64,000 nucleotides of DNA from Falciphora oryzae (lineage: Eukaryota > Ascomycota > Sordariomycetes > Magnaporthales > Magnaporthaceae): positions 176,867 to 240,866 of the forward strand of contig JNVV01000064.1 of NCBI GenBank assembly GCA_000733355.1, in the 5' to 3' direction. A program made the translations under genes and the position numbers. The notes below the pieces were generated by a model that was given only the letters and a program-made list of their open reading frames with translations, had not been told where the DNA came from and made no database searches. Shown here one piece after another: positions 1 through 64,000 of this stretch (its first letter is position 1; each line of letters begins with the position of its first letter).

Positions 1-944
1 GGTGCGCAGCCGACGCACAAACCCTTTTCGTTGCGGCACATGTCGCGCCCTGTCATCATGTCAGGTCGAGTCCGATGTTTCGAAACACGTCGCAGCACTC
101 CCCACGTCCGGGTCGATCCGGCTGCAACGGGTACCGCCGCTCTGGCACTGGACTGGGTTGCAAGGGGCCAATGGGGCCGTCGTTTGGGGGCAACTGCTGC
201 GACTGCTCTGCCAAGCCAACAGCCCTCGTCGGCAGGGCAGATGGAGACCAAGCCGACAGGAGGCTCGCGTGCATTTCCCTGTTGGGTCTGTTTTTGTTTT
301 GTTTTTCGTTTGCCATCACCAGTAGCAGCGATGGTTCTGGAACAGGCCACAAGCGAGCGAGCCCAAGTCGCTAGAGTACATATTAAAGTCTCATCAATAC
401 GGGGGGCCGCCAGAGACAGTTTTGTCGCGAGGTCTTTCTGTGGGGAGCGAAAAGGCGGGGGATACGAGAAAACGGTGACATATGCCCAGCCGGCAGCGCC
501 CAAAGTCCCCGCAGTGTGGGGGTTGCACCTTCTGGTTTTTGCACTGCGATAGCAGGCACTGCTGTGCTCTCTCGAGTCGGGGCCGTGTTCGGGACAGCCT
601 CGAGTCATCGCGAGACATCGGCGATAAAAACTCTATCGCGTCGTCTCGACGCGCGCCAGACGCTAATTTTACGACATCTCAATCAAATCAATCAAATATA
701 CCGCGGTCTAGCCCACGTCGGGCCAGCCAGGCCCCGGCTCTGATGACGCTGGGCTGACTCTCTGCTTTGCTGAGAGCGCCCCCGCAGCCATGGCGTCACC
801 GCCCATAATGGCTATGGCTGAGCGTCGGGCGGAAAAAAGATCGACTCGCGCTGGTCCCAACGCGGCCTCCATCCAACCCAATTGACGCCGCAGACTCCAG
901 ACGAACATCGCCAGCCCGCCCCGCTGCCCATCGAGGAAACAATC
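1..944. other. Upstream non-coding region, no gene supported
   Basis: Only short, mutually overlapping reading frames occur here, with no recognisable domain and no convincing splice structure. The stretch just upstream of the exporter gene probably holds its promoter and 5' UTR, but no specific control element can be named. The window starts inside this region, so the end of another gene cannot be excluded. Confidence 0.4.
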
Positions 945-3900
945 ATGGCCCCCTCCCACGGGGACCGCCCGCCAGAGCAGAACACCGGAGGCCTCCATGG
1001 CGAAAGCCCGGCCCAAGATGCTGTCTCGGGTAGGCCGCGTCAGTCGTCCCGAGCCAGAGAGAATGCGAGCGCGTCCTACGGCTCCTCCAGGGGCGACACC
1101 GTCTTTACGGATGGCGATGCCAGCGTGGCGGCGCCGAGCATCTCTGTCGCCGAGGGGCAAGTGAGGAAGCCATGGCTGAAGCGCGTGGCCGCGAGGCTGG
1201 GCCTAGACCTGCCGACGCTCAAGATGATGCTCAAGTACGTGATATTCGAGGGCTGGCTGGCTGTCCGACCTCATGTGATGCAACTGACCCAGATGCAGAG
1301 GCTCCCTCCCGCCCATCATCGCCATCTCGATGCTGCAGTCGCGTGCCGCCACCGCCTACTTCTCGAGCATCGGCTACGATGTCTCCATCGTCAGCGTCCT
1401 GGCCGTCGCCATCCTGCCCCGCGGCAAGTACCTGCAGACCCTGGTGCTCAACCTGACCGCCATAACCGCCGGAACCGCCCTGGCCATGCTGGTGCTGTGG
1501 TCCGGCGTCCAGGCCCGCCTGCACACGTCGACTCTGCCTCCCCAGACGACGACAAGCACCGCCGCGACCGGCCGTCCGCAGCGGCTTCCCTACAACGGCT
1601 CACAGTCGACTGTGTGCGCGATCTGGCTCTTTTTCAGCATCTGGCTCGTCAACCTGGTGCGCGCCAAGGCGCCTTCCTTCAACATCCCCACAATCCTCTT
1701 CTCCATCCTGGTCGACATCGCCTGCATGAACGGTCCCCAGCTCGGATCCACCGCGGCCGCCTGGGTCCTCGTCCGTCGCCTGCTGACCAGCATGCTGACT
1801 GCCCTGGCCATCGCCACCACCGTCTCGCTCCTCGTCTTCCCCGTCTCGAGCCGCGGCGTCGTCGTCCGCCAGCTGGGCGCCGGCGTGGGCCTACTGCGCA
1901 AGGCCGTGCGCCTGCAGGGCGAGTACCTGCGCGGGCTCGAGAACGTCGACATGTTTGCCCTGCGTACCGTCGAGACGAGCGTCGGGGCTGGGGTCTTGCG
2001 TGCTGGTGGCGGCGTCGGCGATGCGACGCAGTCCGATACGGACGACGATGGGAGGAATGACGGCAAGGACAAAGGATGGATGGGCTTGCGGAGGAGGAAA
2101 AAGAAGACGAGACGGAAGCTTAAAAAGGAGCAAAAGAGAGCCGACAGGATAGAGTCCAGGGATGACAAGACGGGCATGGAACGGGAGCACGAGGTTGCGC
2201 TCGACCTTAAGAGGACGGTGCTGCAGCTCAGGGGCCTCTCCGGAAAGCTCCAAAGCGACATCGGTTTCGCCAAGAACGAGGTGGGCTGGGGGAAGCTCAG
2301 CGCGCGTGACCTTGGCGAGGTCTTCAAGTACTTCAGGGCCATTTTTATTCCAGTGTATGTGCTTGTTGTCAACAGCCTGTGGCGTCGTCCCGCACATTTC
2401 TGTCTTTCTGTGTTTCTCTGCTGACGTACACGGCTGAAGCATGGGCATGGCCACCATCATGGACGTGTTCCGTCGGACGGCCGAGCGACGCGGCTGGATC
2501 ACAGACGAGGGCGAAGAGACCCCCGCCGGAGTCATGGAAGAAAAGTGGGAGGAGAGAAGGCTATGGAATGGCCTTATGAGGGAGCTGCACGAGCCATTCG
2601 CCATCCTGTCCGAGGCCATTGACCAAGGCCTGGAGCATGCAGCCCTGCAGCTCGAGATCGTACGGCGGCCCAAGGGGAGCGAGAAGCGAGCCGCTGCTGC
2701 TGCCACGACGGCACAAATTGCGAGTACCGACGTCGAGGCTCGTGGGGGAGAGACTGCGCCGGGAGAGTCCGAGTTCAGCGGGAACATCGAAGAGAAGCTG
2801 CAGAGGTTCTACAAGTGCAAGGGGGACACCATACGATACTGGGCCAAAGAGCGGGGCCTGTCGTCCGGCTCCAACGGCGGCAGCCGGGCTGGCACTGCGA
2901 ACATGGACTTTCGGTGGCGGAGCCAGGGGCAGCTGTACGTCCTGCTGTATCTCGAGCAGCTGATGCAAGCCACGGGCGAGGCGGTCCACGACCTTGTCCT
3001 GTTCGCCGACAGCAAGGTGGCAGACGGCACCATGTCCTCGAAGCGACTCCTGATGCCCGGGCTTCACCAGATGCGCAAGTGGGCCTCGAGCGTGCTGGGC
3101 CGGCGAGGCGGGCCGTCGCGCGACCCGACAGCCCAGGAGTCGTCCGACGTGCTAGACCAGGGCGGCATTGTTGTGCACCTGGGCCCCGGATTCGCGCGGC
3201 GGCGCGATCTCGAGCACCTGCCGCCCGAATCGACTTGGGAGCGGCTCGGGGACGGTGTCAGGGCATTGTCGGCACTGCTCTCGTCCGAGGCGAGCGCGTT
3301 TGGGATCCGGGTCGCGTGTGCCACCATGACCGTCGCCATCGCGGGCTTCGTCGAGAGCACCCAGGTCTTCTTCCAGGAGCACCGCCTCGTCTGGGCCATG
3401 ATTGTCATCGCTATGGGCATGACGCAGACGTCGGGGCAGTCCATCTTTGGTTTCTTTTGCCGTGTTGGCGGTACAGTCCTCGCCATGCTGTCCTCCTTCA
3501 TCATTTGGTACATGGTCGGCGAACAGCCTGCCGGGGTTATTGTCATGATGTGGCTCTTCACCTTTGTCGACTACTACTTCTTCCTCAAGTATCCTCGTTT
3601 CGTCCCGGCGACAATGCTCATCATATTCACCCAAGTCCTGATTATTGGCTACGAGCTTCAGGTCAGAGTCATTGGCATCGCCGCTAGCGAGGCTCTCGGG
3701 ACCATCTACTACCCAACCTATCTCCTCGCCCCATACAGGGTCGCCACCGTGGCGGGAGGCTGCCTGGTCGCCTTCTTCTGGACCTTGTTCCCGAAGCCGC
3801 TGACGGACCGGACGTGGCTGCGGCGCGATCTCAGCGCAACGCTGTACCTCCTGGCCAACTACTTTAGTGCCATTTCGCAGACCATCCGGGTTCAGCTCGA

Positions 3901-5019
3901 CGAGGAGGAGGCGCAGCAGCAGTGGAAGCAGTCGCAGCAGCAGCAGGTGGAAAAGGAGCACCCTCCACTGCTAGAGATCGCGTCCCCCGCGCGCCACCTG
4001 GCCAGGGTTCGCCACAAGATCTTTGGCAAACTCATGCTGCTGCTGCCGTCGCTCGAGTCGCACTCGGACTGGCAGAACTGGGAGCCCACTATCGGGGGAA
4101 GATTCCCGCGCGAGGTGTACGATGACATCCTTCTGCGCTCGAACCGGTACATCCTGCCTGTATACCGCTCTGTTACCAACACAGAAACACCAAGGCTAAC
4201 CACACTTCCTGCAGGATCCTCAACTATCTCACACTAATGTCATACACAGCCACGCGCTCGCCACACTCGGGGCCATCCGCATTATCTCCCCCCTCGCCTG
4301 CTGACGAGCGTTGGGTGCGCACGCTCCGAGCCGTGCTGGACGAAGTGCAGCCGGCGCACCACCAGATCGTGTCGACGCTCGCCCTGCTCTCCAACGCCCT
4401 GCTCTCAGGCCAGTCGCTCCCGCCCTTCATCCAGATGCCCTCGCTCTACGGCGTCCGCAACCCCAGGCTCCCGGGCGGCAGACCCGCGGGCGGTGGCGGC
4501 TGCCTGCACCACAGTCACCCTGGGCGGCCGTGCCCCTGGGCCTCGCCGTTCTCGTCCTCGTCTGGTGCCGCCGCCGCTGGGAGCGAGGACGACGACGACG
4601 ACGACGACGACGTTGGGGGCAACCTAGCCGACATGCTGGACCCGCGCAACGTTGAGCAGCGCGGGTATACCGAGTTCGCCGTCATGCAGGTCTGCAGCAC
4701 GTTGGTTCGCGACGACCTGCAGGCGCTGGTGCGCGCCGTCGAGCGCCTCGTCGGCGTCGTCGACTTCAGCTACCGCGTCGACAGTGGCGCTGGGGATCCG
4801 CTGGGAAGAGCCGAGGCGGCGGCGGCGGAGAAGGGTGGGGACGGGAAGCAGAGGTCGCCACAGCAACAGCAACAACAGCAAGAAAGCGGCAGGAGGGGAG
4901 TCAGACGGAGAAAGAGGGGCACGATGGTCTCGACGGCCGTCGACGACAGCGGCTCCTCCTCGTCGTCGGACATGGACAGCATCCGGCAGCGGCCCCCCTC
5001 ACGCATCTCGGCTGGCTGA
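945..5019 (+). CDS. FUSC/ArAE-type membrane transporter (brefeldin A sensitivity protein-related, DUF2421 family)
   Basis: Predicted four-exon gene: 945-1234, 1299-2354, 2440-4146, 4215-5019, giving about 1285 aa. Introns begin GTACGT, GTATGT and GTACAT and end in AG, and the frame closes exactly across all three. ATG 945 is the first ATG in frame; upstream in-frame codons start only from TTG. The N-terminal part has several hydrophobic segments (about 4 to 6) typical of the ArAE_2_N domain. A long charged Lys/Arg-rich cytosolic loop follows around 2060-2170. A second set of hydrophobic segments lies at about 3295-3700, then a C-terminal DUF2421-like part. It is an integral membrane protein, probably plasma membrane or vacuole. 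The family is thought to export aromatic acids, but the substrate is unknown. Low-complexity coding stretches include a GAC run (poly-Asp, about 4588-4611) and a CAG/CAA run (about 4861-4881). Family assignment is firm, exon ends are inferred. Confidence 0.85.
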
Positions 5020-5393
5020 AGACGCCCAAGGCGCATCCCGCCGTTCCAGGCCTGTCGAGTACCGCTGCCACAGGCATGTCGACATCCAATCTGAACGCTT
5101 GTGGACAAGGCCAAGGAGCTCCAAGTTAGCCGAGCCCGGCCCCTGGTGCAGCTCATCGGGCTCGGGGGCTACGAGGATGGGAGTGCGCACCTGGGCGACC
5201 TTGCGAGGTTGTCCAGGGAGCAAGGATGGTGGAGCTTGTCCCTTGGACTTGGTTTTCGAGGGCTTGCATACTGGCTCCAGTAGTGGACCAGGTAACCAGT
5301 CACGTCCGTGGATACACGAACCTGTGCTGTTCAAAATATACCGCATGCTTCGTGATATTGCTACATAATTGTCTACATTTTATTACTCTGTCC
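5020..5393. other. Intergenic region between convergent genes
   Basis: This 374-bp stretch separates the stop codons of two convergent genes and must hold both 3' UTRs. No further gene or repeat is seen. Confidence 0.5.
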
Positions 5394-7001
5394 TCATGAT
5401 TGGAACACGGTCCCCGTCGGCGGAAGCTTCAGGTCTACCAAGTAGTCATCCATGGCCTTTTTGGATTCGTTGCCGATAAAGTAGCTGGTATGTCCTGTGC
5501 CGTTGCGGATAAACAACTGGCTACCCTGGATCTCGTCGACCAGGCCACGCGCCCACACGAGACTGGTGGCCGGATCGAATACGCTGTTCACCACCATGAC
5601 CGGATTCGCCAGGCCCTTGACGTCCAGCGTTCGCAGCGGATTCGTGTTCACGGGGGTCCAGTTGGTGCACGACATCTGGTTCAGCCACGCGTCCTCGAAC
5701 CCAGGCACAGCCGCGACCACAGCGCTGACCGCTGCCCGAGCCTTGAGGTCGCCTAGGGACGTGGCCGGCGCGAAGGTCCCGTCCTGGCACGTTACTGCTT
5801 GGAACGCGAACCCTTCGTTGTCCCGGGGTGCTCCGGTCCGCAGCGAGTTCGCAAACGGCGTCCCGTCTCCGCTCGCCGCCTTGGCCATCATGTTTCCAAA
5901 GATGGACGAGGCAAAGGACGCGAAGAAGAGGCTGTTGCGCGCCGCCGACACCAGGTCCTCGGGGCGCACGTCGCGCAGGCAGCCCGTTGCGCGTGTGTTG
6001 TCACACTGCGACGCCTGCAGCTTCCCGTCCCTGGCGCGCGCAACCAGAGAGGCCCACACGGCGGCGACGTCCTGCCCCGCCAGCGGGCATTTCGGGTCGG
6101 ACGCGCACGACTTGAAGAACTGCTGCAGCGTGGCCTGGATGGTGGTCTGCTGGATCAGCTGGTTCGCGATGTCCGAGTTGGAGTGCTGCAGCACGCCGTC
6201 GAGCACCATGGCGCGCACTGATCCCGGGAACAGGGCGGCGTACTGGGCGCCCATCTGGGTGCCGTAGGACTGGCCAAAGAAGTTCATGGGCTCGCCGCCC
6301 ATGGCGAGGCGCGCGGCCTCCATGTCCTTGACGACGCTGGGCGTGTCGACGTTGTCGAAGAGCTTGCCCGTCAGCTGGCGGCAGCTCTCAGCCAGGCGGC
6401 GGTTGGCGTCGGCGAAGAGGTCGAAGGTGGTTTGGTTGTTGGGGTCGAGGCGCGGGACGACTTGGTTGGCAGTGTCGGTGTCGCACCTGATGTTGGGCGT
6501 GCTAAGGCCGACGCCGCGCGGGTCCATGCCGATGACGTCGAAGCGCTCGCGGATCACGTCGCTGAAGTTCTGCCGCCTCTGGACGATGACGTCGAGGACG
6601 CGGCTGGGGGGGATCCCGGGCCCGCCGGGGTTGAACCACAGGTTGCCGATGCGCTTTTCCTTGTTCGAGGCCGGCAGCCGCACCAATGTTATGCTGGCCT
6701 GCTCGCCCGTCTGGTCTCGATAGCTGACGGGAATGGGGAGCGTGGCGCACTGCAGGACGTCGATCGACTTTAGACCGAGGCTGGCGTTGCAGGGCGCAAA
6801 GGTGAGCGACCCGATCTTCTCCGTTGGAGGGCTGGCGGTGTTGGCCGGGGGGATCGGAGGCGTCGTCGAGTTGTTGCCGGCCTGGCGCAACCGCAAGTGG
6901 CGGCCAGCCACGGCTGGTGGTTGTTGTTGGCCATCGGGCACTTGGTCGAGCGGTGGGAAGGCCTGGAGTATGACGGCCAGGTGCGACCACGGAGCCTTCA
7001 T
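5394..7001 (-). CDS. TAP-like alpha/beta-hydrolase (tripeptidyl aminopeptidase-like, serine hydrolase)
   Basis: An open frame of about 535 aa from ATG 7001. Upstream codons in this frame meet a stop, so either this ATG is used or an earlier exon lies in or beyond the assembly gap. Motifs in order: NPGGPG near residue 125 (oxyanion region of this family), DPRG near 160, nucleophile elbow GQSYGT with Ser about 245, then the C-terminal TAP-like domain with Asp about 476 (VFDPATS) and His about 504 (GTGHTSY), completing the Ser-Asp-His triad. Several Cys and N-glycosylation sequons suit a secreted protein, yet the visible N terminus is Gln/Pro-rich and not a clear signal peptide. This supports a missing or misjudged first exon. 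The likely role is extracellular peptide or ester hydrolysis; the substrate cannot be deduced. Confidence 0.82.
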   Translation of the reverse strand: MKAPWSHLAVILQAFPPLDQVPDGQQQPPAVAGRHLRLRQAGNNSTTPPIPPANTASPPTEKIGSLTFAPCNASLGLKSIDVLQCATLPIPVSYRDQTGEQASITLVRLPASNKEKRIGNLWFNPGGPGIPPSRVLDVIVQRRQNFSDVIRERFDVIGMDPRGVGLSTPNIRCDTDTANQVVPRLDPNNQTTFDLFADANRRLAESCRQLTGKLFDNVDTPSVVKDMEAARLAMGGEPMNFFGQSYGTQMGAQYAALFPGSVRAMVLDGVLQHSNSDIANQLIQQTTIQATLQQFFKSCASDPKCPLAGQDVAAVWASLVARARDGKLQASQCDNTRATGCLRDVRPEDLVSAARNSLFFASFASSIFGNMMAKAASGDGTPFANSLRTGAPRDNEGFAFQAVTCQDGTFAPATSLGDLKARAAVSAVVAAVPGFEDAWLNQMSCTNWTPVNTNPLRTLDVKGLANPVMVVNSVFDPATSLVWARGLVDEIQGSQLFIRNGTGHTSYFIGNESKKAMDDYLVDLKLPPTGTVFQS

Positions 7002-7030
7002 AGTCAAGATGCCTCAGAGAATACCCCGGA

Positions 7031-7200
7031 NNNNNNNNNNNNNNNNNNNNNNNNNNNNNNNNNNNNNNNNNNNNNNNNNNNNNNNNNNNNNNNNNNNNNN
7101 NNNNNNNNNNNNNNNNNNNNNNNNNNNNNNNNNNNNNNNNNNNNNNNNNNNNNNNNNNNNNNNNNNNNNNNNNNNNNNNNNNNNNNNNNNNNNNNNNNNN
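7031..7200. other. Assembly gap (170 N)
   Basis: A run of 170 N lies 29 bp upstream of the hydrolase ATG. The right edge enters AAT and AAAG/GA simple repeats, so low complexity probably caused the gap. Confidence 0.99.
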
Positions 7201-8879
7201 AATAATAATAATAAAGAAAAAAGAAAGAAAGAAAAAAAAAGAGAGAGAGAAAATAATGGATTGCGCGCTGGACCGGTCAAGCGCGTGTACTGCCCGGGCA
7301 AGCCTTGTGTGAGGAAGATCAACACGAGGAGAGGGCAAGCGCCCGGCTTAACAGTAAAAGGAGACCATGGTCCAGCCCCTGAAGCCCCCACAACGGATAG
7401 GCCGCGGCAGTTCAATGCTATCGTGTCATTCCATCGAGGAACCCTTGCCAAGGGCCAAGGCCTTCATGCCGACAGCGAGGCATTCCCCGGCCCTGGAGGG
7501 GATCGGTGGCACTGGAGTCATTGCAGACATGGACGGCAGCACGAGCGCGAGGGTCCACTGATTGTCGCAGGCCGACACATCGTAAAGTTTATATCCCCTG
7601 TGTTTGGGGTGTTTGGTGGTGCTGGGGGCGAAACGCAGGGTTGCAGCCTGCCCAGGACCCGCTTAGCGGGCGAAGCTCTGCGGTGTAAACAACCAGCCAG
7701 CCTCGCACACGACAAAAAAAAACGAGACTGCAATCTGTGTCCCTCCTGTCGGGGAGTACATTGACCGCGATGAACAACGTTAAAAAAAAAAAAAAAAACC
7801 GCGACTATACATCTTTTCACATTGAAAAAGACGTAATATTATACTTTATGACTGCTGGTAATACACAGCTAGGTTGAATATTTTATTCCCCATTTGTTTT
7901 CTGGAAATACAAAAGGAAAACACTTGGGGCCAAAGTCAATTTGTTTCGCAGTCTCGTTTATTTTGTTGTGGTGGAGCCAGCCCAGACGCCTCCCGCCTCC
8001 CGTTTCCCCAGCCAGGTGGATAGGCAGTTTGGGGCGAGAAGCTTTGGCGCTTTCATGTTGAACCTACCGCAAGCCTGCCCCAAGTGGGAAAGGATTGTGG
8101 AGGGGCGGGAAGTACCGAGCTGCTCAACGGCCATGGACGCGGAGCGAGGAGCGAGTCGTGGAGTGGCTGGTGACGCCTGGATTTTGGCACCTGCTAATGG
8201 CTTTGGTTTCCTTCCTGGACCGATTCCTGGCGTCCTCAGCACGCGGGATTTCGATGTGCTATTCGTAGGGAGCTGAGGCTGGAGAAACAATTCGGGATTA
8301 GGAAATCTAGCTCTCCAGCTTCCAGTCCAAAACCAGTGGCCCGCGTTTGGGGTGCATCGAGGTTAACTCCGGACACCCGACAACACACAGCGAAGCTTCA
8401 GGCGTTCCGTGCTGGGATTAGTTCGGAGTTAACGCGGCGCAGTAGCGCACGACACTGTCGCTCCGCCGCCATGTGCCCATGCCAGCCGTCCTGAGCCCAG
8501 CCCTGAGATAGCACACAATGGGCGGGTGAAATATCGGGCATGGCGTTTAGAGGCTTGGAAAGGCGGGTTGCTTGCTGTTCACGTCCGCCGTGCCGAGAAA
8601 TCGCTGGCGCTAGGCAGCGCCGCCTCCGGGGCTAGCGGTCTTGATATTTTGACGAGCCGAAGACTGAAGACGACCGGACAGGAGATCTTGGCCGTACCTA
8701 ACCGACAAAGGAAGCCATATAATTAATCATCATTGAACCAATGACACTGCCGTTTTGCATTCGACATGATCCCGTGCAGCAGACCATTTCCGCATCGTTT
8801 TCGTCGCCATCATTCCCCGACTCCATTAACGTCGGAAATTTCTTTCGCAGCTCCTTTCCGCCCCTGGCCATCTTGAACC
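7201..8879. other. Intergenic region with simple repeats
   Basis: No supported gene. It starts with AAT and purine-rich microsatellite sequence at the gap edge, and a 16-A run occurs near 7783-7798. Short frames overlap one another and show no domain. A short inverted repeat (GTTAACTCCG and CGGAGTTAAC, near 8361 and 8425) is present without further support for an element. The last part should contain the promoter of the ancestral aldo/keto reductase. Confidence 0.4.
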
Positions 8880-9997
8880 ATGCCGTCCCCTCGGACCATT
8901 GCTGGAAAGCCGGTTGGTCCGACCGGGTACGGTCTCATGGGTGCGGACGCCAGCATAGTCCCCAGCCCCGGAGCCCACCTCACAGCATTGCTAACCCCTA
9001 CGCAACAGGCTCCCACATGCCCCCGCCGATGGACTTTGACGCCGCGGCTTCTGTCATGAAGGCCGCCCTAGACCATGGGACCAACTTCTGGAACGGCAGC
9101 ATGTTCTACGGGGCTCCCGAAAACAACTCGCTGCACCTGCTGCGGCACTACTCCACCCGGCAGCCCTCTCGGACGCCGACCGCGTCGTGCTATCCATCAA
9201 GGGCGCTTACGATGCGGCCACGCATTCCCCCAAAGGAGCGCCCGGGGACGTGCGCCGGTACGTGGAAGAGGTGCCCGGCCTGCTGGCCGGCAGCCGGCAC
9301 CAAGTTAATCGACGTGTTCCAGTGCGCCCGCGTCGACCCGGCGGTGCCCATCGAGGAGACGGTCGGGGAGCTGGCCAGGCTCGTCGCCGAGGGCAAGATC
9401 GGCGGCATCGGCTTGAGCGAGGTGTCGGCGGCCGCCATTAGGGAGGCCGCAAAGGTGCATCCTATCACCGCCGTTGGGGTTGGGCTGAGCCTGTTTACGA
9501 CCGAGGCGTTGAGCAATGGTGTCGTCGACACGTGCAAGGAGCGTGAGTGGCAGGGGCTTTGTGACATCGCCTCGATGCATTCTGCTGACGTTAAAATGGG
9601 TCTAGTGGGGATTCCTATCGTTGCTTACAGTCCCCTCGGCAAGGGCTTCTTGTCGGGACATATCCGCTCCCTGGACGACCTCCCCGAGACGGATATGCGC
9701 CGCCGCTTCCCACGCTTCTAGCCCGACTTCTTCTCCCAGAACCTGGAGCTCGTCGAGGCTGTGAGCCGCGTGGCAGAGCGCAAGGGGACGACGGCTGGAC
9801 AGATCGCTATTGCTTGGGTGCGTCACGCGGGCACCCTACCGCTCCCGAGGCCGACGAGAATAGACGGAGTGGAGGAGAACTGCATGGAGGTATCTCTTGA
9901 AGAGGAGGATTTCTGCGAGATTCAAGAGGTCCTGTGTACTATGCCCATGGCCGGGGGCCGATACCCCGCTTCCCACATGAAGCTGTTAAGCTTGTAG
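8880..9997 (+). pseudogene. Aldo/keto reductase (pyridoxal reductase-like), disabled
   Basis: The gene can be followed through three exons: 8880-8940, 9009-9542 and 9606-9997, with good introns (GTGCGG..CAG, and GTGAGT..TAG with a GCTGAC branch-like site). The protein resembles fungal NADP-dependent aldo/keto reductases of the pyridoxal reductase type. Recognisable blocks are FWNG..YG.PE.NSLHLL, VVLSIKGAYD, VDPAVPIEETVGEL, GIPIVAYSPLGKG and VEEN near the end. Three lesions break it. The frame shifts near 9160, is read in another frame to about 9295, then shifts back. A TAG stands at 9719-9721 where the family has a Gln codon (CAG to TAG). The C-terminal segment after the stop is still recognisable. 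The paired frameshifts could be assembly errors, but together with the stop they make a pseudogene more likely. Confidence 0.75.
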
Positions 9998-10258
9998 GGT
10001 TGTTGTTGCGGGACCAAAGGTTTCTGGACGAGGTGAAGAGAGGCCTAATAAACACATAGTATTTGCAGATATAAACTTGTAGAGCAGTCAAAATCCCTCA
10101 CCTTGAAGGCATGCTTGGGTTGAGGATGAGATGGGAGAAAAGAAACAAAACGTGTCGCCTCGCGGAAGCCTGCGTATTTTCGCATAAAGGCCTTTCCCCC
10201 TCTGCTATATCCGCATATAGCACACAACGCCGGGCTCCTAGTCTCTCCTAAAACATGC
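9998..10258. other. Short intergenic region
   Basis: This separates the end of the reductase pseudogene from the SDR stop codon (convergent pair). AT-rich, no gene seen. Confidence 0.4.
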
Positions 10259-11431
10259 TTAGTTTCCCAAGCGGCTGCCCAGGTCGGGCTGCACCTTGAG
10301 GAGAACCTCCATGATTTCAGACCATGTCTCGGTCATGAAAGCGCCGCCCTGCGCCAGATCGCCCACACTTTGTTGAGGCAGGGCAGAAAGAGATTTTGTT
10401 AGTCAAAGCCGACGACCCCGCAAGAGGCAGCTCTGTTAACGCTACGGGGGCCAGGAGACTCACGGGTAGAGCACGTCGTGGTGCCAGAACAAACCATGGC
10501 TTTCAGGCCCAAGCGCCGTGGCGCCGACCAGCGTCCGGGCGCCTTCCTCGGCAGAGCGGGCAAAGACAGCCTGGAAGACAGTCGTGACAGCCTTCTGAAC
10601 CAAGGGGAACTCCCGGCCGAGATCGGTCTTGCAGAGATGCGGACAGCACGAGTTGACGATAATGCGCGGCCGACGGGACGCATCCACCCCTTCCACTGCT
10701 GGACTCCGCGCAATGGCTTGCGTGGCTGCCATGGCTAGAAGCTTGACCATGCTGTAGTGCTTGCGTGCGTCGAATGTGGCCTTGTCGTTCGCTGCCTTGA
10801 GCAGGCTGCCGCCAAACTCGCCCAGCCACTCGCGCTTGACCTCGCTGTGCCCGACGCTGTTGACAAAGGTCAAATGCGACTGACTACCATGGCTGTCCGC
10901 CGCAGCCTGCATCAGCGGCAGGATGAGCACGGCCATGAGGGCTGACGCCAGCACGTTGACCTGGACCGCGGTCTCCCAGCCCGCCTCGTTGCGGAGAAAA
11001 GTCGGGCTCGCGAGTCCCGCGTTCAGCAGCGCGACATCGAGGCGAGGCGCCGTCTTGGCAAGCTGGGCTGCGAAGTCGCGGACCGAGTCGAACGAGGCGA
11101 GGTCGACCGTCATGACCACGATAGAGCCAGCGGCCATGCCCGTGCGCGCGGCGATGTCCTGCCGCGCCGCCTCGCCCTTGGCCGCGGACCGCACGGCCAG
11201 GATGAGGTGAGAGGCACCCTTGGCGGCGTAGCTCAGGGCTGCCGCGAAGCCGAGTCCCGTGTTTGCGCCCGTCACCAGGACGGTCTTGCCGGCGAAGGAG
11301 ACGGCTGGGTCGGCCGGTGGGTTCTTGGCGGACCAGCGCAGCCTGGCCAGGTCCCCTTTGATGTTGAGGGGTGGCTGGTCCTCGCTTGCCTGGCGGGCCA
11401 CAACGGTGTTAGAACTGTTGGGTGCGGGCAT
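10259..11431 (-). CDS. Short-chain dehydrogenase/reductase (SDR)
   Basis: Two exons, 11431-10464 and 10367-10259, separated by a 96-bp intron (GTGAGT..AAG), give 358 aa. The intron is needed to reach a C terminus with continuous coding character. The Rossmann cofactor motif TGANTGLG is at residues 54-61, NAG at about 137-139, the catalytic Ser at about 192 (VNSVGH) and YSMVK at 226-230 with Tyr226 and Lys230. An N-terminal extension of about 48 residues precedes the Rossmann fold. All catalytic residues are present, unlike the broken reductases on either side. The arrangement resembles fungal NAD(P)-dependent retinol-dehydrogenase/TIC32-like SDRs, but the substrate cannot be predicted. Confidence 0.88.
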
Positions 11432-12284
11432 CGTGGAAGGTCGGAGGGCGGCTTAGAAAGAGTTTTGTATCTGATCTTGTGCGGGAAGAGGGAAGATAGG
11501 GATGGGGTGCGAGTTACCTGCTAGCTTGTCAGGAGAAGTGCTTTCCTGGACAGACATATAGCCTTGCAATCCTGCCATTTCGCCCAACGAAGCCTTTGGC
11601 ATTCGCGTAAGAGGCCGGGACTCCGTCGGTTGCGGGAAGCCCCGGCGCGTAGCGGCAGGGGTGATACGCGGGGGCGTTGTGTGGTAGCCCGTAGTAGTGC
11701 CCCTGTCGGCGGAGTTCCGCCACCTTTGTCACCTCAGGGCCACCATCAGCCCGGCGAAACAGATGTCCGCCACCCAGTGAGGAAAGGTGAAGGCCACACC
11801 TGCGCATGGCGAGCCAAGCCAGGAGGCACGCGTCACGGCTGGAATAAAAGCACAAACAATCCAAAACAGGCCGGCTAATCCATTTTGCTATGGGGATTAT
11901 TAAAGATGAGGCTTAATCCTCCCACTTTTAGCCTGTGCACCCCTTGTGCAGAGCGGTTTCGCTGCTAACAAACTTTAGCCCGTAATTAAAACTTAATGCC
12001 ATTGGTCGCGCATTTGCGATAAAGCCACTGAGGCCCAAACATCCAAAAAGGTGCACGCAAAAAGGTGCGCGCAAAAAAGTGCAAATAGAGGTGCAGAGGT
12101 GCCAATTGACCGCCCGTGCGGTAAATTCTTCCCTTTTGCACCTTTGCACCTTTGCATTAAAGCCCGTGTTCGTTTGTATTGGTGCGCTATAGAAAAAAAC
12201 ATGCCGGCCGATATCGGGGGTGGGGGTGAGTGCTATTAGCAAAAAGGGGGAGTAAGAGAATTAAGCCTCTTAAAGATCTCTTCT
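11432..12284. other. Intergenic region with GGTGCA-type direct and inverted repeats
   Basis: No supported gene. Between about 12,040 and 12,150 short GGTGCA-containing units occur two or more times in one orientation (AAAGGTGCACGC, AAAGGTGCGCGC) and then as the complement (TTGCACCTTTGCACC). An AT-rich shell surrounds them. This resembles the subterminal repeats of a small DNA transposon or MITE, but clean termini and a target duplication were not found. Confidence 0.35.
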
Positions 12285-14016
12285 TCACCTCCCGTGCAGG
12301 CCTAGCCGGCTGATATCGAGTGGATGCCATCCCCTCTTGAACACCTGCTTCAGCCATCCCTGCCAAGGCGTGAATATCGCTCTCTGGTCTGCGATCGGGC
12401 GACATTGCTCCCGGAAGTACCAGATAATCTCAGGATATCGCTTCAGAGTTGCATAAAGGAACCAGGCCCATCTGTCGTGGAGTTGGGATGGATGAGGAAG
12501 TTGAGGCGCTCCAGTCAAGGCGACAATATGGTTATCTGGGCTGGATTCGAGGTATGCCTGCCTTCGCATAGCCATGTCCAGCGCGAGGCGCTCCAGAGTG
12601 ACACCGGACCGCCCCCATCCCAGCTCGTGGGTTGGGACTGCCAATGCGTCCTCGGGGACCAAGGCCAAATCTGGCAGAGGTCTCGGGTTGAAGACAATGA
12701 ACTTTTCGCTATCCATCTCGCCTCGGTCTTTTTGATCCTGTTCGTATGGCAAGTCGGGCAATGAGACCTTTAGGACGGACAGCAAAGGGGTGTCGAAGGC
12801 GAGCAAGGAGTCCCGAGGACCACCGAGGCTCAGCTCGATTCTGCGGTGGGGATCGGGAGCGTCGAGCCAGACGCTGAGTCGACGGAGCCTAGGAGCCATG
12901 GTGGCCAGTCCGTTCCGAAGCGTGGTCCAATCGTTCGGGTGGGCGTGCCAGGATCTCTCGGCGTACTTTTCTATAAAAGAGCGTAGGTTGAAGGAGAATT
13001 GTAGGTTTTGTATCTCGTCCACGATAGGGCTGGGGTGATAGACTAGGAAGTCAAGGGCTGTTTCCACTCGGTGGAATGTGAAGGTCAACTTGCCGTACAG
13101 ATTTGGGCGGACGTCGAGGTACCTTGGGTTTAGGATGGAATGAAAGATCAGTAACGCCCCAGACGAACAGTTGGGCATTAATACGGAAGAGTGGAGGAAG
13201 GTGTGCTCACATCTTCTTGCAGGTTAGAAGGGCAGGCAGAAACGGAGCTCTGGGTGCCCTCCCTGGCCTCCACCAAAACTTGGAGTAGCCAAGAGCAGCT
13301 TCCTCGCAGGCCCAGTGGTTGCACCATGAAGATAGCATGCGCCTGGACCACACGGGATCACGGAATCGCACCTCCGAGTCAGTATACTTCGCTTCTCTTA
13401 AAGCGTCTATGTTAACATTTAAGCCTTCGTCGCGGTCGTCTTCGGGAGCATCATGGTCGGTAATGCAGCGAACGTGCGTCAGGCGGCCTTTGCGGACAAA
13501 GACGTGTCTCGTAGTGCCGGCCGATTCCCACAGCGCTTCGTAAATGCGCTCACGGACTTCGAAAGAAAGGCGGAAGAAGGGGGATTGCAGCTGGTGGTGG
13601 CACGTAGCAGACAGAGCGTCTGGGTCGGGGTACGCAGTGGCAGTGGCAATGCTGGCGTCAATCTCGGCCCTCGGCGGCCCGGAGTTACGCAGCGGCGCCG
13701 CCTCGAGGAGGTGGCCGCTTAGGTCGAGGTCCTCCAGCCGTGGCTCCGACTGTTGGCTGAGTTCGGCCGCCGATATTTTGCCTTGGATCCAATATCTCAC
13801 ATCTCTAACCCATTTTCGCATCGCGTTCATAAAAGGACGCCAGCATGTGCGCCGAATGTGTGGGATGGGGAGAATCTTGTAGACCTTCCGGCGGAAGGTG
13901 CCTTTCCACGTGGGGCGGCGTCGTCGCGCCGGTCGCGGAACCAGGGGGAACCCTGGGTTCCTACACGGGGGACGCGGACGGTTGTATTGGCCATAGTTTG
14001 TTATATCTCGCGGCAT
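12285..14016 (-). CDS. DUF7730-like fungal hypothetical protein
   Basis: Two exons, 14016-13211 and 13122-12285, with an 88-bp intron (GTGAGC..AAG) that joins LLTCKKM to YLDVRPNLYG in frame, give about 547 aa. The start is the first ATG; further upstream codons in frame start only from GTG. The N-terminal third is Arg/Pro-rich. The middle has a segment reading FRLSFEVRERIYEALW, then the block LLTCKK-M-Y, a layout common in the large fungal DUF7730/F-box-like family, where the first block recalls an F-box-like helix. Function is unknown; no catalytic motif is visible. Family assignment is from pattern recognition only. Confidence 0.7.
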
Positions 14017-14347
14017 CTTGCGTGTCGGGGCTGGGCATGGAGGATCGGGAAAAGGTGTGGGTATTGGAGAGGGCTGGGAAAGGCGGAGTAACGGGCGGAG
14101 AGGAGCACGAAGTCGACTTATCACCGTCTAGGGTATGGGCGACATTTTACACAAATGTGCTGACCAACGTGCAGATTTACCCCTCTGCTCTCCTCCCAGC
14201 TGCTGCTGCATGCGCACCAACAGCAAAATTGGTGCCACGTGGTGCCACTCCTACCCTTGCGCGTGAGGGGGTCCTTTACCGATGCCTGCTGACCAACAGC
14301 TCATTCTTAAACGCTAACTAATTAGGTAGAAAAGCCACATAGTAAGG
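14017..14347. other. Intergenic region
   Basis: Between the start of the DUF7730-like gene and the stop of the OYE pseudogene (both minus strand). No gene or repeat recognised. Confidence 0.4.
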
Positions 14348-15487
14348 TTACACTGCGCCCGCTGCTGCCGGAAACTGTGGGCTGAAAGGGTAATCAACGT
14401 ACACGAGGTCCGGGTTTGGCACAAAAGAACGCCTAAAAGCTATGATCACGTCGTAGTTGGCAAACCTCTCATCGACTGCTTTCTTGGCCGGCTCGGGCGT
14501 GAAGCCGCCGGCGAGAAGAACAGGACTCGCGTTGTCCCACAGTTCGACCAGCCAGTCAACGCTCTTCCCAGAACCGCAGTCAGCCTCGATGTTGCCACTG
14601 ATGCGGGCTTCGATCAGGTGCAGGTATGCCAGCTTCTCCGGGAGGTGGCGCAACTGAGACACGAGGTATCGGAACGTCGGGTCGGGGTTTTCCATCAACA
14701 TGCTCCCAAAATCACTGTAGGGGCTCAGGCGGATGCCGACGCGCTGCGCGCCGACGGCTGCAACCACGGCTTTGGTGACTTCCAGATGGAAGCGCGCCCG
14801 ATTCTCGATGGAGCCGCCCGAGGCGTCGGTCCGGCGGTTGCACACGTCCTGGAGGAACTGATCCGGGAGGTAGCCATTCGCGCCGTGGATTTCGACCGCG
14901 TCGAAGCCAGCGGCGATGGCGTTTTTAGCGGCGGCCGCGTAGTCGGCGATGGTTTGCCAGATCTGCTCCTTGGACATTGCCTCGGGCCCTTGTGCGTCTG
15001 GAGCGATGGGGGACCGCGCTCGAAGAGTACAGGACGGCCCTGGGTGCGGCTTGTTCCGAGCTGTCGTTCGCGCCTTTCGATTTGACGAGGCCGGCGCGGC
15101 CTTGGTGCCACAGCTGGCAGTAGATGAAGGACCCCTTGGCATGGACCGCGTCCGTGATGGGCCGGCACGCCTTCACCTGCGCGTCTGACCAGATGCCCGG
15201 AACGTGGCTCGTGTCGCCCCCGGCAGTGGGAGGGATCAAAGTGGCCTCGGAGATTATGAGTGTCCCAGGGACGATGGCGCGCTGCTCGTAATATTCTGGC
15301 GTTGCGGGAAAGCGTTAACCAGGGAAGTAAGCAGGCCTGGGCGGGGGAGGAGTGGTAGCCCACCTTTGACGATGGGATCTATGGGCAAAAAGCCGTCGGT
15401 GTTGCGGTACCGGGTCAGCGGCGCTATGGAGATGCGGTGGGCCAAATGCGCCTCCCCGACCCTGATTGGCGAAAATAATTTGGTCAT
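14348..15487 (-). pseudogene. Old yellow enzyme family NADH:flavin oxidoreductase, frameshifted and internally deleted
   Basis: Exon 1 is 15487-15364 (MTKLFSPIRVGEAHLAHRIS), the intron is 15363-15296 (GTGGGC..CAG), and exon 2 starts at 15295. The sequence follows the OYE TIM barrel: APLTRYR, PGTLIISEAT, GIWSDAQV, GSFIYCQLWHQGR, EIHGANGYLPDQF with the substrate-binding His/Asn pair, GGSIENR and VGIRLSPYSDFG. Two defects are clear. At 15008-15012 a run of five G (C on the coding strand) shifts the frame by one base. Near the C terminus NPDLVY is joined directly to VDYPFSPQF, so about 25 residues normally lying between these blocks are missing without a frame change. The phosphate-binding GR is also RR. 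The homopolymer shift could be a sequencing error; the in-frame deletion cannot be explained that way. Confidence 0.75.
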
Positions 15488-15839
15488 GGTGGTGAAGTTA
15501 CGTGTAGGTTGTTTGTGGTTGGATTCCCGTGAAGCGTTTGGTTGAAGTGGCTAGGGGCACCAAAAGAACAGCGATGCGGTGGTTAAATACAAGGAGAAAC
15601 TGGCTCAAAATTCTTGGAAATCTTCCATGTGTTTGTCAGGCCTGTGTATTTGTAACCTGCGCTGTCCTTGCATTGCTGAAATCCCCTAGTTTGGGTATTC
15701 ATCCCGCCGGGGCAAGGATTTCCCAGTCCAACTCAGCACTTTCTAGCGCGGGGTTTGATGATTTATAACAGTAAACGCCTGCTGCCAGTGGGCCTGTCGG
15801 GGCCTACTCGTGGTGAACGGAAGCGATGAGTGGACACCA
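15488..15839. other. Intergenic region abutting the transposon block
   Basis: No gene supported. Base composition is still that of the flanking gene space; the change to AT-rich sequence begins inside the inverted repeat at 15,840. Confidence 0.4.
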
Positions 15840-15967
15840 CTGTCTGTTTAGAACCAAACCACAGTGGGTCCAACGGACCAGGGTGCACTCCCACCCACCC
15901 CCCTCGTTTTGCGGTGAAAATCGCGTTTTTTAAGGTGACGGCCTGGCCGGATCAACCAACGCGCGTT
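15840..15967 (+). repeat. Left terminal inverted repeat (128 bp)
   Basis: It begins CTGTCTGTTTAGAACC and ends ACGCGCGTT. Its reverse complement stands at 44523-44650 with one difference, a C/T transition next to a C run (CCCCCCTCG here against CCCCCTTCG there). CpA sites inside are preserved although the interior of the element is heavily mutated. Confidence 0.95.
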
Positions 15968-17360
15968 GTAAAAGCAGCAATACTAAAGTAAAGACCAAAA
16001 TTAACGCGATTAAAGTAATAAAGCGATTCCCAATTCCGTAACGTACGTTTTTTTTGCTGATTTTCGGGTCTCGTAGCCATGCCGGACCCCCGACAAAAGC
16101 GTAAAGCGCCCAACAAGGAGGCAAGCGCCCAAAAACCGACGAAACGCTTTACACGGATCTTAAAGCCAACGGACCGGGCAATTACGCCGAAAATTAAGCT
16201 AAAGCTTAAAAGCACGCCGTCGCAAGTCTCCGAAGTCGCTGGGCCTGCCGTTTAAGCGCCGGAAACCAAATCTAAGGTCGAGGAGGTGCTAGAAACCGAA
16301 AAGTCAGCACCCGAAGAGGTACGCAAAAAAGCGCCGGCTAGGAAACGAGCTCCTGTAAAAAAAAAGGCGCTTATAAAGGGGAAGGGCAAGGCGCCGGCGC
16401 AACCAGCAAAAGTTGCGGTAATCTTTTCGGACCTATCCTTTTTACCGCCCTCTTCCGATACGAGCGAGTCCGAATCTTACCCGCCTTTTTAATACCTTAC
16501 CCACCCGGTAATCGACCTTTTTAGCGACGATACTATACCCGCCAATTAGCAAACGAATCGCTTTAAAGCGGTAAAGGGGGTTAAAAAGGAAAAAAATAAC
16601 CAACCCACGCCTAAGGCAAAAAGACCTCGCTTTAAGGCACCGCCGACGTTTCAAGCGCTTCGCGCGCCCGCAGCGCCCGCAGCGCCCGCGGCACTGATAC
16701 CGGCAGCGGAAAAGCCTTTGCAAATCCGGGTATCGGTTAAGGTTACCGTGCATTTAATAAAGCCGTTTTAGTTGCTAAAAAAAAAGGCTTTGGGCAAAGC
16801 CGCGCTCGATCGTTAAGCTATTAACCTTCGCAACACCTGCCGCGACGTCCTTTACCGGCGTTAATTGCAAAGGAGCCCTCGCCAAATTCGCGTCGGCTTA
16901 TAAAATAACGCGCATAATTAGGTTAAACCGAAAGGATAACGAGGTAAAAAACGCGTTAGCGAAATATTCCAAAGCAAAATTAACGGCCGGATACAAACTA
17001 CCTCGCGTTATCGCCCCGCAAATCGTTTCGAACACTTTTAATTGCAATAAAAAGTTTAATAGCGTCAAATTTAATAGCTTTATTTCTAGCGACGATATCC
17101 TTAAAGCGCTAATACAATACGCCAATCGCAAGTTAACGATTAGTTTGGATTACTATTTCCGCCTTTAACGGAAGGATGTTACGACCATACAGGTGGCGGG
17201 GACAGGAGGCCTGGGTCAAGCCCCGGGAAGGAAGCACCCTCAACCCCGCATTTGGAAAAGGAAAGGTCACGTGGAAGGACACGTGACCTCAAGGTGATAT
17301 ATCTAATATGCGACATAGCAAACATAGCACAGGACCTCAAAGTGATATATCTAATATATA

Positions 17361-19221
17361 ACGTGGTTTATAAGCGAGTCGCGCATATAAGCGAATCGCG
17401 CACCCACACCCGACCTCCGGTTAATCAACGCGCATGCCAACCCAACAACGCCAGCAATCCATTCAAACTATTCTGAACTATATACATCGGACATTTCTAC
17501 TTCTTCCTGACAGGTGCGCGCATTGTGTCCGGTCTTGCCGCACGTGCCATATCGCCGACGAGTCGTCGTCGCCTTTTTTTTTTAACCCCCATGGTCGCGC
17601 ATTTTTTGCTATAGCTATCCATCCAGCTCCTGCTGGTCCAAAACATTTCGTACTTCGTCGATAGTAAGTGACCCTTTAAATCGGACACGTGTTTTTTTGG
17701 CCTTCCGGCGTTTGCTTAATGCTTCGTTCGCTTTTTTAAACGTGGTTACCTCGGCTCGGAAAAGGGCTACCTTATGTATTATTGCTTTCGCCCCCTTTGC
17801 AATTTGGTCCACAGCCGTATAAATAGGAGTTGGAAAGCTGCCCTGGTAATTGGAAATTCGAATTTTGATGTATTTAGATTGCGAAGTTGCTTCCTTAGCT
17901 GTTTTAGGCGTTTTGGAGGTTTAAGGTTCGGGGTCGTTTAAAGGCGTTTTCGGGGGCGTTAGAATCCGTAGCCTCATATCTAGCTTTTCTAAAACCGAAT
18001 CCGGATTGAAAGGAGCAAGGCCAGCCCTTCGAAAGCCTTTTCGGATGTTTCCTTCGGTTATGGAGTTAAAAAATGCCGCTTTAAACGCGGAAAGGAACTC
18101 GACCTTGGTTACGTGGTTAACGTGCGACCTTATTAGGTTTTCGATTTGTCGACCGTACGCCTTTTTTATTGGGTTAAAGCACCCAACGTCAAGCGGCTGA
18201 AGGAAGTGAAACGAATGCGGAGGCATGCAAAGCGTAATAATGTTGTGTTTTTGGTAATAGAGCTCGAAATCCGTCGAGTGGTGGCTTTCGTGTCCGTTTA
18301 GCACTAACAAACGATAGGGGCCTTTCGTGCGCGACGTAATGTGTTTGTTGAAATGCTAAATCCATTCTAGGCCGAGTTCGTTCGTAGTTTACCCGTTAGA
18401 ATTTGTTGCGATAACCTAATTGCGTGGGAGGTTGGTTTCCGAGTACTAATTGGCTAAATGGTATTGCTTTTTAACGATAATAAAAAGGGGGATCGCCTAA
18501 CTGCAATAGTTAACCCTTTAGATAATTGTAGCCCATTTCCGGTTACTAGGCTAAACCAGCTTTATTTTACTACGGCCTTCCGATGTTGTAATAACTATAA
18601 CGGCGGCGATTATGCCTATAAAAAAGCCGGTTTCGTCGAAATTATAAATATCGTCATCCAAAATGCCATATTTGGCCACAATGTTCCGCACAAGGTCAAA
18701 CCACGCGGAAACGAGCTTGGGATCTTCGCACTTGGCCCTCTAGTAGTCGTACTTTCGAATCCAGCGTGTGCCGAACTTTACGCGGCGTTTAACGAAGTTC
18801 GCGACCCAGCATTTGCCAACGGCGTCCGCGTCGCGTTCGGCGAGCAATCGGTTGGCTATATTTTCAATACCAAAACGCTAGGGAGGGAATACGCGAAAAT
18901 TTAGCTTAAAGATATATTTAATAAGCGCCTCCTTTTCGGATTCCGTTAATTTCCGTAATTTGGGCATGCTATCGCGTCGAGTAAGTCGGTCGGCGCGTTG
19001 GTCGCGTAATGTGGATTGAGGAATATCGTAAATTTTGGCTGCTTTTCGCATATTTAATTGTGCATTAGATTGGATTGCCCGTAAAGTAAAGGCAATCCGA
19101 GCTTTTTTCAATATCGATGCTATTTGTGGTTGTTGAGCAATTGAGGTTGGAAGTGGGAAATACGCGTCGCATTAGAAAATGCGCGATTCGCTTATGTGCG
19201 CGATTCGTTTATAAACTACGT
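17361..19221 (-). mobile_element. pogo/Fot1-like DNA transposon inserted in the Gypsy-A 5' LTR
   Basis: 1861 bp, bounded by 42-bp terminal inverted repeats (17361-17402 and 19180-19221) that differ at four positions, all transitions. Each TIR contains a 16-bp unit (ATAAGCGARTCGCGCA) twice in direct orientation. TA flanks both ends (17359-17360, 19222-19223), the expected duplication of this superfamily. The transposase is on the minus strand. Confidence 0.92.
17480..19165 (-). pseudogene. pogo-family transposase (HTH_psq, DDE_1, zinc knuckle), RIP-inactivated
   Basis: Fragments in order on the minus strand: an N-terminal psq-type helix-turn-helix near 19110-18960 (RKAAKIYDIPQSTLRDQRA, then RKLTESEKEAL); a DDE_1 core segment near 18310-17930 (LVLNGHESHHSTDFE, CMPPHSFHFLQPLDVGCF); a coiled region near 17810-17620 (KANEALSKRRKAKKTR); and a C-terminal zinc knuckle (CGKTGHNARTC, near 17550-17500) in a shifted frame. 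Multiple stops interrupt it. The layout matches full-length fungal pogo transposases. Confidence 0.88.
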
Positions 19222-19539
19222 TAATATAACAAACATAGCACAAATCCTTAAAATAATATATTTAATATGCGACATAATAAATATAACACAAATTGGGAAA
19301 AACCAGGTCGTATATATAAAGGAAAAGTTCTTTTACGGTTAAATAACTTTAACTAAAGCATCGGCATTAATCAACCTAAGTTAGCTTTAAAATACCCCTT
19401 TAGGCAAGCAATTTAAGCTTTTGTTACCAATTTCCCGGTTTCCCTAAAGCAACCCTTATTAAATATACTATTTAGCACTTTCCTTAAATGTTCTACCCTA
19501 AAAGCAAAGCCTAATTATAACATTTTAACTAATCCTATT

Positions 19540-20860
19540 TAGCATTTACCGAAAGCGAACAATACGACAAAATATCGGCGTCCGGTTCCAAGCAAACGGA
19601 GCAACCCTCCACCGTTAAATACGAAAAAAAGAAATATAACGAAAACACTTCCTTCGACCTTTTCCGAATGCTTATAAAAAACCTTACCAAAGCTAAAACT
19701 TAATTGGCCGCGGTTTAAAACAAACCGGACATTGCGACAAAGGCATACAAATTCCCATTTCCCGAAATTTACGACGGAAAAACGGGCAAATTTCGGACTT
19801 TTTTTACCAAATGCAAAGCCTACTTTTCGTTTTACGAAGCTCATTTCGGTACCGAAAAAAAAATAGCTTACGCCGCCATACGTTTTGGAAAAAAAGTTAA
19901 AAACTAGTTCCAACCTACGTAAACGGACTACCTCCAAAGCGTAAAATCTAAAAAGCAAATACAAATTATATTTGTTAGCTTCGAAAAATTCGGAAAAAAA
20001 ATCGGCAAAGTTTTCGGCCAGGTTAACGAGCGACTGGTTACGGAAAGAGAAATTCTCAGCCTTCGACAAAAAGGGCTAGCCTTTATATACGCTTTAAAGT
20101 TCTAACGCCTCGTAACCAAGCTCGATTGGACCGACCAAACCAAAATGGCGCACTTTTACGGGGGTTTCCGCAAAAATGTAAAAGACGAGCTTTCCAAAGC
20201 GGACCGACCGGAAAACTTCCTGGACTATATCCAAATAGCCGTCCGTATTAGCGACAGGTTATACGAATAACGACTTAAAAAAAAAAGTCAGCCAACTAAA
20301 GTGGTAAATAACAAAAACAACCACAAAAAAAACAAACAACAGCTAAGCACGGCTTATAGCACATACTTTGGACTTATAAACCTTAGCGTTGGAGCCACAT
20401 ATTTGCAAAAGCAGAGCAACAAGAAAAAGCAAAACCTTAAGGACGGGAAATGCTTTAAATGTAGTTAAAAAGGCTATATTAAACGAAATTGCCCGCAGCG
20501 GCAAACGGCAATCACCTAACGGGGAAACGCCCAAACGGAAAATAGCTTATGCCCCGGAGCAGCTTTTAGCTGGACCTATTACTGCGAGGACTTATGCGCG
20601 ACGCACCAATTTAATAAGAACGCGACCGGCTGGTACCCCAAAAGGCGGGTAACCGCAACGCGACGGATCCGGACGATCCTTAATGGAAATCCCACTAAAA
20701 TCGAATACGATAGCGAAGGAAAACAAATTTTCGCTACCGAACTTACAAAATCCGAGGAAAAAAATAATACCGCTACGTGGGTTACCGAATTTACCTATAA
20801 CACCGATAACGAAATCGATAACAAACTATTAAATTAAACCCATATAGCTAAAAAACGAAA
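19540..20860 (+). pseudogene. Gypsy-A gag (capsid/nucleocapsid) remnant
   Basis: Downstream of the 5' LTR one frame reads as Ty3/Gypsy gag: FPEIYDGKTGKFRTFFTKCK, a FGKVFGQVNER segment, a REILSLRQKG..YA block and VKDELSKADRPENFLDYI. A nucleocapsid zinc-knuckle remnant (CFKCS..GYIKRNCP) lies near 20450-20510. Stops are almost only TAA/TAG at positions of Gln. Confidence 0.85.
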
Positions 20861-21299
20861 AAAAGCCGAAGGTTTATTTTTAACCACAAAGTAACGAATA
20901 TATAACATATTCGATATTAATAAAGCTTATACCTCGTTCGGATTTTCGAAATCGGACCGATAATTTTGGAACCAGCTTAAACCTATCGGAGGATTTATAC
21001 GGGAAAAGCTAGCATTTAACGACAACGGCAAGCCTTTAAACTGGTTCCGGGATAACCAGCAAATTACCTACTACGGGGCTCCGTACGAAAAAGTGCCCCC
21101 GAAAAAAGAACGCAATACGGAACCACATAACTAAAACCACCCAAATGTGGATATCGAAGCAGCAAAACACGACGAGCTCTTTTAGGCCGAATGCGTAAAC
21201 GATTACTGCGAATAGCACTTAGCCGCAAAGCTAAAAAGCGATTTCTTTCCCGAAAAAAAAAACGGCGAGCCGATTAAAAACTTAAAAAGGGATTATCAA

Positions 21300-21691
21300 T
21301 GTTCGTGGCACTGTCGGTATACCAACACGGTTGGGGTGAGAAGGCTTCTGGTATTCAATATGTATCCAAAAGTCGTCTGTCTTCTAGAAACAACGGAAGG
21401 GCTCCTCGTGCGAGCCCTCTAGATACATATATCCCAATCACGGAGGCCGCGGGGTGCGGTCGTCCAAGGCCAGTCCCGGTGCCGGGCCTGACTTGCGACT
21501 TGCACCGCCTCCGTGCATGACCCGTGATCTCCGTGCATGACCCGTGATCACCGTTCATGACCGGTGATCCCCATTGCCGGTCCCTCCGTGTCAGAGAGGC
21601 GGGGCCTCTCAGTCCCGGAGTCCCTAGTCATTGGGGATTCCCCTTGCCCGTGCTTCTACCTGTCGTGCGACCTCTTGCTGCCCTTCCAACA
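21300..21691 (+). repeat. Solo LTR 1, little or no RIP, inserted in Gypsy-A
   Basis: 392 bp starting TGTTCGTGG and ending CCTTCCAACA, so it has TG..CA ends, flanked by the direct repeat ATCAA (21295-21299 and 21692-21696). It is GC-rich and keeps CpA/TpG sites, in sharp contrast with its surroundings. A 20-bp unit, CCGTGCATGACCCGTGATCT, is repeated nearly three times at about 21511-21570. No related copy is seen elsewhere in the window. The strand is arbitrary. Confidence 0.9.
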
Positions 21692-21999
21692 ATCAATTCC
21701 CTAAATGGAGGATTACCAAAATGGACTACTCGCAATTTAAAGCGACCTTCGCACCTTTACTTTCCTACCCTATGCTATGCATTTCGGGGCTCCTACTATA
21801 CCTTAACTGCGGAAAGCCTAAATGTAAAATCTATATGGAAGAAAAGGCCCGGGCTTAAACGGAAGGCCGCGTGCGATTAAACCTGCCTGGCTACGTAAAT
21901 TATAAAGCCGAACGATCCATAAAAAAAAGAAAAGCTCCTAAAGCAAAAAACTAAAATGGCCACCCGACATAAGGGCACGGAATAAACCCTAATAACAAG

Positions 22000-24900
22000 C
22001 AAAAACCCTAGCCGTAACAAACGTTAACTAATACCAGCATTTAATAATGGTATTACGGTACAAAGGAAAAAGGCTGCACGTTATAATCGATAGCGGGGCC
22101 TAAAGCAATTACCTTTCGCTAGAAGCAGCGAAAAGGTACGGCATTCCGGCAAAAAAAAAAAAACGCCGTATAGCTTAAAAATTGTGAAAAAAAAACCGGT
22201 TACATTTAACAATGGCCATATCGATAAAAAAATTAATTATTTTAAATTTCAATGCCAAAGGAAAAATTTCCGCGTTACTTTGGATATTATGGACATAAAA
22301 AGGGAAAACGTAATTTTAAGCATCCCCTAATTTAAAAAAAGCAACTTACGAATAGATTAGGTTACCGGCCAAATCTAATAAAAAAATTTATAAAACCCCG
22401 TAACGGTTTAACAACCCCAAACCCCGGACAGTAAACCTACGAAGCCACAAAAGGCAGCCACGACGGTAGCAAAACAAAGCAGTCAGCCCAAACAATCGGT
22501 ATCGACGGAATCGCAACTATTCACAAGCGACGTTAACTTTAAAAAACAAGCAAACCTCGTTATACGAATACGGAACGTCCCAAAAAAGTATTTCCAATAC
22601 TAGAAACTGTTTAAAAAAAACTTGGAAACAGTACTTCCGGAATATAAGCCATTCAACCACGAAATTAAACTTAAACCAAAAACATAGCTCAAATACCAAA
22701 AGCTATATTAATTAAACCAAAAACAGCAGGAAGTACTAAAGGAACAACTAAAAAAAGACCTGCTAAAGGGACTTATCAGGCCCTCCAACTCTCCTATTGG
22801 ATACGGGATACTGTTCGTACTAAAAAAAAACGGAAAAAAGCGGATATATATCAACTACCGACCGCTAAACGAAACAACCATTAAAAATCGATATCCTTTA
22901 CCTTTTATCGACGAATTACGGGACAAACTCAATAAAGCCAAATACTTTACGGCTTTAAACCTACGTAAAGCTTATAGCCTACTACGGATCAAAAAGGGTT
23001 AAAAATAAATAACAGCTTTTCGAACGAAATTTGGGGTTTTCGAATTTTTAATAATAACCTTCGGGCTTACTAATACGCCAGCCACATTCTAACAGATAAT
23101 CGACCACGTATTGCGAAAGTACTTTAATATTTTTATCCTTACATATTTGGACGATATTCTAATTTTTTCGGGAATATTAAAAAAATATAAAAAGCATATG
23201 CACAAAATGCTACAAAAGCTACAAAACGCTAAGCTTTTAATTAACCCAAAAAAATGTATGTAGCATACGCAAAAGGTCGTTTTCCTAAGTTTTGTTATTA
23301 CACCCGGAAAAGTTCGCATAAACCCTAAAAAGGTGCGCGAGGTTAAAAAATAACTTATACCTACAAACGTTAAAAAAATCTAAAGCTTCCTAAGGTTTAT
23401 AAACTTTTACCGACGGTTTATCCGCGACTTTAACAAAAAAGCTGCACCATTTACGAATTTTACTAAAAATAACACCCAATTCCATTAAAGGAAATAAAAA
23501 TAAAAAGCTTTCGAGCTATTACGGACAGCCGTTTCGCAAAAACTAATTTTAACTATACCAAACCCAAACAAACCCTTCGAAATAAAAACCGATGCGTTAA
23601 ATTTCGCAATCGGGGGATAATTTAAACAAAAAAACGAGCAAAAAAAGCTGCACCCTTGCGCCTTCTTTTTACAAAAACTCAATAAACCTAAGTTAAACTA
23701 TTAAATCCATAATAAAGAGCTTTTCGCTATTATTAAAGCGTTAAAAAAATGGAAACTTTACCTGTATAAAGCAAAGCATCAAATTGTGGTGCATACGGAC
23801 CATAAAAACCTATTACACTTCACTACCAGCAAAAACTTAAACAAACGGCAAATCCGGTAAAGTAAATTCCTCCAAGATTATAATATCCGGATCGAATACC
23901 GCAAAGGATCGGAAAACGGACGGGCGGACGCCTTTAATCGCCGATTAAACCACAAGGTTGATATTCCAAAAAAAACTCGTGTGATACTCGCCTAGGGCTT
24001 AAACGGATCTCTGGTCCCGGCGCAGCGGGTACTAGCAAAAACAGCTAGGTAAAAGGAATGGACTCCTAAAAGGATTCAGCAAATCCACGGGCAGTTGGCC
24101 TATAGCCACTAAAAAGTAACCAAAACATAAAAAAAGCTACGACAACACCACGGGTTTGTCGGAACTCGAACCAAAGTACAAAAAGCAATTAAAAATTGTA
24201 AAAACTGCGCAAAAAATAAAGCTAGCCGATATAAGCCTTATAAGTTATTGCAACCTTTGCTAGCGCCTAGCGAGGTATAGCAATATGTTATAACAAATTT
24301 CGTCGTTAAACTACCAAGGTCAAAAAAGCCCCTAACGAATGTTTGTTATAATAACATTTTAATAATAATAAATAGGCTTACCAAATATACCTTATTTTTA
24401 CCTTATAAAAAAGCAAACGATATTACGGAGTTAACGTACGTCTTTATCCGGCATATAATCGCAAAGCACGGAGTGCCAAAACATATCGTTACAAACAGGG
24501 ATAAGCTATTTACAAGCAAATTTTAACGCGCGCTTGTATCCAAGTTAAAAGCCAAGCACGCCTTATTAACAGCGTACCACCCGGAAACAAACAAACAAAC
24601 CAAACGAACGAACCAAACCATAAAACAGTACCTTCGCCACTACGTTAATTACAAACAAACGGACTGGGTACAACTGCTTCCTATAGCGCAGTTTGCGTAC
24701 AACAGCTCAAAACACGAAAGTACGGGGACCACACCGTTTTTTACAAACTACGGGTATACACCTACGGTATACAAAAAACCCAGGGCAGGACCACATGCCC
24801 CAGCAGCAAAAATCCAAATAACGGAACTTACTAAACTGCACAAAAATCTCCAAACAAAACTCAAAAAGCTACGGCAACAAATAGCCACGCAAACCAACAA

Positions 24901-25310
24901 AAAAAAATCAAAGGACTAACCTTTAAAAAAAAAGATAGCGTTTATCTTTTGCGCCGCAATATTAAAACGAAACGACCAAATAACAAACTGGATTACAAAA
25001 AGCTTGGGCTATTTAAAATAAAAAAGGTAATATCGAACGTTAACTACAAGTTACAACTCCCCCCAACCATGGAAATCCACCCAATTTTTCACGTCTCTTT
25101 GCTAAAACCAGCACCGCCTAATACAAAGAGCAACGAGTTAGTGGAAGTCGACCCAAACCAAAAGTGGGAGGTCGAAAAAATACTCGACGAAAGAAAGCAC
25201 TACCGCAAACGGCAGTACTTCGTCAAATGGGCAGGATTTAGCTACGAACACAATACGTAGGAAAACGAAACGAACTTTAGGAACTATTAGGAAGCGCTAA
25301 CGGAATACCA
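22000..25310 (+). pseudogene. Gypsy-A pol: protease, RT, RNase H, integrase, chromodomain
   Basis: The RT is recognisable at about 22700-23340, with INYRPLNETTIKNRYPLP and an intact catalytic YLDD (LTYLDDILIF near 23138-23160). RNase H starts near 23580 (KTDALNFAIGG). Integrase is at about 24050-24800, with a zinc-finger remnant (HHGFVGTR..NCKNCAKNKASRYKP), HGVPKHIVTNRDKLF and AYHPETNKQTKR. A chromodomain ends the protein at about 25140-25300 (WEVEKILDERKH, QYFVKWAGFSYE). Numerous TAA/TAG codons and at least one shift inactivate it. Confidence 0.9.
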
Positions 25311-25405
25311 GCGGGAGCGCTTGGCAAAAGGTTACTAAAAAAAAAAAAAAAAAAAGAAAAGCTAAGGAACCAACCGCCGGAATTCGACAATTGGTTCCCT
25401 AGCGA

Positions 25406-25477
25406 CGGTCTTGCCGGGATTCGAACCCGAAACCTTAGCAAAAGAAGCCAAAGCCACACCCAATGTGCTACAAAACC
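25406..25477 (-). tRNA. tRNA-Lys(CTT)-like gene or SINE head inside Gypsy-A
   Basis: On the minus strand a 71-nt segment plus discriminator folds as a tRNA. The 7-bp acceptor stem is GGTTTTG/CAAGACC with one wobble. The anticodon stem is TTGGC/GCTAA around the 7-nt loop TTCTTTT, giving anticodon CTT at canonical positions 34-36. The T arm has loop TTCGAAT and an exact B-box core GGTTCGAATCC. A near A-box (TAGCACATTGG) is present, but the D stem is imperfect. Downstream on the same strand are a hairpin (GGAACCAA 25366-25373 pairing with TTGGTTCC 25391-25398) and a long T tract (about 25336-25355) that could end Pol III transcription. It may be a decayed tRNA gene, a tRNA-derived SINE, or a captured tRNA. 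Confidence 0.5.
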
Positions 25478-25512
25478 TAAAAAAGTTATTAAAAACTCCA
25501 CAACTTACCCGA

Positions 25513-26073
25513 TTAAAGAAAAACACCTAGGTCGAAAGCAGGATTAACCTCGGGACCCGGCCAGTTTAGAAAAAAAGGCGACAACGGAGGAAAAAAAGGG
25601 GCAAACAGGGCAGAAAACGCAGTAAAGGCCTGCGTAACAGCTCTTTCAGCCTCCTCCCGCTCAATCCGCTCCAGCTCTTCCAAACTGTCGATACCCCGAC
25701 GTATCGCACGCATCTTTTTTTCCAACCACACCTTTTTCTGTTTTCGCAAACGTTTTATTTTTACGTTAATAAAGCGACGCTTTTCTTTAACAGCTTCCAA
25801 TTTAGCTTTACGTTATGTAAATTAATGCTAAAGCTTTTAAAATTGTATAAACGAAAGGCTTAATACGTCGCAGCAGGAACGGCCCTAACGGACACACTCC
25901 ACGCATCGGGAAAAGTCCTAAGGAAAAACCTCGCAACAGGAACGACCCAAAGCCTCGCAAAAAAAACAGGAAAGCATTTTAACTGAAGAAGAAATGAAGG
26001 CGGTAAGGAGGTTATCGCAACGAATAGTCGAACGCGCAATAGGAGTTTTTCGTTTTTGCACCCGATCCGACAT
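25513..26073 (-). pseudogene. Antisense Cys-rich coiled-coil ORF between Gypsy-A pol and 3' LTR
   Basis: From ATG 26073 one minus-strand frame can be followed for 187 codons to the stop at 25513. A basic N terminus (MSDRVQKRKTPIARS) is followed by two Cys clusters (SCFFCEALGRSCC, then RCVECVR.GRSCCD) spaced like a small zinc-binding module. Next come a Lys/Arg/Glu-rich coiled-coil-like stretch (RLRKQKKVWLEKKMRAI) and an EELERIEREE block. Several internal stops are TAG/TAA, consistent with RIP. The pattern CxxC..C..CxxC..G..CD plus coiled coil recalls small uncharacterised fungal proteins (from memory). It is antisense to the retroelement. Function unknown. Confidence 0.55.
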
Positions 26074-26551
26074 TCTGTCAAAAGCAAAAAAATGGGAGAT
26101 AGCAAAGAAAAAAAGTACTTACCACTAACAAAAGGAAAGGATAGCAGATATGGCCAAAGGGACTTGGCTTAAAAAAAGGGACCTAATATTACAACTATAC
26201 AAATAGCGGGGATAGGAGGCCTAGGTCAAACCCCGGGAAGGAAGCACCCTCAACCCCGCATTTGGAAAAGGAAAGGTTACGTAGAAAAACACGTAACCTC
26301 AAAGTGATATATCTAATATGCGACATAGCAAACATAGCACAGGACCTTAAAGTAATATGTCTAATATGTAACATAGCAGATATAGCACAAGTCCTTAAAG
26401 TAATATATCTAATATACGACATAAATAACAAAGTATAATTAAAAAAAAACGCTGGTTGGACCTTTGCAAACGCGCATCCGGTCAGCCCTTCGAAATAATC
26501 CAAATCTGACTTCAGAACCGGAATCCACGCATCCGACTCCCCCCCGAGCCG

Positions 26552-28250
26552 ATGCCGCAAGCGGCGCACGCCGGCGGCGCGGGGTTGGAATCGATAAAAA
26601 TCGATTCTGGCCTCGCGGCTAGCCGACACGCATTCGCGAACGACCCGCCCGACGCGCCTCAAAGCGCGTCGGGAAGCAGGACCTCCCCCGACCCGGAACC
26701 GCATCGCAACCGCCAAAAAACTAACCTATTAGAAATCAAAAACAAACTAAAGCCCCTTATAATTCGTAGCAAGCTGCCGGAAATCCTGCAACTAATCAAA
26801 AAGCTAATTAACACCGAAACCGAAGCGGTAGCGGCGCGCCAACGCGACGCAGCCAAAAACGGACCGATTACGACAAAAACCCTCGAAACATTTAAAATCG
26901 ACATTTTTACCGAAATAAAAAACGCCCTCGCCGGTAACAGCAAAAAGTCCTACGCCGCCGCAACGTCCCACGGGCTAGCGCCCGGGGGACGGAACGCACC
27001 CGAACCGAACCCCCTCCGACAAAACACCTTCCACCCCCCACCCCGATTCATCCCGGCCAAATTGGAGCGAAAAGTTACGATCGCCGTAGGAAAAATGCCC
27101 CCTCCGCTAAAGGGTAGATCATACGAAAAGATACTACAAACGGTCCGGACCCACATCGGGGACGGACCGAAGGGCATACGCACCCTACCAAACGGTAACG
27201 TAGTGGTTACATTTACGAACAGCGCGGAGGAATACAAAAAAAGGACGGCGTAAATTAAAGCCGTATTCGGGGACCAAGCCCAGCTTCGGGAACGAACCGT
27301 AAACGTAGTGATTCGAGGCTTCAAAATGGGAACTTTCCTTACGGACCCGGAAAAACTAACGACAGCCCTAAACGCCGAAAATAAAAACGCGAACATACGG
27401 TCGGTTTACGTCTAGCCCCCGAAAAACAACATAAAATACGCGATCGTACTAGCCAAAATCGGGAACGCGTCAGCAACGGACCTATGCTGCATATAAGGAG
27501 TTGCACACCGGGCGGAAATCTACAACTGCGAACCATACGCTTTAAAGTCGAAAGCAACCCAATGCTTCAACTGCTACTAATGGGGATACAAACAAAAGTT
27601 CTGCTATAAACCGAGCCGGTGCCTTTACTACGCCGGGCCGAAGCACCAAAAAAGCGAAACGGAATGCGCGGCGCACCCCAAACAAGCGGCGGAAAGGCCG
27701 AAGTGCGTAAACTGCGACGGACCGCACCCGGCGTTCCGCCGGAGCTGCGGCACCGCGCAACAAGCAATTAAGAAAGCTAGGGAGGCGTACAAGAACAGGC
27801 CGAAAAGGTTCGCCTTGGAAACCGGAGGGTTTAGGGCCAGCTAAACAACGAACATCCCGCTATTCCAAAACCGCATAATAGCCGGCATCGGAGCGGGAAC
27901 GAGCCCTAACAAAAGACAAAAAACAAACGGAAAAAAAAAGACAACACCGACGCCAACAGGAAAACGACCGGTGGGGAAACCCCCGGGATCGACATTACTA
28001 AAGGGCCGGACACTTACCAGGCCGCCACCGGCGGCGGGCGCCCGGTATCAGCAAACCATAATAAAAACGGGGGTTAAAAATAGCTCCCCGTTATCGAAGC
28101 CCCTAATAACTACGGACGAACAAATATAAGCGGCCACGGCAAAACAAATGAACTTCCCCCCCTCCTTATCCGAACCGACCCCGACCATGACGAGCGCAGT
28201 CACCTTTGGAAGCCAGCAACGAGCCGCCGAATCCATATGGTAATTTCTAT
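26552..28250 (+). pseudogene. LINE ORF1 (gag-like, zinc-knuckle RNA-binding protein)
   Basis: Opens at 26552 and reads through as one frame with TAA/TAG interruptions. Around 27560-27760 are the consecutive zinc knuckles characteristic of Tad-type ORF1: QCFNCY.WGYKQKFC, SRCLYYAGPKH and PKCVNCDGPHPAFRRSC. Some cysteines are already lost. Confidence 0.8.
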
Positions 28251-31200
28251 ACTATATTAAAACATAGGGAAGGGTAGCAGCCGGGGAAATACCCCCTTTT
28301 TCAATAAAAAACAGTACGACATAATCGCTATCCAGGAACCGGAGCTGGATAGGCACGGAGACTTTAAAAAGCCAGCAGGCTGCCAATACGAAATAGTATA
28401 CTACCAAACGAACACAAAGTCCAACGCGGCGTTATACGTACATTAAAAACTCGACCCCGTTTCGTGGTCGAGCTGAAGCGGATATAACTAGGCAGCAATT
28501 ACATTATAATTACCAGTCGGAAATATAAACATTTATTCGATATATTCACTAAACCCCAAAACCCCAGGAGTATGGAACATACCACTTTAAAAAATCACCA
28601 CGTACCTACCCCGGTAGCACGCCGTACTAGTGGGGGATTTTAACCTCCACTACCCAATATAGGATATATACAACAAAAAAAACGAAAAAACCGAAACACT
28701 TCTAACGCTAGCGAAACGGTGGAGCTTTAAATTCGCCACGCTATACGGCGAAGTTACAAAAAAACGAAAAGGGGAAAAGGAAAACACGATAAACCACGCC
28801 TGGGTTTTAAACTCGTTAGTCGTTTATTACGAAGGAAGAAACCCAAAGATAGGAAGGTCTAACCACCACCCACAAGTAATTAGGATCGAGATAGGGCAGG
28901 AACCGCTCCGGCAACGCCAAACCGAAAGCTGGGTATGGAAAGAGGTCGATACCGACCTAAAAAACGATAAAAAAAAGGCCTTATACCTCGCGGAACAATT
29001 TATCCAAACAAGCGATATCACTATAAAGGAGGAACTAAATAAAGCCGTTAACGCGCTAATAAAACAGCTTACTAAAGTCGCAAACGAACTGGCACCGAAG
29101 CGCAAGGCGGCAACCAAGTTTAAACCAGCACCTTATTGGATAACTAAACTGACGACATTGTTAAAGGAAACGAAACGGTGCTAGCGCGAATACACCCGGG
29201 ATAAGACACAAACAAGCTACGACAAATTAAAGGAAGTAGACAAGGCCTTTATTAAGGAAAAAAGGAAGGCCGCAAACGCACATTAGAAAGGGTTTATTAA
29301 GGACATATCAAAAAATCGTGAAGCTACGTTTTGAAACGTCGAAAAGTGGGCAAAACTAAAAAGCCACCGCAGGCGAGACCCCACCAGGCTACCGGACCTG
29401 GCCCGCCCCGGGCTAGGACTGGGGGAAGCAAATACATACGAAGAAAAAGCGAGTATCTTAACGACCAAATTCTACCCCAACCCCCCTGCAAACCTTTCCG
29501 ATATCGAAAATACATCGTTCGAAGACGAGACGTTCGAAAACGCTTTCGAAATAGACAACAGCGTGGACGAGGACGGTAGCGCGGTGCACCAGGTCCTGTC
29601 CCGGGTTAGGAACTGGAAAGCCCCAAAGCCTAACAACCTACCGAATGGATTACTAAAAGCGTACGGCGAACCTTGCTGGCAGGCATTATCAAAGCTGGCA
29701 AACGCCAGCTTCGAATTCAAATATTTCCCAAAGCGGTTCCGGGAAGCACTTACGGTTATAATCCCTAAGCCCGAAAAAACAATTACGGAAAGGAAAACGG
29801 CAAGGGGCTGGAAACCGATAGCACTCCTGTTTTCGATTTCGAAAGTTTTTAAAGCTATTATAGGATAAAACATCGCTACCGAGGCGGAAGCGAAAGGACT
29901 CCTACCCGATAGCCAGATGGGAAACAGAGCCAACCGGAACATAGAACTAGCAATCCGATAAATTACGGAGTCGGTGATTATAGCGTGGAACTATGGCGTT
30001 ACCGCATCGTTACTGCAGCTGGACCTCTTAAGCGCCTTTAACAGCGTAAACCACGTGAGGCTTTTAGATATATTAAAAAAACAGGGGTTCCTACTAAAGA
30101 TAGTGAAATGGATTAAAAGCTGGCTTACAGGGAGGACGGCACGTTTCCGGTTCGATGGAGATACGTTAGCAACAATCCCAGTCCATGCGGGAGTACTTTA
30201 AAGGTCGCCCCTATCACCCATTTTATTTATCCTTTACATCGCGTTATTATATAAAGAGCTGGAAACGATACCGGGAATTACGGTCGTTGGCTTCGCTAAC
30301 GACACAAACCTTTTGGCCACAGCCGGAACCACGGCGGAAACGTGCCACCTCCTTACACGCGCGTAGGAAGTATGCCAAAAATAGGCAGCCAAAACAGGAA
30401 TATCTTTTAACGCAGCAAAGACGGAGCTAATCCATTTCTCCAAAACGCCAAACCCGTCCCGGGTTCGGCTAAGTGACAACGAGGTTGCACCAAACGAATC
30501 TGCAAAATTCCTAAAGGTTTAGCTCGACCGAAAATTAAACTTCCAGGCACATTTGGAAAAGGCTAAAAGCAAATAGGAACGACAATAGCTAGCTTTAACC
30601 AAACTCGCGGCGGCAACGTAAAAGAGCAGCCTCGCTAAAGCAAAACAACTATACGCGGTGGTATACCGCAACGCGCTGGCGTATGGAACAACGGCGTTCC
30701 ACCTACCAACGGAAATTAAAGGACGGCCCCAAAGCGTTATTAAAAAGCTTGCGAAAGAACAGCGGGCCTATTTAAGGGTAGTAGCGGGGGCATACCGAAC
30801 GACATCCCTAGCGCATTTAAAAACAAAAACCTACACCCCACCCTTGGATTTATACCTAAACGAAAAGGTGCTTAATACTAAAAAAAGATAAAAAGATACT
30901 AGGATAACGGAAATAGTAAACAAAGCTACCGAAAAAATAGCGGAATGGCTCCGACTTAATAGGTTTAGGCAATTTAAAAAAAAACCGCACCCACACAGCG
31001 GGATTGCGAAAAAAAAATGGGCAACAAAATGGGACAGGAACGATATAAAACCGGAACTACGCCGGCGCGAGCTAAGCTCCGAAAACAACTGGAAGCTACG
31101 TAATAAATACAAAAGGCATTGGAACCCAAACGTTACCTTTAAATGGAAACTTAAAGCGAAATGCGCGGCTGAAACCGCTAGGAGGGCGAACCGACACCGG

Positions 31201-31480
31201 GGCACCTGCCCCGCTAACGACGCCCAATTTACGGAGGAAGTCCTAAAGTATTACGAAAAGCTGCCAAAAACCCACAGCTCCCTGGCAATCCAAATTCGCA
31301 TAAAAAAATTAGGATTGAATGCTTTCCTTTTTAGCAGAAATGTACCCGACGCGGTAACGCCCCTATGCGAATGCGGGAGCGGGTAGAAAGAAATAGCATA
31401 GTACGTGTTAACATAATGTGCCAAATGGGATTAGGCGCGGACCGGTACCGGCTTGGATTTGGTTTTAAACCGAAAAGCAT
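28250..31480 (+). pseudogene. LINE ORF2 (endonuclease and reverse transcriptase)
   Basis: The RT is clear from about 29560: LSRVRNWKAPKPNNLPNGLL, FREALTVIIPKPEK, GWKPIALLFSISKVFKAII, QLDLLSAFNSVNH. The catalytic FADD box reads FAND (30291-30302), a GAC-to-AAC change matching RIP. A C-terminal Cys-containing segment (CECGSG) is near 31370. The upstream endonuclease part is recognisable only weakly because of frame breaks and stops. Confidence 0.83.
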
Positions 31481-31499
31481 ATTTCGAAATGTGGGAAAA

Positions 31500-33880
31500 A
31501 AGCGAAAAAATATACGCGATCGTATTAAAAATAATATTTCGTATAAAGAGATTATTAGATTTTAAGGCAGCGAAAAAGTTAAAGCGTATCGAAAAGGAGA
31601 AAAAAACGGCAACGCGATAAACAAAACGCTATTAAGCCGGACTAAAACACCTACCGGAAGCCGTATAAAAAAAAACGCCGAACGAAAGCACCAAAAAAAA
31701 GGATAAAAAAAAAAATAAAACCAGGATAGGGACCGAACCGCACCAGAAACGAAGCTATCACTTATCGTCGTTATCATTACCCTCGTTATCCATATCCCGA
31801 AACATTTCATTAGCAACCTTTTCCTAGGCATCCCGAAGGTATTTATCAAAGGTATCGGGGACTTTCAACTTTTTATCGAGCATTTCGAACTAGCAAAGGA
31901 AAAACGGTTAGCGGGCCGGAACAAAAACGGAAAAGAAGCGAAACGAAGGGACGTACGCGGAACTTGGCACGCTCCAAAGCCAACTTCTCCATTTTCAAAC
32001 GATTAAACTAATCCCATTGGGAAACCAAAGCGGAAACCCAGCCAAAAAAAGCCTAAGCTGGAGGAACCATATTGCCGGACGGGAACCGGACCAAAGCAAA
32101 GCTACCACCGGCAACGGAGGAAAAGACATTGCCTAAGCCGATAAGAAACGGAGAGGGACGGGAAAAACCCGAACCAAAAGGGATACCGGAACGTTTGCCA
32201 AAATCCTTCGCAACGCGCAAGTAGGCGGCGATAGCGTTAACTAAAACGCTGTAAACTTTTTATTACAAACAAACAACTAGGGTTAGCTAAAGAAACGCCG
32301 GAATTAGGGCGGAACAAAGGCGGGACAAACCCGAGCACAAATCTCCTTAGCGGGAGACGCGACGTCGAAGGCAGCTTTATCTTTAGGCAGGATAAAGATA
32401 TATTTGGTATGCGCTTTAAGCACATAGGCGACGGCTTTTTCGGTTCCGACGGGAGGTTACCGGGTCGTAAGCGAAACGGAATCGGGAAAAGAAAGGAATG
32501 GAGGAGGAAAACTTACCTGCTAGTAGAAGCCGCGAAAAACGCTGTAAAAAGCGCAGGTTAAACCCTTAGTGTTTACGAAAAGAAGGTCAGCACCAAATAG
32601 GGAACGGAGCGGAAGAGGGACGCATTCGACCGGTAGCTGCAGGCCCGGATGGCGCCGGTACTTTCGGTGCCGTTCGCTAAGCGCTAAAAGCAACCAACAT
32701 AAATGGTAACCTTGGGATTAAAAGAAAAGTCAGCAAAACGACGGGGAAAAGAGCCGGAAAAGGAGCGGCAACGTACGACTTTAGCTGCAAATATAAGACG
32801 TAACCTAAAGGAACCTTTAAAGCGGCGCTATATTCTACCTGATGGTAGAGGCGATACGGCTACAAAATAACGGAGTCAGCGAAAAGAGCGCAAACGTGAG
32901 TGAAGCGGGAGAGGAACGCTTACGGCTTTAAAGCGAGGATTGACGGATTCGGGGACCTCGTCGCCGCCGTCGTTCTAACGCGGAGAAATAGGCGCGGCAA
33001 ACATAGTGGAGGAGCCGAAAGAAAAAACCGAAGCAAAGGAGATACCGGCAAGGTAAAGGTACGATCGCGTGCAAGAAAGCAGTGGCAGGTGTGGTAGTGG
33101 TGGTGGTAATAAGGGTGAAAAAGGAAGGAAGGGAAAGAAAAAAACCTGGAGGAAAGAAGCCTATTTGTAAGCAGGGAAAGCGGGGCGGCACCGGGCCGCA
33201 GGAGGAAGGTGGAAAAAAGGTAACAGATCCGGAAGGCACGACTAATACCGTCGATGACATAGCGAGAAGCCACACCGGGCCCGAAACCTACGAGGACAAA
33301 AACGATGGCGTAACATAAGGCAAACCACAAAGCCGGAACCGACCCGCAACTACGGAGGAGATTTCCCGAGGTGGAGCTAAAAGCACCGTCCAGGAACCGG
33401 CCACCTCGGCCGAAGAAGGTGATTTACCCCAAATTACAAACACAACAAACACACCGGGAAGCAAAAGCGGGCCGCCAGCGGCCCGGTTACTTCGGGGCAA
33501 CAGCTGTCAACCAATAAAGGGACAGCCCCAATAGCGCCGCCTCGCCCGGAGGAAAGGGCGAGGCGGTAACGCCCCGGCCGCGGCACGATTTCCTTGCGTC
33601 ACCACATCACAATCACCCTTTTCCTTAAATCTACCTTTTTCCTTAAGTCACCCACAATCACAAAGACGCTTTCGCGTAAAGACCCTTAAAAAGCAGGCGT
33701 GGGAAGAAAAGCAAACGGCAGCATTGTTTAACACAGGAAGCACCGTATACGAAGAGCAGACATGGTTTTTCCGCCCAGGAGGCGGGCCGCTAGCGACCCG
33801 CCGCCAAGGGTTTTTACATGTACACTAGAAGAGGGACCGAGGTCTAATTAGACAGAACGGAGTATAACTAAATAAATAAT
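31500..33880 (+). other. LINE 3' region with GC-rich hairpins
   Basis: About 2.3 kb without a supported gene, ending at the LINE 3' terminus. From about 32,900 the sequence is markedly less AT-rich. It contains strong hairpins: a perfect 11-bp stem CCGCCTCGCCC/GGGCGAGGCGG near 33538-33568, and GC-rich inverted repeats near 33469-33485 and 33780-33803. Short reading frames here show no domain. Confidence 0.45.
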
Positions 33881-35462
33881 AATATACGACATAGCAAACA
33901 TAACACAAATTGGGAAAAACCAGGTCGTATATATAAAGGAAAAGTTCTTCCACGGTTAAATAGCTTTAACTAAGGCATCGGCATTAGTCAACCTAAATTA
34001 GCTCCAAAGTACCCCCTTAGGCAAGCATTTTAAACTTCTATCACCAATTTCCCGGTTTCCCTGAAACAACCCCTATCAAATGTACTATTCAGCACCCTCT
34101 TTAGGTGTCCTACCCTAGGAGCAAAGCCTGATTGTAACAAAGGAATCCAACTCGATTTCCTATCGATCCGCACCTTTAATCGCGCTGTTTACTCCCTTAA
34201 ATAAAATGCTCGACGATGCAAAGTTAAACGCCCGCAACCTTTTTGGAAATCATTTATCCACCATACGGTTAGCAAGAACGATAGCCCCGGCGGCGACCTC
34301 GACTACCCGGAAAACGACTACTAATACAATACGTACAGCGCTAAAAGAAAAGAAGCAATTTAATCCGCTAATTCGGTTATATCACGAACTTACCGCGAAA
34401 TGGTTATGTACGTTACCGAAAAAAACCTGCAACAACTTCCGCAATACCTACGCGCCTTTTTTATACTTCGTTAAGCGCGTTAGCCGAAAAAAAGTTCATT
34501 ACCTTTTTAGCCCAACACAGATTTAGCAATAGGCGGCAGCGATCCAAGCTAAAACTGCATTACTTAAACAGCTTTTTACTAATATCCGGGAAGGTTTTCG
34601 GAAAAAGCAGGCCGAGGTATATAAAAAAGCTTTTACTAATCCAAAAACGGCTATAAACTATCACCGGCCTTTCGGCGGTAGTAATAAACAAAAGATCAGG
34701 CTTATTTATAACAACGTTATTAACATCAACAACGACGGCATAACTAAGCCGTTAAGCGAGTTAACCTCGCTAATTTCTAGCCTAATACGACGAAATCCTC
34801 CCGCAAACGTGCAAACAACGTTAGCGCCGGCACCGTTGCATTAAAGCATCGCAAAAAACGTTAATATATCTCGGAACCTGCAACAAACCGTTTTTAGAAC
34901 CTCGTCGGCGCCAACGCTCGTCGCGCCGGCCAACTACAAAATAAACGAAATCGCTTTACCCTTTTAATCACTTTTAAGTAAATTGCCAGATCCTTTACTA
35001 CCTTCCTGCGGGCAAATCGCGATTTTACCGTCGCATTACGGCACCAAATCTGCTTAAAAAAATCAATACCCTTTTCCTTTTCATCTATCATTTAACGTAA
35101 TAATCCCGCCCAATATTTTTACGGTAAAGCTATTTAATTCATTTGCAAACGAATTTGCGCGCATTTACGCTAGCGGGTCGCTTTAGCAATATCGAAAAAT
35201 CCAAAAAACCGCTCAACGCCTTTCGAAACACCTCTCTAACGGATTATTAAGCATTTAAAGTATCCGGGAAATGCCCAACGCATATTTCCTAGCCCTCGGC
35301 CTGCCGGCTAATTTCGTGCGGGCGTTTAAATCGTCGTTTAAAAAGCGCGTTAAAAACGAAGCCTTCCGCCTCGCCCTTAAAGCTAACGGCGACGGCGACG
35401 TAAACGAGGCCGTGCTAGGAGGAGGTTTAAGCCCTCAATTATTTTAATATCTAAACGGAATG

Positions 35463-35762
35463 TGTTGGATTGCACTGGCCTGTGCAGGCAATCGGCAGAG
35501 GCCAGAGAGAGTCGGATCCTCTGGTCCCGTGATCTCTGATCACGGGATCCGAGGACCCGCAAGCCCGCGGAGGTTGGGAGCAGGGGAAGGCCCCTTTGGT
35601 GATCTGGATCGTGTATATATAGCCTCCCTTCTGCTCCCTCTCTGGCAGATAGATTCCTTTCCTCTTCGTGCACAAGAATAGAATGATCCTCTGATATAAA
35701 GGATCATTGTTCACCTTCTTTGGAGATCTCCGAGCCCAACAGGAGTACCACTCCTACCAACA
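35463..35762 (+). repeat. Solo LTR 2, little or no RIP, inserted in the accessory ORF of the outer transposon
   Basis: 300 bp from TGTTGGATTG to CTACCAACA, flanked by GAATG on both sides (35458-35462 and 35763-35767). It contains a TATA-like GTATATATAG near 35611-35620 and a palindrome (TCCCGTGATC TCT GATCACGGGA, about 35524-35546). Base composition is normal and CpA/TpG sites are kept. The strand is inferred from the TATA-like box only. Confidence 0.9.
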
Positions 35763-36039
35763 GAATGCTTATTTACGATTAATTTTCCCCGCAAATCCTT
35801 TTACTCAACGCGATCCTATCTAAAATCCCTTCATAAATGCCAACAACCTCGATAGCTTCCCTCTGCCACCATTTCCCACAACGCGACAAACGATACCCTT
35901 TTTAAGCTAAAATCCTACCGACGACGATAGCTATAGCGACGAGGGCTCGATCCGGTAACAAAATAAAAAGCCCGGGCGAAATATATATAAAAAAGGTTTT
36001 TAACGATCGCTTAAAGGTCGGCACGTTAATTTACTTTAA

Positions 36040-36324
36040 TGTCACACGGAAGAACCTGTGGACTCACCCAATCGGCCCCACAGAAGGTCCGGGAACCGGT
36101 ATAGGTGCCCAACGGCCCTGAGGCCCAAAGGCCGAAGGCCGGAATGGCAGTGTAAATCATATACTTAATACTTCGCACGGATCACAGGGTGGTTTATATA
36201 AACCCTGCCATCTCCTATGTCCTCCATGAAAGATTCCTTTTTCCTTAAGCATCTTTTGAGCCCATAGAAAGATTATCTGCAATATAGAGATCCTTTTCCA
36301 AGCCGTTTTTAACCCCTTGTTACA
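36040..36324 (+). repeat. Gypsy-B 5' LTR
   Basis: 285 bp, TGTCACACGG..TTGTTACA, near-identical to 43026-43310 and, inverted, to 41400-41684. A TATA-like TTTATATAAA occurs near 36191-36200. Confidence 0.95.
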
Positions 36325-36589
36325 AATAATCTTTCTCACGCTCTGCCCCCTAACGGAAGCCTTACTATCTTTCCTCCTAAGCTCTGGAAAGGCCCTGTTA
36401 ATCGGTACCCCTAAACCCTAACTGTTGCCTTCTTTAGCGAATAAAACCCTGGGGCCACACCATAAACATTTTAACTATTACCGGTGTTTTTAAACGGGTA
36501 AAAGCGAAAAGAATATATAAAAGGGTCGTTTCACCTTCTTAATCGCCCTGGCGAAATCACGGGACTCCAAAAAAGGCCGGAAGATTTCC

Positions 36590-39020
36590 CTTATACGTTT
36601 GGGATTTTACGTTGCTTAGGAATACAGGGAACCGGACCCCCTCATCTCGTTTGCAACGACATCTCTTTCCTTACTAAGCGACTTTGGCATGCCGGCCGTG
36701 GAATTAACGGAATCCCCTTCTCTGCCCAGCGATTCCGGTATGCCTGCCGATACGATGCCGGCCCAATCTGGAAAAGCGGCCGGAAAAGCCCCCGAAAGCC
36801 CCTCCCGGTCTATACCGGAAGAACGTTAAAATACCTTTATGTTTGACGATTAGGGGGCACTTATCCTGTATTCGGCACCCTTTTTTAGCATAGCCTTTGA
36901 ATAACAAGCCCTTACATCCGTGGGACGCTTTTAAAACCCCCCGGGCTGGATGACCGAAATCTAACGGGAATTTATTAGTACGTACGAAGCAATTTCGGCC
37001 CTATCCCGAAATGTGAGCTAGGAAATCCTCGCCGATCGGGAACAAATCCGCGAAATAAGGACCCATTACGACCATATCACCCACGCGTACAATACCGTCG
37101 TCTTTTTATATAAAAAAGGTTTAATCGCTTCCGCCGACTAATAAAAGGCATTCCGGCAACGGATTATCGGAAAAAGCTAGGCATTCGCATAACAAGTTTG
37201 GGCTACGGTTGCCACTTTGGCCGAAAAGCAACAGACCCGTTCGGAGGCCCTAGTTCAGCTCCGGAATGTTACTTGGGCTTAACAAAACCACTTGCAAAAC
37301 CTACAAGCACGGCTTTCCACTTTCGAAAAGGGAGTTACTAACTGGGCCGTTAATAAGGATGCCTAAATTTAAAATCTCCTAACCAAAGAGCATGTTTCGC
37401 CCGAGGCTTTCACCGAAGCCAAGCGACGCATATTAGCCCAAACTCGCTAGCTTGTTAAGGACGCCGTACGGGAAAGCCGGCGGTTTGCAGCATAAAGAAA
37501 GCGGCCTAAATCGGCTATTGTATTTTCGGCCCTGTAACGATCGTTTTAACAACCCGGATCAAACCGAAGCTCTCCCTAGGACGTACCCGTCCTTATTAGG
37601 GAAGATAGGGCCGAAGTTAATACCGATATACTTCCGCCTTCCGCTTTTAAATAAACAAGTTCGATGGCGCGGGAACGGATCGTTAAATTAAACGCCGGCT
37701 TGCTGGCCGCACAAATGGAAAGGACCTTAAAGGATTTACAAACCCGAGCAAATTAAACCCGCATAAGCATTACGCCGGGACGGACACAAAAACAACCCGC
37801 CGGTAATCCGGACTTTTCGGACTTTTCGGAATCGGATGATAGCGATAATAACCTGCCACCGAAACCTCTTAACTAAAAGCCACGGCTGTTCCGATCACCT
37901 TTTCCGCCAAACGATAGGGCTTCGTAACCCCTTAGGGGAACTCCCTAAAGCACGGTCTTTATAGTCAACCCCGTGCAATTTAAAACCCCTAGCGCTTTCG
38001 AAAGGGATCGCACCAAATTTAAAAACTAGTGGTTCGTAGTACAGGTTTATATAAACGCTTGCCCCTAAAGCTTTACGGGTAACCCGCACCGCATCATTTA
38101 AGTTAGGTCCCTTTTAAAAAAAGCCGCTTTTTAATAGCACGTAGCTAGGGCACGTTTATTAAAATTTATAAACGTTTAAAATTCCTGGAAAGGATACGCT
38201 TTGTTGCTGGAGGAGCATTATAAGGACTTTAACGAAAAACGAACTGATGCTAAAAAGCTCCGGTTTTTAAAGTATAACGGCGATATCGTCAGCTACCTAA
38301 CGGAGTTGGGGCAATACAATATCATTACCCGATAAACCGGTATGACCTTCCGGGATTTCGTCCGATCCTCGCTACTCGAAGGTATCGCCGATTTGGTATA
38401 TGCCAATAAAGGTCGAATTTTTACGGACGACGCCGAATTCCTCGAAGCCTTCCAAAAGGCAGGGATTACTTACGAGCAAAAGCTCGCGGATAGAGCTTTT
38501 ATTAAAGCTTTGATGCAAGGAACGGGCTAAAAGGAAAAGGGAAAAGACGAGCCCGTTTCGAATTAGGAGCGCTTGAGCGCGGGCCGTCGCCGGGGCAAGG
38601 GCTCTAAAGACAGGAACCCAAATCCATCCTCAAGCTCCCGTTCCGGAAAGAAGGCTAACGATAAAAAGGCCGCCGATAAAAAGAACAACATTTGGATTAC
38701 TACCAAATTAGCATTTAAAGGAATCGAATAACGCGATATCGACGCAAGAAAGTTGGCTAAAGCCGATTGCTGGCGTTGCGGAAGAAAAGGGCATTATACG
38801 TTAGAATGCTACGCCAAAAAGGACATTAACGGCAAGGAACTCCCTCCTACACCAGCAAAAACGGCCGGTGCCAAATCCATCCTTAAACGCCTTGTAACGG
38901 ACGAATAGGAGGAACAGCCACAGGCTAAAAGGGCTAAAATCGCTGGCTTCACTTTAGAAGCCCCGAGCGAACCACGAATCTTTAAACTATCAGATTCGGA
39001 ATCGGACGATGATTGTTAAT
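36590..39020 (+). pseudogene. Gypsy-B gag remnant
   Basis: A long frame with scattered TAA/TAG codons. It has a capsid-like helical segment (LEEHYKDFNEKRTDAKKL, about 38200-38260) and a single CCHC zinc knuckle, CWRCGRKGHYTLEC, near 38770-38812. The C terminus is acidic (SDSESDDDC). Confidence 0.82.
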
Positions 39021-39094
39021 AACTATCGATTATCGCCGCTAACCGGTCCCGAAGGCCCTTAACGGATAGGGAACTCGCAAAGCTAATCCTTCGC

Positions 39095-42000
39095 ATGTAT
39101 ATACGGGCGAGGGGATCGAAGGAGATACCTGTCCGGGTCCTTTTAGACGGAGGTAGCGATACGAAGGTTATGTTAGACAAAATAGCGAAGCAACTCCCAA
39201 GTCACCTGGTTAACAAAGCTATCCCTCGCGTAATAACCTCCTTTTTAGGGAAAATCGAACCCGAAGCCGGAAAGCAACTAGTTGTTAACGTTACCCTCCG
39301 GCACAAAACGCACTATTTTACGGAAACGTTCGAAGTTAGTCCTACGGATCCAGATTGCGATATTATCCTGCCTTTCGCATGGCAAAGGCAACACCTACCG
39401 CTGGGGTTACTGGATCGCGACCTTCGGGATATCCGGATGGATTCGGACAAATGCCGGAAGTGCAACAAGCCCCGGGCCCAAAAGCTACAGGATTTACGGC
39501 CGCCCAAAGGCTTACGCCTTCGGGAGAACATAAAAACAGTCGAGCCCGCGATTATTGCCGCTATTAAATACGGGCACGGTATTCCTTCCTTTAAGGAAGT
39601 GACTAAAGCGGATTCGGACGGCCTCGAATCGGTACTACAAAAGTTTAGGGAATTTCTCCCTATTATGACGGAAGCGGCTGCCACCCGTTTTCCCGATCAT
39701 CAGCCCTGGGACCACGAAATTCACTTTAAAGAAGGAGCTTAATTAACCTATGGCCTTTTGTACCTAATGAGCTAAAGGGAATTGGATGTTTTAAAGCCGT
39801 AGCTGGAAAAGCAAGTACGAATCGGTCGGGCCAGGCCATGCAAAACTGCTAACAGTTCGCCCTTTATGTTCGCAAAAAAGAAAAACCCCCTCGATCTTTT
39901 AAGGGTGGTGGTCGACTACAAGGACGTAAACGTTAAAACAATTCCGATTCGGTGCCTTATCCCGCTTATTACGGAGCTTTAAAATCGACTTCGGAATGCC
40001 AAATGGAAAACGAAAATCGATTTTAAAACCGGGTTTAACCTGATTCGGATAAAGAAAGGGCACGAATGGTTTACGGCCTTCCGTTGCAAATACGGCGTTT
40101 TCGAGTTTACGGTTATGCCAATGGGCCTTATTAACGCCCCCGCTACCTTCCAAAGCATAATGAACCATATCTTTATAAACTTTATCGATGCCGGGCTCCT
40201 CGTATATTTGGATGACCTTTTAATATACGTAGAGATTAAGGAATAACACGATAGTTTGGTAAAGGAGGTGCTTCGCCGCCTTACTAAACACAACCTGGCC
40301 GTAGCCCCTCGCAAATGCGTTTAAGGGGTGCACGAGGTCGAGTTCCTTGGTCACATAATAGGACCCGAGGGCATCGCTATGTCTAAAGATAAGGTTGATG
40401 CTATTATCCAATGGAAGGCCCCCAACTGCTTTAAAGACTCCCAATCGTTCGTCGGCTTTGCCAACTTTTATAAAAGGTTTATTAAGGGGTTTTTAGGAAT
40501 CGTTAAGCCTATAACGACGGCCAACGCCTTGCTTAAAAGCTAATAGCGATGGACCCCCGAAATGGAACAGGCCTTCGAAGCCTTTAAAGTCGCTTTCGTT
40601 TCGCCTCCGATACTCCGGCATTTCGACCCATCTTTTCCAGCACAAGTTGAAATGGACGCTTTAAACTTTGCCTTTGGAGGGGTGTTATCCTAAAGGGACC
40701 CCGAAACCAATAAACTGCACCCCGTTGCCTTCCATTTACGCAAAATGTCGCCCGCCGAAATCAACTATAAAATCTACGATAAGGAACTTTTGGCGGTCGT
40801 TGACTGTTTCGTTAGGTGGAGGCATTACTTCGAAGGGGCAAAGCACCGGATAGAAATTTATACGGATTACCGGAACCTCGAATATTTCCTAACGGCCAAA
40901 ATCTTTAATCGAAGGCAAACTAAATGGGCATAATAGCTGGCTAGTTATTGGTTTATAATTAACTACCAGCTAGGAAAGCAAAATGAAAAGGCCGATGTGC
41001 TATTGAGATTACCCCAGCACAAGCCTAAAAAAGGGGGGAGTGAGGATCAGCCAATTACGACGATCCTGCAAAAAAAAACACTTCCCAGCAAGAATTTCGG
41101 CCCTGGAAGGACAAGGAGATAACCCTATAAAAGAAGCTTTGCCGCAAAAAGCACCTTCTTTCCTCCTGTCCCCAGGCCGGCTTTGCAGTATTCCAATTTT
41201 AAAGTGGGCTACGGAATTTACTGACAAAGTTAAGCAAGCTGGTATATCGGATCCCGAATACCAAAGCCGCCTCCAGAAGCCCGAAAAGGGTGAAGAAGTC
41301 GAGGATGGCCTCCTTTATTATAAGGAAAGATTGTGGGTGCTAACGGAAGCCCTGCAAAAGGAAGTCCTCAAGTCCGAACATGACACAAAAGTCGCTGGAT
41401 GTAACAAGGGGTTAAAAACGGCTTGGAGAAGGATTTTTATATTGCAGATAATCTTTTTATGGGCTCAAGAGATGCTTGAGGAAAAAGGAATCTTTCATGG
41501 AGGATATAGGAGATGGCAGGGTTTATATAAACCACCTTGTGATCCGTGCGAAGTATTGAGTATATGATTCACACTGCCCCTCCGGCTTTCGGCCTTTGGG
41601 CCTCGGGGCCGTTGGGCACTTATACCGGTTCCCGGACCTTTTATAGAGCCGATTAGGTGAGTCCACAGGTTCTTCCGTATGACACTGGACATATGGGTAT
41701 GGATAAAACCCTCGAGTTAATTACTCGGCACTTTTAGTGGCCCAACATCGAGGCAAAAGTCCGGGAATACGTGAGGGGATGCCTGGAGTGCTAACGCAAT
41801 AAGGCCCTAAGGCATGCCCCCTTTGGACCCCTACAACCCATAGAGCTGCATTACCAGCCCTGGAAAACGGTGGCTATGGACTTCATCACGGACCTCCCCT
41901 TAAGCGATGGGTGCGATTCAATCTAGGTAATGGTAAACCCCTTTACCAAGATGGCGCATTTCGTCCCCTTTAAAGTCGAAGGTAAGAAATCGGATAACTT

Positions 42001-42960
42001 TATCCGCATTTTCGCTAAAGAATACTAGCGATTGCACGGTGTGCCTCTGGATATTATCTCTGATAGAGATTCCAGATTTACGAGCCATTTGTGGAAAGAT
42101 TTCCTCCGTTTGGTAGGCATTAAGCCAAAAATGAGCACTGCCTTCCATCCCCAAACGGATGGACAAACCGAAAAGCTTAACCAAAGCCTGGAAGCCTACC
42201 TTAGGTCTTTCGTAAATTACGAAATGATTAACTGGGTCGAGCTATTACCTACGGCGGAATTTGCTTATAATAATATATTTTCGGCAAATACCTCCATTAC
42301 TTCCTTTTTCGCCAACTACGGGTACCACCCAGCTTCCAATAATCCCCCTCTCCTAAGACGAGTACGCAATCCAGCAAGCCAACTCTACCAGCATTAGATA
42401 ACCCAGGTGCACGAAAAAGCCAAACAACACCTAAAAAAAGCCCGGGAACGAATAAAGCATTGGGCCGACAAAAGGAAAAGCCCCTCGCCGGTCCTTACCG
42501 AAAGATAGTTCGTTATATTAAACGCCCGGCACATAAAAACCCGTCGCCCTGCCAAAAAACTCGATGCCAAAATGCTCGGGCCCTTCCGGATCCTTAAAGT
42601 TATTTCTCCCACGGCGGTACGACTGGCCCTGCCTAAAACCTGGAAAATCCATAACGCTTTCCACGTGTCCCTTATCGAACCCTACCGCTCTAGCATTCAA
42701 GCAAAACCTGACCCTGACCAGGTATTGCGGGAGGCCCCTTCGGTTATAGGAGATTTCGTTATAAAAAAGGTTATGGATTTTATGGATACAGGCGGGAAAG
42801 TTCGTTACCTTATCCGATAGGAAGATTACCTACGAAAAAAGGACTGGACGTGGGAACCTTGGGAGCACTTCGATACCGACGGATCTAAGCAACACGTTAT
42901 TACCTTTCATCAGCTCAACCCCGATAAGCCTAGGGACCCCCGCGTGCCACAAGATATAAG
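39095..42960 (+). pseudogene. Gypsy-B pol: protease, RT, RNase H, integrase, chromodomain-like end
   Basis: Protease-like region near 39140 (VLLDGGSDTKVML, where the usual catalytic Asp-Ser/Thr-Gly reads DGG). RT starts near 39905 with catalytic YLDD at about 40204-40215 (LLVYLDDLLIYV). RNase H is at about 40640-40930 ([27 protein letters not shown]). The integrase is split by an inverted solo LTR at 41400-41684 and continues with HMGMDKT, AMDFITDLP, ISDRDSRFTS and FHPQTDGQTEK. A chromodomain-like tail (WTWEPWEHFD) is near 42850. Several TAG/TAA codons interrupt it. Confidence 0.9.
41400..41684 (-). repeat. Inverted solo LTR of the Gypsy-B family inside the Gypsy-B integrase
   Basis: 285 bp, the reverse complement of the Gypsy-B LTR, flanked by CTGGA on both sides (41395-41399 and 41685-41689). 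It is therefore a separate insertion of a family member, later reduced by LTR-LTR recombination. Confidence 0.95.
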
Positions 42961-43025
42961 CATAGCCGCATCCCTTAAGCGGGCTTCAAAAGGTCTCGAA
43001 ACGCGCCCTAGGAAAAGGAGGATAG

Positions 43026-43310
43026 TGTCACACGGAAGAACTTGTGGACTCACCCAATCGGCCCCACAAAAGGTCCGGGAACCGGTATAGGTGCCCAACG
43101 GCCCTGAGGCCCAAAGGCCGAAGGCCGGAATGGCAGTGTGAATCATATACTTAATACTTCGCACGGATCACAGGGTGGTTTATATAAACCCTGCCATCTC
43201 CTATGTCCTCCATGAAAGATTCCTTCTTCCTCAAGCATCTCTTGAGCCTATAGAAAGATTATCTGCAATATAAAGATCCTTCTCCAAGCCGTCTTTGATC
43301 CTTTGTTACA
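43026..43310 (+). repeat. Gypsy-B 3' LTR
   Basis: 285 bp, aligned end to end with 36040-36324. Followed by the second TTTAA target copy. Confidence 0.95.
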
Positions 43311-43399
43311 TTTAATATACCGCTAAAAAATTCAGCATATTCTTTTTAATACAATTTTATATAATCAATTGCAACGCCTTTTTCCTAGCCGTTTCTTTA

Positions 43400-44441
43400 T
43401 AGCATTTTCGCCTATTTAAAATGCCTTTTAATCGCCTTTATACAAAATTTTCGAACGGTCGCGATATCCAATAGGAATTACTTAAACTCGTCCTTCGACA
43501 TCTTTTCGCTTTTTTCGTATTTCCCGCAACGTTTAACAGCCGTTTTTAGGTCCTTAAAAAAAGCTTCGATCGGGTTGTAATTTGGTAAATAGGGTGGTAA
43601 AAACAGCAGCAAAACGCCAGCTTCCCGATAAACCAACTCAACGTGAAGGTTTTTATGCCAAAACGCGTTATCTATAACTAAAATACTTTTGGGGGCAAAA
43701 AATCTATCCATACGAGGAAGTAAATCCTATTTTAGCCAAAAAAACAAACCCATTAGCGTTTGTATAGCCTTTGTATATTAATTCGCAAACGAAACCGGTA
43801 ATCGAAATCGCAAACAAAATATAAAATCGCTTCCCTTTATCGAAAAGGTGCCGTTCGTAAGGAAAAACTCCCCGCGGTGCCTAACTAATACGCTTTGCTG
43901 CATTTCGTCGATCCAGCTTAAATTTATCGCAAAAAACGAACATTTCGGCAGTAAACGCGCTAATTTTCCTTTCCCAATCAACGCGTAACTTTTTATTTCG
44001 CTAACTAGCTACGTAATATAGCTTTTTATTGGACCACCTTTGTTCCTTTAGGCGTACCGAAATCGTCGGGATCGAAACGTATACGTGCTTTTCGAGGGCC
44101 AGCCACCATTGCATTTTGTCGAGGAATAAGTAGGGTTTATCCCTAAACAGGTCCAGCAGCGACTGGCAGTCAAAATTAGCAAATACTTCCAAAAAACGAC
44201 GTCGCGGCGGAAGGCGAAAAAGCGAAAGGCGTACGAGCAATACCGCGTAAAGTAATTTAACGGCATTTCTAAAAGATCTTTTAAGTGGGAAAGGGTTGCC
44301 AGTAATTTTATATTTGCGCTAATAATTATAAACCCGTCGTTTATTAAAGTCGAGCGCCGCCGCTATACGTTTAGCCGGTACGCAAAGCTCGAGCAGGATG
44401 CATACGCTGTTCTTTTGCTGGATCGATAAATGTGGCGCCAT
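43400..44441 (-). pseudogene. Tc1/mariner-type transposase of the outer element, RIP-inactivated
   Basis: Starts at ATG 44441 (MAPHLSIQQKNSVCILLE), with an N-terminal helix-turn-helix-like part followed by DKMQWWLALEKHVYVS and RLKEQRWSNKKLYY, the usual linker to the catalytic domain. A middle segment contains WIDEMQQSVLVRHRG. The DDE_3 end is at about 43710-43560: SILVIDNAFWHKNLHVELV, then LFLPPYLPNYNPIEAFFKDL, including the second Asp and the final catalytic Glu. Frame breaks and stops prevent expression. It lies just inside the right TIR, so it belongs to the outer element. Confidence 0.82.
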
Positions 44442-44522
44442 TATATCGCTTTACTGACTTCGTGGATTCAATCCCGATACCGGTAGGCGCGATTTCGAAA
44501 TGCATCCTCGAGCTTTGCTTTA

Positions 44523-44650
44523 AACGCGCGTTGGTTGATCCGGCCAGGCCGTCACCTTAAAAAACGCGATTTTCACCGCAAAACGAAGGGGGTGGGTGGG
44601 AGTGCACCCTGGTCCGTTGGACCCACTGTGGTTTGGTTCTAAACAGACAG
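44523..44650 (-). repeat. Right terminal inverted repeat (128 bp)
   Basis: Reverse complement of 15840-15967 with one transition. Just outside it the sequence returns to normal base composition. Confidence 0.95.
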
Positions 44651-45090
44651 CAGTTCTTCTCGGCAGGGTTTGAGCCGACCAAGTTCTAGGGACAGGGCCC
44701 GCGATAAGATACACGTAATGATAATACAGAAGCAGCATCCGGTATCTTGAGGCAGATGCCGGATCTAACCGGCAGATTCGATGGCGACCGGCATGTGGGT
44801 GTGGAGTGGGATGGCGGCATCGGCGCTCCTCAGTGGCTCGACCCAGGGGCATCCGTTGGGGCATCGGTGGTGTGGGTGGGGGCTACGGCCAGGCCCATCT
44901 TTGCGGCGATCGCCTTGCCTTCCGGTAGTGGCTCGACAGTTCCCACCATTCCAAGGGCGCGTCGTCTCGCCGGTGTAGAAGCGTAGGAGAGCTCGAGATG
45001 TAAACACCCTGCAATCACACCGGGTCGCCCACAGCCATGGCTCGGCACGCCCTGGCACCAAGGCCTCCTCTCCCTTGCCCTGTCCGCCAT
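44651..45090. other. Intergenic region right of the transposon block
   Basis: No gene is supported. Any 5' part of the permease remnant downstream cannot be recognised here. Confidence 0.4.
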
Positions 45091-45512
45091 TTTGTCGACG
45101 ATCACGTGGGAAAAGGCGGACGCATATCGATCGGTGTGAACTGGGTCGCCGTTTTCGCCTGGGCTAGTGGCGTCGTGATGGCCTCTCGGGCCTCGTGGGC
45201 CAGCACCAGCCGCAGATCGCCAGCCAGGCGGCCAAGTACATGATGGGCTGGCAGCTGACCTTTGTGTCGCCGGCCGTCGTGTACCTGGTCTGCTGGCAGC
45301 TGTTCTTTAAGCGCAGCGTACTCCCTCTGGAGCACGACGGTATTGTGCCGCACAGGCGGGAGTGCTTAGCCAAGGAGGGCCGTGAGGGTTTTCTGGATGG
45401 GGAGCGAGAGATGGCCAGTGTTGCCGGGTCGGACGAGATCATCTCGCCTCCCACTCCAGTGGCGATTGAGGAAAAGCAAGTTGGAGATGCGGGTGGAGCA
45501 TTGAAGATGTGA
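45091..45512 (+). pseudogene. NCS1-type nucleobase/allantoin permease, C-terminal fragment, frameshifted
   Basis: The readable part corresponds to the last transmembrane segments and cytosolic tail of NCS1 transporters: GRISIGVNWVAVFAWASGVVM, then in a second frame GLVGQHQPQIASQAAKYM and a hydrophobic LTFVSPAVVYLVCWQLFF. One base is missing at about 45181 (ATGGCCTC where ATGGGCCTC would keep frame). No N-terminal two thirds of the protein can be found upstream. It is a gene relic; assignment to the NCS1 family is by motif memory. Confidence 0.55.
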
Positions 45513-45792
45513 GAAATAGTATCAAACAGCGTTGGTATTTTTAAAGGAGCGTTTGATGAATGGCCAAGCACTGTGTCGGCTTGTGGTGACGTCAGCACCC
45601 GCTCAGTGCTGACCCCGCCCGCTGTTTGCCTGGGACATATTATGCCTCGTCTGGTGCTTCGAGGGAAGTCGATTACGATTTTCCCAAAAAAGCAAGCACT
45701 TGAGCCGCACTGCAACGTCCAACCGCCACGGCTGCCCGGCGCTTTGCAATGTCGCACCTTGCCGCCGGCGCACCCTAGCCGCCCCCCCAGCC

Positions 45793-48700
45793 ATGCAGCG
45801 GGCGGCAGCTGAGAGAAGCGCGCGATGGCTGCTGTTCAGCGACCTCCACTTCAAGCACAAGGACCTGGACCGCGTTCGGCTCACGGCGCAATGGATCGTG
45901 GCGCAGGCCGAGCAGCACCGCGTGCGGCGCGCCGTTGTCTGCGGCGACCTGCTGACGAGCCGGACGATGCAGCCGACGCACGTGCTGTCGGCGTGCTACC
46001 GCTTCATCAGCGACCTCAGCGACGTCGTGCCGCACATCAACATCGTGCTCGGCAACCACGACCTGGCCTACAAGCGCGACTACCGCACGACCGCCCTCGA
46101 TGCGCTCGGCATGCGGCGGCTGTCTCCCTTTGTGTCTCTGCACAGTGATATCGAACGTGATGTCTGGGATGACCGTCGCGTGCTGCTTTTGCCCTTCCGT
46201 GAGGAGCAGGAGGAGCTTACTGCTGCGGTGGACGCGCTGGATCCGGCTGAGGCGAGGGAGACGGTGGCCTTTGCCCATCTGGCCATCCACAAGGCCATCC
46301 TCCAGCGACACGTTGTGGGAACCACGAACGAGGGGACGCCCCGTCCCCCTGTCAGGTACCGGGGCCTGACTGGCCCAGGCCGCTTCGCCTCGCTTGCGCG
46401 GACTTTTACGGGGCACTTCCACAGCCACCAGGTCCTGCGCCAAAAGCAGCAGGAGGACAGCGCTGCCAGCACGGATCCTCTGCATGGCAGCCTCATGTAC
46501 ATCGGCTCACCGGTGCAGATGAACTGGGCTGACTTGAACGACGAGCAGCGAGGCGTCGTTCTGTTTGACCCCAGCACGCTCGCATGCGAGATACTCGTCA
46601 ACCCACATGGCACAGTTTACACTACCGTCGACGTCAAGGACGTCCTTGATGGAACGGCCGACGCGGCAGCCGTAGCGGAGAAGCACGTCATGCTCCTCGG
46701 CGAGCTGACCCGCTTCAAATATGCCACGGCACGCGACCAGCTTCTGTCCCTTGGCGTGCGGAGTGTGCGAAGCTGGAACCCTATGAGCCCCGTCATCCAG
46801 GCCCACCATCAAGCCTCTGGGGGGTTCGGCGCGTCCGTACCAGCGGGCGATGCTGCCGTCCAAGGACTAGAACAGCCAGCTCAAGGCTTGAAGGCAGGAG
46901 ACACAAAGAGTAACGTCTCGGTGCTACCACAGACGGAGATAGGACAAGCCTCACGTCGGCTTGATCTTGGTGCTGAAGCGCATGATTACATCGAGTCTCT
47001 GTCGCTGGATCCATCCCTCGTGCCGAGGCGAAAGGAGTTGATCCAATCCGGACAGCGTGTCATCCAAGCCTCCAGTAAATTTACAGATGAAGATATCGAA
47101 GTGGGAGTAGATTATCACGACTTTCTGGGCGGCAAGTCGAAGGCTCCCAGCTTGCCGGACTCGGCTGCGCTGGCAAGACCTTCCACCGATGTCTTTGTTG
47201 CAGAGCCCCAATCCCTGATCATCAGGAATTTCCTTGGTGTGCAAGGAGTTCTTACCATTGACTTTAAGCGAGATTTGCCGCGCGGGCTAGTCTTCCTGGT
47301 GGGCGACAATGGCTCTGGCAAAAGCACCATCGTTGAGGCCATGGTCTGGTGTCAGTTTGGGCGGTGCATCCGCAGTGGGCTGGGAGCCAACGACGTTGTC
47401 AACGACGCGGTGGGCAAGGACTGCTCTGTCAGCCTGACGTTTTCCAACGGCTACACCATCTCACGGTACCGCAAAGACAAGACATACAAAAACAGAGTTA
47501 TCATATCACTACACGGCGAGCCCCAGACGCAGATGGAGCACCCCGATGCGCGCACAACGCAAGCAGCCATCGACGAGCTGCTCGGCATCGACTGCGATAC
47601 GTATGTGCGGTCTGTTGCGTTGGGTCACGAGAGTGCAGCAAGCTTCCTGAACTCGACACCAACGCAGCGACGAGACGTCATCGAACAATCTTTGGGGCTG
47701 TCCACGTTGGCCCGATGCGCACAAATGTCGAGGCTTATCCTCAAAGAGTTTGACCGGCAGATGGGCGATATTCAGACCAAACTTGTCGGCGTCACCAATA
47801 TCACGGACTCCAGCGAGAGGGAACTGCGGGATTTGGAGCGGTCACGAAAGAAGGTCACCTTGGAGGCTGAAAGGGTGGCTGAGGCCCTGGGTGTTGCGAT
47901 TCAGCGACACAGGCTGGCACAGGAGGCTGATGAAGAGCTTCCAACCTTGGCTCAATCCCTTGCAGACGTGGACGGTCGAGTCGCTGTCGCCAGCCAGAAT
48001 GTGCAGCAGCTGTTTAAGGAGTCCAATTCAGCCGAGCTTTGCATCGCCTTCCATACCGAACTTTCTTGCTCTCTATCCCGCCTTCGGTCGGAACAACAAC
48101 GCTTGGAGCAGCTTCAGGCCCTATATAATCGCCTGTCCAGCCAAAAAGCAGCCAGACCAATACCGTGGTGGGACCGAGCGCAACAGCGCTGCTTGCAGAA
48201 ACTCGAAGTTTTGTCGACGACGCGGCTGGTTGGCTTGCCAAAAATCGTCTCCTCGGGAACAACCTTCTTACTCCGCCTCCAGCTGTCCGCCCTGCAAGTT
48301 TGGGCCCGTATTGTTGGATTTTTTCATGGTGATAAAAGTCAGGATCTCGAAGCAGCCATGGTCGCTGTCAGCTTGGATGTTAAACATATTGTAAGCCGCG
48401 TTTCCCAATTCCAGTCTGACGCCGAGGTGGCTGCCGTGGTCGAGAAAGTGGCGGCTGGCCGTGGCACGGACAGGAAGGATGTGGAGGGGGCAGTATCGGC
48501 GGTACCGTTGGAAACTGCCAGAACAATAAACGAGCGACTTGACCGGGCCATTAAGGAGCATGAGAAGCTGCGGCGTCAGCGAGAGGCACTGCTTGTTCAG
48601 GCCAGGGAGCAGGAGCATGAGAAGCTGCGGCGTCAGCGAGAGGCACTACTTGTTCAGGCCAGGGAGCAGGAGCATCTGCAACAAAAGCTGGCAGCCAAAA

Positions 48701-49467
48701 AGGGGGAAGCGGTAATCTACCAAAAACTCGCCGAGGGGAAACGGGCGAGTATCGGCTCGCTTCAGGCGCGGCACAAAGAGTTTGACGCGGAGCTTGAGCA
48801 ACTGGCTGCCACACGTGAGCTTTTTGCCTTCTGGGCTTCGGCATTTGCGAAGCGCACGCGCCGAATCTCGACAGCCGAGTCGACCAAAGCCATCACTACC
48901 TTCCGCGAGTACGTACTCAACCAGTCGCTTGCCGAACTGAACGCGCTCCTGCCGCAGGTCCTGACGGTTCTGTACGACGACACGCGCCACACGAGGGCCA
49001 TGACGACGGGCATCCTACGCGGCTTGTTCGACAGCGACGGCAGCGGACCTCTGGACGCGGTAGACATAGTGACACCCATGCTCGACAACACCCTCGCCGT
49101 CCACCCGTCCCTCGCGTACGGCAAGCGGTCCAGCGGCGAGCGCAAGCGCATTGACCTCGCCGTGTTCTTTGCGCTGCTCCAGGTGCGCCATGCGCGCAGC
49201 TCCCACCGCGCCCATTATGTGCTGGTCGACGAGGTTTTCGACAGCCTTGACGAGGCCGGCCAGGCGGCAGTCGTGCGCTGGTGCGCCTTTGCCGCCCGCC
49301 GCGTTGCCGGCTGGATCGTGGTTATCACGCACTCACGTGTCCTCATTGACCAAGCCGACCGATATCACAAAGAGGCGGATGATGGCTACGACCTGGGCTC
49401 AATTGTCACAATCCGTGCGGACATGAAGGAAAATGGCATGCAATTGTACTTTAACAACAGGGAATGA
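45793..49467 (+). CDS. Single-chain SbcD/Mre11-like nuclease fused to SbcC/Rad50-like ATPase
   Basis: An intronless frame of 1224 aa from ATG 45793; the frame extends upstream only from a TTG. The N-terminal half is a calcineurin-type metallophosphoesterase with the SbcD/Mre11 signature set: DLH at 17-19, GD at 51-52, GNHD at 87-90, a His near 162 and GHFHSH at 207-212. A linker of about 190 residues follows. The C-terminal half is an SMC/SbcC-type ABC ATPase: Walker A GDNGSGKST (504-512), long helical arms (about 650-1010), signature SSGERKR (1113-1119), Walker B LVDE (Asp1146, Glu1147), D-loop and H-loop His1180. No CxxC zinc-hook motif is seen between the arms. SbcD and SbcC, Mre11 and Rad50, and phage gp47 and gp46 are normally separate proteins. 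The expected role is ATP-gated processing of DNA ends. It converges with the next gene, with only 24 bp between stop codons. Confidence 0.9.
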   Translation: MQRAAAERSARWLLFSDLHFKHKDLDRVRLTAQWIVAQAEQHRVRRAVVCGDLLTSRTMQPTHVLSACYRFISDLSDVVPHINIVLGNHDLAYKRDYRTTALDALGMRRLSPFVSLHSDIERDVWDDRRVLLLPFREEQEELTAAVDALDPAEARETVAFAHLAIHKAILQRHVVGTTNEGTPRPPVRYRGLTGPGRFASLARTFTGHFHSHQVLRQKQQEDSAASTDPLHGSLMYIGSPVQMNWADLNDEQRGVVLFDPSTLACEILVNPHGTVYTTVDVKDVLDGTADAAAVAEKHVMLLGELTRFKYATARDQLLSLGVRSVRSWNPMSPVIQAHHQASGGFGASVPAGDAAVQGLEQPAQGLKAGDTKSNVSVLPQTEIGQASRRLDLGAEAHDYIESLSLDPSLVPRRKELIQSGQRVIQASSKFTDEDIEVGVDYHDFLGGKSKAPSLPDSAALARPSTDVFVAEPQSLIIRNFLGVQGVLTIDFKRDLPRGLVFLVGDNGSGKSTIVEAMVWCQFGRCIRSGLGANDVVNDAVGKDCSVSLTFSNGYTISRYRKDKTYKNRVIISLHGEPQTQMEHPDARTTQAAIDELLGIDCDTYVRSVALGHESAASFLNSTPTQRRDVIEQSLGLSTLARCAQMSRLILKEFDRQMGDIQTKLVGVTNITDSSERELRDLERSRKKVTLEAERVAEALGVAIQRHRLAQEADEELPTLAQSLADVDGRVAVASQNVQQLFKESNSAELCIAFHTELSCSLSRLRSEQQRLEQLQALYNRLSSQKAARPIPWWDRAQQRCLQKLEVLSTTRLVGLPKIVSSGTTFLLRLQLSALQVWARIVGFFHGDKSQDLEAAMVAVSLDVKHIVSRVSQFQSDAEVAAVVEKVAAGRGTDRKDVEGAVSAVPLETARTINERLDRAIKEHEKLRRQREALLVQAREQEHEKLRRQREALLVQAREQEHLQQKLAAKKGEAVIYQKLAEGKRASIGSLQARHKEFDAELEQLAATRELFAFWASAFAKRTRRISTAESTKAITTFREYVLNQSLAELNALLPQVLTVLYDDTRHTRAMTTGILRGLFDSDGSGPLDAVDIVTPMLDNTLAVHPSLAYGKRSSGERKRIDLAVFFALLQVRHARSSHRAHYVLVDEVFDSLDEAGQAAVVRWCAFAARRVAGWIVVITHSRVLIDQADRYHKEADDGYDLGSIVTIRADMKENGMQLYFNNRE
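48556..48669 (+). repeat. 57-bp in-frame tandem duplication in the SbcC-like coiled coil
   Basis: Two adjacent 57-bp copies (48556-48612 and 48613-48669) differ at one silent position. Each encodes EHEKLRRQREALLVQAREQ (residues 922-940 and 941-959). The duplication lengthens the helical arm by 19 residues without breaking the frame. Confidence 0.95.
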
Positions 49468-49491
49468 CTACGGCCACCATATCTCCTTTCT

Positions 49492-51301
49492 TCACATCCA
49501 CCTCCTCACTTGACTGAGCATTTCTTTCCATTCTTCGGAACCATCCTCCCCATCCCAAACACGGATGCCTCTGCCGTTATACGGCGTGTCTGACACTTTA
49601 GACAGCTCGATTGGGGCCGGTTTGTCGCCCCAGAAGTTGGGATGGAACCACACGCCTTTGGCCGTGGCCTTCGAAGGCCCAATGTCCAAGTGGCCGCAGT
49701 GCGTGTGCTCGCAATTTATTCGAGGGGTTTCGTAGTCCCCCTCAGGTTGGCGTCCCGCCCAGAAGAAATGGACTCGGCTTTCCTGGGGAGATTCACCCAG
49801 ACGGCGCTTGATCGCGGGGCCTCCGGCGCCGTCCTGGGCTTTCCGTTTGGAGGGGCTGGCAGCCCCACCGAACCAGTCGTCGTAGCCGCTCTCTTCATCG
49901 CAGTCCGAGTCGGAGGGGTCGAGCTCCTCCTTGAGCTTGTGAAGGGCATCTTCGGACAAGGCAAGGAGCATTGCGCCTTCGACCACTTTAAAGTTGAAGG
50001 AGCCCACGGTGCCATGGGTGTTCATCGGTTTCTTGATCTCAAGGAACCAGTGACCCCCCAGGTATCTCATGTTATCTGGGAGAAAGGCGTCTTCGTCCTC
50101 TACCAAGTCCAGAAAAGAGCCCAAGAATTTGACTTTCCACGTGCCGACCAAGTCGTCGAGACAGAGAGGGCCGGGTGGAACTTGGTGCTTGGCCATGTAA
50201 TCTTTGTGCGGCTTTTCTCTCAGCTCGCGCTGCGCCGCTTTTCTGGAGTTCTCTTCGGCGACCTCCTGCGCCTCCTGGCGCTCAGCCTCCTCCTCCTTGG
50301 AACGGATTATTGCATCCAGCTTTGCGGCATCCCAGCCTATAAAAACTGAAAAGTTCCACCACCGAGTTCGTAGCCCAGGGACGGCCTTGATAGCGTTTTC
50401 GATCCAGCGCTGGTCTTTGGGCCATGACGCAAGCCCAACCTCCAACGGCTCGATCCTTTTGCGAGGGTTGCGCGGCCCACCGGGTCCGTCGAGGAAGTAC
50501 TTGCCCAGAAAGCGATCCATGTCGAAGTTCGCCTCGCCCCAGGGCAGGAACCTCGGCACTCGCCACTTGACCTCGGGCAGTCGGGCGAACTCGCGATCCA
50601 GCACGCGAAGCATGGCGCCCTCCCAGCAGGCAATCATCGCTTTCCCGTTGTGCGAGTAGTGCAGCGACAGACCCGGAATCGCTTCGAGCACTTCGGCCCC
50701 GATGTAGCCCCTTTTGAAGCCCGCGAAGTCATTCACGACGACGCCCTCGGGGTGCTTATACGGAGCCGGCTTGCCGCCCGGCCCGTCCAGGAAGTACTTG
50801 GCTGCGAACCGCTCGACGCCCTCCCAGACCTGGTACCCTGGTGTTTCGCGCTGGTACTTTTCGTCCTCCCAGGCGCGCACCTTGGCGGCATGCTCGCGGA
50901 GGACGTCGTTGTATTTTGCCTCGAGAGAAGACCTGATTGCCAACACCGAAGGCGCGAGGGCGTTGCACTGGCAAGACACATGTCAATGTCGCGGGCTGCA
51001 TGGTCAACTGGACGCCGGCACACACCTTCTTCCTGTACGCTTCGTGTAATGCTCCCCGAAGGTCGTCGGCTTTGTCCTTGGACGTGAAGGAGATGTCATA
51101 AAATCGCAGCTGGGCGCTGAGCCATGCCTTGGTGGCGGCGGCGCGGCGGGCACTCGAGGCATTTTTCCGAAACAGGAGTCCCAGCTCGACACGCGCGATG
51201 CCGCTTGCGAGGAAGCCTTGGCGGCCATAGGTGAACGCGCCTGATCTTACGGAATCGGGGCTTCGAGGCCGCGGGTACTCGTCGTCTTCGTCCCAATCCA
51301 T
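49492..51301 (-). CDS. Unrecognised protein with two KYFLDGPGG motifs
   Basis: Exon 1 is 51301-51026 (92 codons) and exon 2 is 50967-49492, joined in frame by a 58-bp intron (GTGTGT..CAG), total 583 aa. No known domain is recognised. The protein has an acidic N terminus (MDWDEDDEYPR), a helical stretch, and two similar modules. Each contains KYFLDGPGG followed by a Pro/Lys-rich turn and, about 40 residues on, a PGL segment (IPGLSLHYSHNG and VPGLRTRWWNF). A charged helix (EEEAERQEAQEVAEENSRK), a conserved-looking Trp/Gly-rich region and a basic patch (PSKRKAQDG) follow; the C terminus has CEHTHCGH. The repeated module suggests an internal duplication. Convergent with the SbcD-SbcC gene. Confidence 0.72.
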
Positions 51302-51534
51302 CGAAAAGAACCCTGGAGAATTAACGCAATGATAACAGGAGATTGGTGTGCGTGGATTGAAAAAGCATGCACCAGCGAGCAGCCCTTCGGTGTGTCACTG
51401 CCCGACAATCTCCCGGAAAAAAACAAATCTCTCAAGGTCCAAACGCAACGTGAATCGATCTGTGCATCCACCACCCACCGACTTCGAGCTTGTTTGCATT
51501 TTATGCATTTTTATGCTATAGACACTGCTCCACG

Positions 51535-53966
51535 TCATATTGGTGGCATCTTTTCAGCCAGCCTCTTCTGCTTGCCGTCTTGCTCCGAAGCTAGCAGCAC
51601 CCCTCCATGTCCGTCCTCGTCTCCCTCCGACGCTCGCGTTTTACCCCAGCTGAACTCGTCGCAGTGGAGCAGGGCGTATATGGTGATGATGACGTTGATC
51701 CACGGGGAAAAGATCAGGTACATGAAGAAGCCGATGAAGAACCGCAACTTTGCTATCGTCGTGTGCGGGAACCATGTGATGATCATAAACGAGTAGAACT
51801 GGATCGAACAACGGTTTGGTGTTAGTCCTTGTCATTGCTCCAAAGGGCGGAATCAGACAAACTCACGTATCGAAACGCCAACACGGACATGAGCCCAATC
51901 ATCAGCTTGTTCTCGAAAAGCCTCTTGCCCGTCTTGGCCAGGGCGATGCCAAAGTTGATCATAGCCGCGACAACGAACGGGCCGATCCACCACGTGACAA
52001 CCGTGATGAACGAGCACACGCGCTCGACCCAGATGATGCCGGGCCGGAACACCATAACGAACTCGTTGGACTTGCTGCCCAGGGCCCATCGCTTGCGCTG
52101 CGACAAGAACACGGGCCACGACTGTGGCGCCGTCGTGTAGGCACGGGCTTTCAGTGCCTGCCGCGTTTGCGATTTGGGGTGCTGCGAGAAGATGATGGAC
52201 GCGTGGATCGAATCCTCCGAGTAGACGCCCATAATGTGTTGAGTCACCGTGTCGTTGGGCTTGGGCACGTGGCCGAAGCGCTGCCGGAGGACAGGGTCGC
52301 CGAACGTAGCGGCTTGTACGCGGATGAGTTGGCAGCACCCTGGAGATCTCGTCAGTGTTGAACATATCGATTTCTCGCAAGCTGTTGTTTGGAGCGTGTG
52401 CTGTTCCTACCGGGCAGACAGTTGACTTTGCCGCTGACACGAGACTGGAACTCGCGCCGTAGTCCTTGGGTCAGGTTGTACTCTGTGTTTTGCATCAAGT
52501 TCCTGCTTGTCCCTCTTGATCAGCATCTGGCCATGTCTTTGTGCGGAGTCCACGGCCGCTTACCACCAACCCCACGGCTTCTCGTCAAACTTGACAAGCA
52601 CGGCGCCACACACACCGACAACGTTGGGGCCACCGCGCCGCATCTCCTTAATCATCTCAAAGATGCAGTCCTCGTCAAACACTGTGTCGCCATCCATGCC
52701 GCATAGATAGTCGACGTGATGCAGGCCGTGATCCGTTAAGATGGAGCCCAGGTAGTTGAACACTTCTTGGTTGAACATGGTTTCCACAGACCCGGATCTG
52801 TTGGTGTAGTGGTACAGGAACGACCGCACAAAGCAGAGACTGTCCCGCTTGCCCTGGTTGTACTTCTTGCCAATAACGATGTACGGCAAGCCCTGGTAGA
52901 AGCCATGTTGGATGGTGATTGGCATGAAGAAGCCGTCACGGGCCGAGTAGCCATTGACGAAGTCCTGGCGCTCGTCCCCTGGAAACATGTCGTTGAGGAG
53001 AAAGTCCTGCGTGGAGACGGACTCGCCCGGAGCCTTGGCGTTGCCGTCGACAATGATCATGATGAGCCGCGGGTGCTGGTCGATATTTTTCTGGTTGACC
53101 AGGGAGTCGAGGCTGGTTTCGATCTCGGTCCTGTCCTCGTTGTAGCAGGGGAGGACCATGACGAATGGTTCAGGGGCCTCAGGTACGTTGTCTTTCTTCC
53201 AGCCGACGAGCCGTCCGAGTCTGGTGTAGCAAACCGACACGGTGATGCACAGGGCAAAAACGACCTGGGCAAAAGTGTTTGCGGCGAGAAACGGCAGGAA
53301 GATGTACCAATGGCCATGGAACAGGATCACGGCCCAGATGCCGACGCCGTTGATGCTAATGAAGGCCAGAAGGAGGCCATATTTCTGGAGGCGCAGAAGC
53401 ACCCTCGATGTTTTGCGAAGCTCAAGCTCGGAGTCCCAGGGCGGCTTGGCCTCTTCCTGGCTGATGCTCGATTGGAAGGAGCGGGTGGTCGAGAATGAGG
53501 GAAGTTGGCGGGCGTGGAATTGCGAAGGACGCTGGGAAGGCAAAGGGGCGTTAGGGAAGTTGTACCTTGGCAGGATCGAGAAGAGAAACGAAAGATCGCC
53601 TCTTACCGATGGCAGCCTAGAGCAAAACCCTGCCGGTATCTGTCCACGCCCCTTGGGTGAGCTTGACTCCCCCAGGGCGGAAACCACGGGAGTAATGCCA
53701 GAGTGAGCAGCAGGGGGCTGAGCAGGCAGAGGCAAGCTGAAGTTGCGCCGAGAGGCAGTGGGCGAGGCAGGAACGGAGGAGGCCGACGATGTTTGTTTCT
53801 TGTGTCTGCCGGCTGTTGTAAGGTCCCAGTGGCACTTGGCGGAGCGCCTCGACGATGCCGGACTCTTTGGGGTTGTCGGCGGTGATGCATCATGCTGAGT
53901 GCCGACCTTTGGTGCCCCTGATGGCCCCGGAGTTGGACACCGATCCACAGGGCGCTGAGATGACAT
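51535..53966 (-). CDS. Chitin synthase-family glycosyltransferase (GT2)
   Basis: Five exons: 53966-53607, 53531-52564, 52502-52411, 52339-51867, 51798-51535, giving 718 aa. All introns are 61-76 nt with GTAAGA, GTAAGC, GTAGGA and GTGAGT donors, and frames close exactly. The N terminus (about 140 residues) is Ser/Pro-rich. Two membrane segments at about 170-225 precede the catalytic domain. Catalytic motifs are VDGN (about 281-284), MDGDT (399-403), CLPGC (471-475), EDS (515-517) and QRKRW (554-558, the Q-x-x-R-W box). Four or so C-terminal membrane segments and the DEFSWGKTR tail (678-686), typical of chitin synthases, follow. It is a plasma-membrane enzyme polymerising a UDP-sugar, normally UDP-GlcNAc. 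It is shorter than classical chitin synthases and its neighbours suggest a different polymer. Start ATG 53966 lies just after what looks like a 5' UTR intron end. Confidence 0.87.
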
Positions 53967-55158
53967 TGCTGGCGGCAGCGTGTTTACCCCACGAGGTCTT
54001 GCTTGCTGAAAAAAAAAACGTGGGAAGGGGAACAATGAAATTACGAGCAGCGGCGTAAACAGGTATTGCAAGCGCCCTAGCGCAAGTGCAAAATGTTTTC
54101 TTGTTGAAGTGATGGACTTATCCAGCGTGGAATGAGAGATGCACGATGCGCCTGCTTTACAAAGATATTTCTCTTTTGCGGCCTGCGGGTTAATTAACCC
54201 CAGATCAAGTTCCCCTCTGCCGGGAGGTCGGGTTTTGTAAGCCCTTAAGTTGTTACGTTTTCATCGGAATTCCTTTTTCCGCATCATCGAGATCGACGGG
54301 CAGAACTTCTATGTTCGGGACCCAGCTAGGAGTTTCGCTCCGTTTTCGGGCCCCAAGTCCTAACTGGGAAAGAAAGCCTCACCTGAACACCGGTTCCACA
54401 TATGTGGTGAGCACAGGTGTGGTTACCGAGGCAGAGCAAACGAAGCCAACGTATTGAGTTCATGCCAGCTGTGACAGTGGACTCTTGTCTTCCTATTATG
54501 GAATTACCCGCTCACTAATGATGTCAGATTTGGTGCCTACTCGGGTGGTGCGGTGACATCTAAAATCTAAGACAAACCTGTCAGTATTGTCTTGGCATCC
54601 AATGATAAATAATTAACGCGATTCATTAGCCAAAGCGGTGAGGCTTGGAACAGGAGCCACCAGGCACTGTCTCTCGCTACCTTGTGTTGTTTCAAACAGG
54701 GGGATCCGGCAAAGGAGCACGGCAAAACGGAAAAAAGAATTATATAAAGCACAATACGTCGTGACTGGCTTTATGCTCGACGGTAGAAAACGTCAACAAC
54801 TCTTATTACGATAGGCGCGCTAGGACTAAGACAAAAAATGGGACTCTCAGGATGGGTAAATCGTGTGACGGGATACGGGGCGGCCTTCTCAACAACTGCC
54901 AGCCACAGGCACTAATTACCACGTGCGCTGGAACCAAAGAAAGTTCTGCCATGTGGTGGGGATGCTCGCCGTTGTAATCCTGGAATGAATCACACTGCAA
55001 CGGTCCAAGACACCAGCGGTTCCCGTGGTGGCGCCGGTGTTGTGGCGTTTGGGGGGAAATGTCTGGCTTAAACACTCTGAATACCCCGTACTGACACGTC
55101 TATCTAGGGAGAAAATAGCAAAAAAAAAAAAAAAAAAGGTAGAAAACTCCAAAACCCC
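53967..55158. other. Intergenic region, no gene recognised
   Basis: About 1.2 kb between two genes on the minus strand. It should contain the promoter and 5' UTR of the glycosyltransferase (an oligo-T/CAG acceptor-like site near 54000-54010 suggests a 5' UTR intron) and the 3' UTR of the dehydrogenase. An A/T homopolymer lies near 55120-55137. Confidence 0.45.
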
Positions 55159-56631
55159 TCACCAACACCACCACTCGACGCAAACATCCCCAGCACGCTC
55201 CAGCTCGCCATAGTCGAGGCCGTATTGGCGCATGGCGACAATGACAAGGTCGAACCGCGTGAGAGACTCTGCATTCCAGTCCTCATCAGCAAGTTTGGCA
55301 ATGTCGGGAATGGCATCCTGCCCCACGAGGGGATCCGCAAACATGACTTGGACTGACACATCCTGTGACCCCGCTTCCCCAAGTCTTCGGAGCTCGCTGG
55401 CGAGCTCGAGGCCGGGCGAGTAGCACAGCGTGCTCTGGCCCGGCTTGAAACCCATGCCAACGACGAGGACTTTGGCGGGGCGGGAGGCAGCCCTGTCTTT
55501 GGAGGCGATTGCTGTGGCAAGATGCTTGGAGTACGCCCTGGCCACGTCGACCGGCCGGCTGCTCATCGTCTCCGCGGCCCGCCTCAGCAGCGGCATCTCG
55601 CATCCGGAGGCGAACAAGTACCAGGGGTTGACGGGGATGCAGTGCCCGCCGACGCCCAGTCCGGGGGCGTAGTCCGTGTAGCCAAACGGCTTGGTTCTGG
55701 CCGCGGCGCAAACTTCATAAGGATCAATGCCGAGGCCAGCGCAAGCGTCAGCCATCTCGTTGGCGTAGGCGATGTTGACCATGCGCTGGCAGTTCTCGTA
55801 CAACTTGGTGAGCTCGGCGACCTCGGGGCGCGACACGGGGACGAGAGTCTCGAAGACAGGAGTATAGAGTCTAGCGATGGCAGCCAAGGACCCCGGGCAA
55901 ATGTCGTCCAGGCCCGAGATGACCTTGGGAATGAGGCGTGCCGGGGGCTCGACCCTGCCTGGGTCGACGCGCTGGGGAATGGTAGATCAACAGTGGTTAG
56001 AGTGGATGTTTGGAGTGAACCCGGGGATGATTCAAGCACTCACCTCTGGCGACATTCCTGCGAAACAGCCGCGAGATTTGGCCAGCGGGCCGAGCAACTC
56101 CCTCGTCATGCCGACCGCCACAGAGCTCTCGATGACGACTGTGGCCCCCGGGCGGGCATAGCGAAACACAGTTTCGATGGCGCTCTTCAAATGGGACGTG
56201 TCGACCGTTTTGTCGGCTCGCAGCAGCGTGGGCACCGAGATGAGGTAGTGGGTGGCGTCTGCCAGGTCCGTGGCGAAGGCGGAGAAGCAGGCCTTGGGGT
56301 TCTGGCGGAACTCGGGTTCGCTGCTGATCTGTGCAATGCGCTCTTGGGAGAGGTCGAAGCCGCACACGTCCCAGCAGCGGGAGAAGTTACTGACAAGGTG
56401 CGTGCCGACGTAGCCGACGCCTATCACGGCCACAAGAGGATCGGCGTCAGAGGGGATGGGTGTCGAGGTGAGTGCAAAGCAGGGCCCTTGGCTGAATGAA
56501 GGCGAGTCGGGAGGGGGACTCAGGGGAAGGGCAAAGGTGGCTGAGCCCGCCTGCCTCTTATGGAGGAGGCTGAGGTCCAGTCCGAGGTGTGCTGGACGCG
56601 AGCGGCTGGGGGTCTGGAGGGTGGGTGGCAT
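55159..56631 (-). CDS. Nucleotide-sugar dehydrogenase of the UDP-N-acetylhexosamine 6-dehydrogenase type
   Basis: Exons 56631-56044 and 55971-55159, joined by a 72-bp intron (GTGAGT..CAG), give 466 aa; the start is the first ATG. A Rossmann motif (VAVIGVGYVG, about 67-76) begins the NAD domain. MSPERVDPG crosses the splice site. The central helix has Lys about 252 (LTKLYENCQRMVNIAYANE), and the active-site loop is GVGGHCIPVNPWYL with Cys about 307. The loop form GGHCIPV(D/N)P is that of WecC/Cap5O-type UDP-GlcNAc or UDP-ManNAc dehydrogenases, not the GGSCFQKD of ordinary UDP-glucose dehydrogenase. The C-terminal UDP-binding domain has GMGFKPG but LCYSP where the family usually has RESP. It would oxidise C6 of a UDP-HexNAc to a uronic acid with NAD+ in the cytosol. 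It is adjacent to, and in the same orientation as, a GT2 synthase. Confidence 0.87.
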
Positions 56632-57380
56632 GTTGAATGTAGGAAATTGGAGAGATTCTCGGCTGTTTGTGATGGGAGACAAGATACGACGAGCTTGGAA
56701 ACCTGGCCTCCTGCTTCAGCCTCTCCCCTTTACGATGGAAATGCTGGGCACCCTTATAATGCGAGAAGACTGCCTATCTCTTTATGCCGCCCGGCGCGTC
56801 CGAGAAGAATTTGCTCTCACTGTCTGCCGGGCATCACGACATTTTGGAAAGGCTTTGCCAATGGTGACCTGCAAGCGGACCCCAAGACGCGGAACATTAA
56901 TCCCAATCCGTAGCCATGACCGACCAAAAGCGGACTTCAACAAATACATAGGTTTCACAATTAGCCCGATATTTGAACGAGCAAACATGGAGATGGATTC
57001 AATCCATTACTATGCCTCGGCATCGAGATTTCTAGGTGGAGAGGTCTGGTTTTTGCGCGCTTCCGGATAGGAGTAGAAAATATGGGGTCCCGAAAATATG
57101 GCGCGATGTTTTTCGTTTAGAGCATGCCTCAGCCGAAACGCCCACCGGTTACAGACACCGAAGAACGCTCCAGCCACGCCAGTGCCAATACCGGCTTCGG
57201 ATCCGAGACCGCCTCGGAACATTTGCTCTTGGTAATCCGGATCAGGATGTTAAGCATTGGTGCGGCTCTGAGGACAACGCGACTTATCCCAGACCGGACT
57301 GGTTTCTACCGGACACGGAGGAATTCTATGTCCCTTTTTGCCCGAAATACTTCCCAGCCACCGTAATAAGCCAGCCTTTA
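56632..57380. other. Intergenic region, no gene recognised
   Basis: Contains the presumed promoter of the dehydrogenase. Short plus-strand frames here have no domain and overlap its 5' end. Confidence 0.45.
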
Positions 57381-60186
57381 TCAGGTAAGAAGCACTGAAT
57401 ATGTGGTCCCATCGATTTTCAAATCCGCGATGGTCTCCTCTGAGAAGTCTGGACACGCTTTGTGCTTGTCCATGGGAGACGGCCCGCTTCCCAGGACGCT
57501 GAGCGCACTGCCGTGTGTCGACTTGTTGAGGATCTTAACTGCGTAGTACAAGCGAGACTGCTTCAAATGGCTCACGACGTCCTCGAGGGCGGTCTTGAGA
57601 ATGGGGGACCCTGACTGGGGTTGGTGAGCAGCCCAAGGTGGTCCCCAGTCCTCGGTCGAGCCTTGGGTTGACGAAGCGTGTTTGTTTCCCGCCAGGTGCC
57701 AGGCCGTTAGCTGGATTATGTCATCATTCACACGCAGCTGTAGCCTCGGGTCCGCCCTTTGCAGCAGCTCGCGTTGAACAAGACCTTGTTGGCCCAGATT
57801 TTCCTCGTCTAACACTGCTTGGAATAAGCAAACCACATTTTCCACTGTGTAGCCTTGGGGACCCAGAAGCTGGGCGGCGACAAAGGATGACCCGGGAACG
57901 TGCTCGGGTGGACGGCACCACGGATCTTGGCACTCTACTACGGCAGCTTGGATGATCTTGACGGCTCTTTGGAGAGCAAAACTGAGGCGCCAGCGCATAT
58001 GCTGGAAGTAGGAAATGCAGAAGCGGGGCATATCGACCGACGTTGGGATTTCCTTGCCACGTGGTTCACCTGGGAGGAAGCCCTGGCGTCTGGAAGCCAG
58101 GTAAGAGTCCGTGTTGTGGACCTTGCCTTGGCCGCCAACCCCGTACGCCGCGCTGGCCCAGAACTGCTCGTCCGGCGTCACGCTGCACGGGGCGTCGAGA
58201 GGCGCGTCGCCCACGATGAACATGCGGCTGCATGCGGCCACGACTTGCCAGCTGCCCCAGGACAGGCAACCGTTACACTTGACGGAGTACATGGACGGTT
58301 GACGGTCCGGGTCGGCAGGCCGTAGGACCAGAGGCGTGTATGTGTCATCGTCGTGCAGCAAAATAAAAATGTGGTCGAGCAGAGGCACCACAATGGAATG
58401 CAGTTCCTTCGTCGACGTGAGGATGATCCCGACCTTTTGCCCTGGGAGCAAATATTCGGGCATTTTGTTGTTTTTTCCGTATCTTGGATGCTCGCGCTCA
58501 AGAAACATGGGCGAGGATGGTACCGGCATAAAGTGTACCAGCTTGACGTTCAGCGCTCCTGTATGTGAATCCACCCAGATTTTCTGGTTCCACGAAACTT
58601 GAGTGTCGGTCAAGTAATCGTCTGGGATATCCTCGCCAACGATATTTTGCTTGGGGCAGGTCCGGAGCTCGACGATGGTGCGGGTGCGGAGCCGATCTTT
58701 GAAGGGGTCGGGGAAAAGATCCAGGAGAGACACCAAGATGGATAAATCACTGTAGGATGGAATGATTGTAACATCTTGATGCACAGTGAGGGTCGCATCC
58801 CACTTCCAGTAGTCCCTCCTCTCAACCTCGGAAAACAGTCTCGGCCGAAGGTTAACTGGGGCCTGCCAGTCTGGAATCCAGGATGGCATGCGGCCAGCAC
58901 CGGCGACCCCGACGCCACCACATAGGGCTTTTGAATGCCCGCGACCCGCAACGACATAGGCGAAAAAGCCGGTAAAGACATGTTGCGCCGAGAGGCCATA
59001 GTCAGGGACAAGGTTCTCGGCCGTGTCAGGCAGGGTGTCGACGTAGCTGTTCAAGTGGGAATCATCTGCAAAAAGCCCGAGAATCCCGTAGACTCGGTCG
59101 CGGGGGTCACTCGCGTCAGACTTCCACGTGAGGCGCAAGATGTTGATGAGGTCCTCGGCACCCAGTGTGCGTTTGGCGGCGAACTGGACCCATTGCGCCG
59201 GCATGGTTTCCCACGTCCCCTTCATGATGCAGAGCTGGGCGAGGCTTTCAAGCTGGGGGCCGCTGACGTAGAAATCAGTGTCCTCGATGCGCATTATGAC
59301 TTGTCTGGGCAGCACGAGCTCTTGGATGATCCACACGCGGCTGAAGTAGCGCCGGCTTAGCCACTCCTCCAGCCTTGCGGGTCGGAGGGTTCCGCGAAGC
59401 GGGTTGCTTCGACCACGGAGGTGGGCTGGAGAGCAGAGATCCGGACCCAGATAGACGATGACGCTTGTGCATTGGCTGTAGATGCGCGACATGCACGCGA
59501 CCTGCCTGTTCCCCTCGGCGAAGTCCTGCTGGTCGATGCAAAGCGCATCGACCCAGATCAGCCGCAATCCTCGACGCGGCCTCAAATGCACCAGCATGTC
59601 CCAGCAGTTCTGTGTCTGCAGAATAACATCCCAATATGGGCCGACGTAGACTGGATGCTGCTTGGCATTCTCACCGTTTTCCCCACCCCACGCGTATGAG
59701 ATGGCCTCGTACCAGGGGGAGTCATCCAAAGGGTGGGCTTCGAGGTCGCAGTGGATTGGTGATCCTTCCCCGTCTGGCGGCGCGTGCAGGCAGAGAAGAC
59801 GGAACTGGCCCGCACTAAGGGCTGGGTCGTAGATGGCGGCGGCGGGAATGGGTGGCGGCGGGTCCCAGGCGTCGTCCGAGGGTGTCGGCACTTCGATTTC
59901 GGCGGGAGGTTTTTCCGCCTGGATAGATGCACCGCGTGCCTGGGCGTCGACTTTCGGGGAGTTCTCGCGCTGTTTCCCGCGCCGGTAAGGAACAGACGGG
60001 GGGCCACGAAAGGTTCATATTATCCAGGGGCTCATCAGGGGGCAGTGGCAGCAAGGGGCTTTCTTTGTTGGCAGCTGCAATCATCATCTCCAGTGGTGGA
60101 CAAGTGCCACATGCTTTGCAGTGCGGAACATTGCCCTCGAGATGAATGTCGGGCTTGGAGCACTCAGCTCGATGCCAACGAGACAT
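57381..60186 (-). CDS. HET-domain protein (heterokaryon-incompatibility type)
   Basis: Exon 1 (60186-59998, 63 codons) and exon 2 (59918-57381) are joined by a 79-bp intron (GTCTGT..CAG), total 908 aa. The HET domain is at about residues 130-320: YEAISYAWGG, LIWVDALCIDQ and FSRVWIIQEL are its three core blocks. A long C-terminal part follows, with SDPRDRVYGILGLF and SWIPDWQ, regular companions of HET domains. Exon 1 carries a Cys/His-containing segment (HCKACGTCPP). HET proteins act in non-self recognition and regulated cell death after fusion of unlike hyphae. It sits between polysaccharide-type genes without an evident functional link. Confidence 0.87.
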
Positions 60187-60642
60187 TTTCTTTGCAGTGA
60201 AAATGCAGCGCTTGGAAAGGGAGGATATTTAAAGCAGTGTGGTTACACGTCAGAAACGGGCGTAAAAAGGAGGCCTGGCGTGTGTGGTGTTGACGACAAA
60301 TTGAGCCTCACTGTTTGAAGCACCGACCCTAATTACCCCGCACATGTACCCGAGCCGAGCGGGGTTGATGAATCCCCACTTACACGAGCTGCCACTGGGC
60401 CAAGAGCTTGGCATCAAATATTTTGCAAGGTTGCTGCACGTTGGAGAAATTTAACACGGAAGTAAACGGTGAGAAGAAAAAAAGGGCGAAAATCGAAATA
60501 AAAAAGGAAACACAGTGAATAATTTTTTTTTTAAAAAAAAAAAAAAGAAAAAAAAAAACGGAGAAGAAAATCGCAAAGCTTAGCCGACAGGTAAAAGTCG
60601 ATGATGACGGTGATAATACATGTGGCCCTCCAGTGCCCTCCC
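60187..60642. other. Intergenic region with A/T homopolymers
   Basis: No gene. Contains AT-rich homopolymer stretches near 60520-60560. Confidence 0.45.
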
Positions 60643-62427
60643 TTACGACCTTCCCCACGCCCACCGCTGAAACCGGCGTGCCAGCTTGACGCAGTTGACA
60701 TCTACAGCCCGTGTGAAAAGGTCGCTCACACAAAACAAGACCAAAGTATTCATAAAGGTGGCGAGCAGGAAGGTGCGCCAGTAGGCCCACTGAGCCGCAT
60801 CCATAAACGCCTCCGCCTCGGCGACCCGGCTCCCCTCGGCCACTAGCCGCTTGTATTCGGCCTCGGCCTGCGAGAATGCCGCATTCGCCGGCCCCAGGTA
60901 GCTGTTGCACACAACGTGGTTGACGCTGTCGTGGGCCAGGTAGAGCGAGTAGGAATGCCGGCCGAGATACTGGACAAAGCGGGTCGTGAATGGTCGCTGG
61001 AGCAGAGGCTGGGCCGCCGCGTCGAAGCCTTGGTCGTCGTTTGAGGCGGGCGGCTGGCCGAGGAGCGACGTGGCCTGCGTCGAGTAGGAATCACCATCCC
61101 GGCCCCTGCCGCCGCTAGGCGTCGCCATGCGCAGCGGCGGCGAGTACATGAGGGAGACAAAAAGCAGCAGCGACCCGCAGCCCAGCCAGAAGAACTGCTT
61201 GGTCTCCTCGTTTGTCGCGAAGACCGTGGGCGTGATCTTGGATAGCGTCTGATACCATGGCGAGTTCTGCGCCTTGTCCTGCGGGTAGCCGGTCAGCCAC
61301 AGGCTTGCAAAGAAGCACCCGAGCGTGGCGGCGTGTCTAAGTAGGTGCAAAAGCCGGCCGTGCCTCTCAGGGCGGGTCACGAGCGCGAGTAGGCGTCCCC
61401 AGCGGCCGGTGGGGGCTGCTCGTGACCTTCCCGGAGGAAGAATGATGGACAGCTCGGCGAGGAAGAGACCGCCGGTAAACAATCCCATGTCGAAGTCCTC
61501 TCGGTCGATGAGCCAGCAGGTGGACACGGCAACAACCATCAGTCGCAGCCAGCCCCGGACTCCGAGTAGGGCTAGGAGGAGGACGAAAACAAGCACCGAT
61601 CCCTTAAACTCGACTGGAATGGTCCACAGGTTTCCGCTGCAGTTTTTGAAGTCAGCTTGGCCCATGACGGGAGGAAAAAGTTTGAAGCAAAGGAAGAAAA
61701 CGGGAAAGACAGCCTCGCAGGATGCCACGTACTCATAAGGATTGCCATAGCGAGTTTTGCGCCCGTTAATAGCGGCGAAGGGGTTCCAGAGGTCGACCAG
61801 ACTCCCCAGCCAATGTCGCAGCTGCTCACCGGGGGTGTTGGCGTGGCTGGGAGGTGCGACGTAGCGGTTAAATACGTTAAGCTGGCAGAGCGTGGCGATG
61901 ATGCCCGTCGAGACGGTGATGGGCAGGAAGAGTCTGAAAGGACGGCGGAACAGGGCGCCGCCAAGGGCGTCGAACAAACGGTCGGGCTGGCCGCGGTGGA
62001 GGAGGGTGAGGGGCCTGATGGTGAGCACGAAGCCAGAGATGACGAAGAAGGTGGTGACGCTGGCACGGCCAGAGTGTATGGCTCGGACGATTGGTAGCTG
62101 CAGAAACCAGTGGTCCGCCTCGTCCGACCCCCAGCCGTTTCCTAGCCTGCCGTACCAGCGGTAGCTATAATGGAACATGTAGACGATGAGGGCCGCCATG
62201 CCACGGAGGCCGTCCAAATACGACGTCGCATTTAGAGGGGGCCGGGCCTCCACGCCTGGCTTGGACCGAAGAACAAACCGCTGGAAGGGCTTCGACACGA
62301 AGGAAGGGAGGAGGAAAAGGACGACGGCGGCTGCTTCGGACAGCTTCCCGCGTGCGCCCGACTCCTGTATCCAGGCGAGCGGCTTTTCCGTCTCGAAAAC
62401 ATCGTCGGACTTTTTGGAGTTGGCCAT
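60643..62427 (-). CDS. Acyltransferase 3 family membrane protein
   Basis: 594 aa from ATG 62427; an earlier in-frame ATG at 62760 would add 111 residues of poor family resemblance, so the shorter form is preferred. Family blocks seen are YLDGLRGMAALIVYMFHYSY (start of the acyltransferase-3 domain), SVTTFFVISGFVLTIRPL with the FxxSGF box, GNLWTIPVEFKGS and YLGRHSYSLYLAHD. About ten hydrophobic segments fit a polytopic membrane enzyme. Members transfer acyl groups, often acetyl, to sugars or other small molecules across a membrane. Proximity to the GT2 and the UDP-HexNAc-type dehydrogenase makes polysaccharide O-acylation a reasonable inference. No introns are needed. Confidence 0.85.
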   Translation of the reverse strand: MANSKKSDDVFETEKPLAWIQESGARGKLSEAAAVVLFLLPSFVSKPFQRFVLRSKPGVEARPPLNATSYLDGLRGMAALIVYMFHYSYRWYGRLGNGWGSDEADHWFLQLPIVRAIHSGRASVTTFFVISGFVLTIRPLTLLHRGQPDRLFDALGGALFRRPFRLFLPITVSTGIIATLCQLNVFNRYVAPPSHANTPGEQLRHWLGSLVDLWNPFAAINGRKTRYGNPYEYVASCEAVFPVFFLCFKLFPPVMGQADFKNCSGNLWTIPVEFKGSVLVFVLLLALLGVRGWLRLMVVAVSTCWLIDREDFDMGLFTGGLFLAELSIILPPGRSRAAPTGRWGRLLALVTRPERHGRLLHLLRHAATLGCFFASLWLTGYPQDKAQNSPWYQTLSKITPTVFATNEETKQFFWLGCGSLLLFVSLMYSPPLRMATPSGGRGRDGDSYSTQATSLLGQPPASNDDQGFDAAAQPLLQRPFTTRFVQYLGRHSYSLYLAHDSVNHVVCNSYLGPANAAFSQAEAEYKRLVAEGSRVAEAEAFMDAAQWAYWRTFLLATFMNTLVLFCVSDLFTRAVDVNCVKLARRFQRWAWGRS

Positions 62428-63025
62428 AGCCAAAAACGCCGTGCCGCCGCCGTGGATGAAGCTGTGCAGGAGAGTGACGTATAACGGACGGGTGCAAATG
62501 GCTTGGAAGAATTGCTTGGTTGACCTAAGACAGGCTCCCCTGGCGCCGCATTTCTTGGCCTTTTTATCTTCTCTTTGACCGACTAGGCTAATATCGAACA
62601 TCGAGTATTCAGGGGTTGCAATTTGCGCGAGCTGATGGACCATCGCGGTTGTGGCTCCGAGCTGATGCAATTGTGGTAATCGCTGCCCCTGAGCTGAAAG
62701 GACTATTGGCGACCGGGCAGCCACTTGTGGCGCTAACCCAACGAGCTGTTTCAGCCGCATTTTTGCCCGCTCCTGTGATTGAGCTAGCAGCTAGCTGAGC
62801 GTGCGTCGTGTGACTCTCACGCGACAGTTCACAGCTGGACTCGATAGAGCTAGCGAGTTCGGCGGTGGCACCAACCACGCCAGTGTCTTCGACCCGAGCG
62901 CGCCACACCACGGACTCGACAACGGAGCACGAGGCGGCCTGGCGCCCGGGTTCGATTCCAAGACGACCCCCGGATTCGACCGCTTTAGCGACGCTGCCAG
63001 CGCCGCCCACACTACCGCAACCGTC
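62428..63025. other. Region upstream of the acyltransferase, no gene supported
   Basis: Includes an alternative 5' extension of the acyltransferase frame (to ATG 62760) and its promoter. Nothing else is recognised. Confidence 0.4.
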
Positions 63026-63355
63026 ATGCCAAGCCCTCTCACCCCCGCCGCCTCGGAGCTAAATGGGCGCGCCGTCAAGCCATGGAGCATGCGCAGCGAG
63101 CTGCAGGGGAACGAGAACCAGGACAACCCCGGCTCGCCGCCGTCCCCGTCGTCGTCCCCGGAGCAGCAGCTTGCGTACCGTCCCTACCGACCCACTGTGT
63201 CACCTGGCGACCCTTACTGGTATGCTTCTCCCGGTGCGACTCGCACCCATTGCTCCCCAGCCTTCCCATTGGCTCCCGCAGTCTCCACTTCGGCTCCACC
63301 ACCACTCGCCCCGATTGCCTCCAATCGGTGCGCCTCCTCCCCTACCACCAAATGA
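63026..63355 (+). CDS. Possible small Pro/Ser-rich protein or first exon
   Basis: 109 codons from ATG 63026 (MPSPLTPAASELNGRAVKPW). Low complexity, rich in Pro, Ser and Ala, with a repeated Tyr-Arg-Pro (YRPYRPT). A possible donor GTATGC near 63220 could make this the first exon of a longer gene. The downstream part runs into minisatellite sequence. No domain; weakly supported. Confidence 0.25.
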   Translation: MPSPLTPAASELNGRAVKPWSMRSELQGNENQDNPGSPPSPSSSPEQQLAYRPYRPTVSPGDPYWYASPGATRTHCSPAFPLAPAVSTSAPPPLAPIASNRCASSPTTK

Positions 63356-64000
63356 ATGCACCCAGCGTCGCGTGGGGGAAGTGATTGTTGCGGGCCAGAC
63401 TAATGGAGGCACGAGGGCTTTGCATTGGCGCTATAAACGAAGATTGTACATTGAAGAGAAAAAAAAAAAGAAAATGGCGCCGGTCGCGCTGGTGCGACAC
63501 GCGCCTGAAGTTGTCGCGATCTGTGTGGCTTGCATTCCTGTATTTGCCCCACATATGCCACAGCGGTGGCGGTGCCACTGGGCGTATGGCCTGTGGCGAG
63601 ACAGTCACAGCGATCCCATTTTGGGATGCTTGGGGATATTGATGCACCCAGCCTTGTGCGGGAGACGATCGTTAACGACGATTCTGCTCAATTGATACCT
63701 CCGCCACGTGCAATCTTGGGATATTAATGTACCCAGCGTTGCGTGGGAGGCGATCCCATTTGGGATGCTTAGGATATTGATGCACCCAGCGTTGTGCGGG
63801 AGGCGATTGTCGACGATTCTGCTCAATTAACACTTCCACCACGTGCAGCAGCAATCGGTGCGGCTCCCACCTACCACGTGCGCCTTCCACCTGCACCAGC
63901 AATCGGTGCGACTTCCCTCCCAATCGGCGCGCCTTTTACCTGCACCAGCAATCGGCGCGACTTCCTTCCTAATCGGCGCGCCTTCCACCTGCCCCAGCAA
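63340..64000. repeat. Minisatellite at the right edge of the window
   Basis: A motif resembling GATGCACCCAGCGTTGTGCG occurs at about 63355, 63640, 63727 and 63778, within larger repeated blocks that also share GACGATTCTGCTCAATT and CCACGTGCA. From about 63855 a unit of about 49 bp starting AATCGGTGCG or AATCGGCGCG and ending CTGCACCAGC is repeated at least three times to the window end. The array continues beyond the window. Confidence 0.8.

Follow-up and report, generated by a model that had tools for sequence, protein, structure and literature searches.

Does a single fungal gene encode both partners of the Mre11-Rad50 (SbcD-SbcC) machine and, if so, where did the gene come from and what would its product do? 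The question is raised by positions 45793..49467 (+ strand) of the window, the 64,000-nucleotide stretch of contig 64 (JNVV01000064.1) of Falciphora oryzae that was analysed. The locus encodes one polypeptide in which an SbcD/Mre11-type nuclease and an SbcC/Rad50-type ATPase are both complete. Taken together, the results make it reasonably probable that this protein acts as a homodimeric ATP-controlled nuclease on DNA ends and hairpins, descends from a phage-type founder, has spread horizontally, and serves as an accessory end- or hairpin-processing enzyme in repair or against foreign DNA.

One intact reading frame holds both enzymes

The gene is an intron-free open frame that runs from an ATG at 45793 through 1,224 uninterrupted codons (1,224 aa) to a stop at 49465-49467. 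A nuclease and an ATPase in one intron-free frame had been proposed in a reading of the DNA alone (the sequence-only reading), and all the motifs noted there were recovered in place. The start codon is supported by the closest relative, P0001, whose N-terminus opens with the identical residues MQRAAAERSARWLLF. Chance resemblance was excluded by the profile matches (phrog_100 (SbcD), E 2e-24, residues 11-300; phrog_77 (SbcC), E 2.2e-52; Pfam AAA_23, E 2.6e-17) and by 206 matching database proteins; SMC_N was also matched over the ATPase C-lobe. Both halves lay in one chain in 120/120 of the matches listed; the fused frame is thus no assembly artefact.

A genome search found the fused gene in single copy, and canonical Mre11 and Rad50 genes elsewhere in the same genome, each separate from it. 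Judged by sequence, the fused protein is distinct from these coexisting host proteins. The Mre11_DNA_bind domain (PF04152) was absent from the nine Pfam matches of the window protein (E up to 0.1), and its sole match in the genome was a separate gene on contig 75.

The SbcD/Mre11-type metallophosphoesterase occupies residues 9-245 (45817..46527, +) and contains all eight catalytic residues (D17, H19, D52, N88, H89, H162, H208 and H210), with the motifs DLH (17-19), GD (51-52), GNHD (87-90), H162 and GHFHSH (207-212). The nuclease motif set of the fusion family (DxH, GDxxD, GNHD/E and C-terminal histidines) is present, with T in place of the final D of GDxxD; the same residue likewise deviates in Mimivirus R555, there to H, according to PMC3175470. 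A capping domain at residues about 246-335 (46528..46797, +) falls within the structural match of model residues 9-329 to 7dog_A, an SbcD nuclease with its capping domain. Beyond it, the predicted models place two helices (residues 392-402 and 410-428; 46966..47076, +) with low-confidence linker on either side. In these models their position resembles that of the Rad50-binding helix-loop-helix of Mre11/SbcD; their mean identity is 54%, against 41% and 40% in the adjoining linkers, and alignments to 3tho_B and 6s6v_A extend to model residues 430 and 428, respectively, at a poor rmsd of 12-13 A. Residues 392-428 are annotated as a predicted Rad50-binding helical hairpin. Mitochondrial import was considered and rejected: in nine relatives the nuclease begins no more than about 20 residues from the N-terminus, so that a usual presequence would have little room.

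The ATPase N-lobe (residues 467-640; 47191..47712, +) carries the Walker A motif GDNGSGKST (504-512; 47302-47328). The C-lobe (residues 1001-1200; 48793..49392, +), delimited by the SMC_N match and by conservation, carries the signature SSGE (1113-1116; 49129-49140), the Walker B motif VLVDE (1143-1147; 49219-49233), the D-loop SLD and the H-loop H1180 (49330-49332). Motif and conservation checks found the catalytic residues of both halves intact, in agreement with the earlier claim of complete active sites.

Between the lobes, coiled-coil arms and an apex (residues 641-1000; 47713..48792, +) were delimited from the model of P0016, CxxC scans and regional identity. The descending coiled coil contains a 57-bp tandem duplication (19 aa; 48554..48667, +). 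The apex, at about 736-870, includes a hydrophobic helical stretch in the P0016 model. A transmembrane apex was rejected: with an average of 1.21, the hydrophobic segment near 825-844 falls short of what a membrane helix would need under the usual rule. A scan of the 12 cysteines of the window protein found no CxxC, as had been noted from the sequence; the motif occurs in 4 of the 120 listed relatives, where it sits at residue 946-947, judged by eye to be the foot of the descending arm. The full-length model was of modest confidence (pTM 0.46), and its VIA-align listing covered chiefly residues 465-1131.

The fused gene belongs to a Sordariomycete family

Every named organism among the 120 matches listed belonged to the Sordariomycetes, and the score dropped from 385 to 72 bits outside this family. 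Fungal orders were assigned from names, and the eight species that were looked up all agreed. A Lasiodiplodia record nominally outside the class (P0128) was nearest to Xylaria (67%) and may reflect either mislabelling or transfer, which are indistinguishable here. Identity was 64-72% in the nuclease and ATPase lobes vs 32-37% in the coil, and the catalytic parts were nearly twice as conserved as the linkers. In three relatives the metal ligand D17 was altered, to N in P0001 and to G in both P0098 and P0117. Of 32 further family members, 12, mostly short, lacked all or part of one half; the family may therefore be partly decaying. One Dactylonectria copy (P0145) has a Helitron-type domain after the coil. 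Helitron capture was considered as a vehicle and rejected, as this domain appears to have been inserted into the gene.

Among the comparators, both halves score closest to phage-type proteins

Among seven comparators per set, the HMM affinity of both halves was highest to the phage gp47/gp46 type, above E. coli SbcCD, the sole named bacterial yardstick in the profile scores and the origin trees; for the nuclease, the score of phage EalM132 barely exceeded that of E. coli. The lowest score among the seven in each set belonged to the host protein, Mre11 (5.6 bits) in one and Rad50 (15.8 bits) in the other. Outside the fungal family, the top score was that of P0154 (72 bits), which is related to ORF305 of the jumbo phage XacN1, a fused SbcDC of 1,099 aa. 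In the trees of both halves, these two proteins clustered with phage and viral-contig rows, apart from the fungi. The fungi were represented by 11 rows in the origin trees, from which three ATPase rows had been removed because no Walker A was recognised in them; the fungal stem was long, and its position among the phage groups was not settled. Several giant viruses likely also carry a one-chain fusion, given predicted-structure matches of at least 1,200 columns. These affinities suggest that the founder was likely either a phage-type (gp47/gp46-like) pair or a viral gene that was already fused.

Donor searches returned partial matches. The window protein matched 893 plasmid records by tblastn and 1,757 phage records, and the XacN1 protein matched 754 plasmid records; zero plasmid records had a single place covering 80% of either query, and zero phage records reached 80% coverage. 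A motif test found both halves in one frame in 0 of 80 viral-contig loci; in 79 of the 80 loci retrieved with the family, the frame with the nuclease motif did not exceed 382 codons, and the other (L085) had no recognised frame. No prokaryotic relative was found in the genome_contigs collection, where an alignment-based DNA scan gave 59 pattern matches. As to the proposed acquisition from a bacterium or phage, the profile scores of both halves favour a phage-like ancestry; no donor emerged from these searches.

The gene tree conflicts with the species tree

Copies from Chaetomium (Sordariales) and Fusarium (Hypocreales) were up to 85% identical (90% in the nuclease), and Fusarium copies fell to 39% among themselves, with a nuclease median of 70% (n=171). 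The nuclease median over all 741 Sordariales-Hypocreales pairs was 74%, which puts the 85-90% pairs at the upper end of a range. Two trees were built, one of 85 rows (the window protein and named rows of 1,000-1,400 aa; 85 of 101, unnamed rows being excluded) and one of 64 rows from which 21 Trichoderma rows had been removed. Monophyly of Hypocreales was rejected, in two tests of widely differing strength and for a group chosen after the first tree had been seen. A single Sordariales clade was compatible with the data (p-AU 0.41), and Xylariales, Diaporthales and Magnaporthales each formed one clade. In a single comparison (window protein vs 13 Sordariales), the fused gene outpaced canonical Mre11 in divergence.

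Horizontal transfer is likely because of this conflict and the rejection of Hypocreales monophyly; on the sequence comparisons, the fused gene has likely passed from one order of fungi to another as an accessory gene. Part of the tree could be explained by deep duplication plus losses. The earlier suggestion of mobility therefore holds at the level of the family, by identities and trees, and not at the locus, where no mobile element was found.

The gene adjoins a RIP-mutated block

To the left of the gene lies an AT-rich block, presumably a transposon nest (16000..44000). The RIP composite index was +0.39 to +0.64 over 16-40 kb, 0.02 at 40-44 kb and -0.77 in the gene. The transposon nest of the sequence-only reading is indirectly supported by the base composition and the strong RIP signature; eight frames from it matched no Pfam family. 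Pairs of terminal repeats or target duplications flanking the gene were short and chance-like. A search for DUF3435, the Starship captain, gave at least 26 matches in the genome and none on contig 64, although contigs may be broken. The nearest suggestive neighbour was a HET frame 8 kb away. The ATPase and coil also matched LmuB (E 2.8e-16), far more weakly than phrog_77 SbcC (2.2e-52), and Lamassu LmuB was rejected as the best family. Searches of the open PMC literature found nothing that linked Lamassu with Mre11-Rad50.

Proposed activity and alternatives

By analogy with SbcCD, the protein is likely a homodimer that cleaves DNA ends and hairpins under the control of ATP. Two chains would dimerise through their nuclease and ATPase heads into an M2R2 layout, the cap and helical hairpin would couple the ATP state to nuclease access, and the coiled coil would be closed by a non-zinc apex. 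Mn-dependent cleavage would follow ATP hydrolysis, and the predicted outcome is the trimming of DNA ends that are broken or form hairpins. In the cell, the protein probably carries out an accessory step in the processing of DNA ends or hairpins, either during repair or against foreign DNA.

Fusion of duplicated own Mre11 and Rad50 genes within the fungus is scarcely credible: the genome has both genes and the domain order equals the functional complex, but the host proteins score lowest of all comparators, and the hook and Mre11_DNA_bind domain are missing. A decaying relic without enzymatic role, retained by chance beside the RIP-mutated block, would account for the altered ligands in three relatives, the incomplete members and the Helitron-type domain in Dactylonectria. 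The window frame is nevertheless intact over its 1,224 codons, free of RIP mutation and with all catalytic residues kept, and this together with the conservation of the catalytic parts makes a relic quite improbable. We give some weight to an entirely vertical history, in which the fusion arose in a Sordariomycete ancestor, was duplicated and was unevenly lost with zero transfer between orders. The three monophyletic orders and the acceptable single Sordariales clade fit it; it appears rather unlikely in view of the rejected Hypocreales monophyly, the Sordariales-Hypocreales pair whose nuclease identity exceeds the median within Fusarium, and the faster divergence than canonical Mre11 in the one comparison made.

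Two further readings concern conflict between genomes. A single-chain element akin to Lamassu or Wadjet, defensive or selfish and directed against foreign DNA, would suit the likely horizontal spread, the fast divergence of coil and linkers, and the LmuB match. That match spans the ATPase and coil only and is far below that of phage SbcC, and there is no evident partner gene, the HET frame being the nearest candidate; such an element is unlikely. Unlikely, too, is the scenario in which Sordariomycetes took up a viral one-chain SbcDC, which lost its zinc hook and is now passed between orders as a nuclease, selfish or protective, that cuts invading or transposing DNA at its ends and hairpins. 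If true, it would be the equivalent in fungi of the SMC-type defence of bacteria. If the spread across orders, which is part of the favoured reading of an accessory end-processing nuclease, is true, eukaryotes would have a DNA-repair engine encoded by an accessory gene that moves horizontally. A natural, hook-free, single-chain Mre11-Rad50 of fixed 1:1 stoichiometry would also be a clean system for studying the ATP gating of the nuclease.

Comparison with known systems

The eukaryotic Mre11-Rad50-Nbs1 complex shares both activities with the fused protein but has the zinc hook and Mre11_DNA_bind domain that the latter lacks, and eukaryotic Mre11-Rad50 had the lowest sequence affinity among the comparators tested. 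For each half, E. coli SbcCD ranks among the solved structures that match best; it consists of two proteins, and its sequence affinity is below that of the phages tested. Phage T4 gp47/gp46 has the gene order of the fungal fusion, but as two proteins. XacN1 ORF305 and P0154 (1,129 aa) are one-chain nuclease-ATPases like the fungal family, from which they differ in having a CPYC hook and in being only about 25% identical.

The sequence-only reading held that these enzymes are two proteins in bacteria, phage and nuclei. That is the usual form, but fusions have been known since 2011 (PMC3175470), and XacN1 adds another. In the available part of that report, one-chain Mre11/Rad50 fusions were described from Mimivirus, a moss, two slime moulds, a diatom, two prasinophytes, five bacteria and a Bacillus phage, with R555 of Mimivirus as the type member (Yoshida 2011, PMC3175470); no fungi were seen in that part of the list. 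Partly loose queries of the open PMC literature found no description of a fungal one-chain family, and the accessible main text of PMC11905480 mentions neither rad50 nor sbcc. For the 2011 fusions, a cap and helix-loop-helix were described for most, the non-canonical sequences were near viral ones, and canonical genes coexist in nearly all cellular hosts (PMC3175470). Compared with the 2011 proteins by their description there, the fungal family likewise places nuclease before ATPase in one chain, and canonical host genes coexist in this fungus too; it differs in having no CxxC and in forming a clade of its own, with no intermediate found. The 2011 list, as available, is thereby extended by a large fungal family.

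Domain organization and conservation

The gene at 45793–49467 (+) is an uninterrupted frame of 1,224 codons and, as judged from its sequence, was shown to unite two complete catalytic units in one chain. With the domain limits placed by ourselves, a metallophosphoesterase carrying the Mre11/SbcD catalytic residues (residues 9–245) is followed by a cap (246–335), by two helices (392–428) at the position of the Rad50-binding hairpin, flanked on either side in the predicted model by low-confidence linkers, and by ATPase lobes at residues 467–640 (N-lobe) and 1001–1200 (C-lobe), between which lies a coiled coil (641–1000) with its apex at about 736–870.

The catalytic residues were nearly invariant in the family alignment of 121 rows. 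D17 was kept in 111 of the 114 rows reaching it, H19 in 113/114, D52 in 114/114, N88 in 117/120, H89 in 120/120, H162 in 120/121, and H208 and H210 each in 118/119. The Walker A lysine was present in 121/121 rows, the Walker B D and E in 118/118 and 117/118, and the H-loop H in 116 of 117 aligned rows. One of the three rows that lost D17 is P0001, the closest relative. Mean identity over 118 rows was highest in the nuclease and N-lobe (72%), intermediate in the cap (65%), C-lobe (64%) and hairpin (54%), and lowest in the linkers, coil and apex (32–41%), a gradient that would be expected of a working enzyme.

A motif scan found no CxxC, the zinc-hook motif, in the window protein; it occurs in 4 of 120 relatives at residue 946–947, a position that visual inspection assigns to the base of the descending arm and not to the apex. 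The descending coil is lengthened by a 57-bp in-frame tandem duplication (window 48554–48667), and by eye the Gaeumannomyces protein P0002 carries a longer run of similar repeat units in its coil; coil length may thus vary through repeat expansion. Two sequences filed under Gaeumannomyces tritici, P0001 and P0002, are only 60% identical and could be either paralogues or strain differences.

Canonical Mre11 (contig 75) and canonical Rad50 (contig 2, with a CSLC motif) are encoded separately in the same genome (123 contigs, 50.18 Mb), in which one copy of the fused gene was found.

Extent of the family

The window protein had 206 database matches. Among the 120 listed, both halves were present in all (120/120), and the closest relatives were from Gaeumannomyces, placed in the Magnaporthaceae by taxonomy look-up, and Magnaporthiopsis (75 to 66% identity). 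These relatives point to a host that is probably a fungus of Magnaporthaceae type. The named organisms among these 120 are all, we take it, Sordariomycetes, eight species being confirmed by look-up.

Two further searches used the N-terminal 636 residues, with a bias toward shorter proteins; the query itself returned 43 family members and 1 outsider, and the profile 85 members and 33 outsiders. In the profile search, scores dropped at the family edge from 385 bits for the last member to 72 bits for P0154, the best-scoring protein outside the fungal family. The N-terminal searches rely on five-residue words in common and on a length window, so that they would miss distant eukaryotic fusions of more than 1,113 aa that lie outside this window.

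Beyond the first 120 there were 32 further family ids. For 20 of these, the match to each half covers at least 100 profile positions; the other 12 do not reach this, and most of them are short proteins that may represent partial gene models, fragments or copies in decay. P0128, which is among the 32, comes from a record named Lasiodiplodia mahajangana, outside the Sordariomycetes, and is nearest to Xylaria (67%), which could reflect a mislabelled assembly or a transfer.

Origin of the two halves

Profiles for each half, built from the fungal family alone, ranked the comparators alike: five phage proteins, then E. coli SbcD/SbcC, then the fungus's own Mre11/Rad50. With the nuclease profile, EalM132, the phage protein with the lowest score (22.1 bits), was barely over E. 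coli SbcD (20.6 bits). One clade held all fungal rows in each of the half trees (100/100 and 100/98); its stem is long and not adjacent to any single phage group. The nuclease tree split the fungus's own Mre11 and E. coli SbcD from the phage and fungal rows (95/98), subject to a long-branch warning. Together, the rankings of both halves and the half trees indicate that the likely source was a pair or a fusion of phage or viral type, rather than host genes.

Likely movement between fungal orders

Over 1,142 aa, the copies of Chaetomium strumarium (Sordariales) and Fusarium solani (Hypocreales) share 85% identity; among Fusarium copies, identity falls as low as 39%. The Chaetomium copy sits on a 7.66-Mb contig, which makes contamination an unlikely source. 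Nuclease identity between these two copies was 90%, and the median over 741 Sordariales-Hypocreales pairs was 74%. The canonical Mre11 core of this fungus is 82% identical (252/306) to that of Chaetomium thermophilum, and the fused nuclease of the window is 63–70% identical to those of 13 Sordariales; by these values the fused gene diverges faster than canonical Mre11, in the comparison of this fungus with Sordariales only.

In a tree of 64 named rows, the 13 Sordariales, without exception, grouped with 15 Fusarium rows on a 100/100 branch, to the exclusion of the remaining 21 Hypocreales (5 of these being Fusarium as well). Monophyly of the Hypocreales, chosen as the test group only after the first tree was seen, was rejected (p-AU 1e-37 with 64 rows, 0.015 with 85 rows). 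Counting against transfer, monophyly of the Sordariales was not rejected (p 0.41, 85 rows), and Xylariales, Diaporthales and Magnaporthales each formed one clade. Some gene models extend beyond the fused gene into unrelated adjacent genes (HET for P0084, cytochrome P450 for P0007, a glycosyl hydrolase for P0080), which suggests that family copies sit in differing neighbourhoods. Movement of the family between fungal orders appears likely.

Surroundings of the gene

To the left of the fused gene is an AT-rich block, strongly RIP-marked over 16–40 kb; the gene itself shows no such marks. A tRNA-Lys(CTT) call within this block (window 25406–25477, −) may represent a pseudogene or belong to a repeat. 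Neither a DUF3435 match on the contig nor convincing terminal repeats around the gene were found. To the right are a 495-aa frame without a Pfam match (window 49492–50979, −), a chitin-synthase-like frame, an acyltransferase frame and, about 8 kb away, a HET (heterokaryon incompatibility) domain frame (window 57381–59891, −). Contig 49 holds a match, 70% identical, to 217 bp of the 495-aa frame (49632–49848). In the P0084 model (Colletotrichum), too, the fused protein is followed by a HET domain. In the family member P0145 (Dactylonectria estremocensis), a Helitron_like_N domain (residues 706–840) comes after the coiled coil and looks like a Helitron-type insertion into the gene.

Proposed mechanism and relation to known systems

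In SbcCD and Mre11-Rad50, the heads are closed by ATP and the nuclease is masked; binding of a DNA end or hairpin and ATP hydrolysis unmask it, and Mn-dependent cutting follows. By analogy, the fused chain would act as a homodimer running an SbcCD-like ATP cycle, coupled by the cap and helical hairpin, with an apex that closes without zinc. Its cellular role is probably accessory DNA-end or hairpin processing, either in repair or against foreign DNA.

Searches of open PMC papers returned no description of one-chain Mre11/Rad50 in fungi. Family sequences were already in databases, for example as Rad50/SbcC-type AAA domain-containing protein, and a Grosmannia entry is named gp46 recombination endonuclease subunit. 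What the present analysis adds is a large hookless Sordariomycete family with phage-type halves and likely inter-order movement.

One-chain Mre11/Rad50 proteins are already a known kind, as described in PMC3175470, with examples in Mimivirus, Dictyostelium, a diatom and a moss. The Xanthomonas jumbo phage XacN1 encodes a one-chain SbcDC of 1,099 aa (viral locus L101, 1998–5297), whereas in the jumbo phages RaK2 and BF the two halves are neighbouring genes; the XacN1 fusion is probably independent. Unlike the hookless window protein, the fused phage proteins of XacN1 and P0154 both contain CPYC.
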